Part shown: piece by piece, positions 1-64,000 of the stretch
How the letters are laid out: the number at the start of each line of letters is the position of its first letter
Numbering within the stretch: the first letter of the stretch is position 1
From: Polytrichum commune
Taxonomy: Eukaryota; Streptophyta; Polytrichopsida; Polytrichales; Polytrichaceae
Assembly: GCA_950295325.1 (NCBI GenBank)
Contig: OX485808.1
Span: 8,684,501-8,748,500 of the forward strand
Direction of reading: 5' to 3'
DNA: 64,000 bases
Notes under the pieces: model-generated
The model's input: the letters and a program-made list of their open reading frames with translations, nothing else
What the model was told of the DNA's origin: nothing
Database searches by the model: none
Made by a program: the position numbers and the translations under genes

Positions 1-1019
1 TCTAGTTGGAGAGAGAGGTCACTGCATGCTTCAAAAAACCCACCCACAAGTACATCACACAACCTCAATTCAAACAAAGAGGCAGTCAAATCCTTGTGTT
101 CTCATTATGATGCTCTAAGCCCCTAACTCCTCACTACCTCAAACATGAAGAGGACAATTTAAAGAAAAAGACAATCTCTCACTTTGACTGCTTACAACTT
201 CTACATCTCAACTCCAATCCTGAAAATAAATTACAATCTTCATGATTCGCAGCTGCGAACTGGATGAGACAATCCTCAACCCAATCCAACCGCCAAAAAT
301 TATCTACAAAGTTGAACGTGCTCACAATAGGCTAAGCCCACGTAACTTAGCATTGAATATTTATATTTCCCCGCTCCAAAAGGCCAAGTAGAAAGTATAT
401 GTAGTTGTTGTTAGTAGTAGGTTGGGGAACCTAAGTTCGTCATTATGTCGAAGGCTCCTAGATATTAGGAAAGAAGCTGAGCTGGCAGTCTTCAAGTGGT
501 CAAGAAAGACAAGGTCAAGTCAACTCCAAGCACAAAGACGAGGAGAGAGTTGAAACATACTTACTTTATCAGATGAATATTTATGCTGCCAAGCACTCCC
601 TTCGACCGCCGGAAATCCTCCCAAGTTGCATCACCACTACTGCAAGTTGCTCGCAGCTCGACACTCCGCCCTCGATTTCAGCTCCACGAATCTCATCCTA
701 GCATCTTCATCTGCTTCCTAATTTATCTCTCTCTCTCTCAAGGGCACCTCAACTTACTGAAGTTGTCATCTTAGTTGCAGGGATTGAGTGAACCCTAGTC
801 TCCCTTTTGTGAGCTCCGTTTCGCATCCGGAGAGCTTCCGTATGCGGGATCATGACCAATTGCAAGCCTTGACGACACCGGAGCTCAAACAAATCAAAAC
901 AAATTGAAAACAGCAGGATAGAATAGAATATAATAGAATAGAAGAGAACAGGACGGAAACGAAAAGAGGAGAAGGTTGAAGAAAGAGGGGGGAGGGTGGT
1001 TGTTGGTGGTGCCGGCGCC
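1..1019 (+). promoter_or_regulatory. 5' flank and likely promoter/leader of TPST
   Basis: No coding sequence is recognised here; the short open frames do not resemble known proteins. The stretch lies directly upstream of the inferred TPST start codon, so it should hold the promoter and 5' leader. An AT-rich TATA-like patch is seen near 355-367. A purine-rich stretch with repeated GAATA-like units lies at about 918-975, followed by a GGAGG/GGTGGT-rich stretch just before the ATG. Transcription start cannot be placed from sequence alone. Confidence 0.4.
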
Positions 1020-4000
1020 ATGCCACCTTCGAATTTTTTGCACCGGTTGCTTCGCCTTCTCATAGCAGGTGCTATTTTTTGTTAAAAAATCCCCCCCCCC
1101 CCCCTTTTTTTTTCAAGTTATTGTCGCAATTTAAGTGCTTACATTTTTGTGTGGCTCAAGGATTACTCTGTTTGTGGATTGCTGAGTTTTTGTGGAGGTT
1201 CAGGGTTTAGGGGATTCTTTGTTTCGGTTTGGGCGGAATGGGGTTGTGGATTGATCGTGGTTTAGTATGGTTTAGGGTTTTAAGGGAGATGGAGGTGATG
1301 AATGTGAGGATGAGACTTTCAGCATGGGCTAATGATTCGAGGTTTAGGAGTTTGCAATGCATATTGTGAACTTGATGGTCACGAATTTTTGCTATATTGA
1401 TGGTGAATGGCCTTCTTGTTGTGCTAGGAAAGTTTTAGGGTATGAGTTAAGTAAAGTAATGTGCGTGTGCACGATTTAGTGTAGCACGAGTAGCCCTATT
1501 CCATGCCAAAAGGAATTAGCAAAAGGTAAAATTAAAACATCAAGGGATCCACTTCATGACGAAAGTAGAACATTCCCTGGCCACATGGCGCAAGTGCAAA
1601 CTTGTGATGATTGCACTTTGTAGTGCAAAGGAGAAGATTCTTCTCTTGAAGAAGGTTGATGCTCTCTTATGTGTGTGCATACAATAGCTAGCTTCCATTT
1701 CTCAAGCATGTAAGTGTTGTGGTGACTAAGGTCTACTTGGGAGTCATTTTTGGTACTTGCTATCCATTGCTATCCATATGTTGGTTCAAGTTCACCTGCA
1801 AGTGGCGCTTCTTCCCCGTGGTTCACATGGTTAAATGAATGAACTGACAACCAATTGGAGATTGTGTTTTTCTCTGCTCTTAGTGCCCTCATGGATAAAG
1901 ATAAAACTCATCTCACTTGGGACCCCTCTTACTTAGCGATCATTGACAAATTTCATGCCTTCAGAAGCTGCTGTTTCTAAAATTGAGTAAAATTTGGGTG
2001 GCGATCGTTTGTGTGAGTTGCACGAGGACTGCTCCAGTTTACATGGTTATTTGCGTGTGAAAATTTCCAGCTTCTTTATTGGTCTCAGGTTGCGTACATC
2101 AGTTCTCAAATCCTAGTTATGCACTTCTTCCTCACGAATTCGATTTAGGTGTTTTTGAGGTCTGCAGGACAATTCTAGCAGGATCTCGATTGCCGTAAAA
2201 TAGTTGTGCAAAATGTGGAGTTTGTTATCATTGAAGTAAGTTTTCTCCTTTCCGGAAATCTGGAATCTTTTCCAACGAGGCTCTGCAATCCCTGGACTTG
2301 GAACCAGGAATTTAGAATAGAAGGTTGTGGCATTAGCTTGTGACTATAGACAATCATATCTGAAAGGCAGATTAATTTCAAAGGCCTTTGAATTAGGTAG
2401 CTCATAAGCCACTCTTCATACATCATTTCATAATCTTTGAGGTGAATATATGGAATGTTGTCTTGTGACAAAAATGCTGTCAAATTGGAATATTATAACA
2501 AGCAAGGTTCAACTTTCATATACAAGCTGTGTATTAAGTTTAGGCAAGAAATATCTGGTTCTTTCAAGATAGACCTCAGGGTGTGTCGTGGCAAAGTGCA
2601 ACTTGCACCAGACAAGCACTGTCCATTTATTCGATATCTGGGCAGAAGGAATACAATGTCCTCTGGAATTTTCTAATTTTGATTTTATTTGAGAAAACCA
2701 GACCTTCAATCTGTTCTTGTCGTTGGTTTGTGCTTTTATGCTACTTGGGGTGTCCTTATTGTTCTACAATGGGCGTTTCCACACAACCACCGTTCCGGTG
2801 GTTCGTGGTTGTAGTTTACTTTCTTTGGCTCTATTTCTGGAGAGATAAGGAGGGATAAGGTGCATTGATTGACAACCACAACCACAACCACTCTTACTTG
2901 CCCAAGGTGGAGTTGGGAATGGTTGTGATGGATGTGCTTTACTTTTGTTTTGTTTTGTTTGTAGTCACTATGCAGGACCGGGATAGAACTATAAGGCAAA
3001 AGAGTGGGAGAGGATTCCTAGGAGGCAAATACTCTTAGGCAAATTTTCACTAGAATCCATAGATTGTTTATATCCACTACACGGATTGCAGCAATGGGAG
3101 GGACAATTATTGAGGTCATATCCACTCTTCAATTGCAATCACACCTTGTGTGTAAATGAAAAAAATCTTAGTTAAGGTTGAAAGTGGGCCTGAACCCACA
3201 ACCACAACCACCTCAGTAGTTGTGTGTCAACAGACCTTCAGGAGCTGAGTGAAGTCTTGACATCTATTGAAATCAGGAGCTAATTGAAGTCTTGGCATCT
3301 ATTGAAGTCAGGAGCTGAGTAAAGTCTTGACATCTATTGAATTCAGGAGCTAAGTGAGGTCTTGACATCTATTGAATTTTTTTAAATCTTTGGAAGAACG
3401 TATCAGGGAACCTTGGCTTGGGGGCAGTGTGTTTGGTATGTGCACAGACAATTGTTGCTGCCATGGCAGCGCACTATGAACACAGGTCATGTGAAGCAGC
3501 TGTGTTTGAATGGTCCAACAAAGAGAAAATCACAAGGCTCAAAGAGCTGAATTCAGTGCAGCCCAAAGAGACGAAGCTTGAGGAACTTCTCTTTTTTCTT
3601 CACATTCCTCGAACCGGAGGTCGTGCATATCATCAATGGTAGCATTTCTCTTCATGGTTTTTTAGACTGTCAATTAGTCCCCTCCCTGTCTACAATATAC
3701 ACTTGTGGTTTGAATCTCATAACTTATGTAATCAAATTGTGTTGACAATGACATCTTTTATCACGACAAAGTCTCCTGAGAATACAGTATGATAGATTTG
3801 TGCTTGCTCAATGTTCAAAAGTGCTCCCTACTGTGTAGCGAATTTGTGAGAGCTTCGCTGGGCAAATTCTAACTGTGGTTTTGCCTTCAACAGCTTCTTG
3901 AAGAACTTGTTTGTTCCAAATGAACGGTGTCCTCGCTCATACGATAAACTTCGATTAGATTTAAGGTTAGTGCAGGTGTTGCCATTGGTGCTTACTTTCT

Positions 4001-7000
4001 CATTCTTAGGTGGCTTATGAATTTATTTCTCTTGTCCACTCTTAAAGCATTCATCGCAAATGGTCACATACTCAATTCAGGTTTTGTAAGTGCAATTTTC
4101 CATAAATGACTGAATAAAGTCAAGCTTCTAGGTTGAAAATGCTCCAATCAGTAGAGCTGAAAATGTCCATTTTAGGCCCATAGATGTTGTTAGTAGACTG
4201 ACAGGTGGGGTAGGGTTTGAGGTGCAGCAAGCCCAGTTGCAAACTTTTATCCACGCATGATGACATGAGCATTCTGCACAAGGCCGAGTCAAGCAGGACA
4301 TCAGTTGTGACCAATTTACGCAACCCTTTGGACCGAGTTCTCAGCACGTACGAGTTTTCGGTAGAAGTTGCAGCGCGATTTTTGCGGCTGAAAACTTCCA
4401 ATGCAACCCGAAGGATAGTCCCACGTGCCAAATCTCCCTCCCAGCTAGTGAGCACTCTTTCGATCTGGCCCTGGAAGTACCTGGTCCCCTTCATGCAGAG
4501 TGACATATTTGCAAGGGTAAGAAAATTCTCATACATTCTACCATTGCTCATGTCATTCATTCACTATGATTGTGTTATTAAGTTATTATCCTCTAACTCA
4601 ACATGACTTCTGGTGAAGAGTTGGTTGTTTTGTATACAAGAACAAAGAACAATCTATAACAGTCCATTGAGGGTGAAACTCATTTTGGCATGCCAAGCGG
4701 TGCTAAAATGAGTCTGGTCCTCAAAGAACCGAAATAGGTTGCTCTTCATTCAAATTCAAATACTACCTCATGAAGTTTATTGCATTCACCACAAGTGGAA
4801 AGAGATTATTGATTTGGTTTAGAAAACAACCATTAGAATATCATAGGGCCCCCACTCCTGACAAATAGTCCCATTGAGTTAAGTATAACTCTATTGTCAG
4901 GAATGTTGTTACCCTTGGAAGGTTTAGAGGGCGTTGAGGCTTTTTTGTTCTTGACTTTGTGTCTGAGCCCTTTTGTGCTCTACTAAGTCACATGAGTTTT
5001 TGCGCATTGTGTATATAGGTATTGGCATCATGACCTCTTACCTACCCATGTTATGATTGTGACTCTGATTTGGTGTGTCCAACAAGGGTTGTCACTTAAG
5101 ATACTAATTATGTGATTTGTGTCACCAGCATGATGCCAGGTTAGAGGGGAAATCTGATTGGCCATATTCAACCAATACTACATATGATGCTGTTACAATT
5201 TCCATGCCCTTGGTAGAATTTATACATCATCCGGTCACTTATGATCTTGTCCACAATGGTGCCACACTTCAGGTCTGACTTTGCCTCACCAGTATTTAAT
5301 TATGTGTAACTTTTTTTCAACCAACCAATATCTTGGTTTCTCCTTTTTCTATTGTTACCCTCATTTGTTTGTCAACTTTGTTATGTAGGCAACTCCCTAT
5401 ATGACCCGTCAATTAGTCTTGTGTTACATTGTATCCTAGTTTGTGGGTTTTATTAGAGTTAGACTTGTTGGGATAGATAGAAGAGCAAGGCGTCCTCAAA
5501 TAATGGTTTGCTGCACTATAATCAATGTGCTCCATGGTGTAGGTTGCAGGCTTAACAAATAATTCGTTTGTAGAAGGCGCGGATGTGATTCGCAAGTGTA
5601 TTGCACAGTACCCTGAATTGGGTTATCAAGTGCTTGACGTTGCCAAGGTAGTTCTTCTTGTCTTTGAAATTGGATTCGGATTCTCATTGTTCATGTGCGG
5701 AAATTATGAGTTGTGGTCATGCCTTATCAACAGAACACTTTGAATGTCACGGCACGCTAGTGATAAAATTGATAGAACCTAAAATACAGGAAGCATCCGA
5801 TAAATGAATTATTATTATTATTATTATTATGCTGTTGTACAATCCATGTCTAAGATATGCATTGGAATTTGTGGTGCAGGCAAGGTTAGATGCAATGTTA
5901 TTTGTAGGTTTGACAGAGAAGCACCAGGAATCAGCCACCAACTTTCTCCATCTTGTGCGCAATCAGATCGATGTGCAGTCAGAAGTACTGAATGAGATTG
6001 TCGGGAAGAATACATCTGATCCAGGTCTGATTATTTACCTGAGTCTTTGGACAATGTACTAACCTTTGCCAATGTATCTGTCTCGTCTTGCAGTGAAAAC
6101 ACCTGTGCTTAGCCCATCCTCTACAATACGGTTTATTGGGATTTTGATCATTCTAGCAAGGGTGCAATGATTTGGCAACCACAAGAGGTCCAATAAAGGA
6201 GTCTCAAAGTTATGGTGTTGTGTTCATTTTAAGGCATTTAGTTGACCTATTGCTGAAGATTGACAGAGAAAGACAGTGCAGGAGCAGGACCCATTTAAAG
6301 TGCTGATGGCAGCCTATACTTTATGTGTTGGTAGTCTACGCAATTCTCATTCCGCCCGTCGTGCTGCAGCTATGCAGCTCATTAGGCCTATCAAATTCTC
6401 CAAAGAGGTATTCCAAACTCGTAAACATATTTGTACTTTCTCAAGCCTTAAGAACAGAGTTAATCATAAAGTCTCTGGGTCAAACCTCGGGTGCGAGTTA
6501 GCTAAAAGGTGAGTGTGAGAGCTTATGCATTAAGTCTTCCATGTTTTCTTAAGGCTTAAATTTACATGCTAAACTAGTGGGATGAGGCTTACAAAAACGC
6601 TGGCTTTCTAGCTTGACATACTAGGATCAGTCGACCAAGCTAGCCTTGCATTGGCCAAGGTGGGATCTAACGCAGACATGACTTAGATGCACCCACTTCT
6701 CATAGGATTTGAAACACGCAATTAGTGTGAGATGATTGGCAAATCCAAATAATGTCCATAACCATTTGGAGCTTATACAAATATCTAATTCATTATCAAA
6801 GTGAAGATTGTAGTGTTCATTAAGTGGTCATATAGGTCTTGCCAATCATGTTGACTAAGGTTAGCAAATTTTAAGCATGTAGTCCAATCTCTTCTAAACA
6901 CATGTCTTTTTGGTGCCAATTCTTAGATCCACACCCAACCACGCACCACTCAAATATAGGTGTTAAGATTATTGTTGTGTAGGATTTAGGCACATCCTAA

Positions 7001-8588
7001 GGGGCGGGTCGTATAGGAGAGACCCTATTTGAAATCCTAAAGTTCTCTTTTAAAATTTGAATTGGAAGAGGAGGTCCAAGAGTTCACGTAACTTTCAAAC
7101 TTAGAGTTGGCTCACAATGGGTCCCAAGTCCTAAATCCCAGTTCATTTGAGGTCACTTTGTGCAATCTCAATTGTTGAGAGCATGGAAGTTGGGACTTAC
7201 CACTTCACATGGGGTCCCAAGTCCTAAGTCCCAAGTATGACATGGATGCCTACATGGAAACACTTTGTGGAGGTGAGGCTTGGGACTTGTGTTGAGAGTT
7301 GGGTCAAGCAAAAAGCTAGCCCCAACTTGCAACACAAGTCTTGAGATTTTTTTGCATAAAGGAATCAAGATCCAACTTTAATGGATATAGACCATACTTT
7401 AATGGTTTTTTGAGGCCCAAAAGTTGGGACTTTGCCTCCATGCTGACATACAAGACATTGTAACGAACTCTTAATAGGAAAGTCACTCCTAGTTTGGTCC
7501 TCCCTTGAGGGACTTTGCATGTTGTTTGTGATTGAAGTGCTAGGAGAGTGCCAGTGGCAACAAGAACCAACCACTTAGCATTATGGTGAATGTTTTATTG
7601 TATCATTTGGGTTCTAAATTTCTTGAAAATGTAAAGCCCCAAAGCTCTGTGGGCATTGGGTTCCTAAAATATACATCTTATGTGCAGGAGAGAAAACTTA
7701 TCCCATCAGCCGTGGTGGACGAAATTCTATCGTTGAATTATCTCGACGTGGAACTATACAAGCATGCAGAAAAATTATATGCTAAGCAAGAGAAGTTTCT
7801 CTTGTCAAAGATGCAACTTCAGGTTTTTATTATGACTACTGTTTGCTTGGAATTTCTTACACTCCATTTGTGGATTCTATAGCATCAATAAGAGTAATAA
7901 CACAATAAGAGTAATAACATAATGACATAATTGGACTACGTGCTTATAATATGCCAACTATTCTAGGCTCATTAGTTAACATAATTGGGGGACCTATATG
8001 ATCACTTAATGAACACGAGAATCCTCACTTTGATAAAGAATAACATGTTCATATGAGCTCTAAAAATTATGAGGCAAATTGCCACATGCATGATTTGGCC
8101 ATGTTGCTCATCTTGCACAAATTGCATGTTCCATAACCTACTAGAAGTGGGTGGAAAGAGAAAAGTATCCAAATTAGGCACATCTACCTTATTTTCAATC
8201 CAAGATAAATATTGTAACTGATGACATGGACCTCCAATGTAAAAATATTGTGGGTGGGTAGTGTGAATTCTTAAGTTATTTCCCTTGTTTTCAGTGTGGA
8301 AATAAGCTTAAATGTGAGCTCATATTATTTACTATAATCATTGTCGCAGTAAGGTTGGAGTATTGTAAAGATTGGGTTCGTCTAACAGAGTGTTTATTGC
8401 TTGGGATGCTGCAGGATAAAGATGACCTGGAGGTCCTTTCATGGCTACTATTTTTCATTTGCTTGGGTGTGGGTATGTTTTTGTTTGCTGTGGTGATATC
8501 ATTGAGATATCGAGTGCGAATAGGAAAAGATTTTATACCACTCTGGTTGCGGCGGTTGTTATCGATGCCGGTGCATGAGAAATTGTAG
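1020..8588 (+). CDS. TPST: Plant-type tyrosylprotein sulfotransferase, 10 coding exons
   Basis: Plant TPST moves sulfate from PAPS to tyrosines of secreted peptides (PSK, PSY, RGF and CIF types) in the Golgi. Exons inferred by splice sites and phase: 1020-1068, 3407-3638, 3894-3965, 4228-4516, 5129-5272, 5543-5647, 5880-6024, 6277-6407, 7688-7822, 8415-8588. They total 1476 nt, that is 491 residues, close to the roughly 500 of Arabidopsis TPST. Exon 1 gives a short basic and hydrophobic signal peptide (MPPSNFLHRLLRLLIAG) that joins exon 2 in phase. Exon 2 ends with the PAPS-binding motif FFLHIPRTGG. Exon 4 carries the second PAPS region, RNPLDRVLSTYEFSVE, then IWPWKYLVP. Later exons carry HNGATLQ and AGLTNNS, FVGLTEKHQESA and LDVELYKHAEK. 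The last exon encodes a C-terminal membrane helix (about residues 440-460) and a basic tail, the type I topology of plant TPST. No frame break is seen. The start is chosen because it gives a signal peptide and matches the phase of exon 2. Confidence 0.88.
1091..1113. repeat. Homopolymer tract C14-T9
   Basis: A run of 14 C followed by 9 T lies about 20 bases downstream of the TPST exon 1 donor. Such tracts are often misassembled, so its length is uncertain. Confidence 0.7.
1540..1770. repeat. Dispersed repeat in TPST intron 1
   Basis: This stretch is recognisably related to 17215-17450 and its duplicate at 57105-57305. Shared blocks include CAAGTGCAAA, AAAGGAGAAG, TGTGTGCATACAA, TTCTCAAG and AGTGTTGTGGTGACTA. 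A shorter related piece (CCACATGGCTCAA) is at 30060-30110. It is probably a relic of the inverted-repeat element described at 15585-17810. No coding potential is seen. Confidence 0.55.
3241..3380 (+). repeat. 35-bp tandem repeat, four copies, in TPST intron 1
   Basis: Four diverged copies of a 35-bp unit start at 3241, 3276, 3311 and 3346, each holding GGAGCT...GTCTTGACATCTATTGA. The array ends about 26 bases before the inferred acceptor of TPST exon 2 (3406/3407), where a polypyrimidine tract and branch point would be expected. Confidence 0.8.
6715..7010 (+). repeat. Dispersed intronic repeat, copy 1
   Basis: Related by eye to 29175-29520 in a GST intron and, in reverse complement, to 7945-8180. 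Shared blocks include GGCAAATCCAAAT, TTCATTAAGTGGTCATATAGGTC, ACACATG followed by CTTTTTG(A/G)TGCCA, and GATTTAGGCAC. No ORF. It may be a short interspersed or miniature element, but its ends were not resolved. Confidence 0.6.
7945..8180 (-). repeat. Dispersed intronic repeat, copy 2 (reverse)
   Basis: Read on the minus strand this matches the 6715-7010 repeat (TTTGCCTCATA, GTTCATTAAGTGATCATATAGGTC, GTTAACTAATGAGCCTAGAAT). It lies in the last TPST intron. A short flanking block, TAGGCACATCTACCTTA at 8194-8210, is in the opposite orientation, which suggests a local rearrangement. Confidence 0.5.
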
Positions 8589-9002
8589 GCAATGTCACCT
8601 GTTCACAGGTTCTCCTAGTTTTAAGTTGTATTCTTTTGAAGTAAGACAATTGTTTATAAAGGTAAATTAATTGCAGTTTCCCTTTTCTTTGGGGATATAG
8701 ACATTTGTATGGCAGCTGATAAGGGAGGCCTAGGCCAGCTTGAATTAGAAAGCATTTGGGTCAGAATCAGAACAAGGTGCAGAGTCCTCATTGCGTTGAT
8801 TGAAATATGTATGATTCTTCTTAGGAGGCAGAGGTCTTCAACGCCATGTGTTAATGCCCAAGGTAATATCTTATGTCATGAGGGGGGACAAAGGGTAGGT
8901 TAGGCGGCTTTGAAAGTCCAAATGACGAGTGTTTGAATTTCTCAAAATTCAGGAACTATTGTGGGTGTATGTAGTCAACTGGAAATTAGTGGCAATTCCA
9001 CA
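8589..9002. other. TPST 3' flank, no gene seen
   Basis: TPST 3' untranslated and intergenic sequence. AT-rich stretches soon after the stop codon (about 8625-8675) could serve for polyadenylation. The short ORF at 8709-8903 has no recognisable content. Confidence 0.4.
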
Positions 9003-9807
9003 ATACTACTCCTTTGGTAAGATGACTTCACAGAAGTGCAAACTCAATTTCATGAAGGTTCCAAGCTAGTTCATGAACCTTCCAACCAATGTTACCAGCA
9101 TATTCTACCAATTGCATGAACCTTTTAAACTAGTTCGCGATCCTTCTAAGCTGATTCAACATATGGCACACCTCAATTTCATGATTGTGGACCTTTACCT
9201 TTAGCAACTTCATGAATCGTTCAGAGCAATTTCATAAATCTTTTAGCTCTTTGGCTGTCATGTTCTCAACTTTCTTGCCTCCTCGTTTTGCATTCTTTGC
9301 CTTCTCGTTTTGCATTCTTTGCTTTCTCGTTGTTCATTGGTTCCTCTTCGTTCTATGTTCAACTACAAGCCTCGATGTTGATGATTTTTGTGGTCTTATG
9401 TTATAGTCCCTCAACTTGAAGCAAGTAGTGTCGGTTCTTCTCTAGTCTTTAACTATTGTACATTGAAGCAAGCAACACAAAGTCAATGTAGTTGGAGTGC
9501 ACAATCTCATGGATTCAGGAATATGGTGTGGTTGTGGATTTGATTATGTATTGTTCTTTGTGAAATAAAGTTACATAGTTCATGAATTTGATTTTGTGAA
9601 GTTGGGAATATGGGCACCAAATCATGGCATTATTCACAACATGTAATGAAAATGGTTAAACGTTCAAGATAAATTAATTGTCTATATAGTGAACTTGGTT
9701 CATGATTCCAATGAAGTTGGTAGAACCTATTGCTGAATTTGTTTGTAAAATCATGAAATTGAGTTTGCACTTTTGTGAATTCATCTTACCAAAGGAGTAA
9801 CATCCTT
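9003..9807. mobile_element. Inverted-repeat element spanning the left edge of duplication A
   Basis: The block 9003-9055 (ACTCCTTTGGTAAGATGA, then AGTGCAAACTCAATTTCATGA) recurs in reverse complement at about 9755-9807, giving terminal inverted repeats over 50 bp around an interior of about 0.7 kb. The left interior has repeated TTCATGAACCTTCCAA-like motifs. The 10 kb duplication begins inside this element: copy B (from about 34092) holds only its right part. No transposase is present; a non-autonomous DNA transposon is likely. Confidence 0.55.
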
Positions 9808-9904
9808 GTTGGCTCAATTGACCTCAAAGTTAGATTCCAAGACTAGACAAGAGTTTGCCTAACATGGGAAGGCAAGGCACATGCAAATAAATGATCTAGG
9901 ACTT

Positions 9905-10128
9905 ACTACACTAAATATGATATTTAGTGTCATTTAATATTTGGAATTATCCAATGCTCTAAATCTATATTGTACACCTAATTTATTTACCAAAAAAGGT
10001 CGAATCGGTTGTTTGGACATTATAGAGCGTTAATATCTTTACTTAATAAAAAATTACAATAATCTTAAAAAGATATAGGAATGTGTAACTCTAAATAGTA
10101 AGTGACACTAAATATCATATTTAGTCTA
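9905..10128. mobile_element. MITE-like inverted repeat (copy A only)
   Basis: The left end carries CACTAAATATGATATTTAGTGTCA and the right end its near reverse complement, enclosing about 170 bp of AT-rich DNA. Copy B near 35690 lacks it, so it was gained in A or lost from B. Exact ends and target duplication could not be fixed. Confidence 0.55.
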
Positions 10129-10887
10129 CTACCTTTACTTTATGTAAGGGATTAGTGGTACCTCCCGATGTGCATTTTTTTTAAACATGATATTGTCGTG
10201 TTTAAAATATAATATTTTGAACATATTATGCAATTGCCAATGTATAATGCATGATGTGCATTATAATTCATGATAAAAAAATAAGAACACTTGTATTTAA
10301 AAAAAAGAAAAAGAAAAAATAAGTGTTGCAATGAGATTGGACCATGTGCTTTGCTTATACACATCAATATAGGTTCAATAGTCAACACAATTGGAAGTGC
10401 CTATAATAGGGCTACATATATTATAGTGAGTGGGCATCCTTTCCAACAAGTCCTAAGGGACAAAAAGGTCTAAGCCATGCTCATGGTCATGGCTCAACAC
10501 TAGAAAGGTTGTGGCAATGAGATTACTTTCCCATGGCCCTCGGTGATTAGGGTAAATATGCTATTAATGTGTGATTGGAGTAAAAATTGAGTGAAGTATT
10601 TTTAGCCAACTATTATTTTAAAGATAGTACTCTATAGGTAAACACTAAGAGGAGGCTAAATCCCATGTAGTAACGCACAACTGGCTCACACGTGGCCACC
10701 GTGGCACTTGGGCCCCGTGGCGGTGCCTAGCCCATCCCCCCCCCCCCCCCAATGATAACAAATACGGCGGTAACTTGCTAATGCCCGGGACATTGCGTAA
10801 TGTCATGAACCCCAATTTCTAGAACACTGCAACGCTGGAACACTAATGTGTGTGGGCATGGTTGGGCATGGCCGCTTGACTACAAAT

Positions 10888-11457
10888 TAGAGCCCTACAT
10901 TGGGTTCCCATACCCATGCCCATGGGTTTTGGGTGGGCATGGCTATGATATTGTTGTTCATGGGTGGGCATGGGTTCGATATTATTGTTCATGGGTGAGC
11001 ATGGGCTAAAGCAAAGCATATTAGATACCACTGCTAAATTCAATATTCTCTTGTGGTGGAAGCTAAAAGGAGCCCCCACATTCCCCATCATGTCACGCGT
11101 GGCGCGTTCAGTTTTGTGCATCCCTGCATCCAACTCCAAATCGGAGTCAAACTTCTCGGATGCAGGGAATACGCTAACCAAGAAGCGCTCTAGGCTGAAG
11201 CCAACGATAGTGAACGACCTTTTATTTGTCCAATCCAACCAAGACTTGGTGTAGGCGGGTAATACACATTACACAATTTTTGAATACATGGGCGCAATTT
11301 AAATAGCATGGGTGGGCACATGTCATGCTATGTGTGGGCATGTGTGAGCATGGGTGCGCACATGTCATGCTATGGGTGGGCATGGGTGGGCATAGGTCGT
11401 TGTTGATGGGCATGGTCTGGGTATGGGTGCAATTTAAAGGAAAAATGTTGGGCTCTG
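10888..11457. mobile_element. Non-autonomous hAT element nested in the MULE-like element
   Basis: A 14-bp terminal inverted repeat is read as TAGAGCCCTACATT at left and CAGAGCCCAACATT on the minus strand at right. It is flanked by CTACAAAT (10880-10887) and CTACAAGC (11458-11465), a slightly eroded 8-bp target duplication. The equivalent place in copy B (about 36400) reads straight through as CTACAAATCCCATATTG, the empty site. The interior holds GGGTGGGCATGGGT-like repeats at both sides and a hAT transposase C-terminal piece. Confidence 0.78.
11036..11254 (+). pseudogene. hAT transposase C-terminal dimerisation domain fragment
   Basis: An open frame of about 70 codons reads as the hAT family C-terminal dimerisation region: LLWWKLKGAPTFPIMSRVAR, then a CIPASNSKSESNFSDAGN-like block, then RSRLKPTIVNDLLFVQSN. 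Family transposases are usually 600-800 residues, so only the extreme C-terminus remains; the DDE core and BED finger are absent. It lies inside the 570-bp hAT element and has stayed open in frame. Confidence 0.8.
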
Positions 11458-11897
11458 CTACAAGCCCATATTGAGTGCACTTCACCTTCAAGGTCTAAAA
11501 TCCAATATATATGTGCACTTCCAATTTGTAAATAAACAATTGATTGGGATTTCACTTCCGGAATGAAATCCCAATTAATTTTTTTTTAACTAATTGGAAG
11601 TGCGCATATATATTGGATTTAGACCATGATTTAGACCTTGAAAATGAAGTGCACTCAATATGGGATTTGTAGTCAAGCGGCCATGCCCAACCATGCCCAC
11701 ACACATTAGTGTTCCGGTGTTGTAGTGTTCCGGCAACTGATGTTCGGGACACTGCGCAGTGTCCCGGGCATTAGCGAGTTACCGCCGTATTTGTTATCGT
11801 GGGGGGGGGGGTTAAAATGGGCTAGGCACTGCCACGGTGGCCACGCGTGAGCCAGCTGTGCGTTACTACAGGGGATTTAGCCTCCTCCTAAACATTA

Positions 11898-13194
11898 AGC
11901 TCCGGGATCAAGGCATCGCGTTGATTTTAGAAGCGCTTCCATGTGCTAGGTTGCAAACCGCAATTGAGGGGTTGACCACACCAACCACTTTTGGCACCAT
12001 CAGTCAGCATCTCTAGCTATAATAGTGTGAAAAGTGGTGGGCATCTACTTTTGAACATAATCCCCAACAATTTCACGGCCAGAACCAGGCAAAAAGTTTG
12101 GTGTGATCCGGGCATGAGTCGGTTGCCATCTGCTTCATAACATTAGTCTCGCTTCCAAGCCATTTCTAAGATGAAGCTGGCATCGTTCTCGTCTCTGAGG
12201 TAATTAATGACATTAGCTTAGCGCTCTAGATGCAAGGCCATGGGCCACCCAACTCACCAAGGAGGTTGGGTAATGTTATGTTAAGTCAAGTCACTTCTGT
12301 GACGTATCTACTTCAAACGTATTCAAGAAAACATAGGAAGAAGAAGATGAGATGCCACCACAGGCCTTGATTTATAGTGTTGCTTCCTCATCCATAGATA
12401 GTTCCCAAAATGGACATCACGAGAACTGTAGAGACCTTGAAGATTATTGCATCTTTTCAAGGTGAACGCCTGAAACATGCATACACAAGCTGACCTAAAC
12501 TTACTCTTCCCCAAAGGTTCCCACATGGTTGGCTGAAAATATTCAGTTCACCACTATGAATGGGTGGACTATAGCTTAGTGGTAAAGGACATCCAAAATT
12601 AAGTGCAAGGACGGTTCCCCATCTGAGCACTATTCCAATCCTAAGCAGCTTAAGTTCGCATTGAGTACATTACACAAGAGCACCCCATATATGACTCGAT
12701 ATCATGGATCCTCGTATTAATATTGCACAAGATGACCTGGTTATATATTGGAAAGATAGGAGACAATGAAAGTAGGCAAGAAATTACATGCATATTTGTT
12801 GTGTTAAAAACCAATGGAGACCCTACACATGAGCTCCCCATGGGAAGTATGGTTGAGAGGAGGGTTCCTCAATTGAAGGAGGATTACTTGTTTAAAAAGT
12901 CCCACATGTGTTTATTGAGGAGCTCTTGTCCCAAGGATAGAAGTGTAAAGAAAACGAGATGACGTCTTCACCACGGAGCTTAGTGTTTGTCCTAAAAGTA
13001 ACTACTTTAAAAGAGTTAGAACTCTCAATGTCCGGCACCTCCAAGCTCTCAATCCAAAGTGCAAAGTGTGAACATGCCATAACACTATGGTGTAGAGCAA
13101 ACCATGACCGAACCTAGAGGGGGTTTGGCGCAATAGGTACCATGCTAGGTGAGGTAATCCTCAACCTTACCTCCAAATCCTCAATAGCCCAAAT
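11898..13194. other. Duplicated intergenic stretch with unrecognised ORFs
   Basis: This part of copy A recurs at about 37322-38770. Open frames such as 12323-12526 (minus) and 12723-12962 (plus) are present in both copies, but they do not resemble any family I know and overlap on opposite strands. I do not call them genes. At 12563-12625 there is a tRNA-like box A (TAGCTTAGTGGT) followed by GGTTCCCCATC, noted separately. Confidence 0.4.
12563..12640 (+). repeat. Possible tRNA-derived SINE head
   Basis: TAGCTTAGTGGT (12572-12583) fits the RNA polymerase III box A consensus, and GGTTCCCC lies about 40 bases downstream where box B would be, though it is a poor match. The same arrangement is at about 38140-38200 in copy B. 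It does not fold into an obvious tRNA. A SINE relic is possible but weakly supported. Confidence 0.25.
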
Positions 13195-13640
13195 GAGGTA
13201 GTTTAAGGTAGAAATACCATAACCCATTAACCACCCTCTAGCCCTGCACTAGATTGCCGTCATAATGGTGAAGTGCCATTTCTGAAACGGATCGTGGCTC
13301 GGCGGCAACTTCAATGCGTGCACATTTAGTGTAGCCAATGGGAGTCAAGTGTTAATGTACTCATGAGGTAACCGATTTAAGCGATGTTCTGTATGGAAAT
13401 GCGGATAACCGTGTTCAGTGTAGGGAGAATCTAGTGAACGAGTAGGGGGTTGGACAACTTTCCACTTTGAAAAATTGTAGCATTTTTTGTATAGAGCAGA
13501 AAAACATGAAACAACTTGCATTCTTCATGAATCGTTCTCATCTATCTTGGAAAATTATCTCATGATTGTCGGACCAGATCTTCAATGCGAATCACCTTAT
13601 TTTCAAGGGTTATGGTATTTCTACCTTACCTCGCTCTGCA
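13195..13640. repeat. Inverted repeat pair (possible MITE)
   Basis: AAGGTAGAAATACCATAACCC near 13205 recurs in reverse complement near 13606 (GGGTTATGGTATTTCTACCTT). In copy B the 10.9 kb MULE inserted between the two arms. Ends and target duplication are not clear. Confidence 0.45.
13421..13429 (+). other. Empty site of the copy B MULE insertion
   Basis: Copy A reads GTG-TAGGGAGAA-TCTAGTGAACG here. Copy B has TAGGCAGAA on each side of the 10.9 kb MULE, followed by the same TCTAGTGAACG. Copy A therefore preserves the uninterrupted locus. Confidence 0.85.
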
Positions 13641-15053
13641 CATTCTAAGGCCATTCAATTTCAGCTAAGAAGAAGAGTCCACAACGGAGATACATCGAAT
13701 GGCTATAACAAGCTTGATCACGGTACCCAAGATTCAAACCTACTACATCATGATGCTCACATGGGTGCCTTACCCAAGGCCCTACACCACACCATTTTAA
13801 TTGAAATTTTTGTTTTATCATATTTATATAGACAAGATTAGGTGCTTGGACCTCCTTAAGCTTTGTACATTGGTATGTGTAATTAGGTTGCCTCTTTACC
13901 CATCAACTTACCTTGGGTCAAAAATCAAATTATAAAAATGTATAACTTTGTTTATTAATCCATATAGAATTACATTACAAATTATAGTGGTTATTATATT
14001 TTTGTTATTATTGTAGTAATTATTTAAATAGTGTGGAATGTTGATATACGAGCATGGGGCAACCTAATTGCACATATCAATGTAGTTAACTTCTCAATGT
14101 CGAAGTGACGTCTGCACAAATTCTATGAGTCATTACCAAGTCTTAATTTATGTCAGTTGGATTCAAGCGGGTTTCAAATGATATGAGATACATTATCTTA
14201 CATCAAGGAGAAAATGAAGCATAGTCATTTGTCACATTGATGACCCATGTACTAAACATTTGAGTCACAAACTTTTATTCCAATCAAACACCAGATTTAT
14301 CATCTCATTCACAAATGCCAAACATTAACATGAGACACCTCCCAACATTAAATACTCACAGAAAACTTGAGACCCCAATACCCCCAAATCCTTGCCAAAA
14401 GATAGAATCTCAAAGCACATGTTTTGAGATTGGAATCCAAAATCAATCTAGCCCCTTCAATCTCTATATCGTGCTATAAAAATTTGCCAAGAGTTTCATC
14501 GTCTAATATTTCACCAAGTAAGTTATATCATATTCCTTTGTGACATGCATTTTTACTATTTATGTTATCCGGGTATGAATTAATGTGCACTTGAAACCGA
14601 ACCTCATTACATAGTAGCCAAATCTAACCAATCGACATTGAACCTCATTTAGTAGTTGCCCAACCTAACTAGTAGCCACCGAACCTCACTAATAATCCAA
14701 CTAACCTGATTATTTTGGCAGGGGATTCTCTTGCACATTTTGGTGTCGAAAACATGACACGGTTGGGAACCCTATCATTTGGAGGCGTTAGACAACCCCC
14801 CATTTCCTACGGAAACTTCTCTTGAGCTTACAAACCCTATTTTATACAACCGATTGCCAAATGTCTCAAGCACCCTCTATCTCCACGATTTTCAACACCC
14901 ACAATGTGCAAAGACAACTCAGCATTCGAAGGGATAAAAATATAAAATAAAATAAAAACCATGTTCAGCAAGGACTACACGGACGCCCAATATTCCATTG
15001 TGTGGCCATTAAGCTAATGACTTCCTATATATATACATGATTTATATAACATC
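13641..15053. other. AT-rich duplicated intergenic DNA, no gene seen
   Basis: Matches about 50110-51536 in copy B. No recognisable coding sequence. 14590-14710 has a loose repetition of AACCTCA(C/T)TA-type words (ACCGAACCTCA, TGAACCTCATT, ACCGAACCTCAC). Confidence 0.4.
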
Positions 15054-15475
15054 ATGGGAGACCTCTCAGCCACGTTCCGGGAACAATGTCTTCATTGCAT
15101 AGAACGTGAGGCAAAAGTGAGAGCATTGGAGCTATATCTCGTGGAGGTGCGGGGAGCAACTAACACTACTTTAGCGGAGAAACTACGAGCAAACAGGGGT
15201 GTCACCAACCTTGATTTTAAGGGTAGGTCTGCTCGGGAAATCGAATTTTATCCAAGGCATATTTTTTCAAGAAAAAATCATTTACTGTATGTGACCTAGG
15301 TTTTCAAGTGGGCTTTCGAACCCAAGGTAGGCCCGGCCTGCTCGGGCCTAGGCCTGGTGACGCCCCTGCGAGCAGATGTGGTGAAGTTGGCAGTCGAAAT
15401 CAAGTGGGCGAAGCTTGAGTTGAAGCTCATGAGCAACAAAGTCACCGACAAAACACAAGCAACAATCGTGTTTTA
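15054..15475 (+). pseudogene. Unrecognised charged, helical ORF, possibly a gag relic (copy A)
   Basis: An 81-codon frame starting MGDLSATFREQCLHCIEREA is followed, after a break near 15300-15360, by a second open piece rich in K, E and L (PLRADVVKLAVEIKWAKLEL). The composition suggests coiled coil, as in some retrotransposon gag proteins. Copy B (from 51537) has the same start but an in-frame stop and an LTR insertion between the two pieces. I do not recognise the family. Confidence 0.3.
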
Positions 15476-15584
15476 GGGGAAACAAATCCTCCACAATCAC
15501 GCTTTAGCAACATAGCAATAGCAGGGCATGCTCAAGCAAACATTGGAGGCTAGCTAACCGGCGACTTAATCGCCAATTCCAAGG

Positions 15585-17810
15585 TTATGGTAGAGGCGCC
15601 TATTCCCGATCAAGACCCCATCAGCCATCTTTAAGGTACCGGAATTCCCGATCAGATGAAACAAAATCAGTAGTGTCATGACACATGTCCTAGTTTTGAG
15701 TGCTAAAGTGAGGAGGAATGAACGGTTGTGGCGGATTCTAAACATTGGTAATATATTCAAGCCAACTATGGGTTCAAAAATTAAAAGAATTATCAATTTA
15801 AGGATTAATATTACCAAAAAAATTGCAGTCCTCCTAATTTCTATATGTGTACATGGGAAAAAAATGCACCACCTTGTACGTCTCCAAATCTAGCATAGAA
15901 TCTCTTAAGTGTGGTCGGTTATGGGCACCTCTACTCTACATCCAAGAGGAGCTAGAGAAAAATCCCATAAATTAGCAAGAAAATAAAAGAAACGAAAAAG
16001 AAATGCATGTATTATTTACACGGGCGTGAATGCGAGCCCATTAGCCTTATATTGATATGGGTTACCGTGATGCAATATATAAAGTGTTATGCCATCCTTT
16101 TGGATGGTGGGCCTTGTTGGGGGGGGGGGATAGTATCTAGTTCAATAACAATTACCATGTCTATATAGGTGTTAGGGTGGGGGTTTATAAGGGTCTTGTT
16201 TGTTGTTTACATTTTTTAAAATTTTCTTTAGTACAAGGTATGTGATGTATTTTATGGCATTTTGGTGTATGCTTTTCATGAGATTTTTAACGGTATTTTT
16301 TGGGATGAGGATTTTGTGGAGTTTTTCAATGGAGTGTTCGTGTATGGCTCCTCTTACTCTAGCCATGACAATGACAAGGGGTTACTTTCCAACCATTATT
16401 TTGGAATATGGCTACTAGTGGGTCATAGTTGTGGTGTTGTGTGCAATGGCTTCTTCGGGGGATCTGTCATTGCAGTTGGTGAATTCTATGAGTTGGAGTG
16501 TGATGGATGGGGAGGGGGCTTTGGTTGGGGGCTCCTATTACGCATAGGATGTCTGGTCTTAATCTTGTGGGGCATTGGCATGGTGGGTGGGTGCAAGTGC
16601 ATTTTAGTATCCATTCTGGAAGTGTGAAGCTGAGTGTCCTATTATTGTGGTATCCTACATTGATCAAGTGAAAAACCTAGTAAATTTATTAGTTTGTAGT
16701 GATTTGAAAAATGAGGTATATTGTTTTATTGTGATAGGACATTTTGAGGCCTTTGAGGTATCGGTTCTTGCATGTGGATAGGAAGTGGGAACATGTGTCT
16801 CTGGCGTTTTGGGGGTATAGTGAACAATTAGGATTGGGGTGCGTGAGGGACCAAAATATGTTTTTCCTATGATTGCCCATGTATTGTGCATAGCAGAATT
16901 TAAAGGTTTGTGTAATTTGGGTGTCGGTTATGCTTGTGGCTTTCCATAAGTAATTTGGTACTTTGTGGTTGATATGGTCATTGGATAGCCATTTATTTAC
17001 GTATGAGCATTTACTTTTGGCGGGAGTGGTCTCACGCTTCCGGTGTCCTTTGCTGATGAACGTGTGGAGGTTGAGGATGGCTCCATCATGTGTGGTTGTT
17101 GGGCAACTGGTACTAATGCTAAAAAAGTTCTTGTACTCAAACCTAACCACAAACCATGCAAATATTGGTGTTCCAAATAAGATTTTTAAACCAAATGGGG
17201 CCCACATACCTTAGCACTAGGACCCTTTTATCACGTCATGCTAGAAATAAAGTATTCATGGACGACATGACTCAAGTGCAAATTTGCAATTACAAAGGAG
17301 AAGTCCTCCCGAAAAAGGTGTTTTCTTACATGTGTGCATACAACAACCTTCCAATTCTCAAGTGTCATGGGTGCTTAACCTGCTTTTAGCAATTGTTTTC
17401 CATTCTCATCGAAGTGTTGTGGTGACTACCCTACTTGGGAATGATTTTCTAATTAGTGTAGCCTTCACAGACAAGTGTGTCGTTCAGGAAGAATCCAAAA
17501 CATGTGTGGTCCCTCCTCACTTCAAAAATTAGAGCAGAGGTGCCCATAATTGATTGCTTAAAAGATTCTACGCCAAATCTGGAGAAGTATAAGGCGGTGC
17601 AAAAATTTCATGTGTAGGAAGATAGAATCAAGAGGACTGCAAATTTCTTGGTAGTTTTATTCCTCAAATTGAAACTAAAAGTTGACCCGAACTTTAACAC
17701 CCAAAACCATGACATGTGTCATGACAATATTAGGTCCGACATGATTGAAATTTCGATACCCTTAAAGTTGTCAATAGAATCCTGATCGGGAATAGGCGCC
17801 TCTACTATAA
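15585..17810. mobile_element. TIR element carrying a reverse transcriptase tail, copy A
   Basis: The termini are inverted repeats: TTATGGTAGAGGCGCCTATT at left and the reverse complement of TTATAGTAGAGGCGCCTATT at right. Complementarity continues about 190 bp inward through CCCGATCA, GTCATGACACATGTC and, in copy B, GTGAGGAGGAA. Long TIRs suggest a Mutator-like non-autonomous element; no target duplication was found. The interior holds a minus-strand retrotransposon protein tail (16172-17207) and a plus-strand 121-codon frame (16262-16627), also open in copy B. Confidence 0.6.
16172..17207 (-). pseudogene. Non-LTR retrotransposon reverse transcriptase C-terminal tail
   Basis: Read on the minus strand, 17207-16689 is a 172-codon frame with a zinc-knuckle-like pattern, NPNCSLYPQNARDTCSHFLS followed by TCKN and a YHNKTIYLIF motif. 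This is the arrangement seen after the reverse transcriptase of LINE-type elements. It continues with a frame change in 16667-16467 (LPEWILKCTCTHPPCQCPTR, RPDILCVIGAPNQSP) and again in 16366-16172 (RVRGAIHEHSIEKL, IHQNAIKYITYLVL). The polymerase core is absent. Frame changes mark it as dead, although the first segment is open in both duplicates. The family call rests on my reading of the motifs. Confidence 0.55.
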
Positions 17811-17883
17811 ATGTTAGCGGCTACGCAAGTTACAAGTGTGTGTAAAACTGTGTCGTGTTAATTAACAGTGAGTCTCGTCAGCC

Positions 17884-18217
17884 CTTGGGGGGGGCAGTGT
17901 GTTAAAAAGTTAAGGATATAGGTGCGAACAACCACTATTTTATAGGGGGGTATTACTTTCAATTCTTTTTTTTTTTTCACATGCTATAATTATGTAAATT
18001 TATGCTTTGGGTTAATAAAAAAATGGCTTGCATTACTTATAATTCCAAATTACCTATTATTCCATACCCTATAGTACTTTAAAGATGTCCAATGCCATTT
18101 TTGATACCCTATATTACTCTTAAGTCCATTTATAATTTTTAGCTCTCATGTTTTTAAAATACCCTATCATTTGTTCGCACGTATATTGCTACTCCAACCA
18201 ATGACTACCCCCCCGAG
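17884..18217. mobile_element. 334-bp MITE with 8-bp target duplication (copy A only)
   Basis: An insertion bounded by CTTGGGGGGG at left and CCCCCCCGAG at right, flanked by CGTCAGCC at 17876-17883 and 18218-18225. Copy B at about 57815 reads CTCGTCAGCCGTTGCTC without it. The 8-bp duplication fits a hAT-type MITE. The interior is AT-rich and non-coding. Confidence 0.75.
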
Positions 18218-18335
18218 CGTCAGCCGTTGCTCTTCTCCAAACTCGTTAACCCAGGATCATCCTTAACATCAGTGATTGGGTAGATTTTTGGGCATAATCG
18301 ATTGAGATCATAGTGTTTGCAAGTCCAACCGGTTA

Positions 18336-19419
18336 GAGCATCCCCACCAGATCGGGTACATGCCAAATAGAGTATATAATATTTTATACCTTTGGGGAGC
18401 CCTCCATCTTGGGCGGGGCAGCCAGTGGTGATTTTTCACAAGGTCCCGAACATGTCCAGGGACATGTTCATAAAAAAAACATTTCCAGTGGACGGGTTCT
18501 TACAAAATGAACTAATTTTTGGATGTGTCAAATTCACTTTGGACAGGTTCTAAAAATAACAATTTTTTTGATAAATTTTTCCAAAAAAAAATGGTACAAA
18601 TATCAGTTACATTATGTCATATATGACATGTGAATACAAGCATAATGCAATCAAACCACTAATACCCAATCAAAATATCAATGTTGAATTACTTGATTCA
18701 CCTGCATACATTAATTCATCAACCACAAAATTTAGAATGGGGTGGACTAGAAAGATGAGAATCGACAGCAAAAGACAGATAACTGACGAACATTGAAGGC
18801 ATAATTTGTCAAGATCCTATTGTTTCCAAGTGCAACCAGTCACATGTCAACATCTTTCAGGTTTTTTTTTTCCTAATTTTTTACCAGCATTGTAAGAGAC
18901 TTATTTATACCTCTTGCGGGATGGGTACTTTTATTTTCAAACCGGTTTTGGGATAGGATGTTTTTTCTTTAACCTTTCCATGGACGGGTTGGTTTAGAAA
19001 TTACCGGTTTTGGGACGGGTTGCAATTCTTTTTGCCTTTCAATTCAAGGTTTTTGGACGTGGACGGGCAAAGACTTTGTGAAAAATCAGCCCTGGGGGCA
19101 GCTCATCTTGAGTCAAAGCCCACCAAAGCCTAGGCATACCTCCGGTATAATTAGGAAGCAATCAAGAAGACAACGACACCTATTATCTGACATGGGATAA
19201 AGTAGGATATCGGAGTATCTGATATTAAAGTAATCTCTTGACGGGCCGTTACATGAACCATCTATGGCGGGGGAAGGTCTTTACTATATCCGGGCAGTTC
19301 TAAATTATGGGGACCGGACATTGGTGGGGCTCAATTTATGCCGGTACCACCACCTAAGAACCCGGGATGCCCCAATTTTGGCGTTGGCATGCCCCATGCC
19401 CGGTCTGGTGGGGACGCTC
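18336..19419. mobile_element. Non-autonomous PIF/Harbinger element, copy A
   Basis: Begins GAGCATCCCCACCAGATCGGG after TTA (18333-18335) and ends with the inverted form (CTGGTGGGGACGCTC) before TTA (19420-19422). The terminal GAGC(A/G)TCCCCA core is shared with the autonomous element at 21813-27843, so it could have been moved by that transposase. A second inverted repeat is nested inside (about 18430-19095: TGATTTTTCACAA ... TTGTGAAAAATCA). No coding sequence is recognised. Confidence 0.82.
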
Positions 19420-19422
19420 TTA

Positions 19423-19560
19423 CATGTTGACATCCTTTAGTTTTGCTTTATGAAATTGGGGTATATTCCATAAATTCCTCTAAATTGATCGGTAATTATC
19501 CTGGAGTCTTGAACTTCAACCAGTTCATCTGTAACTAGCTGCAGTTCTCCCCCGATCATA
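19423..19560 (+). repeat. Block related to the GST 3' flank
   Basis: With 18285-18332 on the other side of the Harbinger insertion, this block resembles 32236-32420, just downstream of the GST stop codon. Shared words include GGGCA(T/C)AATCG, TCCAA(G/C)C, GTTGACA, GAAATTGGGG(T/A)ATATTC, ATCGGTAATT/ACCGGTAATT and GACTTGAA/GTCTTGAA. It may be the remnant of a second copy of the GST 3' region. Confidence 0.5.
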
Positions 19561-19719
19561 CACAAAAAGAAAAAGAAAAAAAGTAGAGAACATGCTGAAT
19601 GCTTACTTAGGCCCATGTGCTGATGAATCGTAACCACAGGTTTGCAATTAAAATGAGTGACCATACCTTATCTCGGCATATTTTAAGTTGACCAGCACGG
19701 ACTCATGTGTGTGGACTGG

Positions 19720-19842
19720 TTGATGACCAAATTTCCCCAGATATTACCTGAAATATCACACATACTTATTACTTGTCAGAGGTCTGCAAATTCGCGAGAA
19801 CTTGCTGCTTTCACTCCAACTCTAAACCGACTCAATCGCCAC
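19720..19842 (+). repeat. Tandem duplication flanking the hAT element, left unit
   Basis: The unit from GATGACCAAATTT through CTCAATCGCCAC recurs at 21488-21612 to the right of the hAT element. The same 120-bp unit was therefore tandemly duplicated before a hAT element inserted at its right edge. It lies upstream of the GST promoter. Confidence 0.7.
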
Positions 19843-21466
19843 CAGTGCTCAAAATTGAAGCCCTCATATGGATTTCATTTTGAAGGGCTCTGAAATTTCA
19901 GCATTGCAATTGAAGGGCATATCTAAATCTAGGACGTCAATGGAAAATTTTCAAAGAAATATAAAACTTATATCAAAATTATGCATGATTTGCATGGTAC
20001 ATGCTTCTAGTACAATGAAATAATGAAGAATCAACCATCTAACTCCATCTCTTGAAGTGACAATGCCCTACGCTTGTTGGTTACTGTAGTGGGTTTCCAA
20101 GTGTCAAAAATGCCATTCCAATCCATGAATTCAACTCCCAAATTGTTTAGGCTAACCCTCATCAATGCATCAAGTGTGTCAAGGTTTAGGCATGTTCTCC
20201 TTTCGCTCTTAACCCAATTCCATCTGCTTTGAAAAACCACACTCACAAACAACAGTGCTAGTAGGGATTACAAGTATGGCTTGCCATAGCGACATTAGGG
20301 TTGGCCAATTGATCTTAAACTCTCGGTCACGGCCACAAAAAACCCAAGCTTCATGCATACTTTGGTGTTGACAAGCTGAAGATAACATCTTCACAAATTC
20401 GAGCAACTCCGCATTGGTTTGATCAGCAAGAACAAAGCTCCACTTGAAATGTGTCACCAACCGGTTCAACCATTGCTCAATTAAAGTGCCTCGATCCAAT
20501 GCATCCATGAGATAGTGTTTTGGGCTGAAAAGCCTGGCCGCATTAAAAATGGGCAAGTCGGGGAAGCGATCATTTAGTGAGTCAATAACCTTTTGGACGT
20601 ATAGTCTACCAAGGGTGATGCAATTCTCCAACAAGCCCCCTACATCACACCTGGGGATAGAGTCATAGTGCAAAGTATGCACTTTCTCACAACCAAACCT
20701 ATCAACATACAAGATCTCTCCAGTTGGCACCACGTTGTGCAAAAAAAATCCCAAATGTTTGGTTGTTGTGCCAAAATTCACACGCAAATAGTGTCTTCGC
20801 AACAAATTGATTGTCACATCGATAGTAGAGGCTATGGATGTGATATCTACGAGATCAAATTGAAATTTCCAATTGAGCTTGTTCAACTGAAGTAGCACAT
20901 CAGCCAACAGATGGATGAAGAATTGGAACTATAGAGAGGTGATATTTGTGTACCATGCGTGTTCTTCAGCTTGCCATGACTCCAAAATTGCAAGCATACA
21001 AAAAACCATCCTCTCCATGACCATGCCGCGTGATAGCCACCGTACGGAATGAATATGCAAAACCACTCGGCTCTCTTCGCGAAATGCAAATAACAATTTC
21101 GCCAACATGCCTCGCCGAATCACCGATCGTCCCAACCACTCATATACTTTATTGGCAGCTTGGTCAATGAATCCAAGGCATGGAAATTCGTCATTAGCGT
21201 CCTTTGCAGCTAGAGCCTCTCGGTGAGCTATGTAGTGTGTTCCAACCAGATGGGGTACTAGATCTCGAAGTCGGGCCACCACTCTTTGATGCACACCAGT
21301 CAATGCTCAAAATTGAATTTTGAAGGGCTCTGAAATTTCAGCATTGCAAATTGAAGGGCATACTTAGACATGAGGATTATGTTTTGAAGGGCTGTTTTCC
21401 TTGAGGTATTTTTTGAAGTCCCAAAACCCATTTGAAGGGCACTGAAGACTTCAATTTTGAGCACTG
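19843..21466. mobile_element. Internally deleted hAT element
   Basis: An 18-bp terminal inverted repeat, CAGTGCTCAAAATTGAAG, is at both ends. Perfect 8-bp target duplications ATCGCCAC lie at 19835-19842 and 21467-21474. Subterminal repeats (GAAGGGCTCTGAAATTTCAG, ATTGAAGGGCAT) occur near both ends, typical of hAT transposase-binding regions. The interior holds a damaged C-terminal half of a transposase on the minus strand. Confidence 0.88.
20031..21303 (-). pseudogene. hAT transposase, 5'-truncated and interrupted
   Basis: Minus-strand reading from 21303 gives hAT core blocks (HQRVVARLRDLVPHL, VGTHYIAHREALAAKD, HSVRWLSRGMVMERM), then SPKHYLMDALDRG, then the dimerisation region WPTLMSLWQAILVIPTST, CECGFSKQ, LNLDTLDALMRVSL, MDWNGIFDTW. 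The style is of ZNF862-like hAT proteins. An in-frame TAG near 20927 follows NITSL, and a frame change follows SKQ near 20225. The N-terminal zinc finger and first part of the DDE domain are missing, so it is inactive. Confidence 0.82.
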
Positions 21467-21474
21467 ATCGCCAC

Positions 21475-21812
21475 CTTCTAATTTTTGATGACCAAATTTT
21501 CCCGAATATTACGTGAAATCTCACACGTACTTACTTGTCAGAGGTCTGCAAATTCGCGAGAAATTGCTGCTTTCACTCCAACTTGAATCTAAACTGACTC
21601 AATCGTCACCTTCTAACTTAAAAAACGTTCACCTCGCTCACTCATGCCGTCCGATTGCACCAAACTTTCCGTCCGGTTCTAGCTGTGAAATTGATTGCTG
21701 GGGATTATGTTCAGAAACAGATGTGGGTCCACCGCTTTCCACATGAATCACATCCGGAGATGCTGACGGATGGTGTCAGAAGAGGCTGGTGTATAAGCCC
21801 CTGACTCAGTTA
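21475..21812 (+). promoter_or_regulatory. Displaced GST promoter segment with TATA-like box
   Basis: Sequence between the hAT and Harbinger elements. TATAAG at 21792-21797 lies 15 bases before the Harbinger insertion point. With the 6 kb element and one TTA removed, this box would sit about 180 bases upstream of the GST start codon, with the AACCTTCTATATCC leader beginning about 25 bases below it. The left part (21488-21612) is the second unit of a tandem duplication. Promoter function is inferred. Confidence 0.5.
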
Positions 21813-22021
21813 GAGCGTCCCCAGCAGCCTCGCCAACCTGGAATAAAACGGCATTCCGGTATTGTAGGTGGCGGGTGCAAAAAAAATGGATCCCCAGGAA
21901 GGCCCGCCAACGCCATAAGAGGAGAGCGGGCGGGCATAATTGAAGACGTTTTCCGCCATTTTTGCCTCGCTTGGCGTGCCGAGAAGAGGTCCGCTACCCA
22001 AGAATATCGTCGGAAATAGGC

Positions 22022-23419
22022 ATGTCAGGGTGTACCACTGCTGACGTCATCGCGGGTGGGGCGAAGCGGAAGGGGAAGAATTTCCTGCCCGAGGAGGAAG
22101 AGCAAACATGCAGGAGTTTTATGTATGTCTCAACAGACGCGCGGCGGGGGATCGGGCAGAAAAAAGCTACGTTTTGGATTGCTGTTGCTTCGCATTATGC
22201 AAGAAACAAACCTGCAGCATGTCCGGAGCGACCTGCGAGGAGTATTGAGACGAAGTGGGGAGATCTGAAGGCGAGCATCGCCAAGTTCGTGGGCTGCTAT
22301 GAGCAGATCAAATCCCTCGACGAGAGCGGGCGAATAGAGGACGACATCATCCTTGATGCATTGCAGCTTTTTGAGCAGAAGGTGGGGAGGCCATTCGCCC
22401 ACAAACATTGCTGGTTGCTGCTCCGAGATCACCCGCGATTTGCTGCCATCTTCAGGGCTTCAGGGTCGAAGCGCAAGGCTCCAGGCACTCAGGGTTGTGA
22501 TCTGCCGGTTGACAGGAGGGAGGCTAACTCTCCCGATGAGCAGCCACGTGAAGGAGTCGACGCCAACGTGAACCTGCACAGGCCACAAGGAGTGAAGTCA
22601 GCAAAGTCTGAACACAAGGACATGAGGGAGAAGGAAGCAGCCTTGAGGGCGAATGCGAGGGCAACAGCCGATTTCGCTCAAGCAACTTTGAAGAAGGCTG
22701 AGCAGATCGCCCAGCAAAATGCCTTCAGCCTCTTCACGCTGGAGGATTCCCTTATCACGTGCCAAGTAGCCCGTAGATGGCTCCTTCTCCGCCGCCAGCA
22801 AGAGCTCAAACGGCTTGAGAAGGAGATGGCAGCCGAGGAAGACTCATTGAATGCAGGCGATGTTGTTGCGCCGAATGCGGGTGTGCGAGTGCACACAGGC
22901 ACCATCCCCGGATGCGCTGCCGCACCCACAGATCTTTTCGCTCCCTCCTCGACTCCCCTTTCTCCTTCACCCCCAGTGCAGCCAGATCTCAATGTAGGGG
23001 CCACTATGGGATTGGAAGGTGATGACGATGAAGACCAAGAGGACTCCGATAGCGAGGCAGCCCATCGGAATCGCTACCGCAACTCTGAGCCCAGCCTCTA
23101 CATGCAGAGTGCACAATTGAAAGCTAGGGCACATCAGCGTAGTTATGATAGTTTAGGTGGTTGCGAAGGGGAAGAGATGTGTAGGGTTCCCCCTTCGCAA
23201 CGTCGCCGCACTGGCGAGTACCCTAACGGCGAAGTTCAGTTTAGGGAGGCCTCGAAGCAGGTCCTCTGGAATGAGACCCTGGCTTCCGAATATGCCACCA
23301 GAAATTGTTTGCCTGCTATTCCTCCCTCGATGCCAATCCCTCCACCCATCGGTAGTCATTACCAAAACATCCCTTGGGCAGCTCCATCGCCTTGGCAACC
23401 TGGTGCAAGAGTGTTATAA
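22022..23419 (+). CDS. PIF/Harbinger Myb/SANT-like accessory protein (NAM-associated type)
   Basis: The 465-codon frame from this ATG is the second PIF/Harbinger protein, which in characterised elements binds DNA and partners the nuclease. Residues about 25-135 read as the trihelix/Myb-like plus NAM-associated pattern: a glutamate-rich start, then TDARRGIGQKKATFWIAVAS, RSIETKWGDLKASI, KFVGCYEQIKSL and DALQLFEQKVGRPFAHKHCW. The middle (about 200-285) is Lys/Glu/Ala-rich and probably coiled coil. The C-terminus is Pro/Ser-rich with an acidic patch (EGDDDEDQEDSDSE). An in-frame ATG 60 bases upstream exists, but this one is closer to the usual start. No frame break. Confidence 0.82.
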   Translation: MSGCTTADVIAGGAKRKGKNFLPEEEEQTCRSFMYVSTDARRGIGQKKATFWIAVASHYARNKPAACPERPARSIETKWGDLKASIAKFVGCYEQIKSLDESGRIEDDIILDALQLFEQKVGRPFAHKHCWLLLRDHPRFAAIFRASGSKRKAPGTQGCDLPVDRREANSPDEQPREGVDANVNLHRPQGVKSAKSEHKDMREKEAALRANARATADFAQATLKKAEQIAQQNAFSLFTLEDSLITCQVARRWLLLRRQQELKRLEKEMAAEEDSLNAGDVVAPNAGVRVHTGTIPGCAAAPTDLFAPSSTPLSPSPPVQPDLNVGATMGLEGDDDEDQEDSDSEAAHRNRYRNSEPSLYMQSAQLKARAHQRSYDSLGGCEGEEMCRVPPSQRRRTGEYPNGEVQFREASKQVLWNETLASEYATRNCLPAIPPSMPIPPPIGSHYQNIPWAAPSPWQPGARVL

Positions 23420-23977
23420 CCTGCTGGGTTTCAATAAATGCCTCTTTGATTCATTATGGTTTCATTTCTCTTTGCCTGTGTGAATTGCTCAGTGTGAATT
23501 TGCCTGTGAATTGCTCAATGTAGGCTCAGAATGTAGGGTTCTCATTGATACAGAAAACGGTGAGTTGGGTTATCTGAGATTGAATCTCTCGGATACCATC
23601 ACATCATATGTAGTATGGGTGAAGTGAGTTGGCTGGATGGATTGATTTATGGCATACAGTGTTGTGAGAGGCAGAAAACTCCCTTGCTTGCAAAGCTGAT
23701 TGAAATTTGAGGAGATTGACTCTGCTATCTGGTGAATTAGGTTAATTGAGGTTGAATATCTCGGAGATGGCAGAAATCTCTCTCTTGAATGTAAACCTGG
23801 GTGAAATTTTTAAGGAGATTGACAATCTTGCTATGTATCTTGCTTCTTGACCAATTTGCAGGAAATGAGAAGGTTAGGGCTGAGGAGGCAGTTTCTGCAG
23901 ACAAAGTTACGGAATCACTCGGTTTGAAGGCCAACAATATGCTCCGATATATTGAATCCAGAGAATGCATTTAGAAG
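23420..23977 (+). other. Harbinger interior, partly unrecognised
   Basis: Mostly non-coding. At about 23866-23970 a plus-strand reading, KVRAEEAVSADKVTESLGLK then NNMLRYIES, looks like former coding sequence but I cannot assign it; an in-frame TAG follows at 23972. It may be a second captured host fragment next to the clathrin piece. Confidence 0.35.
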
Positions 23978-24320
23978 GCAGCAACTGTGTCAGCAACTGT
24001 CAAGGCTTTCATGACTGCTGATTTGCCTCATGAGTTGATTGAGCTTTTGGAGAAGATTGTTCTCCAGAATTCTGCATTCAGTGGCAACCCCAACCTCCAG
24101 AACTTGCTCATCTTGACAGCAATCAAGTGAGATACCACTCGGGTAATGGACTACATTAACCGTCTGGATAACTTTGATGGCCCAGCTGTAGGAGAAATTG
24201 TTGTTGGCGCTGAACTTTATGTTTAGGGTGCTGGGTTTAGGGTTTAGGAAAACTGCTTTGCTTGTATTGATGCTGAGGAGTTCCGACTGGCCCAGATTTG
24301 TGGTCTCAATGTAATTGGTC
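23978..24320 (+). pseudogene. Captured clathrin heavy chain fragments
   Basis: The plus strand reads [62 protein letters not shown] and GAELY. This is the conserved clathrin heavy chain repeat region, with a TGA replacing a codon after TAIK. At about 24272-24320 a second piece reads [14 protein letters not shown], also a clathrin heavy chain motif from elsewhere in the protein. The two are joined by a short stretch with TTTAGGG telomere-type repeats (24222-24247). It lies inside the Harbinger element between its two genes and is non-functional. Confidence 0.8.
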
Positions 24321-25051
24321 GTTTTTGCAGCTTGGTTGCTAGTGTGTATGAGTAAGGTGCATTGGAAATTGGGTAAGGTCGAAGGTTAGAAAGCTTCCAG
24401 GTAGGTGTGTGTGTGTGTATGTTTGGGTCACTTTCTCATACGGTCCTGGAATTATCTGAATTTTTGTGCAATCAATGCTGGATTTCTTATGTGGGTGATG
24501 AGTGTCCCAATGCTGAATCTCTTGTCTGGGTTAAGAGTACCTCAATACTGAATAGAGTGAGGCTCCGCATGTCCTTTCAGTGGTTTGGAGTATTCCAATG
24601 GTATCATTTATCAGCATTTGCTAAACCTTGCTCACTTGTCTCATGCAAAAGTATATCTGTATCGATATTGTTCTCGTGATATTGCCGCTTATGCAAATGA
24701 AGGATAAGGCGATGGATCTAAATCAAACCTCGTGTGCAATAACATCGGAACATTGCAGTTCAGAAAGAAGTTTTCTATAAGTTATGCTTTCGAATAAAGA
24801 TAACTGAACTACCAATGGCAAGTTGAAACAAGAAAAATGGTCACATCCATTTCAAAGAAATTCACACCCTAAACAAACAAGCACATCCTTTGCACGAACG
24901 AATGCTTGAACAATTATGATAGTTGCATAAATAATTCATAAATTGCCGAAGCAATTAAGACTAAACCTAAACAAATTCATAAAGTTTCAATAGACTTTTG
25001 AATCCTAAACCTCACAATATACCTTAAGCTATAGACAAGACCCACGTATGG
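24321..25051. other. Harbinger interior, no gene seen
   Basis: Spacer between the clathrin fragment and the 3' end of the nuclease gene. A short GT run is at 24404-24418. No recognisable coding sequence. Confidence 0.4.
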
Positions 25052-26362
25052 CTAATATGCATTGTCCCCTTTATGCTCCCATAGGTGTTGTACAAGGTCG
25101 TCACGCAAGTTGTAGTAAGTATCAGTGTCCTCAATGAGTGCAGTTTCTCGTGTCAAATCGGCGAAGGTGAAACCTCGTCTCATCCCCGATGATGATGAAG
25201 ATGCAACTCCTGGTGTTAGAATTTCCAAGTCTCTACCACTCTCATCCTCTATAATCATATTATGCATTATAATGCAAGCATACATAACATCCGAAATGTC
25301 TGATGTATTCCACAACTTGCACGGTTGTGTGATAATGCTCCACCTAGCTTGCATCACTCCGAAACATCGTTCTACATCCTTGCGCGCAGATTCTTGAGCT
25401 CCTGAGAAGTTACTTTCTTTTTGGTCCTCGGGGTCCTGTAGGGATTGGACGAAGCAACTCCACTTAGGGTAAATGCCATCGGCGAGCAGGTAGCACTTTT
25501 CATACCAGTTCCCATTGACCCTAAATCCAACAGTACTGGCAGCGCCATGAACCAACTTGCGTACCAGTGGACTGCGATCCAGCACATTTAAGTCGTTGTT
25601 GCCACCCGGGAGGCCGAAAAATGCATGCCAAACCCATAAACTTTGATCGCACACTACTTCGAGAATTATACTCCTTTTTTTATCTTTATCTTGAAATGCC
25701 CACTGCAATGCAACTGGACACAACTTCCATTTCCAATGCATGCAATCTATGGAACCAAACATACCTGGCCACCCCCGCTCCTGATTTATCTCCATTTGTT
25801 TCACAATATCATCTTGTGAGGGATCCCGCAAATAGTACTCTGTAAAACATCGCCTAACCCCCCTGCACCACCGCAACATCGCCTCTTGAGCAGTGCTTTC
25901 AGCCATCCTAGTGTATTCTTCTTGTGCCTTTGATGAGGTCCCGTACGCTAGCATACGCATTGCAGCCGTGGCCTTTTGAAGACTGCTTAACCCCAACTTT
26001 CCTGCAGCGTTCCTTTTTTGAACGAAATAATCGTCAGACTCTGTGATTGCATGCAATATACGGAGAAAAAGAGGTTTCCTCATGCGATAAACGCGTCTGA
26101 AATCAGTGTCATCAAATATGGGGTCGTCCGAGAAATAGTCTTTGAAGAGCAAGGCATCGTACATCTCGGCTAAACGCTCTTTGTTCGCCCTCCTCCCTAG
26201 ACGACTACCACCCCGCTGCCTTGGTTCATCGTCGCTGGAAACATTGTCATATTGTTGGGCTAGCGTTCTCATAACGAATTCCTCTCCTTCATCATCCTCT
26301 AGATTAGCCTGAATGTCTTGGTTGTACCTTCTCCAACGATTCGACATTGTGATGTACCTCAA
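25052..26362 (-). CDS. PIF/Harbinger DDE nuclease (HARBI1-like transposase)
   Basis: One uninterrupted 436-codon frame, the usual size for plant PIF/Harbinger transposases. The DDE-4 catalytic acidic residues are all present: D206 in GSIDCMHW, D295 in LLADGIYPKW and E331 in RKDVERCFGVMQ; D257 in GGNNDLNVL is also kept. The N-terminus is acidic, followed by FRRVYRMRKPLFLRI, the family's helix region. M6 (MSNRW) is an alternative start. The enzyme would cut and reinsert elements with GAGC(A/G)TCCCC ends at TTA/TAA, with the Myb-like protein. No inactivating change is seen, so it may be functional. Confidence 0.9.
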   Translation of the reverse strand: MRYITMSNRWRRYNQDIQANLEDDEGEEFVMRTLAQQYDNVSSDDEPRQRGGSRLGRRANKERLAEMYDALLFKDYFSDDPIFDDTDFRRVYRMRKPLFLRILHAITESDDYFVQKRNAAGKLGLSSLQKATAAMRMLAYGTSSKAQEEYTRMAESTAQEAMLRWCRGVRRCFTEYYLRDPSQDDIVKQMEINQERGWPGMFGSIDCMHWKWKLCPVALQWAFQDKDKKRSIILEVVCDQSLWVWHAFFGLPGGNNDLNVLDRSPLVRKLVHGAASTVGFRVNGNWYEKCYLLADGIYPKWSCFVQSLQDPEDQKESNFSGAQESARKDVERCFGVMQARWSIITQPCKLWNTSDISDVMYACIIMHNMIIEDESGRDLEILTPGVASSSSSGMRRGFTFADLTRETALIEDTDTYYNLRDDLVQHLWEHKGDNAY

Positions 26363-26921
26363 ACAAACTAAACAACAATCCTGCGGATACGAATGGCAAA
26401 ACTAAATGATAATGGCAAAGCCAATAGTTTTAATATATAGGATGGAACGTGTGCGAAGATGTACTACATGAAGTTGGTCGTACACCCTAAACCCCTACAC
26501 GAAGATGGCCTCAACGTGTGGCAAGGAAATTTTCAATTGGTATCCCACGTATTATTGCTAGACAACAAAATGAATAAGACAAAAATAAGGCAAAGTCATC
26601 CATGCAATGTTCATGCATTTTAGACATCGATGTATTCAAGAACATTTGTGGCTCTCATTAGGTCGCAGTAGATATTGTTGAGCATATGCCTTGTGACTTT
26701 GGGCAAGCCATTCAACACATTATGCTATAAATTTCATTTGACGTGTAACTTCAAATCCAAAGTGTCACGTGGCGTTCTTAAAAACAAATATGAATGTCAA
26801 TTGACATCTACATTTTATTCTAAAATGTCACCTCAATTTTGGCTTACACAATATTTTAGGAAAACTAATATTTTGAATAAGCAATATGCAATCTTGATTT
26901 GTAACAAGAAAAAAAAACTTA
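26363..26921. other. Harbinger nuclease 5' flank, no gene seen
   Basis: AT-rich sequence between the nuclease start and the nested hAT fragment. It should contain the nuclease promoter on the minus strand. Degenerate GTGTCA and TTGACATCT words recur, and similar words (GTGTCAACTGGCATGTG, GTCAATTGACGTG) lie at 27315-27390, which may be remnants of the nested element. Confidence 0.35.
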
Positions 26922-27137
26922 TCAATCGAGAGTAAGTATCCTTCGGTCTTGCATGTTTCTCCAAATGTTGAAGATCGTAGCCCAATCCATTGCATAAATT
27001 TCGAGCCCACAAATAGAACCCAACATAAGAGCATCAAGGGTCTTCAAGTTCAACCTATTGCGCAATTGGCTTTTGATTGCATTTTGTTTGGAAAATCCTC
27101 TTTCACATTGCCTCTCCTTGTTCCCAGTTAGTCTCAC
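26922..27137 (-). pseudogene. hAT transposase C-terminal fragment nested in the Harbinger element
   Basis: The minus strand reads CERGFSKQNAIKSQLRNRLN, LKTLDALMLGSICG and MDWATIFNIWRNMQDRRI, the last part of the hAT dimerisation domain. It is related to but distinct from the copy at 20031-20250. Nothing upstream of this region survives in the same frame. Confidence 0.75.
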
Positions 27138-27843
27138 TATCTGTGATCACCGTCTCAACTCCCGGTTACAAAAGAAAATTGCAAAGAGCGAAAGTGAACT
27201 TAAGTATGTAAGTGAGTTTAGGAAGTTCTCCTAATGTTATGGGTACTTGATACTTGAGCTGCAGTTTATAGAACTCAAGTTGCCTACTAATACGTGTCAT
27301 TTGAATTTCTAGTGTGTCAACTGGCATGTGTTTTTTTTCTTCACAAGTCACGGTATGTGTCAACTTCTACAATGTACGTGTCAATTGACGTGCATTTATT
27401 TTTTTTGCAAGTTTTTGCGTGTCAAAAGAGGAAAACTTGCAAAAACTTTATCAAACATATACATTGCCCGCAATTTGTGCAAAAATGTACACAAAAGAAT
27501 GTATTTGATTCCCTTTTCCACTTGCCAAGTCATCTCTCAATAGATTGTGGACTTGAACACTATGTAATGATTCTATGTTGCCAACAAGGACATGTGACCA
27601 TAGTCAAAGTAGCCCGTGATGATGTCACGCTGGGCGGGCAGGCCTTCGGGCAGCCCCTTAAATAAGTCGGGAGAGGGTGGCTCACAATATGTAGAGCGGG
27701 CCCAGTTGGCCAAAATGGGTGACTTTGCCGGGACTCGTGGCTAGGCTGGTGCTTCCCGGCCCCGCCACCCAAGCCGGCCACCCTAAACAGAATAAAGAAC
27801 ATTATTTTTGGCGGCCTGCTTGCTACCTCTCCTGGGGATGCTC
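27138..27843. other. Harbinger right subterminal region, no gene seen
   Basis: No coding content is recognised. It becomes GC-rich towards the right terminus (GGGCGGGCAGGCC, GGCCCCGCCACCC), mirroring the GC-rich left end of the element. Confidence 0.4.
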
Positions 27844-27896
27844 TTACAACCTTCTATATCCAAGTTTCGGAGCTCTCAGTTAGAATCAGCAAAATA

Positions 27897-27928
27897 GTGG
27901 AGTGGAGTGGAGTGGAGTGGAGTTGAGT
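27897..27928 (+). repeat. GGAGT microsatellite in the GST 5' leader
   Basis: About five repeats of the pentamer GGAGT followed by GAGTT units, some 85 bases upstream of the GST start codon and 55 bases downstream of the Harbinger right end. Probably transcribed leader sequence. Confidence 0.6.
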
Positions 27929-28008
27929 TGAACAGACAGATCTGGGCCTTAAGGTTTTCAGCTTTGTGCGGAGTTCTGTGTGTGTTTTACTTCAAGTGTG
28001 CAGTTGCA

Positions 28009-31000
28009 ATGGCAGGAGAATCCGGGAAGCTTCAGGTGTTCTGGGACCCTCATTCCCAGCCCTCCCGCGCCGTGGTCATCTTCTGCAGGTGAGTCAAACA
28101 TCATCTTGCTAATCACATTGCAAAACAAGGCTCAGTTGAAGTCCTGTGAGGCAAGGTTGAGGACGATTTGCATATGAAAAAATAATAATTCCAGATGATG
28201 TTATGCTGCTGTGTGTTGCTGGTTGCAGGATCAATAAGATTGAGTGTGAGGAAGTGTACATAAGTCTGCCCACTGGAGCACACAAGACCCCAGAGTATTT
28301 GAGTAAGTGGTGGTGATGAATGAACCTCCTGATTGATTTTGAAGTCTATTTGTAATAGGTAGAGATTGATTTTGAGTGAGCTCTTGTTTAATTTATACCA
28401 TGGCTTGCCCTTAACGTGTTCATCAACATATTTTAAGAAAACAGTGCAAAGATAGTGTAGCGAATCCATAACTTGGAGGATGAGGGACTTGAGTTTACAA
28501 GATCTGTAACAGAATAGTTTGAGCAACTTGTTTGTACATCCTCACCCTTAACATGTTCATCAGCATATTCTAAGAAATAACAAAAATGCAAAAGTTAGCG
28601 AATCCATAACTTGAGGTTGATGCACTCGAGTTTCACAAAATTCCGGCATTGTGTGCTGTAGATTAGTAGATGTGATTTAGGAGTGGAGGTTCCTTTGCGA
28701 CCTAAAGTTTTTGTGACAATATTAGGGCTCCAAAATTGCAGTGTTGAGCGTTGACTATTGTGTTGACTCTCAACGGGTGAGTGGTAGGGCTTTGGTCATT
28801 ACATTTCGTTTCTAAATGATGCAGTTGCCCGCTGTTGGGAGATCTTGAAATTAAACAATAGGAGTTGGGATTTGGTCAGCGATGGTCACCCCTAGTGGGA
28901 GATTGTATGGCACGGGTTTTTATCAAATGAATAGAATCTTGGTCTCCTTTGGGTTGCCAGATCCTTCTGTGCCGGATTCTTGATTTTGACTTGTGAAATA
29001 AATGTGTGACTCCGCTATGCTTGTAGAGATCAACCCCGCGGGTCAGGTTCCTGCAATTAACGACAACGGCTTCTCCCTCTTCGAGAGGTAAATCTGGTTG
29101 AATGACGAATCGAGTTCTGTAATTGCACAGTCAATTGCGGTAGGCATGCCTTAATACTCTTCTCTCAGCACCCACTTCTCTTAGGCTATGATTAGCAACA
29201 AATTAGCGCAACATGAATAGCAAATCCAAATCACGCGTATAGTCATTTGCCTCATAGATTTCTGGAGCCTATGTGAATATGTTATTTGATTATCATAGTT
29301 AAGATTTTCATGCTCATTAAGTGGTCATATAGGTCCCCCCTCCAGATCATGTTCACTATTAAGCCCAGAATGGCTAGCATATTTTGAGCACATAATTGAA
29401 TCTCTTTTATACACATGATGGCTTTTTGATGCCAGTTCTTAGATTTACATCTCACCACATACCACTCACATATAGGTGGTCAGGATATTGATTGTGTTTG
29501 ATTTAGGCACGTCTACCTTGTAGTCAAATTTATGGAGATCCCGCGTTCTGACGTTGCTGACTGCTGATGGCTTTATTGCAGCGCTGCCATTCTCAAATAT
29601 TTGTCGGCTTCACGCGGAGCTCCCGACCACTGGTAAGTTAAAGTAATTGAACAAGTAAACATCTTCTGAAATTCGATCAGATGCTTGCCGTTCATAGCCA
29701 AGTCTCAAGAGCTTTCAACTTCCTCAGTGTTGATTTAGTATCCCCTTTCAATTTAGCCAGATAACTCCAGTCCATTCGCAGAGAGTTCTTAGTGCCAGAA
29801 TGTATGGATCTCCGTGCTCCAAATTCATAGCTTCTTGCATCACCCATCCTCGGTTCGAACACAAGCTCAACCAGCAATTCAATCGCTTCTCCTACTACCT
29901 CACGTTTCTGGAAGAGGGTATTCCAGAAATATATGCATATTCCCCTCAGAAAATTTTGTGTATTTTTGGGTCACCGATGGAGTACCTATCTTCCATGCCT
30001 ACAAATCTAGCAAAAAGAAACAAAAACAAAAGAAAACAGGCAAAATAGGACAAGGAATTCACATCATGAGACGAATGAAGTATTCCACAGCCACATGGCT
30101 CAATGCAAACATGTGAATGAAGATCTAGTGCCTCAATAATCTTGTGCGGAACTGAATGGGTTGCAGGTACCCGAAAGACTTGAAACTACGCGCACAGATC
30201 GACTGTGTCTGATATTGGCACATCTCAAACACCCGCCGGGGGGCATGTAAGTTTCCAATCCTGACAAATTCTCCCCCATACCATGCCCTTGGATGCATTC
30301 CAAGTCGCAAAACTTTCAAACTTTGTTAATCCTCACGAATGAGCCTCGCGAGCTAGATCGACTCTGAGGGTAGTACAATGAATGCCATGTGTCACATACT
30401 GGTTGGTTGGAACGTGCGAAATAGTTGACGTGGCATGAAACCGTATTCAATCCGTAAGATATTACGGCAATATGAAGCTTGTTCTCTTTCTCTAAACCTA
30501 GTAGAATCTATTCCCTCTTTTTGCATTCACTTCATATCCAGGCTGAAATTTTTATCAAAGTCTTACATGCAACCTGCACCATTCTATTTCAAAGTGCATC
30601 CAATGAAGGGTCGGTGTAGACTATGGTGAAGAAATGCACCGGTCAGTCAAGAATTTCAACCCAAGACAAGGTTATTTGAGGCAGCAGTTGGTACATCGGA
30701 CAAGACGGAAAAAACCAATAATATCAAAATACCAAACTTGCCTCAAGTTGGAGTTCTCTGGCAACCAAGTTTCTTGTTGCAGGGTATGAGGTTGCCCAAG
30801 AGACTCGACCTCCGGAGAAGTCCCCGAGATTAAAAAAGAAAAAGAAAAAGAAAAGTCTCCCCTTGTTGGCAACCCTGTCATTCGTTTATCTGTGTTTGAA
30901 GTGCTCCACAAGACAAGTCTTGGCTGTAGTGTAAACCCTAGCCGGAGAAGATCCCATTTTGTAGCCAATCCATCGTATTGCTCCATTCTCCTAAAAACTC

Positions 31001-32145
31001 TTGGCAAGTGCACCACTTCTTCCCCGTAGCCTTAATTGGCCCTTAAGGAAAGAGAACATGCTCCGTCCTCCCACTTAATAAATGTTATTATGTAGTGGTG
31101 TGATCATCGAATTTGATGCGGCGGCTTGTGACCGGGCGAGTTAATGTGATGTTGCAGCTCCTCTCGTATATAACAAAGTGGTCGCATCTTTCTTCGGGGC
31201 TCCCTCAAACCCCAAGGCCGCGGAGGAAGCAAAGGCACTCCTCGTGAAGTCCCTCGACATGTTGGACGGCTTTTGGTGCAAGGAGGGCCCGTTTTTGTGC
31301 GGATCAAAGGAGGTTTCCATCGCCGATCTCATTATTAGTTGCGAATTGATGCAACTCAAGGTGATCATCAGTCTTAACTTCCTTCTCCACATTGCAAACA
31401 CTCCCCACGTGGAGGATTAGGCTAAATAGTTTTTTTAATGAACTTTTATATATACCATAGGTGACGAGCAAGTTCCGACACAAATTGATTATGAATCTGA
31501 GCAAAGTGCCATGTGGCACTATCCTATTACGCGAAACCTGTATGAAATTTCATGTGTGACCTCAAAAAAAACAATTAGTGTTTCGACACTAAAGTGGTGA
31601 ACTCGCTTATCACCTATTGGTATTCACCCAAGGTTAGCTCATTCCAGTGAAAACTTAACGCCCCTTCAAGTCTGCAATTGATTCACTTCACCTGAATCTC
31701 GCTATTGTAATGTGTGGGTTCTGATGCTAACACCTCTTTTTCTTTAAAACAAGTTCTCTAAGCATTAGGTATATAAAAAACACTTATGGTAATTTCCTCT
31801 TAGCCCTTATCCTTGGTGAATTCCCAAGATAGAGTGAACTTCCACGTTGCTCTAACCCTTAGGAGCATAAATTTAGCGGTTGTTTTTAACTAACGTAAAA
31901 GGGTGTTTTGTTTGTCCAAGTTCAGAAATTGACTACCGATTTCGATCACGAAAATTTTTGGTGTGCAGTTGTTGGATGTTTCGGAGGAGTCCGAGCTTTT
32001 AGCATCGAGGAAAAACGTCACGAAATGGTTGCAAGCCGTGGAGGATGCAACGACCCCGGTCTTTGACGAGGTCCATGGAGCCTTATTCGCATTGAGCAAG
32101 CAAGTGAGGGAGCCCAAAGCGAATGCCACCACCGAGCAATCTTAA
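28009..32145 (+). pseudogene. Theta-class glutathione S-transferase with one in-frame TGA
   Basis: Theta GSTs conjugate glutathione or reduce organic hydroperoxides, using an N-terminal serine. Seven exons inferred by phase: 28009-28088, 28229-28302, 29027-29087, 29582-29632, 30167-30246, 31158-31360, 31969-32145; together 242 codons with the stop. The N-terminus has LQVFWDPHSQPSRAVVIFCR, where Ser16 of SQPSR is the likely catalytic residue. The glutathione fold continues with INPAGQVPAI, FSLFES and AAILKYLSAS. The C-terminal domain has NTRRGA, KSLDMLDGFW and SIADLIISCELMQLK. All splice sites are canonical and all junctions in phase. Codon 104 (30210-30212) is TGA where theta GSTs have VLDWHH-like sequence; here VxYWHI. 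One substitution-scale lesion in an otherwise clean frame suggests recent loss, a sequence error, or a non-reference allele. The Harbinger element sits 165 bases upstream. Confidence 0.85.
29175..29520 (+). repeat. Dispersed intronic repeat, copy 3
   Basis: Matches the TPST intron repeats at 6715-7010 and, inverted, 7945-8180. It lies in the intron between GST exons 3 and 4. Shared blocks: ATAGCAAATCCAAATC, CTCATTAAGTGGTCATATAGG, TTTTTGATGCCAGTTCTTAG, CACATATAGGTGGT, GATTTAGGCACGTCTACC. Confidence 0.6.
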
Positions 32146-34091
32146 GGCTTAACCCTAGAACTCCGGAGGTTTTTTTGGATGTGTTTTAGTGCTTACGGTG
32201 GCAAAGTGCAAGGCTCACACATCAAATATCCGGCATGACATTTGGGCACAATCGGTCTAGAATCTAGATCCTAGTATTTCCAAGCCCAACGACTGGTCAC
32301 AAGTTGACACCTTTCGGGTTTCCTTTACGAAATTGGGGAATATTCTTCTAGATTCCCCAAAACGCACCGGTAATTTTTCTAGAGACTTGAATTTGAACCG
32401 GTTAATTTCTCGAATCTCAACCGGCTCATATCGTCCGGTTCTCTGCCTTCATTGCCTACCATGCAATTTTGTTTATCTTGCTGGCAATTGTTAGTGGCAA
32501 TGCCCATAATTGCCAAGTTTTTTTGGTTCGACAATGATAAGTCTACTTACGGTATTATACTTGTTTGTAATATGGGAGAAGGCCCTCTATTCCGGGGACA
32601 AAGAAAATAATTATAATATTGATGGTAGTAATTCTCAATTGTTGAAACGTGTTCATTGTACATTGGCTGGAGACCACTTGATTCTCATGTGGAAACTACA
32701 CAAAACATGGTATTTAGTGTCACCAATTGTATATGTCTTGCTTAGTACTAATTGAAAAGCATCCGTGTAGTGTCACTAACACTAAATATAAACCTAGCAT
32801 TACTTGTCATTCCTTGTAAATAAAAAGTCTGGGCATTATAGATTTACAGTGTTGAAATTACTGTCACTTACTAAGTGATCTTTCATCTAATTTTGAATCA
32901 ATCATGGCAATATTTCATTACATAAATGTTAGGGTGTAGAATACACCAAACGAAAAGTGGATGAACTAAAAGTAAGTTGGGACGGTAGTATTACACCGTT
33001 CATGGTATTTAGTGTCACATGCACTATTTGCAAAGGGCCTAAACTAGATGCCTTGGGGTCTCAAAGTGTCACACCCGCTAGTTGCCAATACGATTCCATT
33101 CGTCAACGTAAGTAACTTCTTCAAGTGAAAGAATAACTTCATTATGACATTTAGAGTAGCACATTCGGATACATTAGATGATAGTCTTGCATTTTAGTAT
33201 GCAAGGGGGAGATATCTTTGAGCATACTAATGGGAAGTTTCATTTGTGCACACTTTGGTTAACCTGTAGACCATTGTGTAACATAGGCATGCACAACCTG
33301 ATACTATTGAATGTCATACTCATGCCAAGATATTAGTAAGTGCACTTGAATGCCAAGTGTCATGAGGTGACACTTATGGTGAAGTTGTTAATCATCACAG
33401 TAACCTAGCATACGCCTCAAAATAGGGTAAGTGACACTAAATACCATAAACAATGCAATTGTAAACTTATTCATAAGAAATGTCATAAGAAAAGTTGCCA
33501 CAATGACATAAAATACCGCATTATGACACTATATACAATATTTAGTGTCGTATATATAGATGACTTAGAGATGAACTTGTTGTGTGATGTTGAATCAATG
33601 CGTACTAAGAGTTGGGTTGAAGTTTTAATGTTATACTTGTATATTTTGTAATTGCAAGACCTGAAATGTTGGATTATGAGTTGATTCAATCTTGAATGAA
33701 TCTGAATCAACTCAACGTTGAGTTCAGGGGTTTAGGGTCGTCCTCTTCGATTGGAGAGATTCACAAGACATAAGATATGTAGGCCTTGTGTGATCACTCT
33801 CCTTGATTGAACACAAAATATACGAGTGGTATATAACAAGGCTTATAGTTAAGAACGAACATGAAACATACACATGTTACGATGAAATGTGCTCAAAATA
33901 TAAAACACCATTGTATGTTCAATAATAAACATAAATTGGACAAATCTATTTGATTGTTCAAAGTGTAAAAGAAGCTTCACTTTGTCTTATAACTTTTGCA
34001 TTTCAACTCTGATCATGAAACTTTGAATGGCAATCTTCGTCATTTGCATTCGCTTACCAAATTAAAAACAATTCCCGTTGTTCATTGTTAT
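32146..34091. other. GST 3' flank and AT-rich intergenic DNA
   Basis: The first 300 bases are the GST 3' region and resemble 18285-18332 plus 19423-19560. From about 32700 to 33560 the word AGTGTCAC or its complement recurs, often as GGTATTTAGTGTCAC or GTGACACTAAATACC, as if several copies of a miniature element ended here. No gene is recognised. Confidence 0.5.
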
Positions 34092-34462
34092 TTTGCATTC
34101 TTTGCCTTCTCGTTGTTCATTGGTTCCTCTTCATTATGTGTTTAACTACAAGCCTCGATGTTGATGATTTTTGTGGTCTTACGTTACAGTCCCTCAAAGC
34201 TTGAAGCAAGTAGTGTCGGTTCTTCTCTAGTCTTTAACTATTGTACATCGAAGCAAGTAATACAAAGCCAATGTAGTTGGAGTGCACAATCTCATGGATT
34301 CGGGAGTAAGGTGTGGTTGTGGATTTGATTATGTATTGTTCTTTGTGAAATAAAGTTACATAGTTCATGAATTTGATTTTGTGAAGTTGGGAATATGGGC
34401 ACCAAATCATGGCATTATTCACAACATGTACTGAAAATGGTTAAACGTTCAAGATAAATTAA

Positions 34463-35456
34463 GGGGATCGCTATTTCCACACCTTTTTCGGCTAGATTCA
34501 CACCTTTTTGCCGGTTCGGTTGCCGTGTCACTGAGGCGCTATATATGAGATTCTTCATGGTGTATCCGGACCGTTGATCCACCAAGGCCCATCCAAGGGC
34601 CTCAATGATCCTAGGTGGCGGTGGGGTGGGGGGCGGGGGTGGTGCTTACCACCAAGGCGGGGTGGGGCCGTGGGCCTCATGTATTTTTTGGGGAGGGCGG
34701 ATTTAGGGTGGTGTCGGGCCTAGTGGCTAGGCGGGCCCAGTGGTTAGGCCTACTTATTATATAACTAGTTGGTTACCCTTACTCTACTTACTAAATAACT
34801 AGTTGGTTAGCCTTACTCTACTTACTAAATGACTAGTTGGTTACCCTTATTCTACTTACTAAATGACTAGTTGGTTACCCTTACTCTACTTACTAAATGA
34901 CTAGTTGGTTACCCTTACTCTACTTACTAAATAACTAGTTGGTTACCCTTACTTATTACTTAATAGTAATAATAGTTGGTTTTTACTTATTACTTGAAGT
35001 TAGGTATGGACACCTATAAGTGTTGAGATATAATAAGATTACACTATCGTACTTAGTGTCACCTACATTACATAATCTATGTATCATCCCTAACAACTAG
35101 TCATTTAGTAAGTAGAGTAAGGCTAACCAACTAGTTATTTAGTAAGTAGGCCTAGCCACTGGGCCCGCCTAGCCACTAGGCCCGACACCACCCTAAATCT
35201 GGCCTCCCCAAAAAAGACATGAGGCCCACGGCCCCACCCCGCCTTGGTGGCAAGCACCACCCCCGCCCCCACCCCACCGCCACCTAGGATCATTGAGGCC
35301 CTTGGATGGGCCTTGGTGGATGAACGGTCCGGATACACCATGAAGAATCTCATATATAGCGCCTCAGTGACACGGCAACCGAACCGGCAAAAAGGTGTGA
35401 ATCTAGCCAAAAAAGGTGTGAATCTAGCCAAAAAAGGTGTGGAAATAGCGATCCCC
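34463..35456. mobile_element. Foldback element, 994 bp, long inverted arms
   Basis: The arms begin GGGGATCGCTATTTCCACACC and mirror each other for about 300 bp, through GCCGGTTCGGTTGCCGTG, TATATGAGATTCTTCATGG and GGCCCGCCTAGCCACTAGG-type blocks. Flanks TAAATTAA (34455-34462) and TAAATTAA (35457-35464) give an 8-bp duplication; copy A at about 9672 reads AGATAAATTAATTGTC, the empty site. Because the end is A/T-ambiguous, a 6-bp duplication with a TIR beginning AGGGG is also possible. No transposase. ORFs in the arms are by-products of the palindrome. Confidence 0.85.
34773..34942 (+). repeat. 34-bp tandem repeat, five copies, inside the foldback
   Basis: Five near-identical 34-bp units beginning TTACCCTTACTCTACTTACT and ending ACTAGTTGG. 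One or two inverted units occur in the opposite arm (about 35095-35150), so only the left arm expanded. Confidence 0.85.
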
Positions 35457-36183
35457 TAAATTAATTGTCTATATAGTGAACTTGGTTCACGATTCCAATG
35501 AAGTTGGTAGAACCTATTGCTGAATTGGTTTGTAAAATCATGAAATTGAGTTTGCACTTTTGTGAATTCATCTTACCAGAGGAGTAACATCTTTGTTGGC
35601 TCAATCGACCTCAAAGTTAGATTCCAAGACTAGACAAGAGTTTGCCTAACATGGGAAGGCAAGGCATGTGCAAATAAATGATCTAAGACTTATGTGGTCA
35701 CTCACGATGTGCAATTTTTTTTAAACATGATATTGTCATGTTTAAAATATAATATTTTGAACATATTATGTAATTGCCAATGTATAATGCATGATGTGCA
35801 TTATAATTCGTGATTAAAAAAAACACTTGTATTTAAGAAAAATAATGAGAAAAAATAAGTGTTGCAATGAGATTGGACTATGTGCTCTGCTTATACACAT
35901 CAATATAGGTTCAATAGTTAACACAATTGGAAGTGCCTATACTAGGGCTACATATATTATAGTGAGTGGGCATCCTTTCCAACAAGTCCTAGGGACACAA
36001 AGGTCAAAGCCATGCTTGTGGTCATGGCTCAACACTAAAAAGGTTGTGGCAATGAGATTATTTTCCCATGGCCCTCGGTGATTAGGGTAAATATGCTATT
36101 AATGTGTGATTGGAGTTAAAATTCGAGTGAAGTATTTTTAGCCAACTATTATTTTAAAGATAGTACTCTATAGGTAAACACTA

Positions 36184-37312
36184 GGAGGAGGCTAAATCCC
36201 CTATAGTAATGCACAGCTGGCTCACGCGTGGCCACCGTGGCACGTGGGCCCCGTGGCGGTGCCTAGCCCATTTTACCCCCCCCCCCCCATGATAACAAAT
36301 ACGGCGGTAACTCGCTAACGCCCGGGACACTGCGTAGTGTCCCAAACCCTAGTTGCTAGAACACTGCAACGACGGAACACTAATGTGTGTGGGCATGGTT
36401 GCTTGACTACAAATCCCATATTGAGTGCACTTCACCTTCAAGGTCTAAATCCAATATATATGTGCACTTCCAATTAGTAAATAAGCAATTGATTGAGATT
36501 TCATTCCGGAAGTGAAACCACCAATGAAGCACGTAATTAACTTGGAGGTCAAAAATGTTACAAAATCCTTGTTAATATTGAGGTTATCATTTGAAATTGT
36601 CTTTGTCATTCTAAAATGACACTTAAATTAGTGTGTTGATTTAATATGTATATTTTAGGGTATTTTAGGTAATGCCGTCTACTTTCACAAGAATTCATAT
36701 GAAATTAATTGTAAAATGTACTTATTGGAATTAATTAATCACTGGAATTACATTCAATCACACTTAAATAGTTTGAATGCGTATGAATACTTGTGAATGT
36801 AGACAACATTACCTAAAATATCATAAAATATACATATTAAATCAACAAACAAATTTAGATGTCATTTTAGGATGACAAAGACAATTTCAAATGATAAGTC
36901 ATAAAAATTATAACCTCAATATTAACAAGGATTTTGTAACGTTTTTGACCTCCAAGTTAATTACGTGCTTCATTGATGGTTTCACTTCCGGAATGAAATC
37001 CCAATCAATTGGTTATTTACTAATTGGAAGTGCACATATAGATTGGATTGAGACCTTGAAAATGAAGTGCACTCAATATGGGATTTGTAGTCAAGCGGCC
37101 ATGCCCACACACATTAGTGTTCCAGCGTTGCAGTGTTCCGGCAACTGAGGTACGGGACACTGCGCAGTGTCCCGAGCGTTTGCGAGTTACTGCCGTATTT
37201 GTTTTTCGGGGGGTGGGGGTAAAAATGGGCTAGGCTTCGCCACGGGGCCCACGTGCCACGGTGGCCATGCATGAGCTAGTTCTGCATTACTACAGGGGAT
37301 TTAGCCTCCTCC
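36184..37312. mobile_element. Long-TIR MULE-like element, copy B
   Basis: Begins GGAGGAGGCTAAATCCCC and ends with its reverse complement, flanked by perfect 9-bp duplications TAAACACTA (36175-36183 and 37313-37321). Nearly the whole element is an inverted repeat: an inner pair (CACCAATGAAGCACGTAATTAACTTGG near 36520 and its complement near 36975) continues the palindrome around a small central loop. Copy A lacks this inner ~440 bp but holds the hAT insertion. Confidence 0.82.
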
Positions 37313-37321
37313 TAAACACTA

Positions 37322-38993
37322 AGCTCCGGGATCAAGGCATCGCGTTGATTTTAGAAGCGCTTCTATATGCTAGGTTGCAAACCGCAATGAAGGGGTTTCT
37401 ATCATATATACATATATATATATATATATATAGTTTGGTACGTACTTAGTGAGCCGTGAGGGCAACCAAGTAAGTGGGTGCCAAAATACATATGATAGAA
37501 TCCCCTCCTTGTTTGCTACCTAGCATGAAGTCTTTCCATTGAGGGGTTGACCACACCAACCACTTTTGGCACCATCAGTCAGCATCTCTAGCTATAATAG
37601 TGTGAAAAGTGGTGGGCATCTACTTTTGAACATAATCCCCAACAATTTCACGGCTAGAACCAGGCGGAAAGTTTGGTGTGATCCGGGCATGAGTCGGTTG
37701 CCATCTGCTTCATAACATTAGTCTCGCTTCCAAGCCATTTCTAAGATGAAGCTGGCATCGTTCTCGTCTCTGAGGTAATTAATGACATTAGCTTAGCGCT
37801 CTAGATGCAAGGCCATGGGCCACCCAACTCACCAAGGAGGTTGGGTAATGTTATGTTAAGTCAAGTCACTTCTGTGGCGTATCTACTTCAAACATATTCA
37901 AGAAAACATAGGAAGAAGAAGATGAGATGCCACCACAAGCCTTGATTTATAGTGTTGCTTCCTCATCCATAGATAGTTCCCAAAATGGACATCACGAGAA
38001 CTGTAGAGACCTTGAAGATTATTGCATCTTTTCAAGGTGAACGCCTGAAACATGCATACACAAGCTGACCTAAACCTACTCTTCCCCAAAGGTTCCCACA
38101 TGGTTGGTTGAAAATATTCAGTTCACCACTATGACTAGGTGGACTATAGCTTAGTGGTAAAGGACATAAAAAATTGAGTGCAAGGACGGTTCCCCATCTG
38201 AGCATTATTCCAATCCTAAGCAACTTAAGTTCACATTGAGTGCATTACACAAGAGCACCCCATATATGACTCGATATCATGGATCCTCGTATCAATATTG
38301 CACAAGATGACCTGGTTATATATTGGAAAGATAGGAGACAATGAAAGTAGACAAGAAATTACATGCATATTTGTTGTGTTAAAAACCAATGGAGACCCTA
38401 CACATGAGCTCCCCATGGGAATTATGGTTGAGAGGAGGGTTCCTCAATTGAAGGAGGATTACTTGTTTAAAAAGTCCCACATGCATGTGTTCATTGAGGA
38501 GCTCTTGTCCCAAGGAGAGAAGTGTAAAGAAAACAAGATGATGTCTTCACCACGGAGCTTAGTGTTTATCCTAAAAGTAACTACCTTCAAAAGAGTTAGA
38601 ACTCTCAATGTCCGGCACCTCCAAGCTCTCAATCCAAAGTGTGAACATGCCATAACACTATGGTGTAGAGCAAACCATGACCGAACCTAGAGGGGGTTTG
38701 ACGCAATAGGTACCATCCTAGGTGAGGTAATCCTCAACCTTACCTCCAAATCCTCAATAGCCCAAATGAGGTAGTTTAAGGTAGAAATACCATAACCCAT
38801 TAACCACCCTCTAGCCATGCACTAAACTGCCGTCATAATGGTGAAGTGCCATTTCTGAAACAAATCATGGCTCGGGAACAACTTCAATGCGTGCACACTT
38901 AGTGTAGCCAATGGGAGTCAAGTGTTATTATACTCATGAGGTAACCGATTTAGGCGATGTTCTATATGGAAATGCGGATTACCATGTTCGGTG
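37322..38993. other. Copy B intergenic DNA with TA microsatellite
   Basis: Equivalent to 11898-13420 in copy A. An extra segment at about 37397-37540, with a TA run (about 37405-37431) and its own flanks, is not in copy A. No gene is recognised; the opposing ORFs at 37898-38101 and 38298-38690 resemble nothing known. Confidence 0.4.
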
Positions 38994-39002
38994 TAGGCAG
39001 AA

Positions 39003-39580
39003 CCCTAACATTACTGGACCCAAAGGTCTTTACTGCGTTTCGGAAATCAAGGCTCTGCAGGACGCTGTCAGATGGGACCATGGTATCTGCGTAGAATCAC
39101 GAACAGGGCCCCCCACGCAGGGGAAGCCGGTGCCAACCTCCCCGGGCCGCGTCTGCTACCCTGTTAGCTCTCAGCCAGCCTATCGTCCACGCAAGCTGAC
39201 ACGCTGGCCTCCACGGTGGACAACCGTTGGACGTAACAGGTCATTCCCAACTGCCGAGGTTACAGCCATCCATCATGGCATTGCAATGGATGGACTATCA
39301 TGTGGATCCTCCCCCTAAACCATCCATCATGTGGGTGGTATCCCATCGACCTCGGGGATCGCGCTCTCCATACTGTTTCAAAAAATGCCCTCCGCCACCC
39401 CCCTTCATTCTTTGTAACCTGCTCTTCATCATACACCCTGGATTTCTGCCGCCATGGGCCGCGATGCGATTGAAGCAATGATGGAGTGAAGGGTGCAGGA
39501 TCGTCGCACAGTGAGGTCAGGGTTTTCGATCACAGTGGGTACAGCGATGGCGAGCGACAAGACTTCCGGGTTTTTTGAAG
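39003..39580 (+). repeat. Left terminal inverted repeat of the MULE
   Basis: Matches 49307-49887 in reverse complement from the first base to GACAAGACTTCCGGGTTTTTT. The open frames in it are mirrored on the other strand of the right TIR, which explains why they look conserved; they are not treated as genes. Inner words CGTAACAGGTC and GAGGTTACAGCC are present. Confidence 0.88.
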
Positions 39581-40580
39581 GGTGTAATGAGTCATCAGGT
39601 CGCCTTGATCGTAACTTACACATTTGCTGCCGCCATGGAGGTTGATGCGATTCAACCAAGGCGATTGCACAATGATGCGGAGATTGTTTGCGGGCAAGAT
39701 CGCCTCAGCCACACTTAGTTTTGGAGCTCCATTTCTTTTCAAAGTTTCTTTGTTCCTGTGCTTTTGATTCATCGTAACGTAGACACTTTCGAAAGAGTCC
39801 AGAAGTTTTCCGCAATGAAATGTGTTGTTTGCATTGATGTGAAGGCAACAATGATGTACTGAAGCTATGATGACCTCGCCGACTGCTCACCCCACACATG
39901 GTCGTTATAGTCACCCCTGCTGACTGAGTTTTCCTATCATGTCTTTAGATCTGCACACTCAACTATGTTTTTTGTTTGATTGAGACCTGCTTTTACTGCG
40001 CAGTGCACATTTAGGTTGTATTTGACTATCTGGCAAGGAGTGAAGCGACTAAAACAATGATGTCCTGATGCGGTACATGCAAGATCTTCTCAGAGTGATT
40101 GCCTTGCTATGAATGTACTTCCTTCCTCCTTTAGTTGTCATTGCAGTCATGTTACACATCACATAATTGCGAAGTTTTGTAATTATGACCTCATTTCGGT
40201 CCCCAATTCTACAGGAGCAGGCGGAGCTCGGATAATCAAAGATTTAGCTTAGACCTGATTTGGACCGAATTTCATGTAAGAAAGTTGACAATTTTAGGGT
40301 GCATCGTCAGTTGAACCTTCACGGTCCTTTTGTTCTCCTTCGGTGCGAAGAAACTTGTTTACCACTGCTTTCGCTTGCACGTAGCCAAGAAGACTTACAC
40401 TAAAAGCATGTTTTAGTCTGGCCCACACTAATCATCAGCGACCCACATTAATTGTGTTGCAACCACAGGGTGACTACTAACATCGGGCGCCATATGGCAA
40501 TTTCATCTTAAAATCTTCAAGACCACTCTCTGTAATTCATATTCCTTCCAGAAGAACCAACACTTCGCCCACCGCAACAC
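39581..40580. promoter_or_regulatory. MULE 5' region upstream of the transposase
   Basis: No gene recognised. The sequence between TIR and transposase start should hold the transposase promoter. A short duplication of the TIR motif CTGCCGCCATGG...GATGCGATT is at 39628-39660. One CATGTTAC motif is at 40148-40155. Confidence 0.4.
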
Positions 40581-43500
40581 ATGGAGCTTTCGTACGAGAT
40601 TGTGTACCAGGAGGTACACAAGGCAAAGTTTCAGCGGATCCGCAATTTAGTTCAAACTCCACAGATAGGCACTTTCATGCATACATATCTTACATGGGCA
40701 TCCGACATGCGGGTGAAAGGGAGGAGGGCTGATCCCATGACTGTTGATACAGTGTCGGTTGCGTATATACCTTGGGCAAGGGTCGAGGATTTTGTGAAAG
40801 GTGAGGAGGCGCGCACTGATGCTCCCTGCAAATTTGTGTGCCAGGGTACTCCAACAAACGAGATGGGGAAACTGAAGTTCCCTCGTTGTAACAGCTACTC
40901 TGGCATCCTCAGGTGTAACATGCTATTAGCATTGCAGTGTGCATGTTCCAATGTTACAATATCTGGCCAACCATCTTCCCTGTTATATATGACTCTCACC
41001 GTTACGACCTGCTATCATCCCCACCACACAGATATCATTGTCAATATGGACCAAATGACAATGCATCGCACATACCACTGGTTACAAATGATATGTACCA
41101 GAGGAAAAGAAAACTCGACCTCAAGGGCAAATACATTCCAAATGGGAAGGGCCACACAGGTCCTCGGACATCAGCAAAGATGCGAGGATCAGGCCAACGA
41201 AGGGGATGCCAGTGTGGATTTGTGGTCAAGCAATTGTACCTACAGCCTGCAGTGGCAGAAATAACAAGATACAAGAGCAGATACTCAAGCCACCTGTCGG
41301 CAGATGTTCGTGAATTTATCATGAGCCATTTGCGATTGGAATTGTCTATCCTACAGATAATGGGCAAACATAGGAAACGCTTCATGGAAATGTGTGAGAG
41401 AGGTGAGGAGCTCACCCGGGACCTCTTCATCTCTGAGCAGAACATCCGTAACGTTGTTGGCCGCCTTGCCATAGAGACCTACAAACGCGACAACAATATT
41501 GCAAAATCTGTGCGCATGTGGGTGCAAGAAAATCATTTTCTTGTGTTCTACTACAAAGAATCGGGTGTACACATTCGTGGAGCTATCACACGGGACAATA
41601 TTCCGTTCACAATAGGCATCCAAACATCTTGGCAACAAGATATGATGCTCAAACACGGGCACAAAAAAGCCGTCTCCATTGACGCCATATTCGCGACTAA
41701 TGAGAACAAGGTTTGTGCCTATAACCATTCCCACAGCAGCATGTTACGGAGCACTTTCCCTACGTACCTTGCTCCAACGCTAATTTTTGGTGGTTTTTGT
41801 TGTTACAGTTTCCATTGTACACCTTGATGGTCTTCGATGACTGGCTAAATGGAGTGTCTGTGGCGTACATTATCACTTCTAGCTCCAAGCAACCTGATCT
41901 TCAACCTTGGATGAGGGCGCTTGCGAAGAAATTGACGTCGGTGCAAGGAGATTGGATGCCGAATGCATTCATTACAGATTGTGCCCAAGCGGAGATTGGG
42001 GGCTTGCAGTGGTATGGCCCGGAGTGAAAGTATTCTTGTGTTTGTAGCATGTTCATCGCGCATGGCTGAAACAAGCGGTAGCAAAAATAAAAGATCATGC
42101 CATTAGGGCTGGTGCGCTAAAGGGGTTGGGGCGTATTATGTATGACACAAAGTATCCTCAAGGAGATGAAATGGGGCCTTGGGCTATACGACAGTTGAAT
42201 ACTCTTATGGATAGCTTCCCTGTTGTGAGCAGTTTTTGGGCTTACTTCAACAAACAATGGGCAGACAAGACGCACATGTGGGTTGTGGGCCATCGTAACC
42301 TGCCATATGCGGGCTATGACACAAATGCAGCAATTGAAAGCTACCATTCTAACCTTAAAGCCACCTTGCGTGCATCAAAAGGTAGAGCGCATGGACGCCG
42401 TTTGAACTGGGTGATATACGAACTCACAGGGGAGATTCCCTCCCACTACTGGTACCAGGCGATGAAGAAACAACATGGGTTTGTCCCCAACTTAAAACAA
42501 TAGCAATTTGTTATAAATGCAGTGCTCAAAGCGAGAGAAATTCCTGATAGTTGTGTCACTCTCCCCATTGCAGATGACGGTCCGGCATTGGTAACGTCAA
42601 TGAACAACCCCACTAAACTGTACTCTGTGTACAACCCAGACTACGAGTGGGGTTGTTGCGATTGCGTCTGGGCACTAAAGGGGAACATATGTAAACATCA
42701 GATAAATGTTCTCATGATACTCCATCCTAACCTTGTGGATCCCTTGCAGGGACAACTGAGGGAGGTCGTGGTAACATGCTGGATCCCGTTCTTCATTTCC
42801 CAGAGGATTTCGCCGATACGGGGCCCATGTGCCCAACTCCTACGCTGTGGCGTCCTAGTGGTAGCTAGTGTGTAACACAATCTGGGGAGGACATGGAGAA
42901 ACAAGCGCGTAACCTCGCAGAGGAGTTCATGGACGCTGCCACCGGTGATCGATTTTTGTTGAAACACCTCGTGGCAGACTTGCATGTAGTTCGTGGGAAA
43001 CAACAAACGTTGTTGGCTCAAATTAAACATGGACTGGTGGAGCCATCCCAAGTAGAGGTGCACTTCCGGCCCAACGAGGATGGCAACAACATGTCCCTCA
43101 AGCGTAGGAGAGATTTCCTGGACCGTAGATAGGTGACGTCGGCCAAACGGTTTGTAACGTGCGACTGTTGCATGGCCCAGTCCATGTTACGACTTTTCCC
43201 ACATGCAGGACGACCACGGTGCCCATATAAGGGCCGGGCGTTCGTTGCAGTTGCACACTCTCCTTCCTCCTCTCTTCCGTTTTGCCCGCAACCTGGTCGG
43301 CTTCCTTGTGGTGTACCGGCTGGCGTTTTGTATGGAAGGGTTTCTTGTGCTTTTGTTTCCCTAAGCATGGCATCTCTTCACGTTACACGGGTTAGCGCTG
43401 CGGTTTGGAAGTGGTTTTGCAGGTGTCCCGAGATCATTGGACCCGTTTACGACACGTCCACCGATGAGGAGTTCTTCACACCCCCAACATCACCTCTGCC

Positions 43501-43738
43501 CTGTTCCCAGCAAGACCATGTGGCCGTAACGACGGGATCCCCCACCGCCTACATATCCCCGATGCATGGCGTGCAGAACCTGCTTTCACCATCGCAAGCG
43601 CTTCGACTTCGGCGGCGACATGCTGAAGTTGTTCGGCAACTCACATCCCCGCCCCCGGTTGTCAAACCTGCCCCACAGGCTCCACTAAAGGCATACCAAC
43701 GTCCGGTCAAGGTCTATAGGCCTAGTTGGGCTCCATAG
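40581..43738 (+). pseudogene. MULE transposase, frame-disrupted
   Basis: The first ATG reads MELSYEIVYQEVHKAKFQRI. Inferred introns 40913-41031 and 41711-41808 have GT-AG ends and keep phase. The MULE core is visible: first Asp in SIDAIF (41681), second in FITDCAQAE (41978) and Glu in NAAIESYHSNLKA (42336), followed by a SWIM-type finger, CDCVWALKGNICKH (about 42657-42700). Damage: a frame change in the G run near 42000, a TAG at 42044-42046 where the family has LWHVHRAW, a TAG at 42501-42503, and another frame change near 42750. Downstream pieces (MEKQARNLAEEF, 42893-43132; and the proline-rich 43430-43738) look like a C-terminal extension. It cannot make full-length protein without recoding. 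Confidence 0.8.
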
Positions 43739-44411
43739 TGCAACATGCTAGGCAATTGTTGTGAACATGATGTTAAAAAAGGGTTCTGAATTGGAAGTGA
43801 TTGCCGCTGCATTTTTTGTGAGGTTTGTGGCATTTCTACACTGCGTCGTAGTTGTAACATGTTTGAGCCCTTGCGCTGTAGCATGTGGGCCATAGTGACA
43901 CTCAAGTTATTTCTAGTATGTCAACTGTGTTACAAAAATAATCAATCCCCATCAACAACCCTGAATTCCAACCCGCGCGCAAACATGTGACCCAACCTCC
44001 ATGTTTTACAATGCATTCTAGCTACCCTTTACACAATGAAGGCACATGTTACTCTGCTAATGACCGAAGAGTAATCCATGCTGCTTGCACAGAACAATAA
44101 TCCATGTGGTAATCGGTGGTTGCCTTATTGTAGATATAATGGTAGAACACATAACATGTCTTGCTGCCCCTTACACCTATGGAATGCCATGTTACAAAAA
44201 TTTGGATTCAATCATCCTATGCAAGTATGTCAACAAAATGCTGCCAATGTTATACATGTTACACATTGTACACATGATCCTTGGGTGTAGATGGTATGGT
44301 GTAGATAGTGAGTATTACTAATATTGGTATTGTCTTGTATCCCCACCCTAGCACTATTGATGAATGATTCCTGCTGGCCAACTATACATGGTCCGCTGAT
44401 GTAACATGGAC
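43739..44411. other. Convergent intergenic region of the MULE, motif-rich
   Basis: Spacer between the 3' ends of the two MULE genes. It contains five of the 14 GTAACATG/CATGTTAC motifs (43854, 44045, 44188, 44255, 44401). No coding sequence is recognised; it probably includes both polyadenylation regions. Confidence 0.5.
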
Positions 44412-47400
44412 CTAATTGGAAGCCGTCGCACGGTCTGTATCTTGTTCGCCTAGGTGCACGACGGCCTCCTCGGCAATTTGCGAAACCTCTGCAAATGCGT
44501 TATTTTCCGTGTCTTTGGGCGCCTCGGCGGTAGTTGCTGCAGTTGCAGGTGCAGGTGTGAGAATAGGGGAAACTGAGTCTTGCCACTCAAAATCTATTTG
44601 GCTGGGCAACTCCTCCAGCGTCTTGTCTTGCGTCATTGGTATGTGGAAGGCTAGTCCAACTGGCGTGGCCAAATTGCCAGAACTTTCTGGAAATGACTCC
44701 TGCACTTCGACGTGCTCAAGGGGATCAGCAACACTCTGTCCTGGCGGATGCACTTCTGAGTGCTCCCACTGCTCTCGCACAATGCTGTCTGCAATATTGC
44801 GGAGCTCACACAAGTACTCACTGCGCTCCACAGGCTTAACCATGATATCTGGCATACCACACACAAATTTTCATAGTTCTTGTTAACTCTTTGCGACTGG
44901 ATGCATGAGGCAAAACATCTTGTAACATATGGAATTGACAAAAATTACCTGGCATCGCAAACACGTAACCAATGTCTAGGTCCTCTCAATGCTGGAGCCA
45001 TTGGTTGTAACAAGCGCGGGGGGCCGAAGAGTCAGCTGGACGCTCCCGAATCACCCATGCCTTCAGTCACGTTTGCCTGTCGTGAAAGGCCATGTCTTGC
45101 ACTGCCCTGAACCGTGTTGTGTTACACCACGTGTGCAACTCTGTCCACCATTCAGGCGTGCCATTCATGAAAGCTTGAGTGGCATCATCCACTTCAGCAA
45201 CCCACTGCTCGTGAGAATCGACCGGCCTGGCGGCCGCGAAGAGGAGGAAATCTTCAAATTTCAAGTACCTGGTTGCGAGGCGCCATGCACGCGAGCCATC
45301 CCCATCGACTTCTTGTGCGAGCTTCGACCATTCAGCCACATTGCCAACAATTGAGCCAAGGGAAGGATGTGATACTAGAGGAGGTGATGTAACATGAAAT
45401 GTAAGGAAACAACGAATCAGCAAGACTGACCAAGGCACAGGATAAATCCTCTGAACATGGGATTGTTGCAAAAGCAAAGAATGCACATCCCAACCTTCAG
45501 CAAATGAGTGAGTCAAAGGGTAGGGGGGTCTGAAGGAGGCACAAAGAGGGTTAGCTACAAATGATTCATAGAATGGATGCCACCCCCAAGTCGCATGCAG
45601 CAAGCGCGGGTAGTGCTCATCATCCCAGTCTTTCATTGCTTTGGCAATGGCCTCCGTAACCTTGGCCTGGCAGTCCTCCTCCCACTGTTTTCGTTGTGTC
45701 TTCACCTCGTGCATGCTGAGAGTGTGTTCGACGTACCTGACAAGAGCACCGATCTCAACTGCCACCGCCGCAACGTCATTGACCTTGCTGAGAGTGGCCA
45801 CAACAGCTTGTGTGATCGCGGGTACCACTTCTGGTTTGGCCTGCTTCAACATCAGCAAAACCCTGTTACGACGCATTCGCTGACTAAACCCATGTTACAG
45901 GAGTTGCATTTCTAAACTCATGGCAATGTATATAGTACACCATGAAATAAATGTTGCAAGATAAACCCGAAATCCCTGAAGTGCAGACATTGCAAATACA
46001 CCATAAAGTACATGCTGCAAGTTACAACCGAAATCCCTGAAGTCCAGACATTGCAGAGAAGGCATGTAGTAAATGCTGCAAGTTACGACCGAAATCCCTC
46101 AAATGCAGACAGTGCAAATACACGATGAACTAAATGCTGCAAGTTACGACCGAAATCCCTGAAGTCCAGACATTGCAAAGAAGGCACGAGTGCAGGGATT
46201 TAATGCGCAGGTTGTACCTGATGAGAAGGCCCGTGAAATCTACCGTAGGCCGCCCACAACCTGTCCATGAACGATGGGTCCTTCTGCCACTTCTCAATCT
46301 CCTCCTCAAAGGCGTGAAATTCACCACACTCCAAATCGAAATTCAACAAACCACACGCCATGAGATGAAACAAACCTGGGGGTTGAATTGGGGGCCTCAA
46401 CGCAGGTTTGGGGTAGTCCATCTTCACACCCGAACGCGCCGCACTTGCAGCCTTAACATAAAAGGCTTGACGATCCTTCCGGAGCCCCAAGGCCACATCC
46501 TGCAATCTTGTGGAAGTCTGCATAGGTGAGACAAGTGCCATAGGGGAATGACCCGGCGCATGTGGAGCGGGAGTGGGATGGGGCAAAATGGCAGCCCTCT
46601 CTGGGGAGGGGCTGCGGGTTTGGATAGGCGTAACATGTATGGGCTGGGGAGGCGGTCGTCGTGAGTCACCACTTGTAGTTGCAGGCCGTGAGCTCCTTGG
46701 CGGGTGCGCCGACTGCCGATCGCCACGAACATGCTGGGGTTGTTTCGTATGTACACTCTTGAACGGCTCGAATGAAATACTCGGTGGCCATCAGCCATCT
46801 GCGCGTGCGAGCGTTTGTTCGGTCAGCTTGGCTGCGCCTCGCTCTCATCATCTCCATCTTCCTCTAGGTCAACGTAAGCGGCTGCGGTTGCGGGAGCAAT
46901 GTGTTGCCTGGGGGCTCGTTGCGGTCTCGGCTTCCCTGGTGGCTGCGAATCTCCCACAGGGGCTGGGCAGGCAACCAAATCTTCTAGTGTGGGCGGCATG
47001 AATTGTCTCACCTGCACTCTCGCTCCAGGGGGAGGACAAGTGACGTCCCTGAGCTTAGGGTTCAAGTCTAGCCAAATTGAATTGTCCTGCAAGCTCTCCC
47101 ATACAAAGCCATCCCCGCGTTGCAAGGCAAGCTTGAGGTCCTTGCCTTGTTTTGTAGTCTTCAGATTCAGATAAACCGGGAGCTCCCACTTCGAGCCGGT
47201 CTCATCCACAGGTCCTCTCGGGCAACCAGCCACACGGTGGTCCGTCAACCGCAGCTTGCTGGGGAAGGATCCTTTGCAATATACACAAAGCCAATCGTCC
47301 CTGGCCTTCTGCACATCCCTAGACCTATTTCGAGTACACTCTAGTTTCAATTCGATGTACACTCTCCTCCTAACTCGCTGCTCCACCCAACCGGCCGAAT

Positions 47401-47635
47401 CCCTATTAGCATAGTAAGTAACTTGGTCATGTTCGGGCAGGCGTGCTCTTTTTCAAGGCTCCATTTCCTGCAAAGAACAATGCAAGTCAATGGCCAAGAA
47501 CAACGCAGTTTGAGGTGCCAACATGAATGGAGGGCACTGGATGTCCGGTACGGATGCTGTGTGTTGTAACGTGCGAGGTTCGTCACACTTGCTGCCCCCC
47601 ACGGCAGGGAACTGGCCAACGGCCATGGCGACCAT
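44412..47635 (-). CDS. MULE second gene, unknown function, C2HC-like finger
   Basis: Read on minus. Likely coding pieces: about 47635-46823, 46586-46200, 45876-45067 and 44864-44412, separated by intron-like DNA; exact splice sites were not resolved. The first piece runs from MVAMAVGQFPAVGG into VEQRVRRRVYIELKLECTRN and a zinc-finger-like segment CVYCKGSFPSKLRLTDHRVA followed by GCP, a C2HC pattern. An in-frame TGA near 47460 means a short intron or a nonsense change there. The second piece holds LMACGLLNFDLECGEFHAFE. The third (270 codons) is the longest, with helical stretches and Trp-rich WATWGWHPFYESF-like sequence (actual: ATWGWHPFYESF) and WWTELHTW. The last is acidic and Ala/Thr-rich. 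I recognise no family. The position is that of mudrB- or VANC-like second genes, but no sequence relation is claimed. Confidence 0.55.
45921..46195. repeat. 61-bp minisatellite, about 4.5 copies
   Basis: The landmark CGAAATCCCT occurs at 45968, 46029, 46090 and 46151, exactly 61 bases apart. Units contain TGCAAGTTACGACC and CAGACATTGCAAA. The array lies in an inferred intron of the MULE second gene. Confidence 0.85.
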
Positions 47636-49306
47636 GGGCAGGTACAGAGTGGAGCACTAGGTGACCCCTAAACCCTATATACGGAACACTGCAATGCCTC
47701 CAGGAAAAAAAACTAGCAAAGCACACATAGAAACCCTAAGCATGCACCCTAGATGCCATAGCAAAGAAGTGCCGCAGATATTGAGAATGCAGTACACCTA
47801 AAACACCCTAAGGTATGCATGAAAACGCCCTAAACCCTAAACTAGAAGAGCAATATGGAGGAAACAGGTGGCGGGTTCATCTACAATGAACGGAGAAAAT
47901 AACACATACGGCCTAGGGGCATGTTCGAAACGTATTGGGCACCCTGAGAATAAACTACGAGCCTGAAGCAAACAAAGAGCATGGACAGAAGAAGTGTCGG
48001 GACGATCTGGACTGAAGTTCGAAAAAAAAACCTTCAACCGGGGGGGGCCATGCTTGAATAGGCAGCGCTGGCACAAAAGAAGAGGATCAGGGAAAAAATG
48101 CCAAGAATACATAGATTGTACTAGCGAAAACACATATCCAACCGGGGCACGACCCTAATCAGCATATACCCTAAACCAAAACAAGAGGATGGCGGAAAGA
48201 AGTGCTGGGACATTCTAGAATGAACTTCGAACTAAACATCTACAACCGGGGCATGTTTGAAAACGTTGCGGTGCCACAGAGGAAGACGATCGGGGGAAAA
48301 AACGCCGAGGCCACATAGACTGCACTACACCCTAAACACATCCAACCGCGGCATGATTGAAAAGGGATGGACGAAAGAAGTGCCGGGAAAACAAATAAAG
48401 AACTGCCGGGAAAACAGAGAATGGAGTGCCGGGAAAACACAGGAAAGAAGTGCCGTGCTGACACAGGAGAAACAGATGGAGGAAAGAAGTGCCGCGCTGC
48501 CACAGAAGAAACAGATGGAGGAAAGAAGTGCCGCGCTGCCATAGAAGAAACAGATGGAGGAAAGAAGTGCCGGGAAAACACATAGAACTGGGGCATGTGG
48601 GAAATGCGATATGCGGTGCCACAGATGAAGAGGGTAGAGGAGAGAAGTGGCGACAAAACAACGAATGAACAAGAAAAGACACAAAAAGCCTAAGCCTGCA
48701 CGCTAAATGCCATATGCGCATCCAAAGAATTATGTGCCGCTACATGAGAAAATGATGCAGCTGCTGAGTGCCCGGAAAACATGGAAAGAACTCGAACAGA
48801 CACACAACAAGGCTGAGCGTGCATAGAAACGGCACATGCACTACCACAGATGATGCAGATGGAGGGGTGCAATGCAAGGAAAAGATAGGAAGGTCTCACA
48901 TGTTACAAAATCCAAGCGCTCCGTGGATGTTGTACACCCGTTGTAACCACCTTTTCCAGGACTGACGCTCGTGCGACGTTCGACGTACTGCGGTGAAATC
49001 GCCGCTCTCCCTGCTTCTCCTGCCACTTTCACAATGACACCCACACCATGAGGAGGACGTCAATGCTCCTCAAACGCCAATCACAACCTCATCAATCCAA
49101 TCATGTGATGTGTAACCTGATTGCATTATTACAAAAGCAAAGGACCACACACAATTGGTACATGGCAATCGTCATCACGCGATCTTCCTTGTCACTCTTT
49201 AAGACATCATACTTGCATTCTATTACCTCAAGGATGACACTCCAGTGCGCCACAAATCTACACTGTACAGCAAATGAGTAGGTTATGATCATGGCGAAGT
49301 GATGGC
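47636..49306. other. MULE right interior with GAAAGAAGTGCCG repeats
   Basis: Region between the start of the second gene and the right TIR; it should hold that gene's promoter. From 48180 to 48590 the word GAAAGAAGTGCCG recurs, including a 39-bp tandem array. Long frames on several phases at 48240-48721 are a side effect of the repeats. One CATGTTAC is at 48899. Confidence 0.5.
48442..48585. repeat. 39-bp tandem repeat, 3.5 copies
   Basis: GGAAAGAAGTGCCG starts at 48442, 48481, 48520 and 48559, spaced by 39 bases, each followed by GAAACAGATGGA except the last, partial copy. The unit length is a multiple of three, so it stays open in several frames. Confidence 0.85.
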
Positions 49307-49887
49307 TGATTTGAAAAAACCCGGAAGTCTTGTCACTCACCTCAGCTGTAACCTCTGTGATCGAAAACCCTGACCTCACAGTGCGACGATCCTACACCCT
49401 TCACTCCATCATTGCTTCAATCGCATCGCGGCCCATGGCGGCAGAAATCCGGGGTGTATGATGAAGGGCAGGTTACAAAGAATGAAGGGGGGTGGCGGAA
49501 GGCATTTTTTGAAACAGTATGGAGAGCGCGATCCCCGAGGTCGATGGGATACCACCCACATGATGGATGGTTTAGGGGGACGATCCACATGATAGTCCAT
49601 CCATTGCAATGCCATGATGGATGGCTGTAACCTCGGCAGTTGGGAATGACCTGTTACGTCCAACGGCTGTCCACCGTGGAGGCCAGCGTGTCAGCTTGCG
49701 TGGACGACAGGTTGGCTGAGAGCTAACAGGGTGGCAGACGCGGCCCGGGGAGGTTGGCACCGGCTTCCCCTGCGTGGGGGGCCCTATTCGTGATTCTACG
49801 CAGGTACCATGGTCCCATCTGACAGCGTCCTGCAGAGCCTCGATTTCCGAAACGCAGTAAAGACCTTTGGGTCCGGTAATGTTAGGG
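49307..49887 (-). repeat. Right terminal inverted repeat of the MULE
   Basis: Reverse complement of 39003-39580 with few differences, ending GTTAGGG at 49887 directly before the target duplication TAGGCAGAA. Confidence 0.88.
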
Positions 49888-49896
49888 TAGGCAGAA

Positions 49897-51536
49897 TCTA
49901 GTGAACGAGTAGGGGGTTGGACATTTCCACTTTGAAAAATTGTAGCATTTTTTGTATAGGGTAGAAAAACATGAAACAACTTGCATTCTTCATGAATCCT
50001 TCTCATCTATCTTGGAAAATTATCTCATGATTGTTGGACCACATCTTCAATGTGAATCACCTTATTTTCAAGGGTTATGGTATTTCTACCTTACCTCGCT
50101 CTGCACATTCTAAGACCATTCAATTTCAGCTAAGGAGAAGAGTCCACAACGGAGATACATCGAATGGCTATAACAAGCTTGATCACGGTACCCAAGATTC
50201 AAACCTACTACCTCATGATGCTCACATGGGTGCCTTACCCAAGGCCCTACACCACACCATTTTAATTGAAATTTTTGTTTTATCATATTTATATAGACAA
50301 GATTAGGTGCTTGGACCTCCTTAAGCTTTGTACATTGGTATGTGTAATTAGGTTGCCTCTTTACCCATGAACTTATCTTGGGTCAAAAATCAAATTATAA
50401 AAATGTACAACTTTGTTTATTAATCCATATAGAACTACATTACAAATTATAGTGGTTATTGTATTTTTATTATTATTGTAGTAATTATTTAAATAATGTG
50501 GAATGTTGATATATGAGCATGGGGCAACCTAATTGTACATATCAATGTACTTAAGGCTTGTAATTAACTTCTCAATGTCGAAGTGACGTCTACACAATTT
50601 CTATGAGTCATTACCAAGTCTTGATTTATGTTAGTTAGATTCAAGCGGGTTTCAAATGATATGAGGTACATTATCTTCCGTCAAGGAGAAAATGAAGCAT
50701 AGTCATTTGTCACATTGATGACCCTTGTACTAAATATTTGAGTCACAAACTTTTATTCCAATCAAACACCGGATTTATCATCTCATTCACAAATGCCAAA
50801 CATTAACATGAGACACCTCCCAACATTAAATACTCACAAAAAACTTGAAACCCAATACCCCCAAATCCTTACCAAAAGATGAAATCTCAAAGCACATGAT
50901 TTGAGATTGGAATCCGAAATTAATCTAACCCCTCCAATTTCTATATCGTGCTATAAAAATTTGCCAAGAGTTTCATCGTCTAATATTTCACCAAGTAAGT
51001 TATATCATATTCCTTTATAACATGCATTTTTACTATTTATGTTATCCGGGTATGAATTAATGTGCTCTTGAAACCGAACCTCATTACATAGTAGCCAAAT
51101 CTAACCAATCACCATTGAACCTCATTTAGTAGTTTCCAAACCTAACTAGTAGCCACTATACCTCCCTTAGTAGCCACCGAACCTCACTAATAATCCAACT
51201 AACCTCATTATTTTTGCACATTTTGGTGTTGAAAACATGACACGGTTGGGAACCCTATCATTTGGAGGCATTAGACAACCCCCGTTTCCTACTTAAACTT
51301 CTCTTAAGCTTACAAACCGAAAATATACAACCCATCGCCAAACGTCTCAAGCACCCTCTATCTCCACTAGTTTCAACACCCACAATGTGCAAAGTCGACT
51401 GAGCATTCAAAGGGGGAAAAAAAGAAAAACAAAACAAAAAACAAAAAAGTAACCATGTTCTCCAAGGACTATACGGACGCCCAATATACCATTGTGTGGC
51501 CATTAAGCTAATGACTTCCTATATATATTTAACCTC
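49897..51536. other. Copy B intergenic DNA, no gene seen
   Basis: Equivalent to 13430-15053 in copy A, including the right arm of the 13195-13640 inverted repeat at about 50069. No coding sequence is recognised. Confidence 0.4.
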
Positions 51537-51814
51537 ATGGGAGACCTCTCAGCCATGTTCTGGGAACAATGTCTTCATTGCATAGAACGTGAGACGAAAG
51601 TGAGAGCATTGGAGCTATAACTCGTGGAGGTGTGGGAAGCAACCAACACTACGTTAACGGAGAAACAACGAGCAGACAAGGGCGTTGCCAACCTTGATTT
51701 TAAGGGTAGACTTGCTTGGGAAATCAAATTTTATCCAAGGCATGTTTTTTGAAGAAAAATTCATTTTTTGTATATGACTTAGGCTTTCAAGTGGGCTTTC
51801 GGACCCATGGTAGG
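51537..51814 (+). pseudogene. Copy B of the unrecognised charged ORF, interrupted
   Basis: Corresponds to 15054-15320 in copy A. It starts MGDLSAMFWEQCLHCIERET but has a TAA where copy A has a tyrosine codon (ALEL-stop-LVEV), and an LTR-like insertion follows at 51815. The second piece resumes at about 55233-55355. Confidence 0.35.
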
Positions 51815-52140
51815 TGTAAGCCATAAACCCCCACCCTTGTGCGTCGTAGTCCGGGTGAGAGTCCATGGCTCACAATCTTTTAACACGATTAACCCAAGCC
51901 TCAATATTGGACTTCCACTAACCCACAATGTAAATATTGAACACAAGCTTTTATTCCAATTGTGAGAGGTACCAGTATTCAGAAATATTTCTTGCCTTCG
52001 TGGTCGTCTCACTCACACTCCTTCTTAATCTCAACTCCTACTTTGAGTCTAAGTCAAAACCAAAGCCCCCCTGAACTACCCTAACTACCCATTCACCCAC
52101 TTAAGCCACGCCAATCACATGATGGCATGCCAAATCTAGG

Positions 52141-53873
52141 TGTGAGGCCAAACCCACCACCCTTAAGCGTCCTAGTCCAGGTGATGGTTTTGAAGATCAC
52201 ATGTATTCCATAGAACCTTGTGGTAGTATGAAATGTAATTCCCATCTTACTGAGCTCCCAACTTACTCAATGTCATGATGTTTTATGATCGTTAGCCTCT
52301 TGAATGGACAGAGCGTTGGCCTTCTCAAGGGTCCAATCCTCGGCCTTGGCTACACATGCCTTCAAGGACCTTCCTCTTGCTAGTTTAGTCTTGATTTTCT
52401 TTGTCTCGCCATCGCGAGACTCTTTCACACTTTCCATCAACTTGTGCGCTTAGTTTATTCCATGTAGAGGATACAAGCGTTATAGAACGCTATGTTGTGT
52501 AAGCAATCCTAGGTGCAATCCCTTATGAACCCCACACATGTTTCCACTTGTCCTAATGTGACTAACTAATTGTGTTATTCCTCAAATTAAATATTTGAGG
52601 CCTAACATACGAAATCCCAGCTACTCTCTTGTAACTTAGTCCACAAGCCAGCGGCTTAGTCCACAATTCGGCAGACAGGCTTAGTTCCCAGTCGCAGCCA
52701 GTAGCTTAGTTCCCAGTTGGCAGCCAGTAGTTTAGTTCCCAGTCGCAGCCAGTAGCTTAGTTCCCAGTTGGCAGCCAGGAGCTTAGTTCCCAGTCGCAGC
52801 CAGTAGCTTAGTTCCCAGTCGCAGCCAGTAGCTTAGTTCCCAGTTGGCAGCCAGCAGCTTAGTTCCCAGTTGGCAGCCATCAACGTAGTTCACAGTCGCA
52901 GCCAGTAGCTTAGTTCCCAGTCGCAACCAGTAGCTTAGTTCCCAGTCGCAACCAGTAGCTTAGTTCCCAATTGGCAGCCAATAGCTTAGTTCCCAGTCGC
53001 AGCCTTCCAACTTAATAACTAATTTTAATAACTAATTTCAAACCACCTCCTAATCAACTAAATCCCCAAGCTCCTCTTAATCAACTAAATAATTCCACAT
53101 TAATTTAAATATCATAAATCTAAATGCCACAAGCTCACTTAACTTGAACACTCTAATTCCAAAGCCATAAATCTAAATGCCACAAGTTTAAACTTTCCAA
53201 CTCTAAGAATACAAATCTAAATGCTAAAACAAGTTGAGCTAAGCTTGTGTTTTCTACACACTTAAAACCCAAGGCTACACCCACCAAGTGAAAACTAACC
53301 TCTAGACTAATTAGTCTTGGTCCTTCTACTTAAGCCTTGCACACACACGTGCTCCTTTCTTGCTTCCCACACACCCACACTTATAACACGTGGGGTGCCA
53401 AGTAGCACGAGGAAAAAAAATGAAAAAGAAAAAAAGAGTGAGGGTTAAATAGGGGGAGGTTGAGAGGTGAAGGGGAAGAAGAAGAAGAGGGGAGAGGAAA
53501 GTACATGAGGGAAGGATATGGTGAGAGGATTAGAGCCTCCAATCACAATCCCTTAACCTTCTCCTTTTAAGTAGGGACTCATCCCATCCACAAGGCTTGT
53601 CAATTCCTAAACCAACGAGGTGGATCCTAAAGTGGGCATTTAACCTGCGGATCTCCTCTTGCCTCACCATACTCCTTACTCACATAGTCAAGGCAACTCC
53701 CTATTAAAATCACACTTTAAAACTACCACACAACACGACCTAAGGTCTAAATTTAAATCAACACCACACTTCATTCTTTTTATATTTTTATGAGTAAACA
53801 TAAAACATCAAAACATAACTTCTAATGGTTTCAAAGGGTTAAGAACACATGTGGGCACCATTTTGGGCTCACA
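52141..53873. mobile_element. Solo-LTR-like insertion (inner), 1733 bp
   Basis: Begins TGTGAGGCC and ends GGGCTCACA, flanked by 5-bp duplications CTAGG (52136-52140 and 53874-53878). Its first 40 bases (CCACCCTTAAGCGTCCTAGTCCAGGTGA) and last 30 (GTGGGCACCATTTTGGGCTCACA) resemble those of the outer element, so the two belong to related families, but their interiors differ. It holds a 25/26-bp minisatellite. Confidence 0.75.
52681..53004. repeat. 25/26-bp minisatellite, about 13 units
   Basis: Thirteen units beginning TTAGTTCCCAGT, in two alternating forms: one with CGCAGCCAGTAGC (25 bp) and one with TGGCAGCCAGTAGC (26 bp). The last unit is partial. The two forms are interleaved rather than blocked. 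Confidence 0.9.
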
Positions 53874-55449
53874 CTAGGCCATTATTGGCCACTACCTACT
53901 CAGCTACACTAATTACACACCCTATAACCCACAAATCCCCTCAATCAGTGCTAATGTGGCCAGCTGGTTCACTTAAGAACTCACTGTAACCCACCTGGTT
54001 TCGGCAAACCCACTCCACATGCAGTGACGCTCTGTCTGGGCAGCTGTAGCTCCCTCCAAGTATTGCAGCCAGATCACCGAAGTCGCCAGTAAGCTGGACA
54101 CCGGACAGCTTGTCCAATGCTCGGTGTATGATTCCTTCCGGCTCGGTCCCTCTGGCTTCGAGGCTCTAGTTCGCCTGCTTTGCACAGATCCAGCCTTCTC
54201 CCTTCCCTGCCTTAGCCACAGTCTACACTTCGCCTCCACTCCCCTCCGAGGAATGCGATCCAGCAGACTCACATAATTGCGATCCCCGCCCTTCCGACAA
54301 CACTCTCTCTGCACTGATCTCCACCTCGGTTCTGGATGATCTTCCCTTGTCCAGACAATGTAGTCACATTTCCTCCATATCCCACCCTTGGTTCGGAGCA
54401 TAGCTCCTGATTCCTCCTTTGTCGTCAAATAAAACCGATTCGCCCAAATGCCAGCGGCTTAAATCTGAATCTCGTGTGTAGTTGTAATTTTCCAGATTCC
54501 GAGGATTAATCCAGACCTCAAACTTCGTGCAATCGAGCTCAGCTTGCCTCAATCACAGGCAGCTACTGCCTGCTCACAATGATTTCAGTGCGTTGAGGAA
54601 GCAACCGTTAGCACTAACCTCTGAAACCCGCTTAAGCTCCGATGTTTGCCTTCGCCTCCTTGTCTCAACGTTGTGCCAACAGCTGATTTGAAGTGGCCAC
54701 ACCTTCGCCTGCTTGTCCTAGATCCTCCCCTGTTTCTTCAATGCTGTCAGTCTTACTAGTACCGGAAGTTGGAATTTTCAACAGGGTTTCCGCCCCGCTG
54801 TCGAGTGCTCTTCTAGAGTTGAAGAAGAAGAAGAGCAAAATGAGCCTCCCCAGACTGAATTCGGGGACCCCCCGGAGAGGCCCGGAAATCCAGCAGCGAT
54901 ATGGATTCAACTGCGGCCCCTTTCCACCTCTGAGCCCCCCCCCTTAAACGGACAGCCAACAAGCCTAACATGGCACTAATTCAACCCATATAACCACAAC
55001 CAAGTCTAAGCATTTCCAACTTAAGAGTCCCTAAACTTACATAAACTAATTAATTGTTTTTTGTTTTATAACTTGATTCCTCACACACTCACACTTTAAC
55101 CCCTCAAATTTTAACTTATGGAGCTCCAACAGTCTAAGTCTCTAACTTAACTTAACGAAAATGTAACTGCAATAGTTGGGAAGTTGTTAATGCTAAATAG
55201 AAATGTGGGCACCATATTGGGCTCACAGTAGGCATGGTGACACCCCTGCGAGCAGATGTGATGAAGCTGGCAATCGAAATCCAATGGGCGAAGCTTGAGT
55301 TGAAGCTCATGAGCAACAAAGTCACCGACAATACGCAAGCAACAATCGCGGTTTAGGGGAAACAAATCCTCCACAATCACGCTTTAGCAACATAGCAACA
55401 GGGCATGCTCAAGCAAACATTGGAGGCTAGCTAACCGCCTCTTCCAAGG

Positions 55450-57753
55450 TTATAGAAGAGGCACCTATTCCCGATCAGGACCCCATCGGCCATCTTTAAG
55501 GTACCGGAATTCCCGATCAGATGAAACGAAATCAGTAGTGTCATGACACATGTCCTAGTTTTGAGTGCTAAAGTGAGGAGGAATGAGCGGTTGTGGAGGA
55601 TTCTAAACATTGGTAATATATTCAAGCCAACTATGGGTTCAAAAATTCAAAGAATTATCAATTTAAGGATTAATATTACCAAAAAAATTGCAGTCCTCCT
55701 AATTTCTATATGTGTACATGGGAAAAAAAATGCACCACCTTGTACGTCTCCAAATCTAGCGTAGAATCTCTTAAGTGTGGTCGGTTATGGGCACCTCTAC
55801 TCTACATCCAAGAGGAGCTAGAGAAAAATCCCATAAATTAGCAAGAAAAGAAAAGAAACAAAAAAGAAATGCTTGTATTATTTACACGGGCGTGAATGCG
55901 AGCTCGTTAGCCTTATATTGATATGGGTTACCATGATGCAATATATAAGGTGTTATGCCATCCTTTTGGATGGTGGGCCTTGTTGGGGGTGGGGGGGGGG
56001 GGGATAGTATCTAGTTCAATAACAATTACCATGTCTATATAGGTGTTAGGGTGGCGGGTGTATAGGGGTCTTGTTTGTTGTTTACATTTTTTTAAATTTT
56101 CTTTAGTACAAGGTATGTGATGTATTTTATGGCATTTTGGTGTATGCTTTTCATGAGATTTTTAACGGTATTTTTTGGGATGAGGATTTTGTGGAGTTTT
56201 TCAATGGAGTGTTCGTGTATGGCTCCTCTTACTCTAGCCATGACAATGACAAGGGGTTACTTTCCAACCATTATTTTGGAATATGGCTACTAGTGGGTCA
56301 TAGTTGTGGTGTTGTGTGCAATGGCTTCTTCGGGGGATCTGTCATTGCAGTTGGTGAATTCTATGAGTTGGAGTGTGATGGATGGGGAGGGGGCTTTGGT
56401 TGGGGGTTCCTATTACGCATAGGATGTCCGGTCTTAATCTTGTGGGGCATTGGCATGGTGGGTGGGTGCAAGTGCATTTTAGTATCCATTATGGAAGTGT
56501 GAAGCCGAGTGTCCTATTATTGTGGTATCCTACATTGATCAAGTGAAGAACCTGGTAAATTTATTAGTTTGTAGTGATTTGAAAAATGAGGTATATTGCT
56601 TTATTGTGATAGGACATTTTGAGGCCTTTGAGGTATCGGTTCTTGCATGTGGATAGGAAGTGGGCACATGTGGTCTCTGGCATTTTTGGGGGCATAGTGA
56701 ACAATTGGGATTGGGGTGCGTGAGGGGCCAAAATATGTTTTCCCTATGATTGCCCATGTATTGTGCATAGCAAAATTTCAAGGTTTGTGTAACTTGGGTG
56801 TCGGTTATGCTTGTGGCTTTCCATAAGTAATTTGGTAGTTTGTGGTTGATATGATCATTGGATAGCCATTTATTTACGTATGAGCATTTACTTTTGGCAG
56901 GAGTGGTCTCACGCTTCCAGTGTCCTTTGCTGATGAACGTGTGGAGGTTGTGGATGCCTTCATCATGTGTGGTTGTTGGGCAACTGGTACTAGTGTTAAA
57001 AAAGTTCTTGTACTCAAACCTAACCACAAACCATGCAAATATTGGTGTTCCGAATAAGATTATAAACCGAATGGGGCCCACATACCTTAGCTCTAGGACC
57101 CTTTTATCACGTCATGCTAGAAATAAAGTATTCATGGACCACATGACTCAAGTGCAAATTTGCAATTACGAAGGAGAAGTCCTCCCGAAAAAGGTATTTT
57201 CTTACATGTGTGCATACAACAACCTTCCAATTCTCAAGTGTCATGGGTGCTTAACCTACTTGTGGCAATTGTCTTCCATTCTCATCGAAATGTTGTGGTG
57301 ACTACCCTACTTGGGAATGATTTTCTAATCAGTGTAGCGTTCACATACAAGTGTGTCATTCAGGAAGAATCCAAAACGTGTGCGGCCCCTCCTCACTTCA
57401 GAAATTAGAGCAGAGGTGCCCATAATTGATTGCTTAAAAGATTCTACGCCAAATCTGGAGAAGTATAAGGCGGTGCAAAAATTTCATGTGTAGGAAGATA
57501 GAAATCAAGAGGACTACAAATTTCTTGGTAGTTTTATTCCTCAAATTGAAATTACTGTAAACTTTTAGAACCAAAAGTTGACCGGAACACACTACCAATG
57601 TCTAGAGCCTGCCATAACCTCTCGTTCCTCCTCACTTTAACACCCAAAACCAGGACATGTGTCATGACAATATTAGGTCCGACATGATTGAAATTTTGAT
57701 ACCCTAAAAGTTGTCAATAGAATCCTGATCGGGAATAGGCGCCTCTACTATAA
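55450..57753. mobile_element. TIR element carrying a reverse transcriptase tail, copy B
   Basis: Duplicate of 15585-17810. The right arm is more complete here: CATTACTGTAAACT-type flank, then ATGTCTAGAGCCTGCCATAACC and GTTCCTCCTCAC, which extend the complementarity with the left arm. The plus-strand 121-codon frame (56137-56502) differs from copy A at few residues. Confidence 0.6.
56047..57081 (-). pseudogene. Reverse transcriptase C-terminal tail, copy B
   Basis: Minus-strand reading from 57081 gives a 180-codon frame closely matching 17207-16689 of copy A. It has the cysteine NCSLCPQ, which is YPQ in copy A, so B keeps the zinc-knuckle residue. A +1 slip after CQRPHV (near 56690) separates it from the CKNRYLKGLK-like part. 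Confidence 0.5.
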
Positions 57754-57936
57754 ATGTTAGCGGCTACGCAGGTTACAAGTGTGTGTAAAACTGTGTCGTG
57801 TTAATTAACGGTGAGTCTCGTCAGCCGTTGCTCTCCTCCAAACTCGTTAACCCAGGAACATCCTTAACATCAGTGATTGGGTAGATTTTTGGGCATAATC
57901 GATTGAGATCCTAGTGTTTGCAAGTCCAACCGGTTA

Positions 57937-59033
57937 GAGCATCCCCACTAGATCGGGTACACGCCAAATAAAGTATATAATATTTTACACCTTTGGGGAG
58001 CCCTCCATCTTGGGCAGGGCAGCCATTGGTGATTTTTCACAAGGTCCCTAACATGTCCAGGGACATGTTCATTAAAAAACCATTTCCAGTGGACGGGTTC
58101 TTACAAAATGAACCAGTTTTTGGACGTGTCAAATTCACTTTGGATGGGTTCTAAAAATAACTAATTTTTTGATAATTTTTTCCCAAAAAAAATGGTACAA
58201 ATATCAATTACATTATGTCATATATGACATGTGAATACAAGCATAATGCAATCAACCCACTAATACCCAATCAAAATATCAATCTTGAAGTGCTTGATTC
58301 ACCTGCATACATTAATTCATCAACCACAAAATTTAGAATGGGGTGGACTGGAAAGATGAGAATCGACAGCAAAAGACAAATAACTGACGAACATTGAAGG
58401 CATAATTTGTCAAGATCCTATTGTTTCCAAGTGCAACCAGTCATATGTCAACATCTTTCGGTTTTTTGTTTTTTGTTTTTTTTCCTAATTTTTTACCAAC
58501 ATTGTAAGAGACTTATTTATACCTCTTGCGGGATGGGTATTTTCATTTTCAAACCGGTTTTGGGACAGGTTGTTTTTTCTTTAACCTTTCCATGGACAAG
58601 TTGGTTTAGAAATTACCGGTTTTGGGACATGTTGCAATTTTTTTTGCCTTTCAATTCGAGGTTTTTGGACGTGGACGGGCAAAAACTTTGTGAAAAATCA
58701 GCCCTGGGGGCAGCTCATCTTGACTTAAAGCCCACCAAAGCCTAAGCATACCTCCGGTATAATTAGGAAGCAATCAAGAAGGCAACGACACCTATTATCT
58801 GACATGGGATAAAGTAGGATATCGGAGTATCTGATATTAAAGTAATCTCTTGGCGGACCGTTACATGCACCATTTATGGCGGGGGAAGGTCTTTACTATA
58901 TCCGGGCCGGTTCTAAATTATGGGGAACCGGACATTGGTGGGGCTGAATTTATGCCGGTACCACCACCTAAGAACCCGGGATGCCCCATTTTTGGCGTTG
59001 GCATGCCCCATGCCCGGTCTGGTGGGGACGCTC
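57937..59033. mobile_element. Non-autonomous PIF/Harbinger element, copy B
   Basis: Same element as 18336-19419, with TTA at 57934-57936 and 59034-59036 and ends GAGCATCCCCACTAGATCGGG / CTGGTGGGGACGCTC. It was present before the segment duplicated. The following 150 bp of copy A (19440-19605) is deleted here. Confidence 0.82.
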
Positions 59034-59178
59034 TTACATGTTGACATCCTTTAGTTTTGCTTTACTCGGCCCATGTGCTGATGAATCGTAACCACAGATT
59101 TGCAATTAAAATGAGTGACCATACCTTATCTCGGCATATTTTAAGTTGACCAGCACGGACTCATGTGTGTGGACTGGT

Positions 59179-60630
59179 CGAGAAGAAGTCTATGGGAGGC
59201 GAACCAGGGTTCTGGCCTCTCGTGAGGCCACGTCGCCAATTCGAAACCTTGAAAATGCCGTAAATCTACGAATCTACGAATCTTCGTACTGCAGTCATCT
59301 TCTGTCTTACGATGGAGGCAGTGAAGACTCTTATGAGGGCGAGGGTTTGTTGGACGATCACCATCGTGGCCATCGTTTCCACTTCCTTTCCATTTGCATG
59401 AATCAGAGATGAGGAGAAATGAGGAAGAAGTTTTGATGATGCGAAACAGGGGATAGAGAGGCAGTGAGGAATCTTATTGTGAGGGCGAGGGTTTGGTGGA
59501 CGATCATCGCAGTTGCATAAGAAGATCTTCAAAAGAAACCGGTCAAAGATGTGCTAGGAATTGGCAAGAGGAATTGACCTTCGTCTCCATGGAGGTCACA
59601 CCTGACAAATTCGTGTGGTTTTTTTTTAGTGGTGACTATAGTAGGATGGCTCGTATTCAAGTAAGTATGTCGCTCATCCGTTTTGATGACTACCAAATAG
59701 TCTTTTGGCATAGCAATGTTTCAAGTGCGTTTATGTATATAAATCTTGTGTTTGTTCTTGGGAACAATTTACTGAGATTATCACATTGCAATCAAGGAAA
59801 AGATTCTATGCGATGTCAAGTGCATTTCCTCCTATGGGGTAGAATGGAGCTCCATTATCGAGCAATCATCGCCGTCTTCTAAGATTTGATGCAAAAGAGC
59901 AATTTCAGATCGTTAACAACTGTTAAATTCTTCACATGCGCTCATATCCTTCAGTTTGCCATCCTACTGAAGTCAGAGGTTTACAGGCAATTTGGAAAAC
60001 CCTTCGTATGTACTCATCTTTCAAGTGAGGATTTATTCATCAGACTTTGCCAATTAATTCCAATTGGACAAAGCCTGGTGTCATGTCAAGTGAGTTGGTG
60101 ATCTCTATTTACACAATAAAGAAATTAAAGCAGGTTTTTGGTCAATGATAGACAAATCCACGATGAACTGGGAAGTTCGATTGGACTTGAATACGTTGCT
60201 GGGAACCCGTTTGGAACATCTGTGCTTGTCCATTTTGAACCCGCTTACTTAAGAATATCCCCGCACTTTATGCTACTGCTAGTGGAGTATATGGTACCTA
60301 CTTCAGAGCCCCTGTTGTGGATATTCGGCATCACACTCTTAAGAACCGGAACGAATTTGCATGTAATATCCTGCGTAGTATCCTGCAGACGATTTGCTTC
60401 TCAAACTTAGAATTGATTGTAGTTATGGGTTTCTTAAAATAGGATTGAACTGGTTGAGTATAGCTAGTACCAAGCCCTTAGGGATACTTGCTTCTCTTGG
60501 TGGCTGATTTGTAGAAGGAGCACTCGATGAAGATATCAGAGTAGAGGACTTGGAATGAGGAAGTCCCTGATGAGGCAGTAGTTTGAATCATGGTGTGAAA
60601 AAAATGGTCAACACTTAGATCTCTTCCTTC
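59179..60630. other. Unassigned single-copy sequence with possible gene remnants
   Basis: Begins where the 10 kb duplication ends. GAGGGCGAGGGTTTG(T/G)TGGACGATCA occurs at 59336 and 59480, a local direct repeat. Between 59880 and 60410 several frames stay open in pieces (for example ILQFAILLKSEVYRQFGKPF and VYGTYFRAPVVDIRHHTLKN in different frames), suggesting decayed coding sequence, but I cannot name a family. Confidence 0.35.
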
Positions 60631-61210
60631 ATGAGTTTTTCTAGGATGTTATCTTCATTCGAATTGATTTATTTCATTGTTGGCAGTTTCACAGCGAAGC
60701 TGCTGTCGTGGGTGGCCAGTAGAATTCTAGATCCTGCAGTGAGCTTTCGATTTGCAGGGTTCCAGCGTGTTAAAGATGTCTCCATTCAATTTCGAAAGGT
60801 TAAAAATTCACTCTTTCTCTTTGATTGAAATTATTGACCTGTTTTTGTTGGAAGTGTACAATTAAGAGATGTGATTAGAGGTGGAAGCAATTGATTGTGT
60901 TCGAGTAGGAGGCTGTTTTTGATAATCTTAATATATGCAGGGTGGAATTGAATCCTTGGCTGTTGGAGAGGTGCGATTCAGTTTTCGCAAGCAGCTCTCT
61001 GCATTGTTGCGGGACTACAAATTTCAACTCTTCGTGTCAGATGTGGAGATTGTGTTGCAAAAGCCTGTGGGTTCGACAAAGAAGAAATCCAGATCCAAAC
61101 CACGCAGTCAGAAAAGCCCTACAGCTGAGCGCCGGAAATGGATTGTTATAGCAAATTTGGCCAAGTATTTGAAGTTATCGATCACTGATTTTGTTCTGAA
61201 AGTTGTTGAG
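60631..61210 (+). pseudogene. SABRE-family N-terminal fragment (two exons)
   Basis: Exon 1 (60631-60798) reads MSFSRMLSSFELIYFIVGSF, then LLSWVASRILDPAVSFRFAG and VKDVSIQFRK. Exon 2 (60941-61210) reads GGIESLAVGEVRFSFRKQLS, then YKFQLFVSDVEIVLQKP, a basic RSKPRSQK stretch and RRKWIVIANLAKYLKLSITD. This is the start of plant SABRE/KINKY POLLEN-type bridge-like lipid transfer proteins: an N-terminal membrane anchor followed by the first beta-groove repeats. The full proteins exceed 2000 residues; only about 145 are here, and the expected next exon is not found before GT8 sequence begins at 61760. Splice sites are canonical and the reading is open, so a short product is possible. Confidence 0.75.
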
Positions 61211-61759
61211 GTATGTCTCAATTTTCTCCCCTCTACTCTTTTCCCCGAAGCTCTGCAGTCACTCTCTTAGTCACATGACTATCCAGATGACTACAATGTG
61301 ACCATCTTCATTGCTTATTCATTTCTTTATTTTTGTGGTCTAATCTGATTGTGGTGAGTACCTGTTGCATATTTTCCTTGCAATGAACGATCGAACTTCA
61401 ATTTTGTTTGACCAATCTATCTCTGAACTGACATGAATAGAGGGTTGCATAACCTTCAGGGTTTACGAATTTGAGTAGTCGTGCTGTATCTTTATGACAA
61501 TCAGTTCTGTAGATACTTCATGTCTGAATTTTGTTCTGAGGAATTATCATACTCTGAAGGATTAGGATACCTATCAGTATGTAATCTTTAGCATTTCCTC
61601 TTGAGAGTTTCGCAGTGAACATGTCAGTGATATGGGTGCTTGGAATTTCGAAATGTAGTCAAGGTATATGGTTCACAGCCACTTCTTCACTTGTCTTCAT
61701 ATTTCTTTAATTACAATGTGCTTATTAGGAGTGCCTGTGTGTTGATGTGTAACGTGCAG
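61211..61759. other. Junction between SABRE and GT8 fragments
   Basis: No continuation of SABRE is recognised. Sequence composition is intron-like. Splicing SABRE exon 2 directly to the GT8 exon at 61760 would be out of frame (phase 0 donor, phase 2 acceptor) and reach a stop at once. Confidence 0.5.
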
Positions 61760-63598
61760 CAAGTTTATTGACATCCATGAAGTGGAGGAGCATATTACTT
61801 TCCGAAATGACAGTGGAGCTCGCAAGGAGCTTGTCAGTCCATACAATTTCCTACCATTTTATCTTCCCCGGACTTACAGTGAAATAGAGCGTTTCATATA
61901 CCTGGACTCTGACATTGTAGTGAAGGTATCTCTACCTCACAATTTTTAGGTCACTAAGTTTCTGGCTCTATTTTCATCCTTTGCAGTACTTTGTGCAGTA
62001 TATCTGTCAAATTTTAATATATCTCAGGTGTAGATCACTCTGACATTGTGAGGTTGCATCTTGTATACAGTTCCTGCACATCAATGTTGAAATTGATGTG
62101 ATGTCCCTTGAGGTTGTTACTAACAGACATTTGCCTCTTGATCGGCAGGGGAATCTCGAGGATCTCCACAATGTGGATCTTGAAGGGCATTCTGTGGCTG
62201 CTATTGAAGATTGTTCACAGAGATTTCAGGTTTATTTTGACTTTGATCAGTTGAATGAGATTCAAAAGAGACCAGGACCTAACAGAGCCCCATGGCTTCC
62301 TGATTTGCCATTTGATCGATGGGCTTGTGTTTCAACCGGGGTGTACTTGTGATTGATACTAAAAAATGGCTAAGTGAGAATATCACAGAGGCCATTGTTT
62401 GGTGGATGGATGAGTTTCGAAAGGCCAACAAGACCTTATACAAGTAAGTTGTCATTTTTTTTATTGGTGAATTACCTTTCCATCATTAGTTATACACAGC
62501 TCAACAAGCTAGTTGTCTTGTAATTTTGTTCTCGTCCTCTACCTTTTTTTCTTTTCTTCATATGACAATTGTTGATTGAGATGGGAACCTGATTGCTGTT
62601 TCGAATCTTCTTAAATTGGTGAATCTTCCAGTTTCTTTCCAATTGCAACCAGGAAAATAACATCATGTTTGTTTTATTGCAGAGCTGGTATGTCGCAGCC
62701 ACCCTTTTTACTGGCTCTCTATGGAAAGCATAAGGCACTCGATGAGACATGGAATGTGCGAGGTTTGGGACGACCCAATTTGAGTGATTTAGAGAGGGAG
62801 TACTTCAAGAAGATGTTTAACATGACATACAACCGAACGCCCTTTATTTCCCCATTTGCAGATGAGGCCCATATATTACACTTCAATGGAAAGTACAAAC
62901 CGTGGAAGGGCAAGCGGAAGCGTGCACCCAGTAAGGACATCATTTCGCTTTGTGGGTCTCGAGAGAAAGGTCAAGAGTGTGCCAACCTGTGGTGGGAGTA
63001 TTTGTCCCCAGAGGCTAATGATTTTTTTAAAGAAGAAGCCCTTGTCAAAGGGTATTTTGTAGAATGTAGCTTAGTGTGCCCACACCTGCCCCCACCATTG
63101 CACCTCCTCCTTGTGTTTTGTAGTGCAGCCAAGTCCTTGTTCACAATCAGCTTGTTGTGTATTAGCCATCCATATTTCGGGAAATTTAAGACACGTTTTG
63201 GAACTTGGGATAGCCGATGGAAGTCAAGTTATGGGAGCCCCAACTTGTTTCTTGGCCTTTCCTTTGTAAACAAGAGCCAACAAGCGGCTCATGTGCCTAG
63301 CTCTTATGTAATTCAAAAAGCATTGAGGTATATTTGGGAGCTCTCCAAGCGTTCTCAAGTCATTTTTTTTGGGTTCAGTCTATGTTCCGTAACCGCTTCC
63401 CGTAGCCGTGTGACACCAATGTGCAGTAGAGAGCGGGCCATCGTCAGCAGCCATGTCGGGACATCTGCTGTAATTTGTGGATGGCCTCAATTTCGCTTAC
63501 TCGAAGCTTCCGTAACCGCTTCCCGTAGCCGTGTGACACCAATGTGCAGTAGAGAGCGGACAACGTGCGGAAATAGGGGTTTTTGGATGACTTGTTGA
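61760..63598 (+). pseudogene. GT8 glycosyltransferase, 5'-truncated with a frameshift
   Basis: Exons 61760-61925, 62149-62443 and from 62683. The first reads FYLPRTYSEIERFIYLDSDI with the LDSD (DxD) motif that binds Mn and UDP-sugar in GT8 enzymes. The second reads GNLEDLHNVDLEGHSVAAIE and LPDLPFDRWACV; a one-base loss near 62333 is needed to continue into FNRGVLVIDTKKW. The third has MSQPPFLLALYGKHKALDET, WNVRGLGR and HILHFNGKYKPWKGKRKR, the C-terminal GT8 HxxGxxKPW motif. The N-terminal part, including the signal anchor and first strands, is missing. After SPEANDFF the frame runs on to 63598 through sequence with a 52-bp direct repeat. The family is clear; the exact GT8 clade is not. Confidence 0.78.
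63385..63559 (+). repeat. 52-bp direct repeat pair
   Basis: TTCCGTAACCGCTTCCCGTAG through GTAGAGAGCGG occurs at 63385-63436 and again, identical, at 63508-63559, an offset of 123 bases (a multiple of three). The frame is therefore the same in both, giving VTASRSRVTPMCSRER twice. Confidence 0.9.
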
Positions 63599-64000
63599 AG
63601 AATTGGTGGTTGTTTACTTTGTTGCCGTCCTGCTTTACAATTTTTTAAGGTAAGGTTTTTTTATTTTTTTTCGGTTATAGATGAAGTGGATTGTTGTTTT
63701 GGTTGCTGCCGTGATGCACCTCCTAACTGAAACAGACATGGTTAATTTAATTTCTCAATTAATTTGAGATTCTTGGGGCTTGAACAATTTGAGATACTTG
63801 TTTTGTGTGTGTGACCTTGTAACCTAGTTAACTGCCAGCACTAGTATGATCAACATTTCATACCAGTCATAACATATGCTTGGGAATAACATATACCGTG
63901 GAAGTCCTACCTGGATTGGAGAGGAATTTGATCATCGAAGAGTGATCAAGGATGCTTTGCCAGTGATCAGCAACCATGGCATCTTATGTGACCAACTAAT
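63599..64000. other. Right edge, no gene seen
   Basis: AT-rich sequence without recognisable coding content. Confidence 0.4.

Follow-up and report, generated by a model that had tools for sequence, protein, structure and literature searches.

VANC opposes host silencing for VANDAL elements, and DUF1985 is the domain of Arabidopsis VANC. In another element superfamily, TnpA of En/Spm binds short motifs repeated within the element that encodes it and counters methylation of that element. The targets of VANC are described as tandem motif arrays in the available portion of PMC5735166, and KIU / ULP1-carrying VANC genes are known in angiosperm MULEs (PMC13317346, available portion).

The window analyzed here (i.e., the whole 64-kb stretch of DNA) contains a complete MULE-type element of 10,885 bp, whose family we named F1. 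Its terminal inverted repeats (~578 nt) were 96% complementary, in keeping with the long repeats that are typical, not universal, of MULEs, and its perfect target site duplication was of 9 bp, within the 9- to 11-bp MULE range. These features back the sequence-only reading of the locus as a MULE, and we conclude that F1 is a genuine MULE-type insertion. The MULE transposase domain (PF10551) gave a weak match in the interrupted window copy (E 0.015; 16.2 bits, cut-off 27.6 bits). Two differences from the VANDAL/VANC system are the long terminal inverted repeats and the host, which is probably a seedless plant. The window copy also holds a 61-bp tandem repeat (45936-46179), inside which there are only variant GTAAC cores.

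39003-49887, no strand: complete MULE-type element, family F1 (inverted repeats and 9-bp target duplication)
38994-39002, no strand: left 9-bp target site duplication, TAGGCAGAA (sequence)
49888-49896, no strand: right 9-bp target site duplication, TAGGCAGAA (sequence)
39003-39579, plus strand: left terminal inverted repeat (0 GTAACATG, 3 GTAAC)
49311-49887, minus strand: right terminal inverted repeat (0 GTAACATG, 4 GTAAC)
40566-40910, plus strand: transposase exon 1, approximate (tblastn between copies)
41033-41710, plus strand: transposase exon 2, approximate, with a zinc-cluster DNA-binding-like region (copy comparison)
41800-43129, plus strand: transposase exon 3, with the MULE catalytic part and, by eye, a SWIM-like part (weak Pfam MULE match)
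43355-43735, plus strand: small conserved ORF 3' of the transposase (matched in each of 11 copies tested)
44415-44870, minus strand: C-terminal exon of the second gene, approximate (matched in each of 11 copies tested; 21 of 21 in a later count)
44821-45879, minus strand: second gene, middle exon, approximate (domain common to L021, L022, and L034)
46203-47452, minus strand: second gene, first exon with C2HC finger (finger pattern)

Transposase exon 3 was interrupted (three pieces) in the window copy and open over 477 codons in L001; similarly, the first exon of the second gene occupied two frames in the window copy and was open (486 codons) in L001. Within F1, conservation of the finger module was 0.84 to 0.93 per 20-residue bin, compared with 0.36 to 0.79 in the other bins of the same exon; two middle-exon bins (0.88 and 0.90) matched it, and the transposase, compared across the family, exceeded the finger module in conservation. 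The N-terminal C2HC finger module is the longest well-conserved stretch of an otherwise fast-changing predicted second protein. A MULE encoding a transposase and a faster-evolving second protein resembles VANDAL/VANC (PMC5735166 and PMC10398659, available portions), from which the second gene of F1 differs in having the finger module and no match to DUF1985 in the ORFs scanned.

DUF1985 was not matched by any of 10 second-gene and related ORFs (E up to 2), and a genome search for it gave a best E of 0.95, with nothing above the cut-off. The matches obtained for these 10 ORFs included no DUF287, the library model of that name being unconfirmed. The suggestion that the system arose independently of VANC holds to the extent that DUF1985 went undetected in the scanned ORFs and above the cut-off in the genome, and a very remote homology may exist. 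PDB sequence searches with two second-gene exons returned no match, and Peptidase_C48/ULP1 was not found in the four window second-gene ORFs and two L001 exons scanned. F1 therefore differs from the KIU / ULP1-carrying VANC genes in its scanned exons without a ULP1 match, in the lack of a DUF1985 match, and in its N-terminal finger.

The sequence-only reading had singled out an 8-mer, GTAACATG, at 14 coordinates across the element, all of which were correct on recount.

40148-40155, minus strand: GTAACATG site (exact match)
40915-40922, plus strand: GTAACATG site (in 19 of 20 alignable copies)
41740-41747, minus strand: GTAACATG site (in 16 of 21 copies)
42771-42778, plus strand: GTAACATG site, inside transposase exon (in 14 of 21 copies)
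43183-43190, minus strand: GTAACATG site (exact match)
43854-43861, plus strand: GTAACATG site (exact match)
44045-44052, minus strand: GTAACATG site (window copy and L001 only)
44188-44195, minus strand: GTAACATG site (exact match)
44255-44262, minus strand: GTAACATG site (exact match)
44401-44408, plus strand: GTAACATG site (exact match)
45389-45396, plus strand: GTAACATG site, inside second-gene exon (window copy and L001 only)
45891-45898, minus strand: GTAACATG site (exact match)
46630-46637, plus strand: GTAACATG site, inside second-gene exon (exact match)
48899-48906, minus strand: GTAACATG site (in 14 of 21 copies)

The claimed overrepresentation was evident, with 14 sites in F1 vs 0.41 expected (first-order Markov), and the 15 matches in the 64-kb window exceeded every one of 100 shuffles (mean, 2.4; maximum, 6). 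Outside F1 there was one match (2.2 expected), as had been reported, at position 33873 rather than 33883. The sites do occur in coding, intron, and spacer DNA, but mainly in noncoding DNA, which accounts for 11 of the 14 here and, across 21 F1 copies, for 217 of 281, and their density was highest in the spacer and introns. By eye, the flanks of the 14 sites were unrelated, indicating that the sites are not copies of a longer repeat; since the exact sites were also not in tandem arrays, a longer-repeat or tandem origin was ruled out for them. The dispersed rather than tandem arrangement is a further difference from the VANDAL/VANC system.

Genome-wide, GTAACATG occurred 18,003 times in 407.8 Mb (0.044 per kb), and the same pattern read backwards, used as a control, occurred 15,817 times. 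The host genome contains LEAFY and dynein heavy chains, which is why we take the host to be probably a seedless plant, perhaps a moss. Across the 21 F1 copies, 281 sites fell within 189 kb, a density of 1.49 per kb and ~34-fold that of the whole genome, which rules out equal abundance of the 8-mer throughout the genome. Every copy (the window copy and 20 of 20 sisters) carried 10 to 16 sites, vs 0.30 to 0.41 expected each; the 8-mer is thus kept in the sister copies.

Noncoding GTAACATG sites were kept in 927 of 1976 comparisons (46.9%), vs 4.1% for other noncoding 8-mers; in copy pairs less than 70% identical, the values were 553 of 1387 (39.9%) and 1.4%. With an exon mask that put the C-terminal second-gene exon of 8 of the 21 copies in noncoding DNA (and that gives 225 noncoding GTAACATG sites, 46.5% kept), the telomere-like repeated CCCTAAAC was kept at 12%, the variant GTAACCTG, although in excess, was kept at 2.7%, and coding GTAACATG sites numbered 56, vs a synonymous-codon shuffle mean of 12.3 and maximum of 24 (1000 shuffles). 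In 16 F1 representatives, 214 sites lay at 65 positions, 31 of which were private (~5.8 chance sites expected; P about 2e-13).

Positions common to most copies, such as 40915 (19 of 20), are what would be seen if one ancestor rich in the 8-mer, through chance or tandem duplication, had passed its sites on to all descendants. Given the unrelated flanks, the far better retention of GTAACATG than of other 8-mers, and the private positions (31 of 65), we regard such an ancestry artefact as having a negligible probability; chance inheritance of the sites is contradicted by this turnover together with the conservation. Because noncoding sites were kept more than 10 times better than other 8-mers and yet turn over, the pattern of conservation plus turnover at a constant number fits selection for motif number. 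Of the element-specific system proposed earlier, the part that is strongly supported (by copy counts, conservation, and turnover) is a selected, dispersed, binding-site-like motif set.

Related MULE families carried motifs of their own. Of 13 related loci, 12 had another motif (TGCAGAAC, TGAAGGAC/TGAATGAC, GTGACACT, TGCACTAC, or TCCAGGAC), and no clear motif was found in L023. The density of these motifs was ~1 to 2 per kb within the family they belong to and mostly <0.3 per kb in others, although exceptions exist. Nothing specific favors recognition of GTAACATG by a host silencer or activator. Were such a host factor, and not a protein of the element, to recognize it, a different motif in each family, rare in the other families, would not be expected, and retention of the sites would not be favored for a silencing target; we thus consider this explanation highly improbable. 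The family-specific motifs instead suggest that each family's own protein recognizes its own DNA.

The C2HC finger pattern was present in 21 of 21 F1 copies and in L021, L034, and L035, and the finger module was matched on the side of the second gene, ~4 kb or less from the fetched stretch, at L024, L025, L026, L027, L028, L029, L031, and L033; neither pattern nor finger-module searches found a finger near L022, L023, and L032. The F1 middle domain was matched in L022 (E 5e-6) and L034 (E 5e-4), and Peptidase_C48 (ULP1-like) exceeded the cut-off in L025 (E 3e-6) and L026 (E 5e-7). Searches with F1 queries alone had pointed to ULP1-type families without a finger gene, which was wrong, the finger exon lying beyond the stretches first fetched. 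Most related families thus have a diverged version of the second gene that encodes an N-terminal C2HC finger and, in some cases, a ULP1-like protease. The protease in the second gene of L025 and L026 is a likeness to the KIU / ULP1-carrying VANC genes (PMC13317346, available portion). In L026, 12 of 18 motif copies lay, by eye, in tandem arrays, a trait of VANDAL/VANC motifs, as did 5 of 18 in L024, and a short, family-specific, mainly noncoding motif that differs among related families is likewise shared with that system (PMC5735166 and PMC10398659, available portions). The earlier comparison with VANDAL/VANC gains weight because each sister family tends to have a motif of its own and a second gene with the finger occurs in most of them.

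A related transposase was found in 13 of 13 related loci read. It may be the transposase that binds the dispersed motif, with a specificity differing per family, and thereby assembles or compacts the element or regulates its own transcription. Its zinc-cluster region is conserved within F1 and differs between families, and GTAAC-core variants occur in the window terminal repeats (3 and 4 in 577 bp). Between L030 and the family B loci this region was 58 to 75% identical and the finger module 56%; as the two diverge similarly, covariation does not favor the second gene in particular. Neither terminal repeat of the window copy, however, contains the exact GTAACATG, although a transposase site would be expected there; some sites lie as far as several kb from the ends, and five of the 14 are within 550 bp of the intergenic spacer. 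Binding by the transposase is therefore unlikely in our judgment.

We consider it somewhat probable that an F1-encoded protein, most likely the second-gene product, binds GTAACATG and probably counters silencing in the manner of VANC. The interpretation we favor is self-recognition of the VANDAL/VANC kind that relies on another protein, with putative binding and anti-silencing activities. Under this model, GTAACATG, extended as T, T/C, GTAACATG, Y, would be a family-specific site for an element-encoded protein, and selection would maintain ~10 to 16 sites per copy, spread mainly over noncoding DNA. From the sequence comparisons we infer that the second protein binds GTAACATG; it is the likeliest binder, presumably via its N-terminal C2HC finger module. 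A single finger usually reads 3 to 4 bp, so that an 8- to 10-bp site would call for dimerization or additional contacts. By occupying sites along the element, the protein would label copies of its own family and maintain their expression, most likely by counteracting host silencing in the way that VANC protects VANDAL elements; that binding may counter DNA methylation or silencing is proposed purely by analogy. The related families would carry diverged forms of the same second gene along with diverged motifs.

The second protein might also bind the motif simply to activate or repress transcription, without affecting silencing, and the density of GTAACATG in the spacer and introns would suit this. 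Promoter function, however, would presumably not need sites over ~9 kb, including introns and exons, and we judge this explanation improbable. The anti-silencing reading has a parallel in TnpA of En/Spm in that an element protein, here a candidate binder, is paired with short repeated motifs of its own element; it differs in that those motifs are subterminal and the element superfamily is unrelated.

One broader study of self-recognizing anti-silencing systems is reportedly titled for eudicots. In the available portions of the cited sources, such systems are described only for VANDAL-type MULEs. We raise, as a tentative possibility that falls short of an even chance, that F1 and its relatives encode another class of sequence-specific anti-silencing proteins, one that evolved independently in transposons (i.e., C2HC-finger proteins, some with a ULP1 protease, in a seedless plant, each recognizing the private 8-mer dispersed along the DNA of its family, with repeated motif-protein coevolution and without DUF1985/VANC). 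If another protein serves the same logic in what is probably a seedless plant, selfish escape from silencing via private DNA motifs would be a recurrent strategy. Because a single genome has at least six such groups of families, all with their own motif and mostly with diverged second proteins, the protein-DNA code and its coevolution would be directly testable, and such proteins could yield compact tools for locus-specific epigenome editing.

The element is a MULE with two genes. The features referred to below are as follows.

Features of the window
39003-49887: the element, bounded by 578-nt inverted repeats (96% complementary) and flanked by a perfect 9-bp duplication, TAGGCAGAA
39003-39008: telomere-like CCCTAA, with which the terminal inverted repeats start
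~43355-43735: small conserved ORF downstream of the transposase and before the spacer, matched in each of the 11 copies tested; possibly a third protein or the last transposase exon
45936-46179: tandem repeat of four 61-bp units with variant GTAAC cores, lying between two exons of the second gene
21944-23419 and 25052-26401: PIF/Harbinger-like pair by eye (SANT-like protein and DDE transposase)
20209-20928: hAT fragment in appearance, by eye

The plus-strand gene encodes a MULE-type transposase (weak Pfam MULE match, E 0.015, below the cut-off), the exon-3 pieces of which are 34 to 62% identical to counterparts in other families. The minus-strand, finger-bearing second gene has approximately three exons. 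Its first exon is divided between two frames in the window copy, where the last exon of the transposase is also interrupted; both exons are open in the sister copy L001 (97% identical to the window copy). CCCTAAA-type words recur within several copies of this family.

All 14 occurrences of the motif GTAACATG/CATGTTAC that the sequence-only reading had listed in the element were exact, and their rarity by chance was borne out (14 GTAACATG observed versus 0.41 expected); the match that it placed outside the element at 33883 is actually at 33873. The remainder of the window contained 1 match (2.2 expected), and 100 shuffled windows contained 2.4 matches on average (maximum, 6), none reaching 15. 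Genome-wide, the motif was ordinary (18,003 matches in 407.8 Mb versus 15,817 for the reversed pattern). The flanks of the 14 sites appeared unrelated. The one-base variants GTAACCTG (4), GTAACTTG (4), GTAACGTG (3), and GTAACAGG (3) were also clearly over expectation in the window. We consider the motif observation solid.

Genome searches with two second-gene exons and one transposase exon yielded at least 106, at least 99, and at least 150 matches, respectively, which lay close together at approximately 40 loci (judged by eye). We sampled 20 of these loci (9 kb each) as sister copies. Each of the 20, like the window copy, contained 10 to 16 GTAACATG (expected, 0.30 to 0.41 each). This was the sole 8-mer present at least 10 times in each of the 21 copies, and the runner-up, TGTAACAT, overlaps it. 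Pooled contexts from the 21 copies extended the site to T, T/C, GTAACATG, Y. The same motif was found throughout the fetched copies, the transposase and second-gene pieces of which were 87 to 93% and 56 to 96% identical to those of the window, respectively. Three copies (L020, C1:28883910-28892910; C3:19741242; C5:50423728) had identical scores for two exons, which suggests recent transposition of the family.

The 281 sites of the 21 copies occupy 68 alignment positions. Among 16 representatives (<85% identical), 214 sites fell at 65 positions, 31 of which were found in a single copy (approximately 5.8 chance sites expected; P ~2e-13). Noncoding sites were retained in 927 of 1,976 pairwise comparisons (46.9%) versus 4.1% for other noncoding 8-mers, and in 553 of 1,387 (39.9%) versus 1.4% for pairs <70% identical, with the proviso that matching words may attract the alignment where noncoding DNA has diverged. 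Coding sites were retained in 247 of 699 comparisons (35.3%) versus 16.5% for other coding 8-mers, and a narrower exon mask left the retention figures nearly unchanged. Both better retention and single-copy positions thus indicate that site number is upheld by retention and gain together. Sites had been noted in both coding and noncoding DNA; both are indeed occupied, albeit unevenly, with 217 of the 281 noncoding (2.93 per kb) and 64 coding (0.56 per kb), some of which may fall in introns because exon limits are approximate. Under the narrower mask, 56 coding sites were counted versus a mean of 12.3 (maximum, 24) in 1,000 synonymous-codon shuffles. In a ranking of the 40 commonest 8-mers under this mask, telomere-like CCCTAAAC was retained at 12% and 8-mers overlapping the motif at 4 to 46%. 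Retention was also high for AACATGCA (42%) and CATGCACA (38%), which are not inside the motif and may be extensions of conserved sites. Given that GTAACCTG was retained at just 2.7% and GTAACGTG at 23%, the excess of variants need not mean function.

We then compared 13 loci with transposases related to that of the window. Twelve had a strong 8-mer of their own.

Own 8-mers of related loci
TGCAGAAC (motif of family A): L024, L027, L028, and L031, 17-20 times; L030, 11 times
TGAAGGAC, together with TGAATGAC (family B): L025, L026, and L029, TGAAGGAC 8-18 times
GTGACACT: L022, 10 times; L032, 9 times
TGCACTAC: L033, 9 times
TCCAGGAC: L034, 8 times

The exception, L023, had no strong 8-mer of its own (weak TGTAACAC, 6 times). 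L024, L027, L028, and L031 are near relatives (L028 and L024 transposases, 95% identical), repeat-derived words rank level with the motif in L030, and tandem arrays account for 12 of the 18 sites of L026 and for 5 of the 18 of L024. Because these motifs were chosen from the very loci scored, independent support comes from between-locus agreement and from cross-scoring, in which the density of a motif was approximately 1 to 2 per kb within its own family and mostly <0.3 per kb in others. The exceptions were GTGACACT (0.50 per kb in L023; 0.17 per kb in the window flanks, where 9 fall in 53 kb) and GTAACATG, of which the four family A loci hold 7 in 32 kb (1 to 2 each). Although their transposases are 72 to 81% identical, families A and B have different motifs, in contrast to the single motif that the window family retains across its own range of identities.

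Within long frames of L001 to L035 and the window stretch, the finger pattern C-X2-C-X12-H-X3-5-C/H was found in the second gene of all 21 family copies, in L021, L034, and L035 (DNA upstream of the ULP1-type second gene of L030), and nowhere else. The L035 finger module had matches at most ~4 kb from fetched L024, L025, L026, L027, L028, L029, L031, and L033, on the second-gene side, and inside L034; none of the matches listed was near L022, L023, or L032. Peptidase_C48 (Pfam) was detected in L025 and L026, and ULP1-like protease frames were recognized by eye in the second genes of L024, L027, L029, L030, and L033. The window family's middle domain matched L021 (E 3e-55), L022 (5e-6), and L034 (5e-4). 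Taken together, these matches indicate that most of these families share a finger protein, either combined with ULP1 or lacking it, and have diverged members of a single family of such proteins.

L021 (G000 C3:22240800-22250799), fetched alongside, carries a second-gene homologue on the minus strand (4993-6054 and 6097-7593; two open frames of 354 and 499 codons) with the conserved C2HC finger in surroundings of 36% G+C; the 10 kb examined gave no match to the transposase. It is possibly a host gene, either domesticated from a MULE or ancestral to the MULE second gene.

In 20-residue bins of the window family, the finger module averaged 0.84 to 0.93 and the remaining bins of its exon 0.36 to 0.79; two middle-exon bins reached 0.88 and 0.90, and the transposase was higher still. 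That the finger module would read the motif fits these data, which are not proof. The zinc-cluster region of the transposase may be the reader instead; it differs between families to a similar degree, being 58 to 75% identical when L030 is compared with the family B loci (finger module, 56%).

The genome yielded matches to LEAFY (4) and dynein heavy-chain stalk pieces (19); to our knowledge, flowering plants lack dynein heavy chains. These matches suggest a plant whose sperm are motile and which is therefore probably seedless. A 2022 EMBO J study reportedly addressed antisilencing in eudicots. As described in excerpts of PMC5735166 and PMC10398659, VANC proteins, the antisilencing proteins of Arabidopsis VANDAL MULEs, contain DUF1985 and DUF287 and evolve faster than the transposase; VANC21 binds YAGTATTAY and VANC6 is linked to AGTTGTCC/AGTTGTAC, both in noncoding tandem repeats. 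VANC genes carrying ULP1 and MULE diversity are treated in parts of PMC13317346 and PMC6446971, respectively. The 61-bp tandem repeat of the window, with its variant GTAAC cores, is reminiscent of VANC target arrays. A profile search of the genome for DUF1985 gave no match over the cut-off (one at E 0.95), and 10 second-gene and related ORFs gave none. Among the open-licence papers listed by text searches, none was seen to describe a comparable system outside flowering plants or one built on a finger protein.

The self-recognition idea of the sequence-only reading is strengthened by private motifs in several MULE families and a diverged finger protein in most. The system seems to be of the VANDAL/VANC kind by its apparent way of working, and not a member of the VANC family. 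The finding is also wider than first proposed: within a single genome, several MULE families have retained private motifs of their own.
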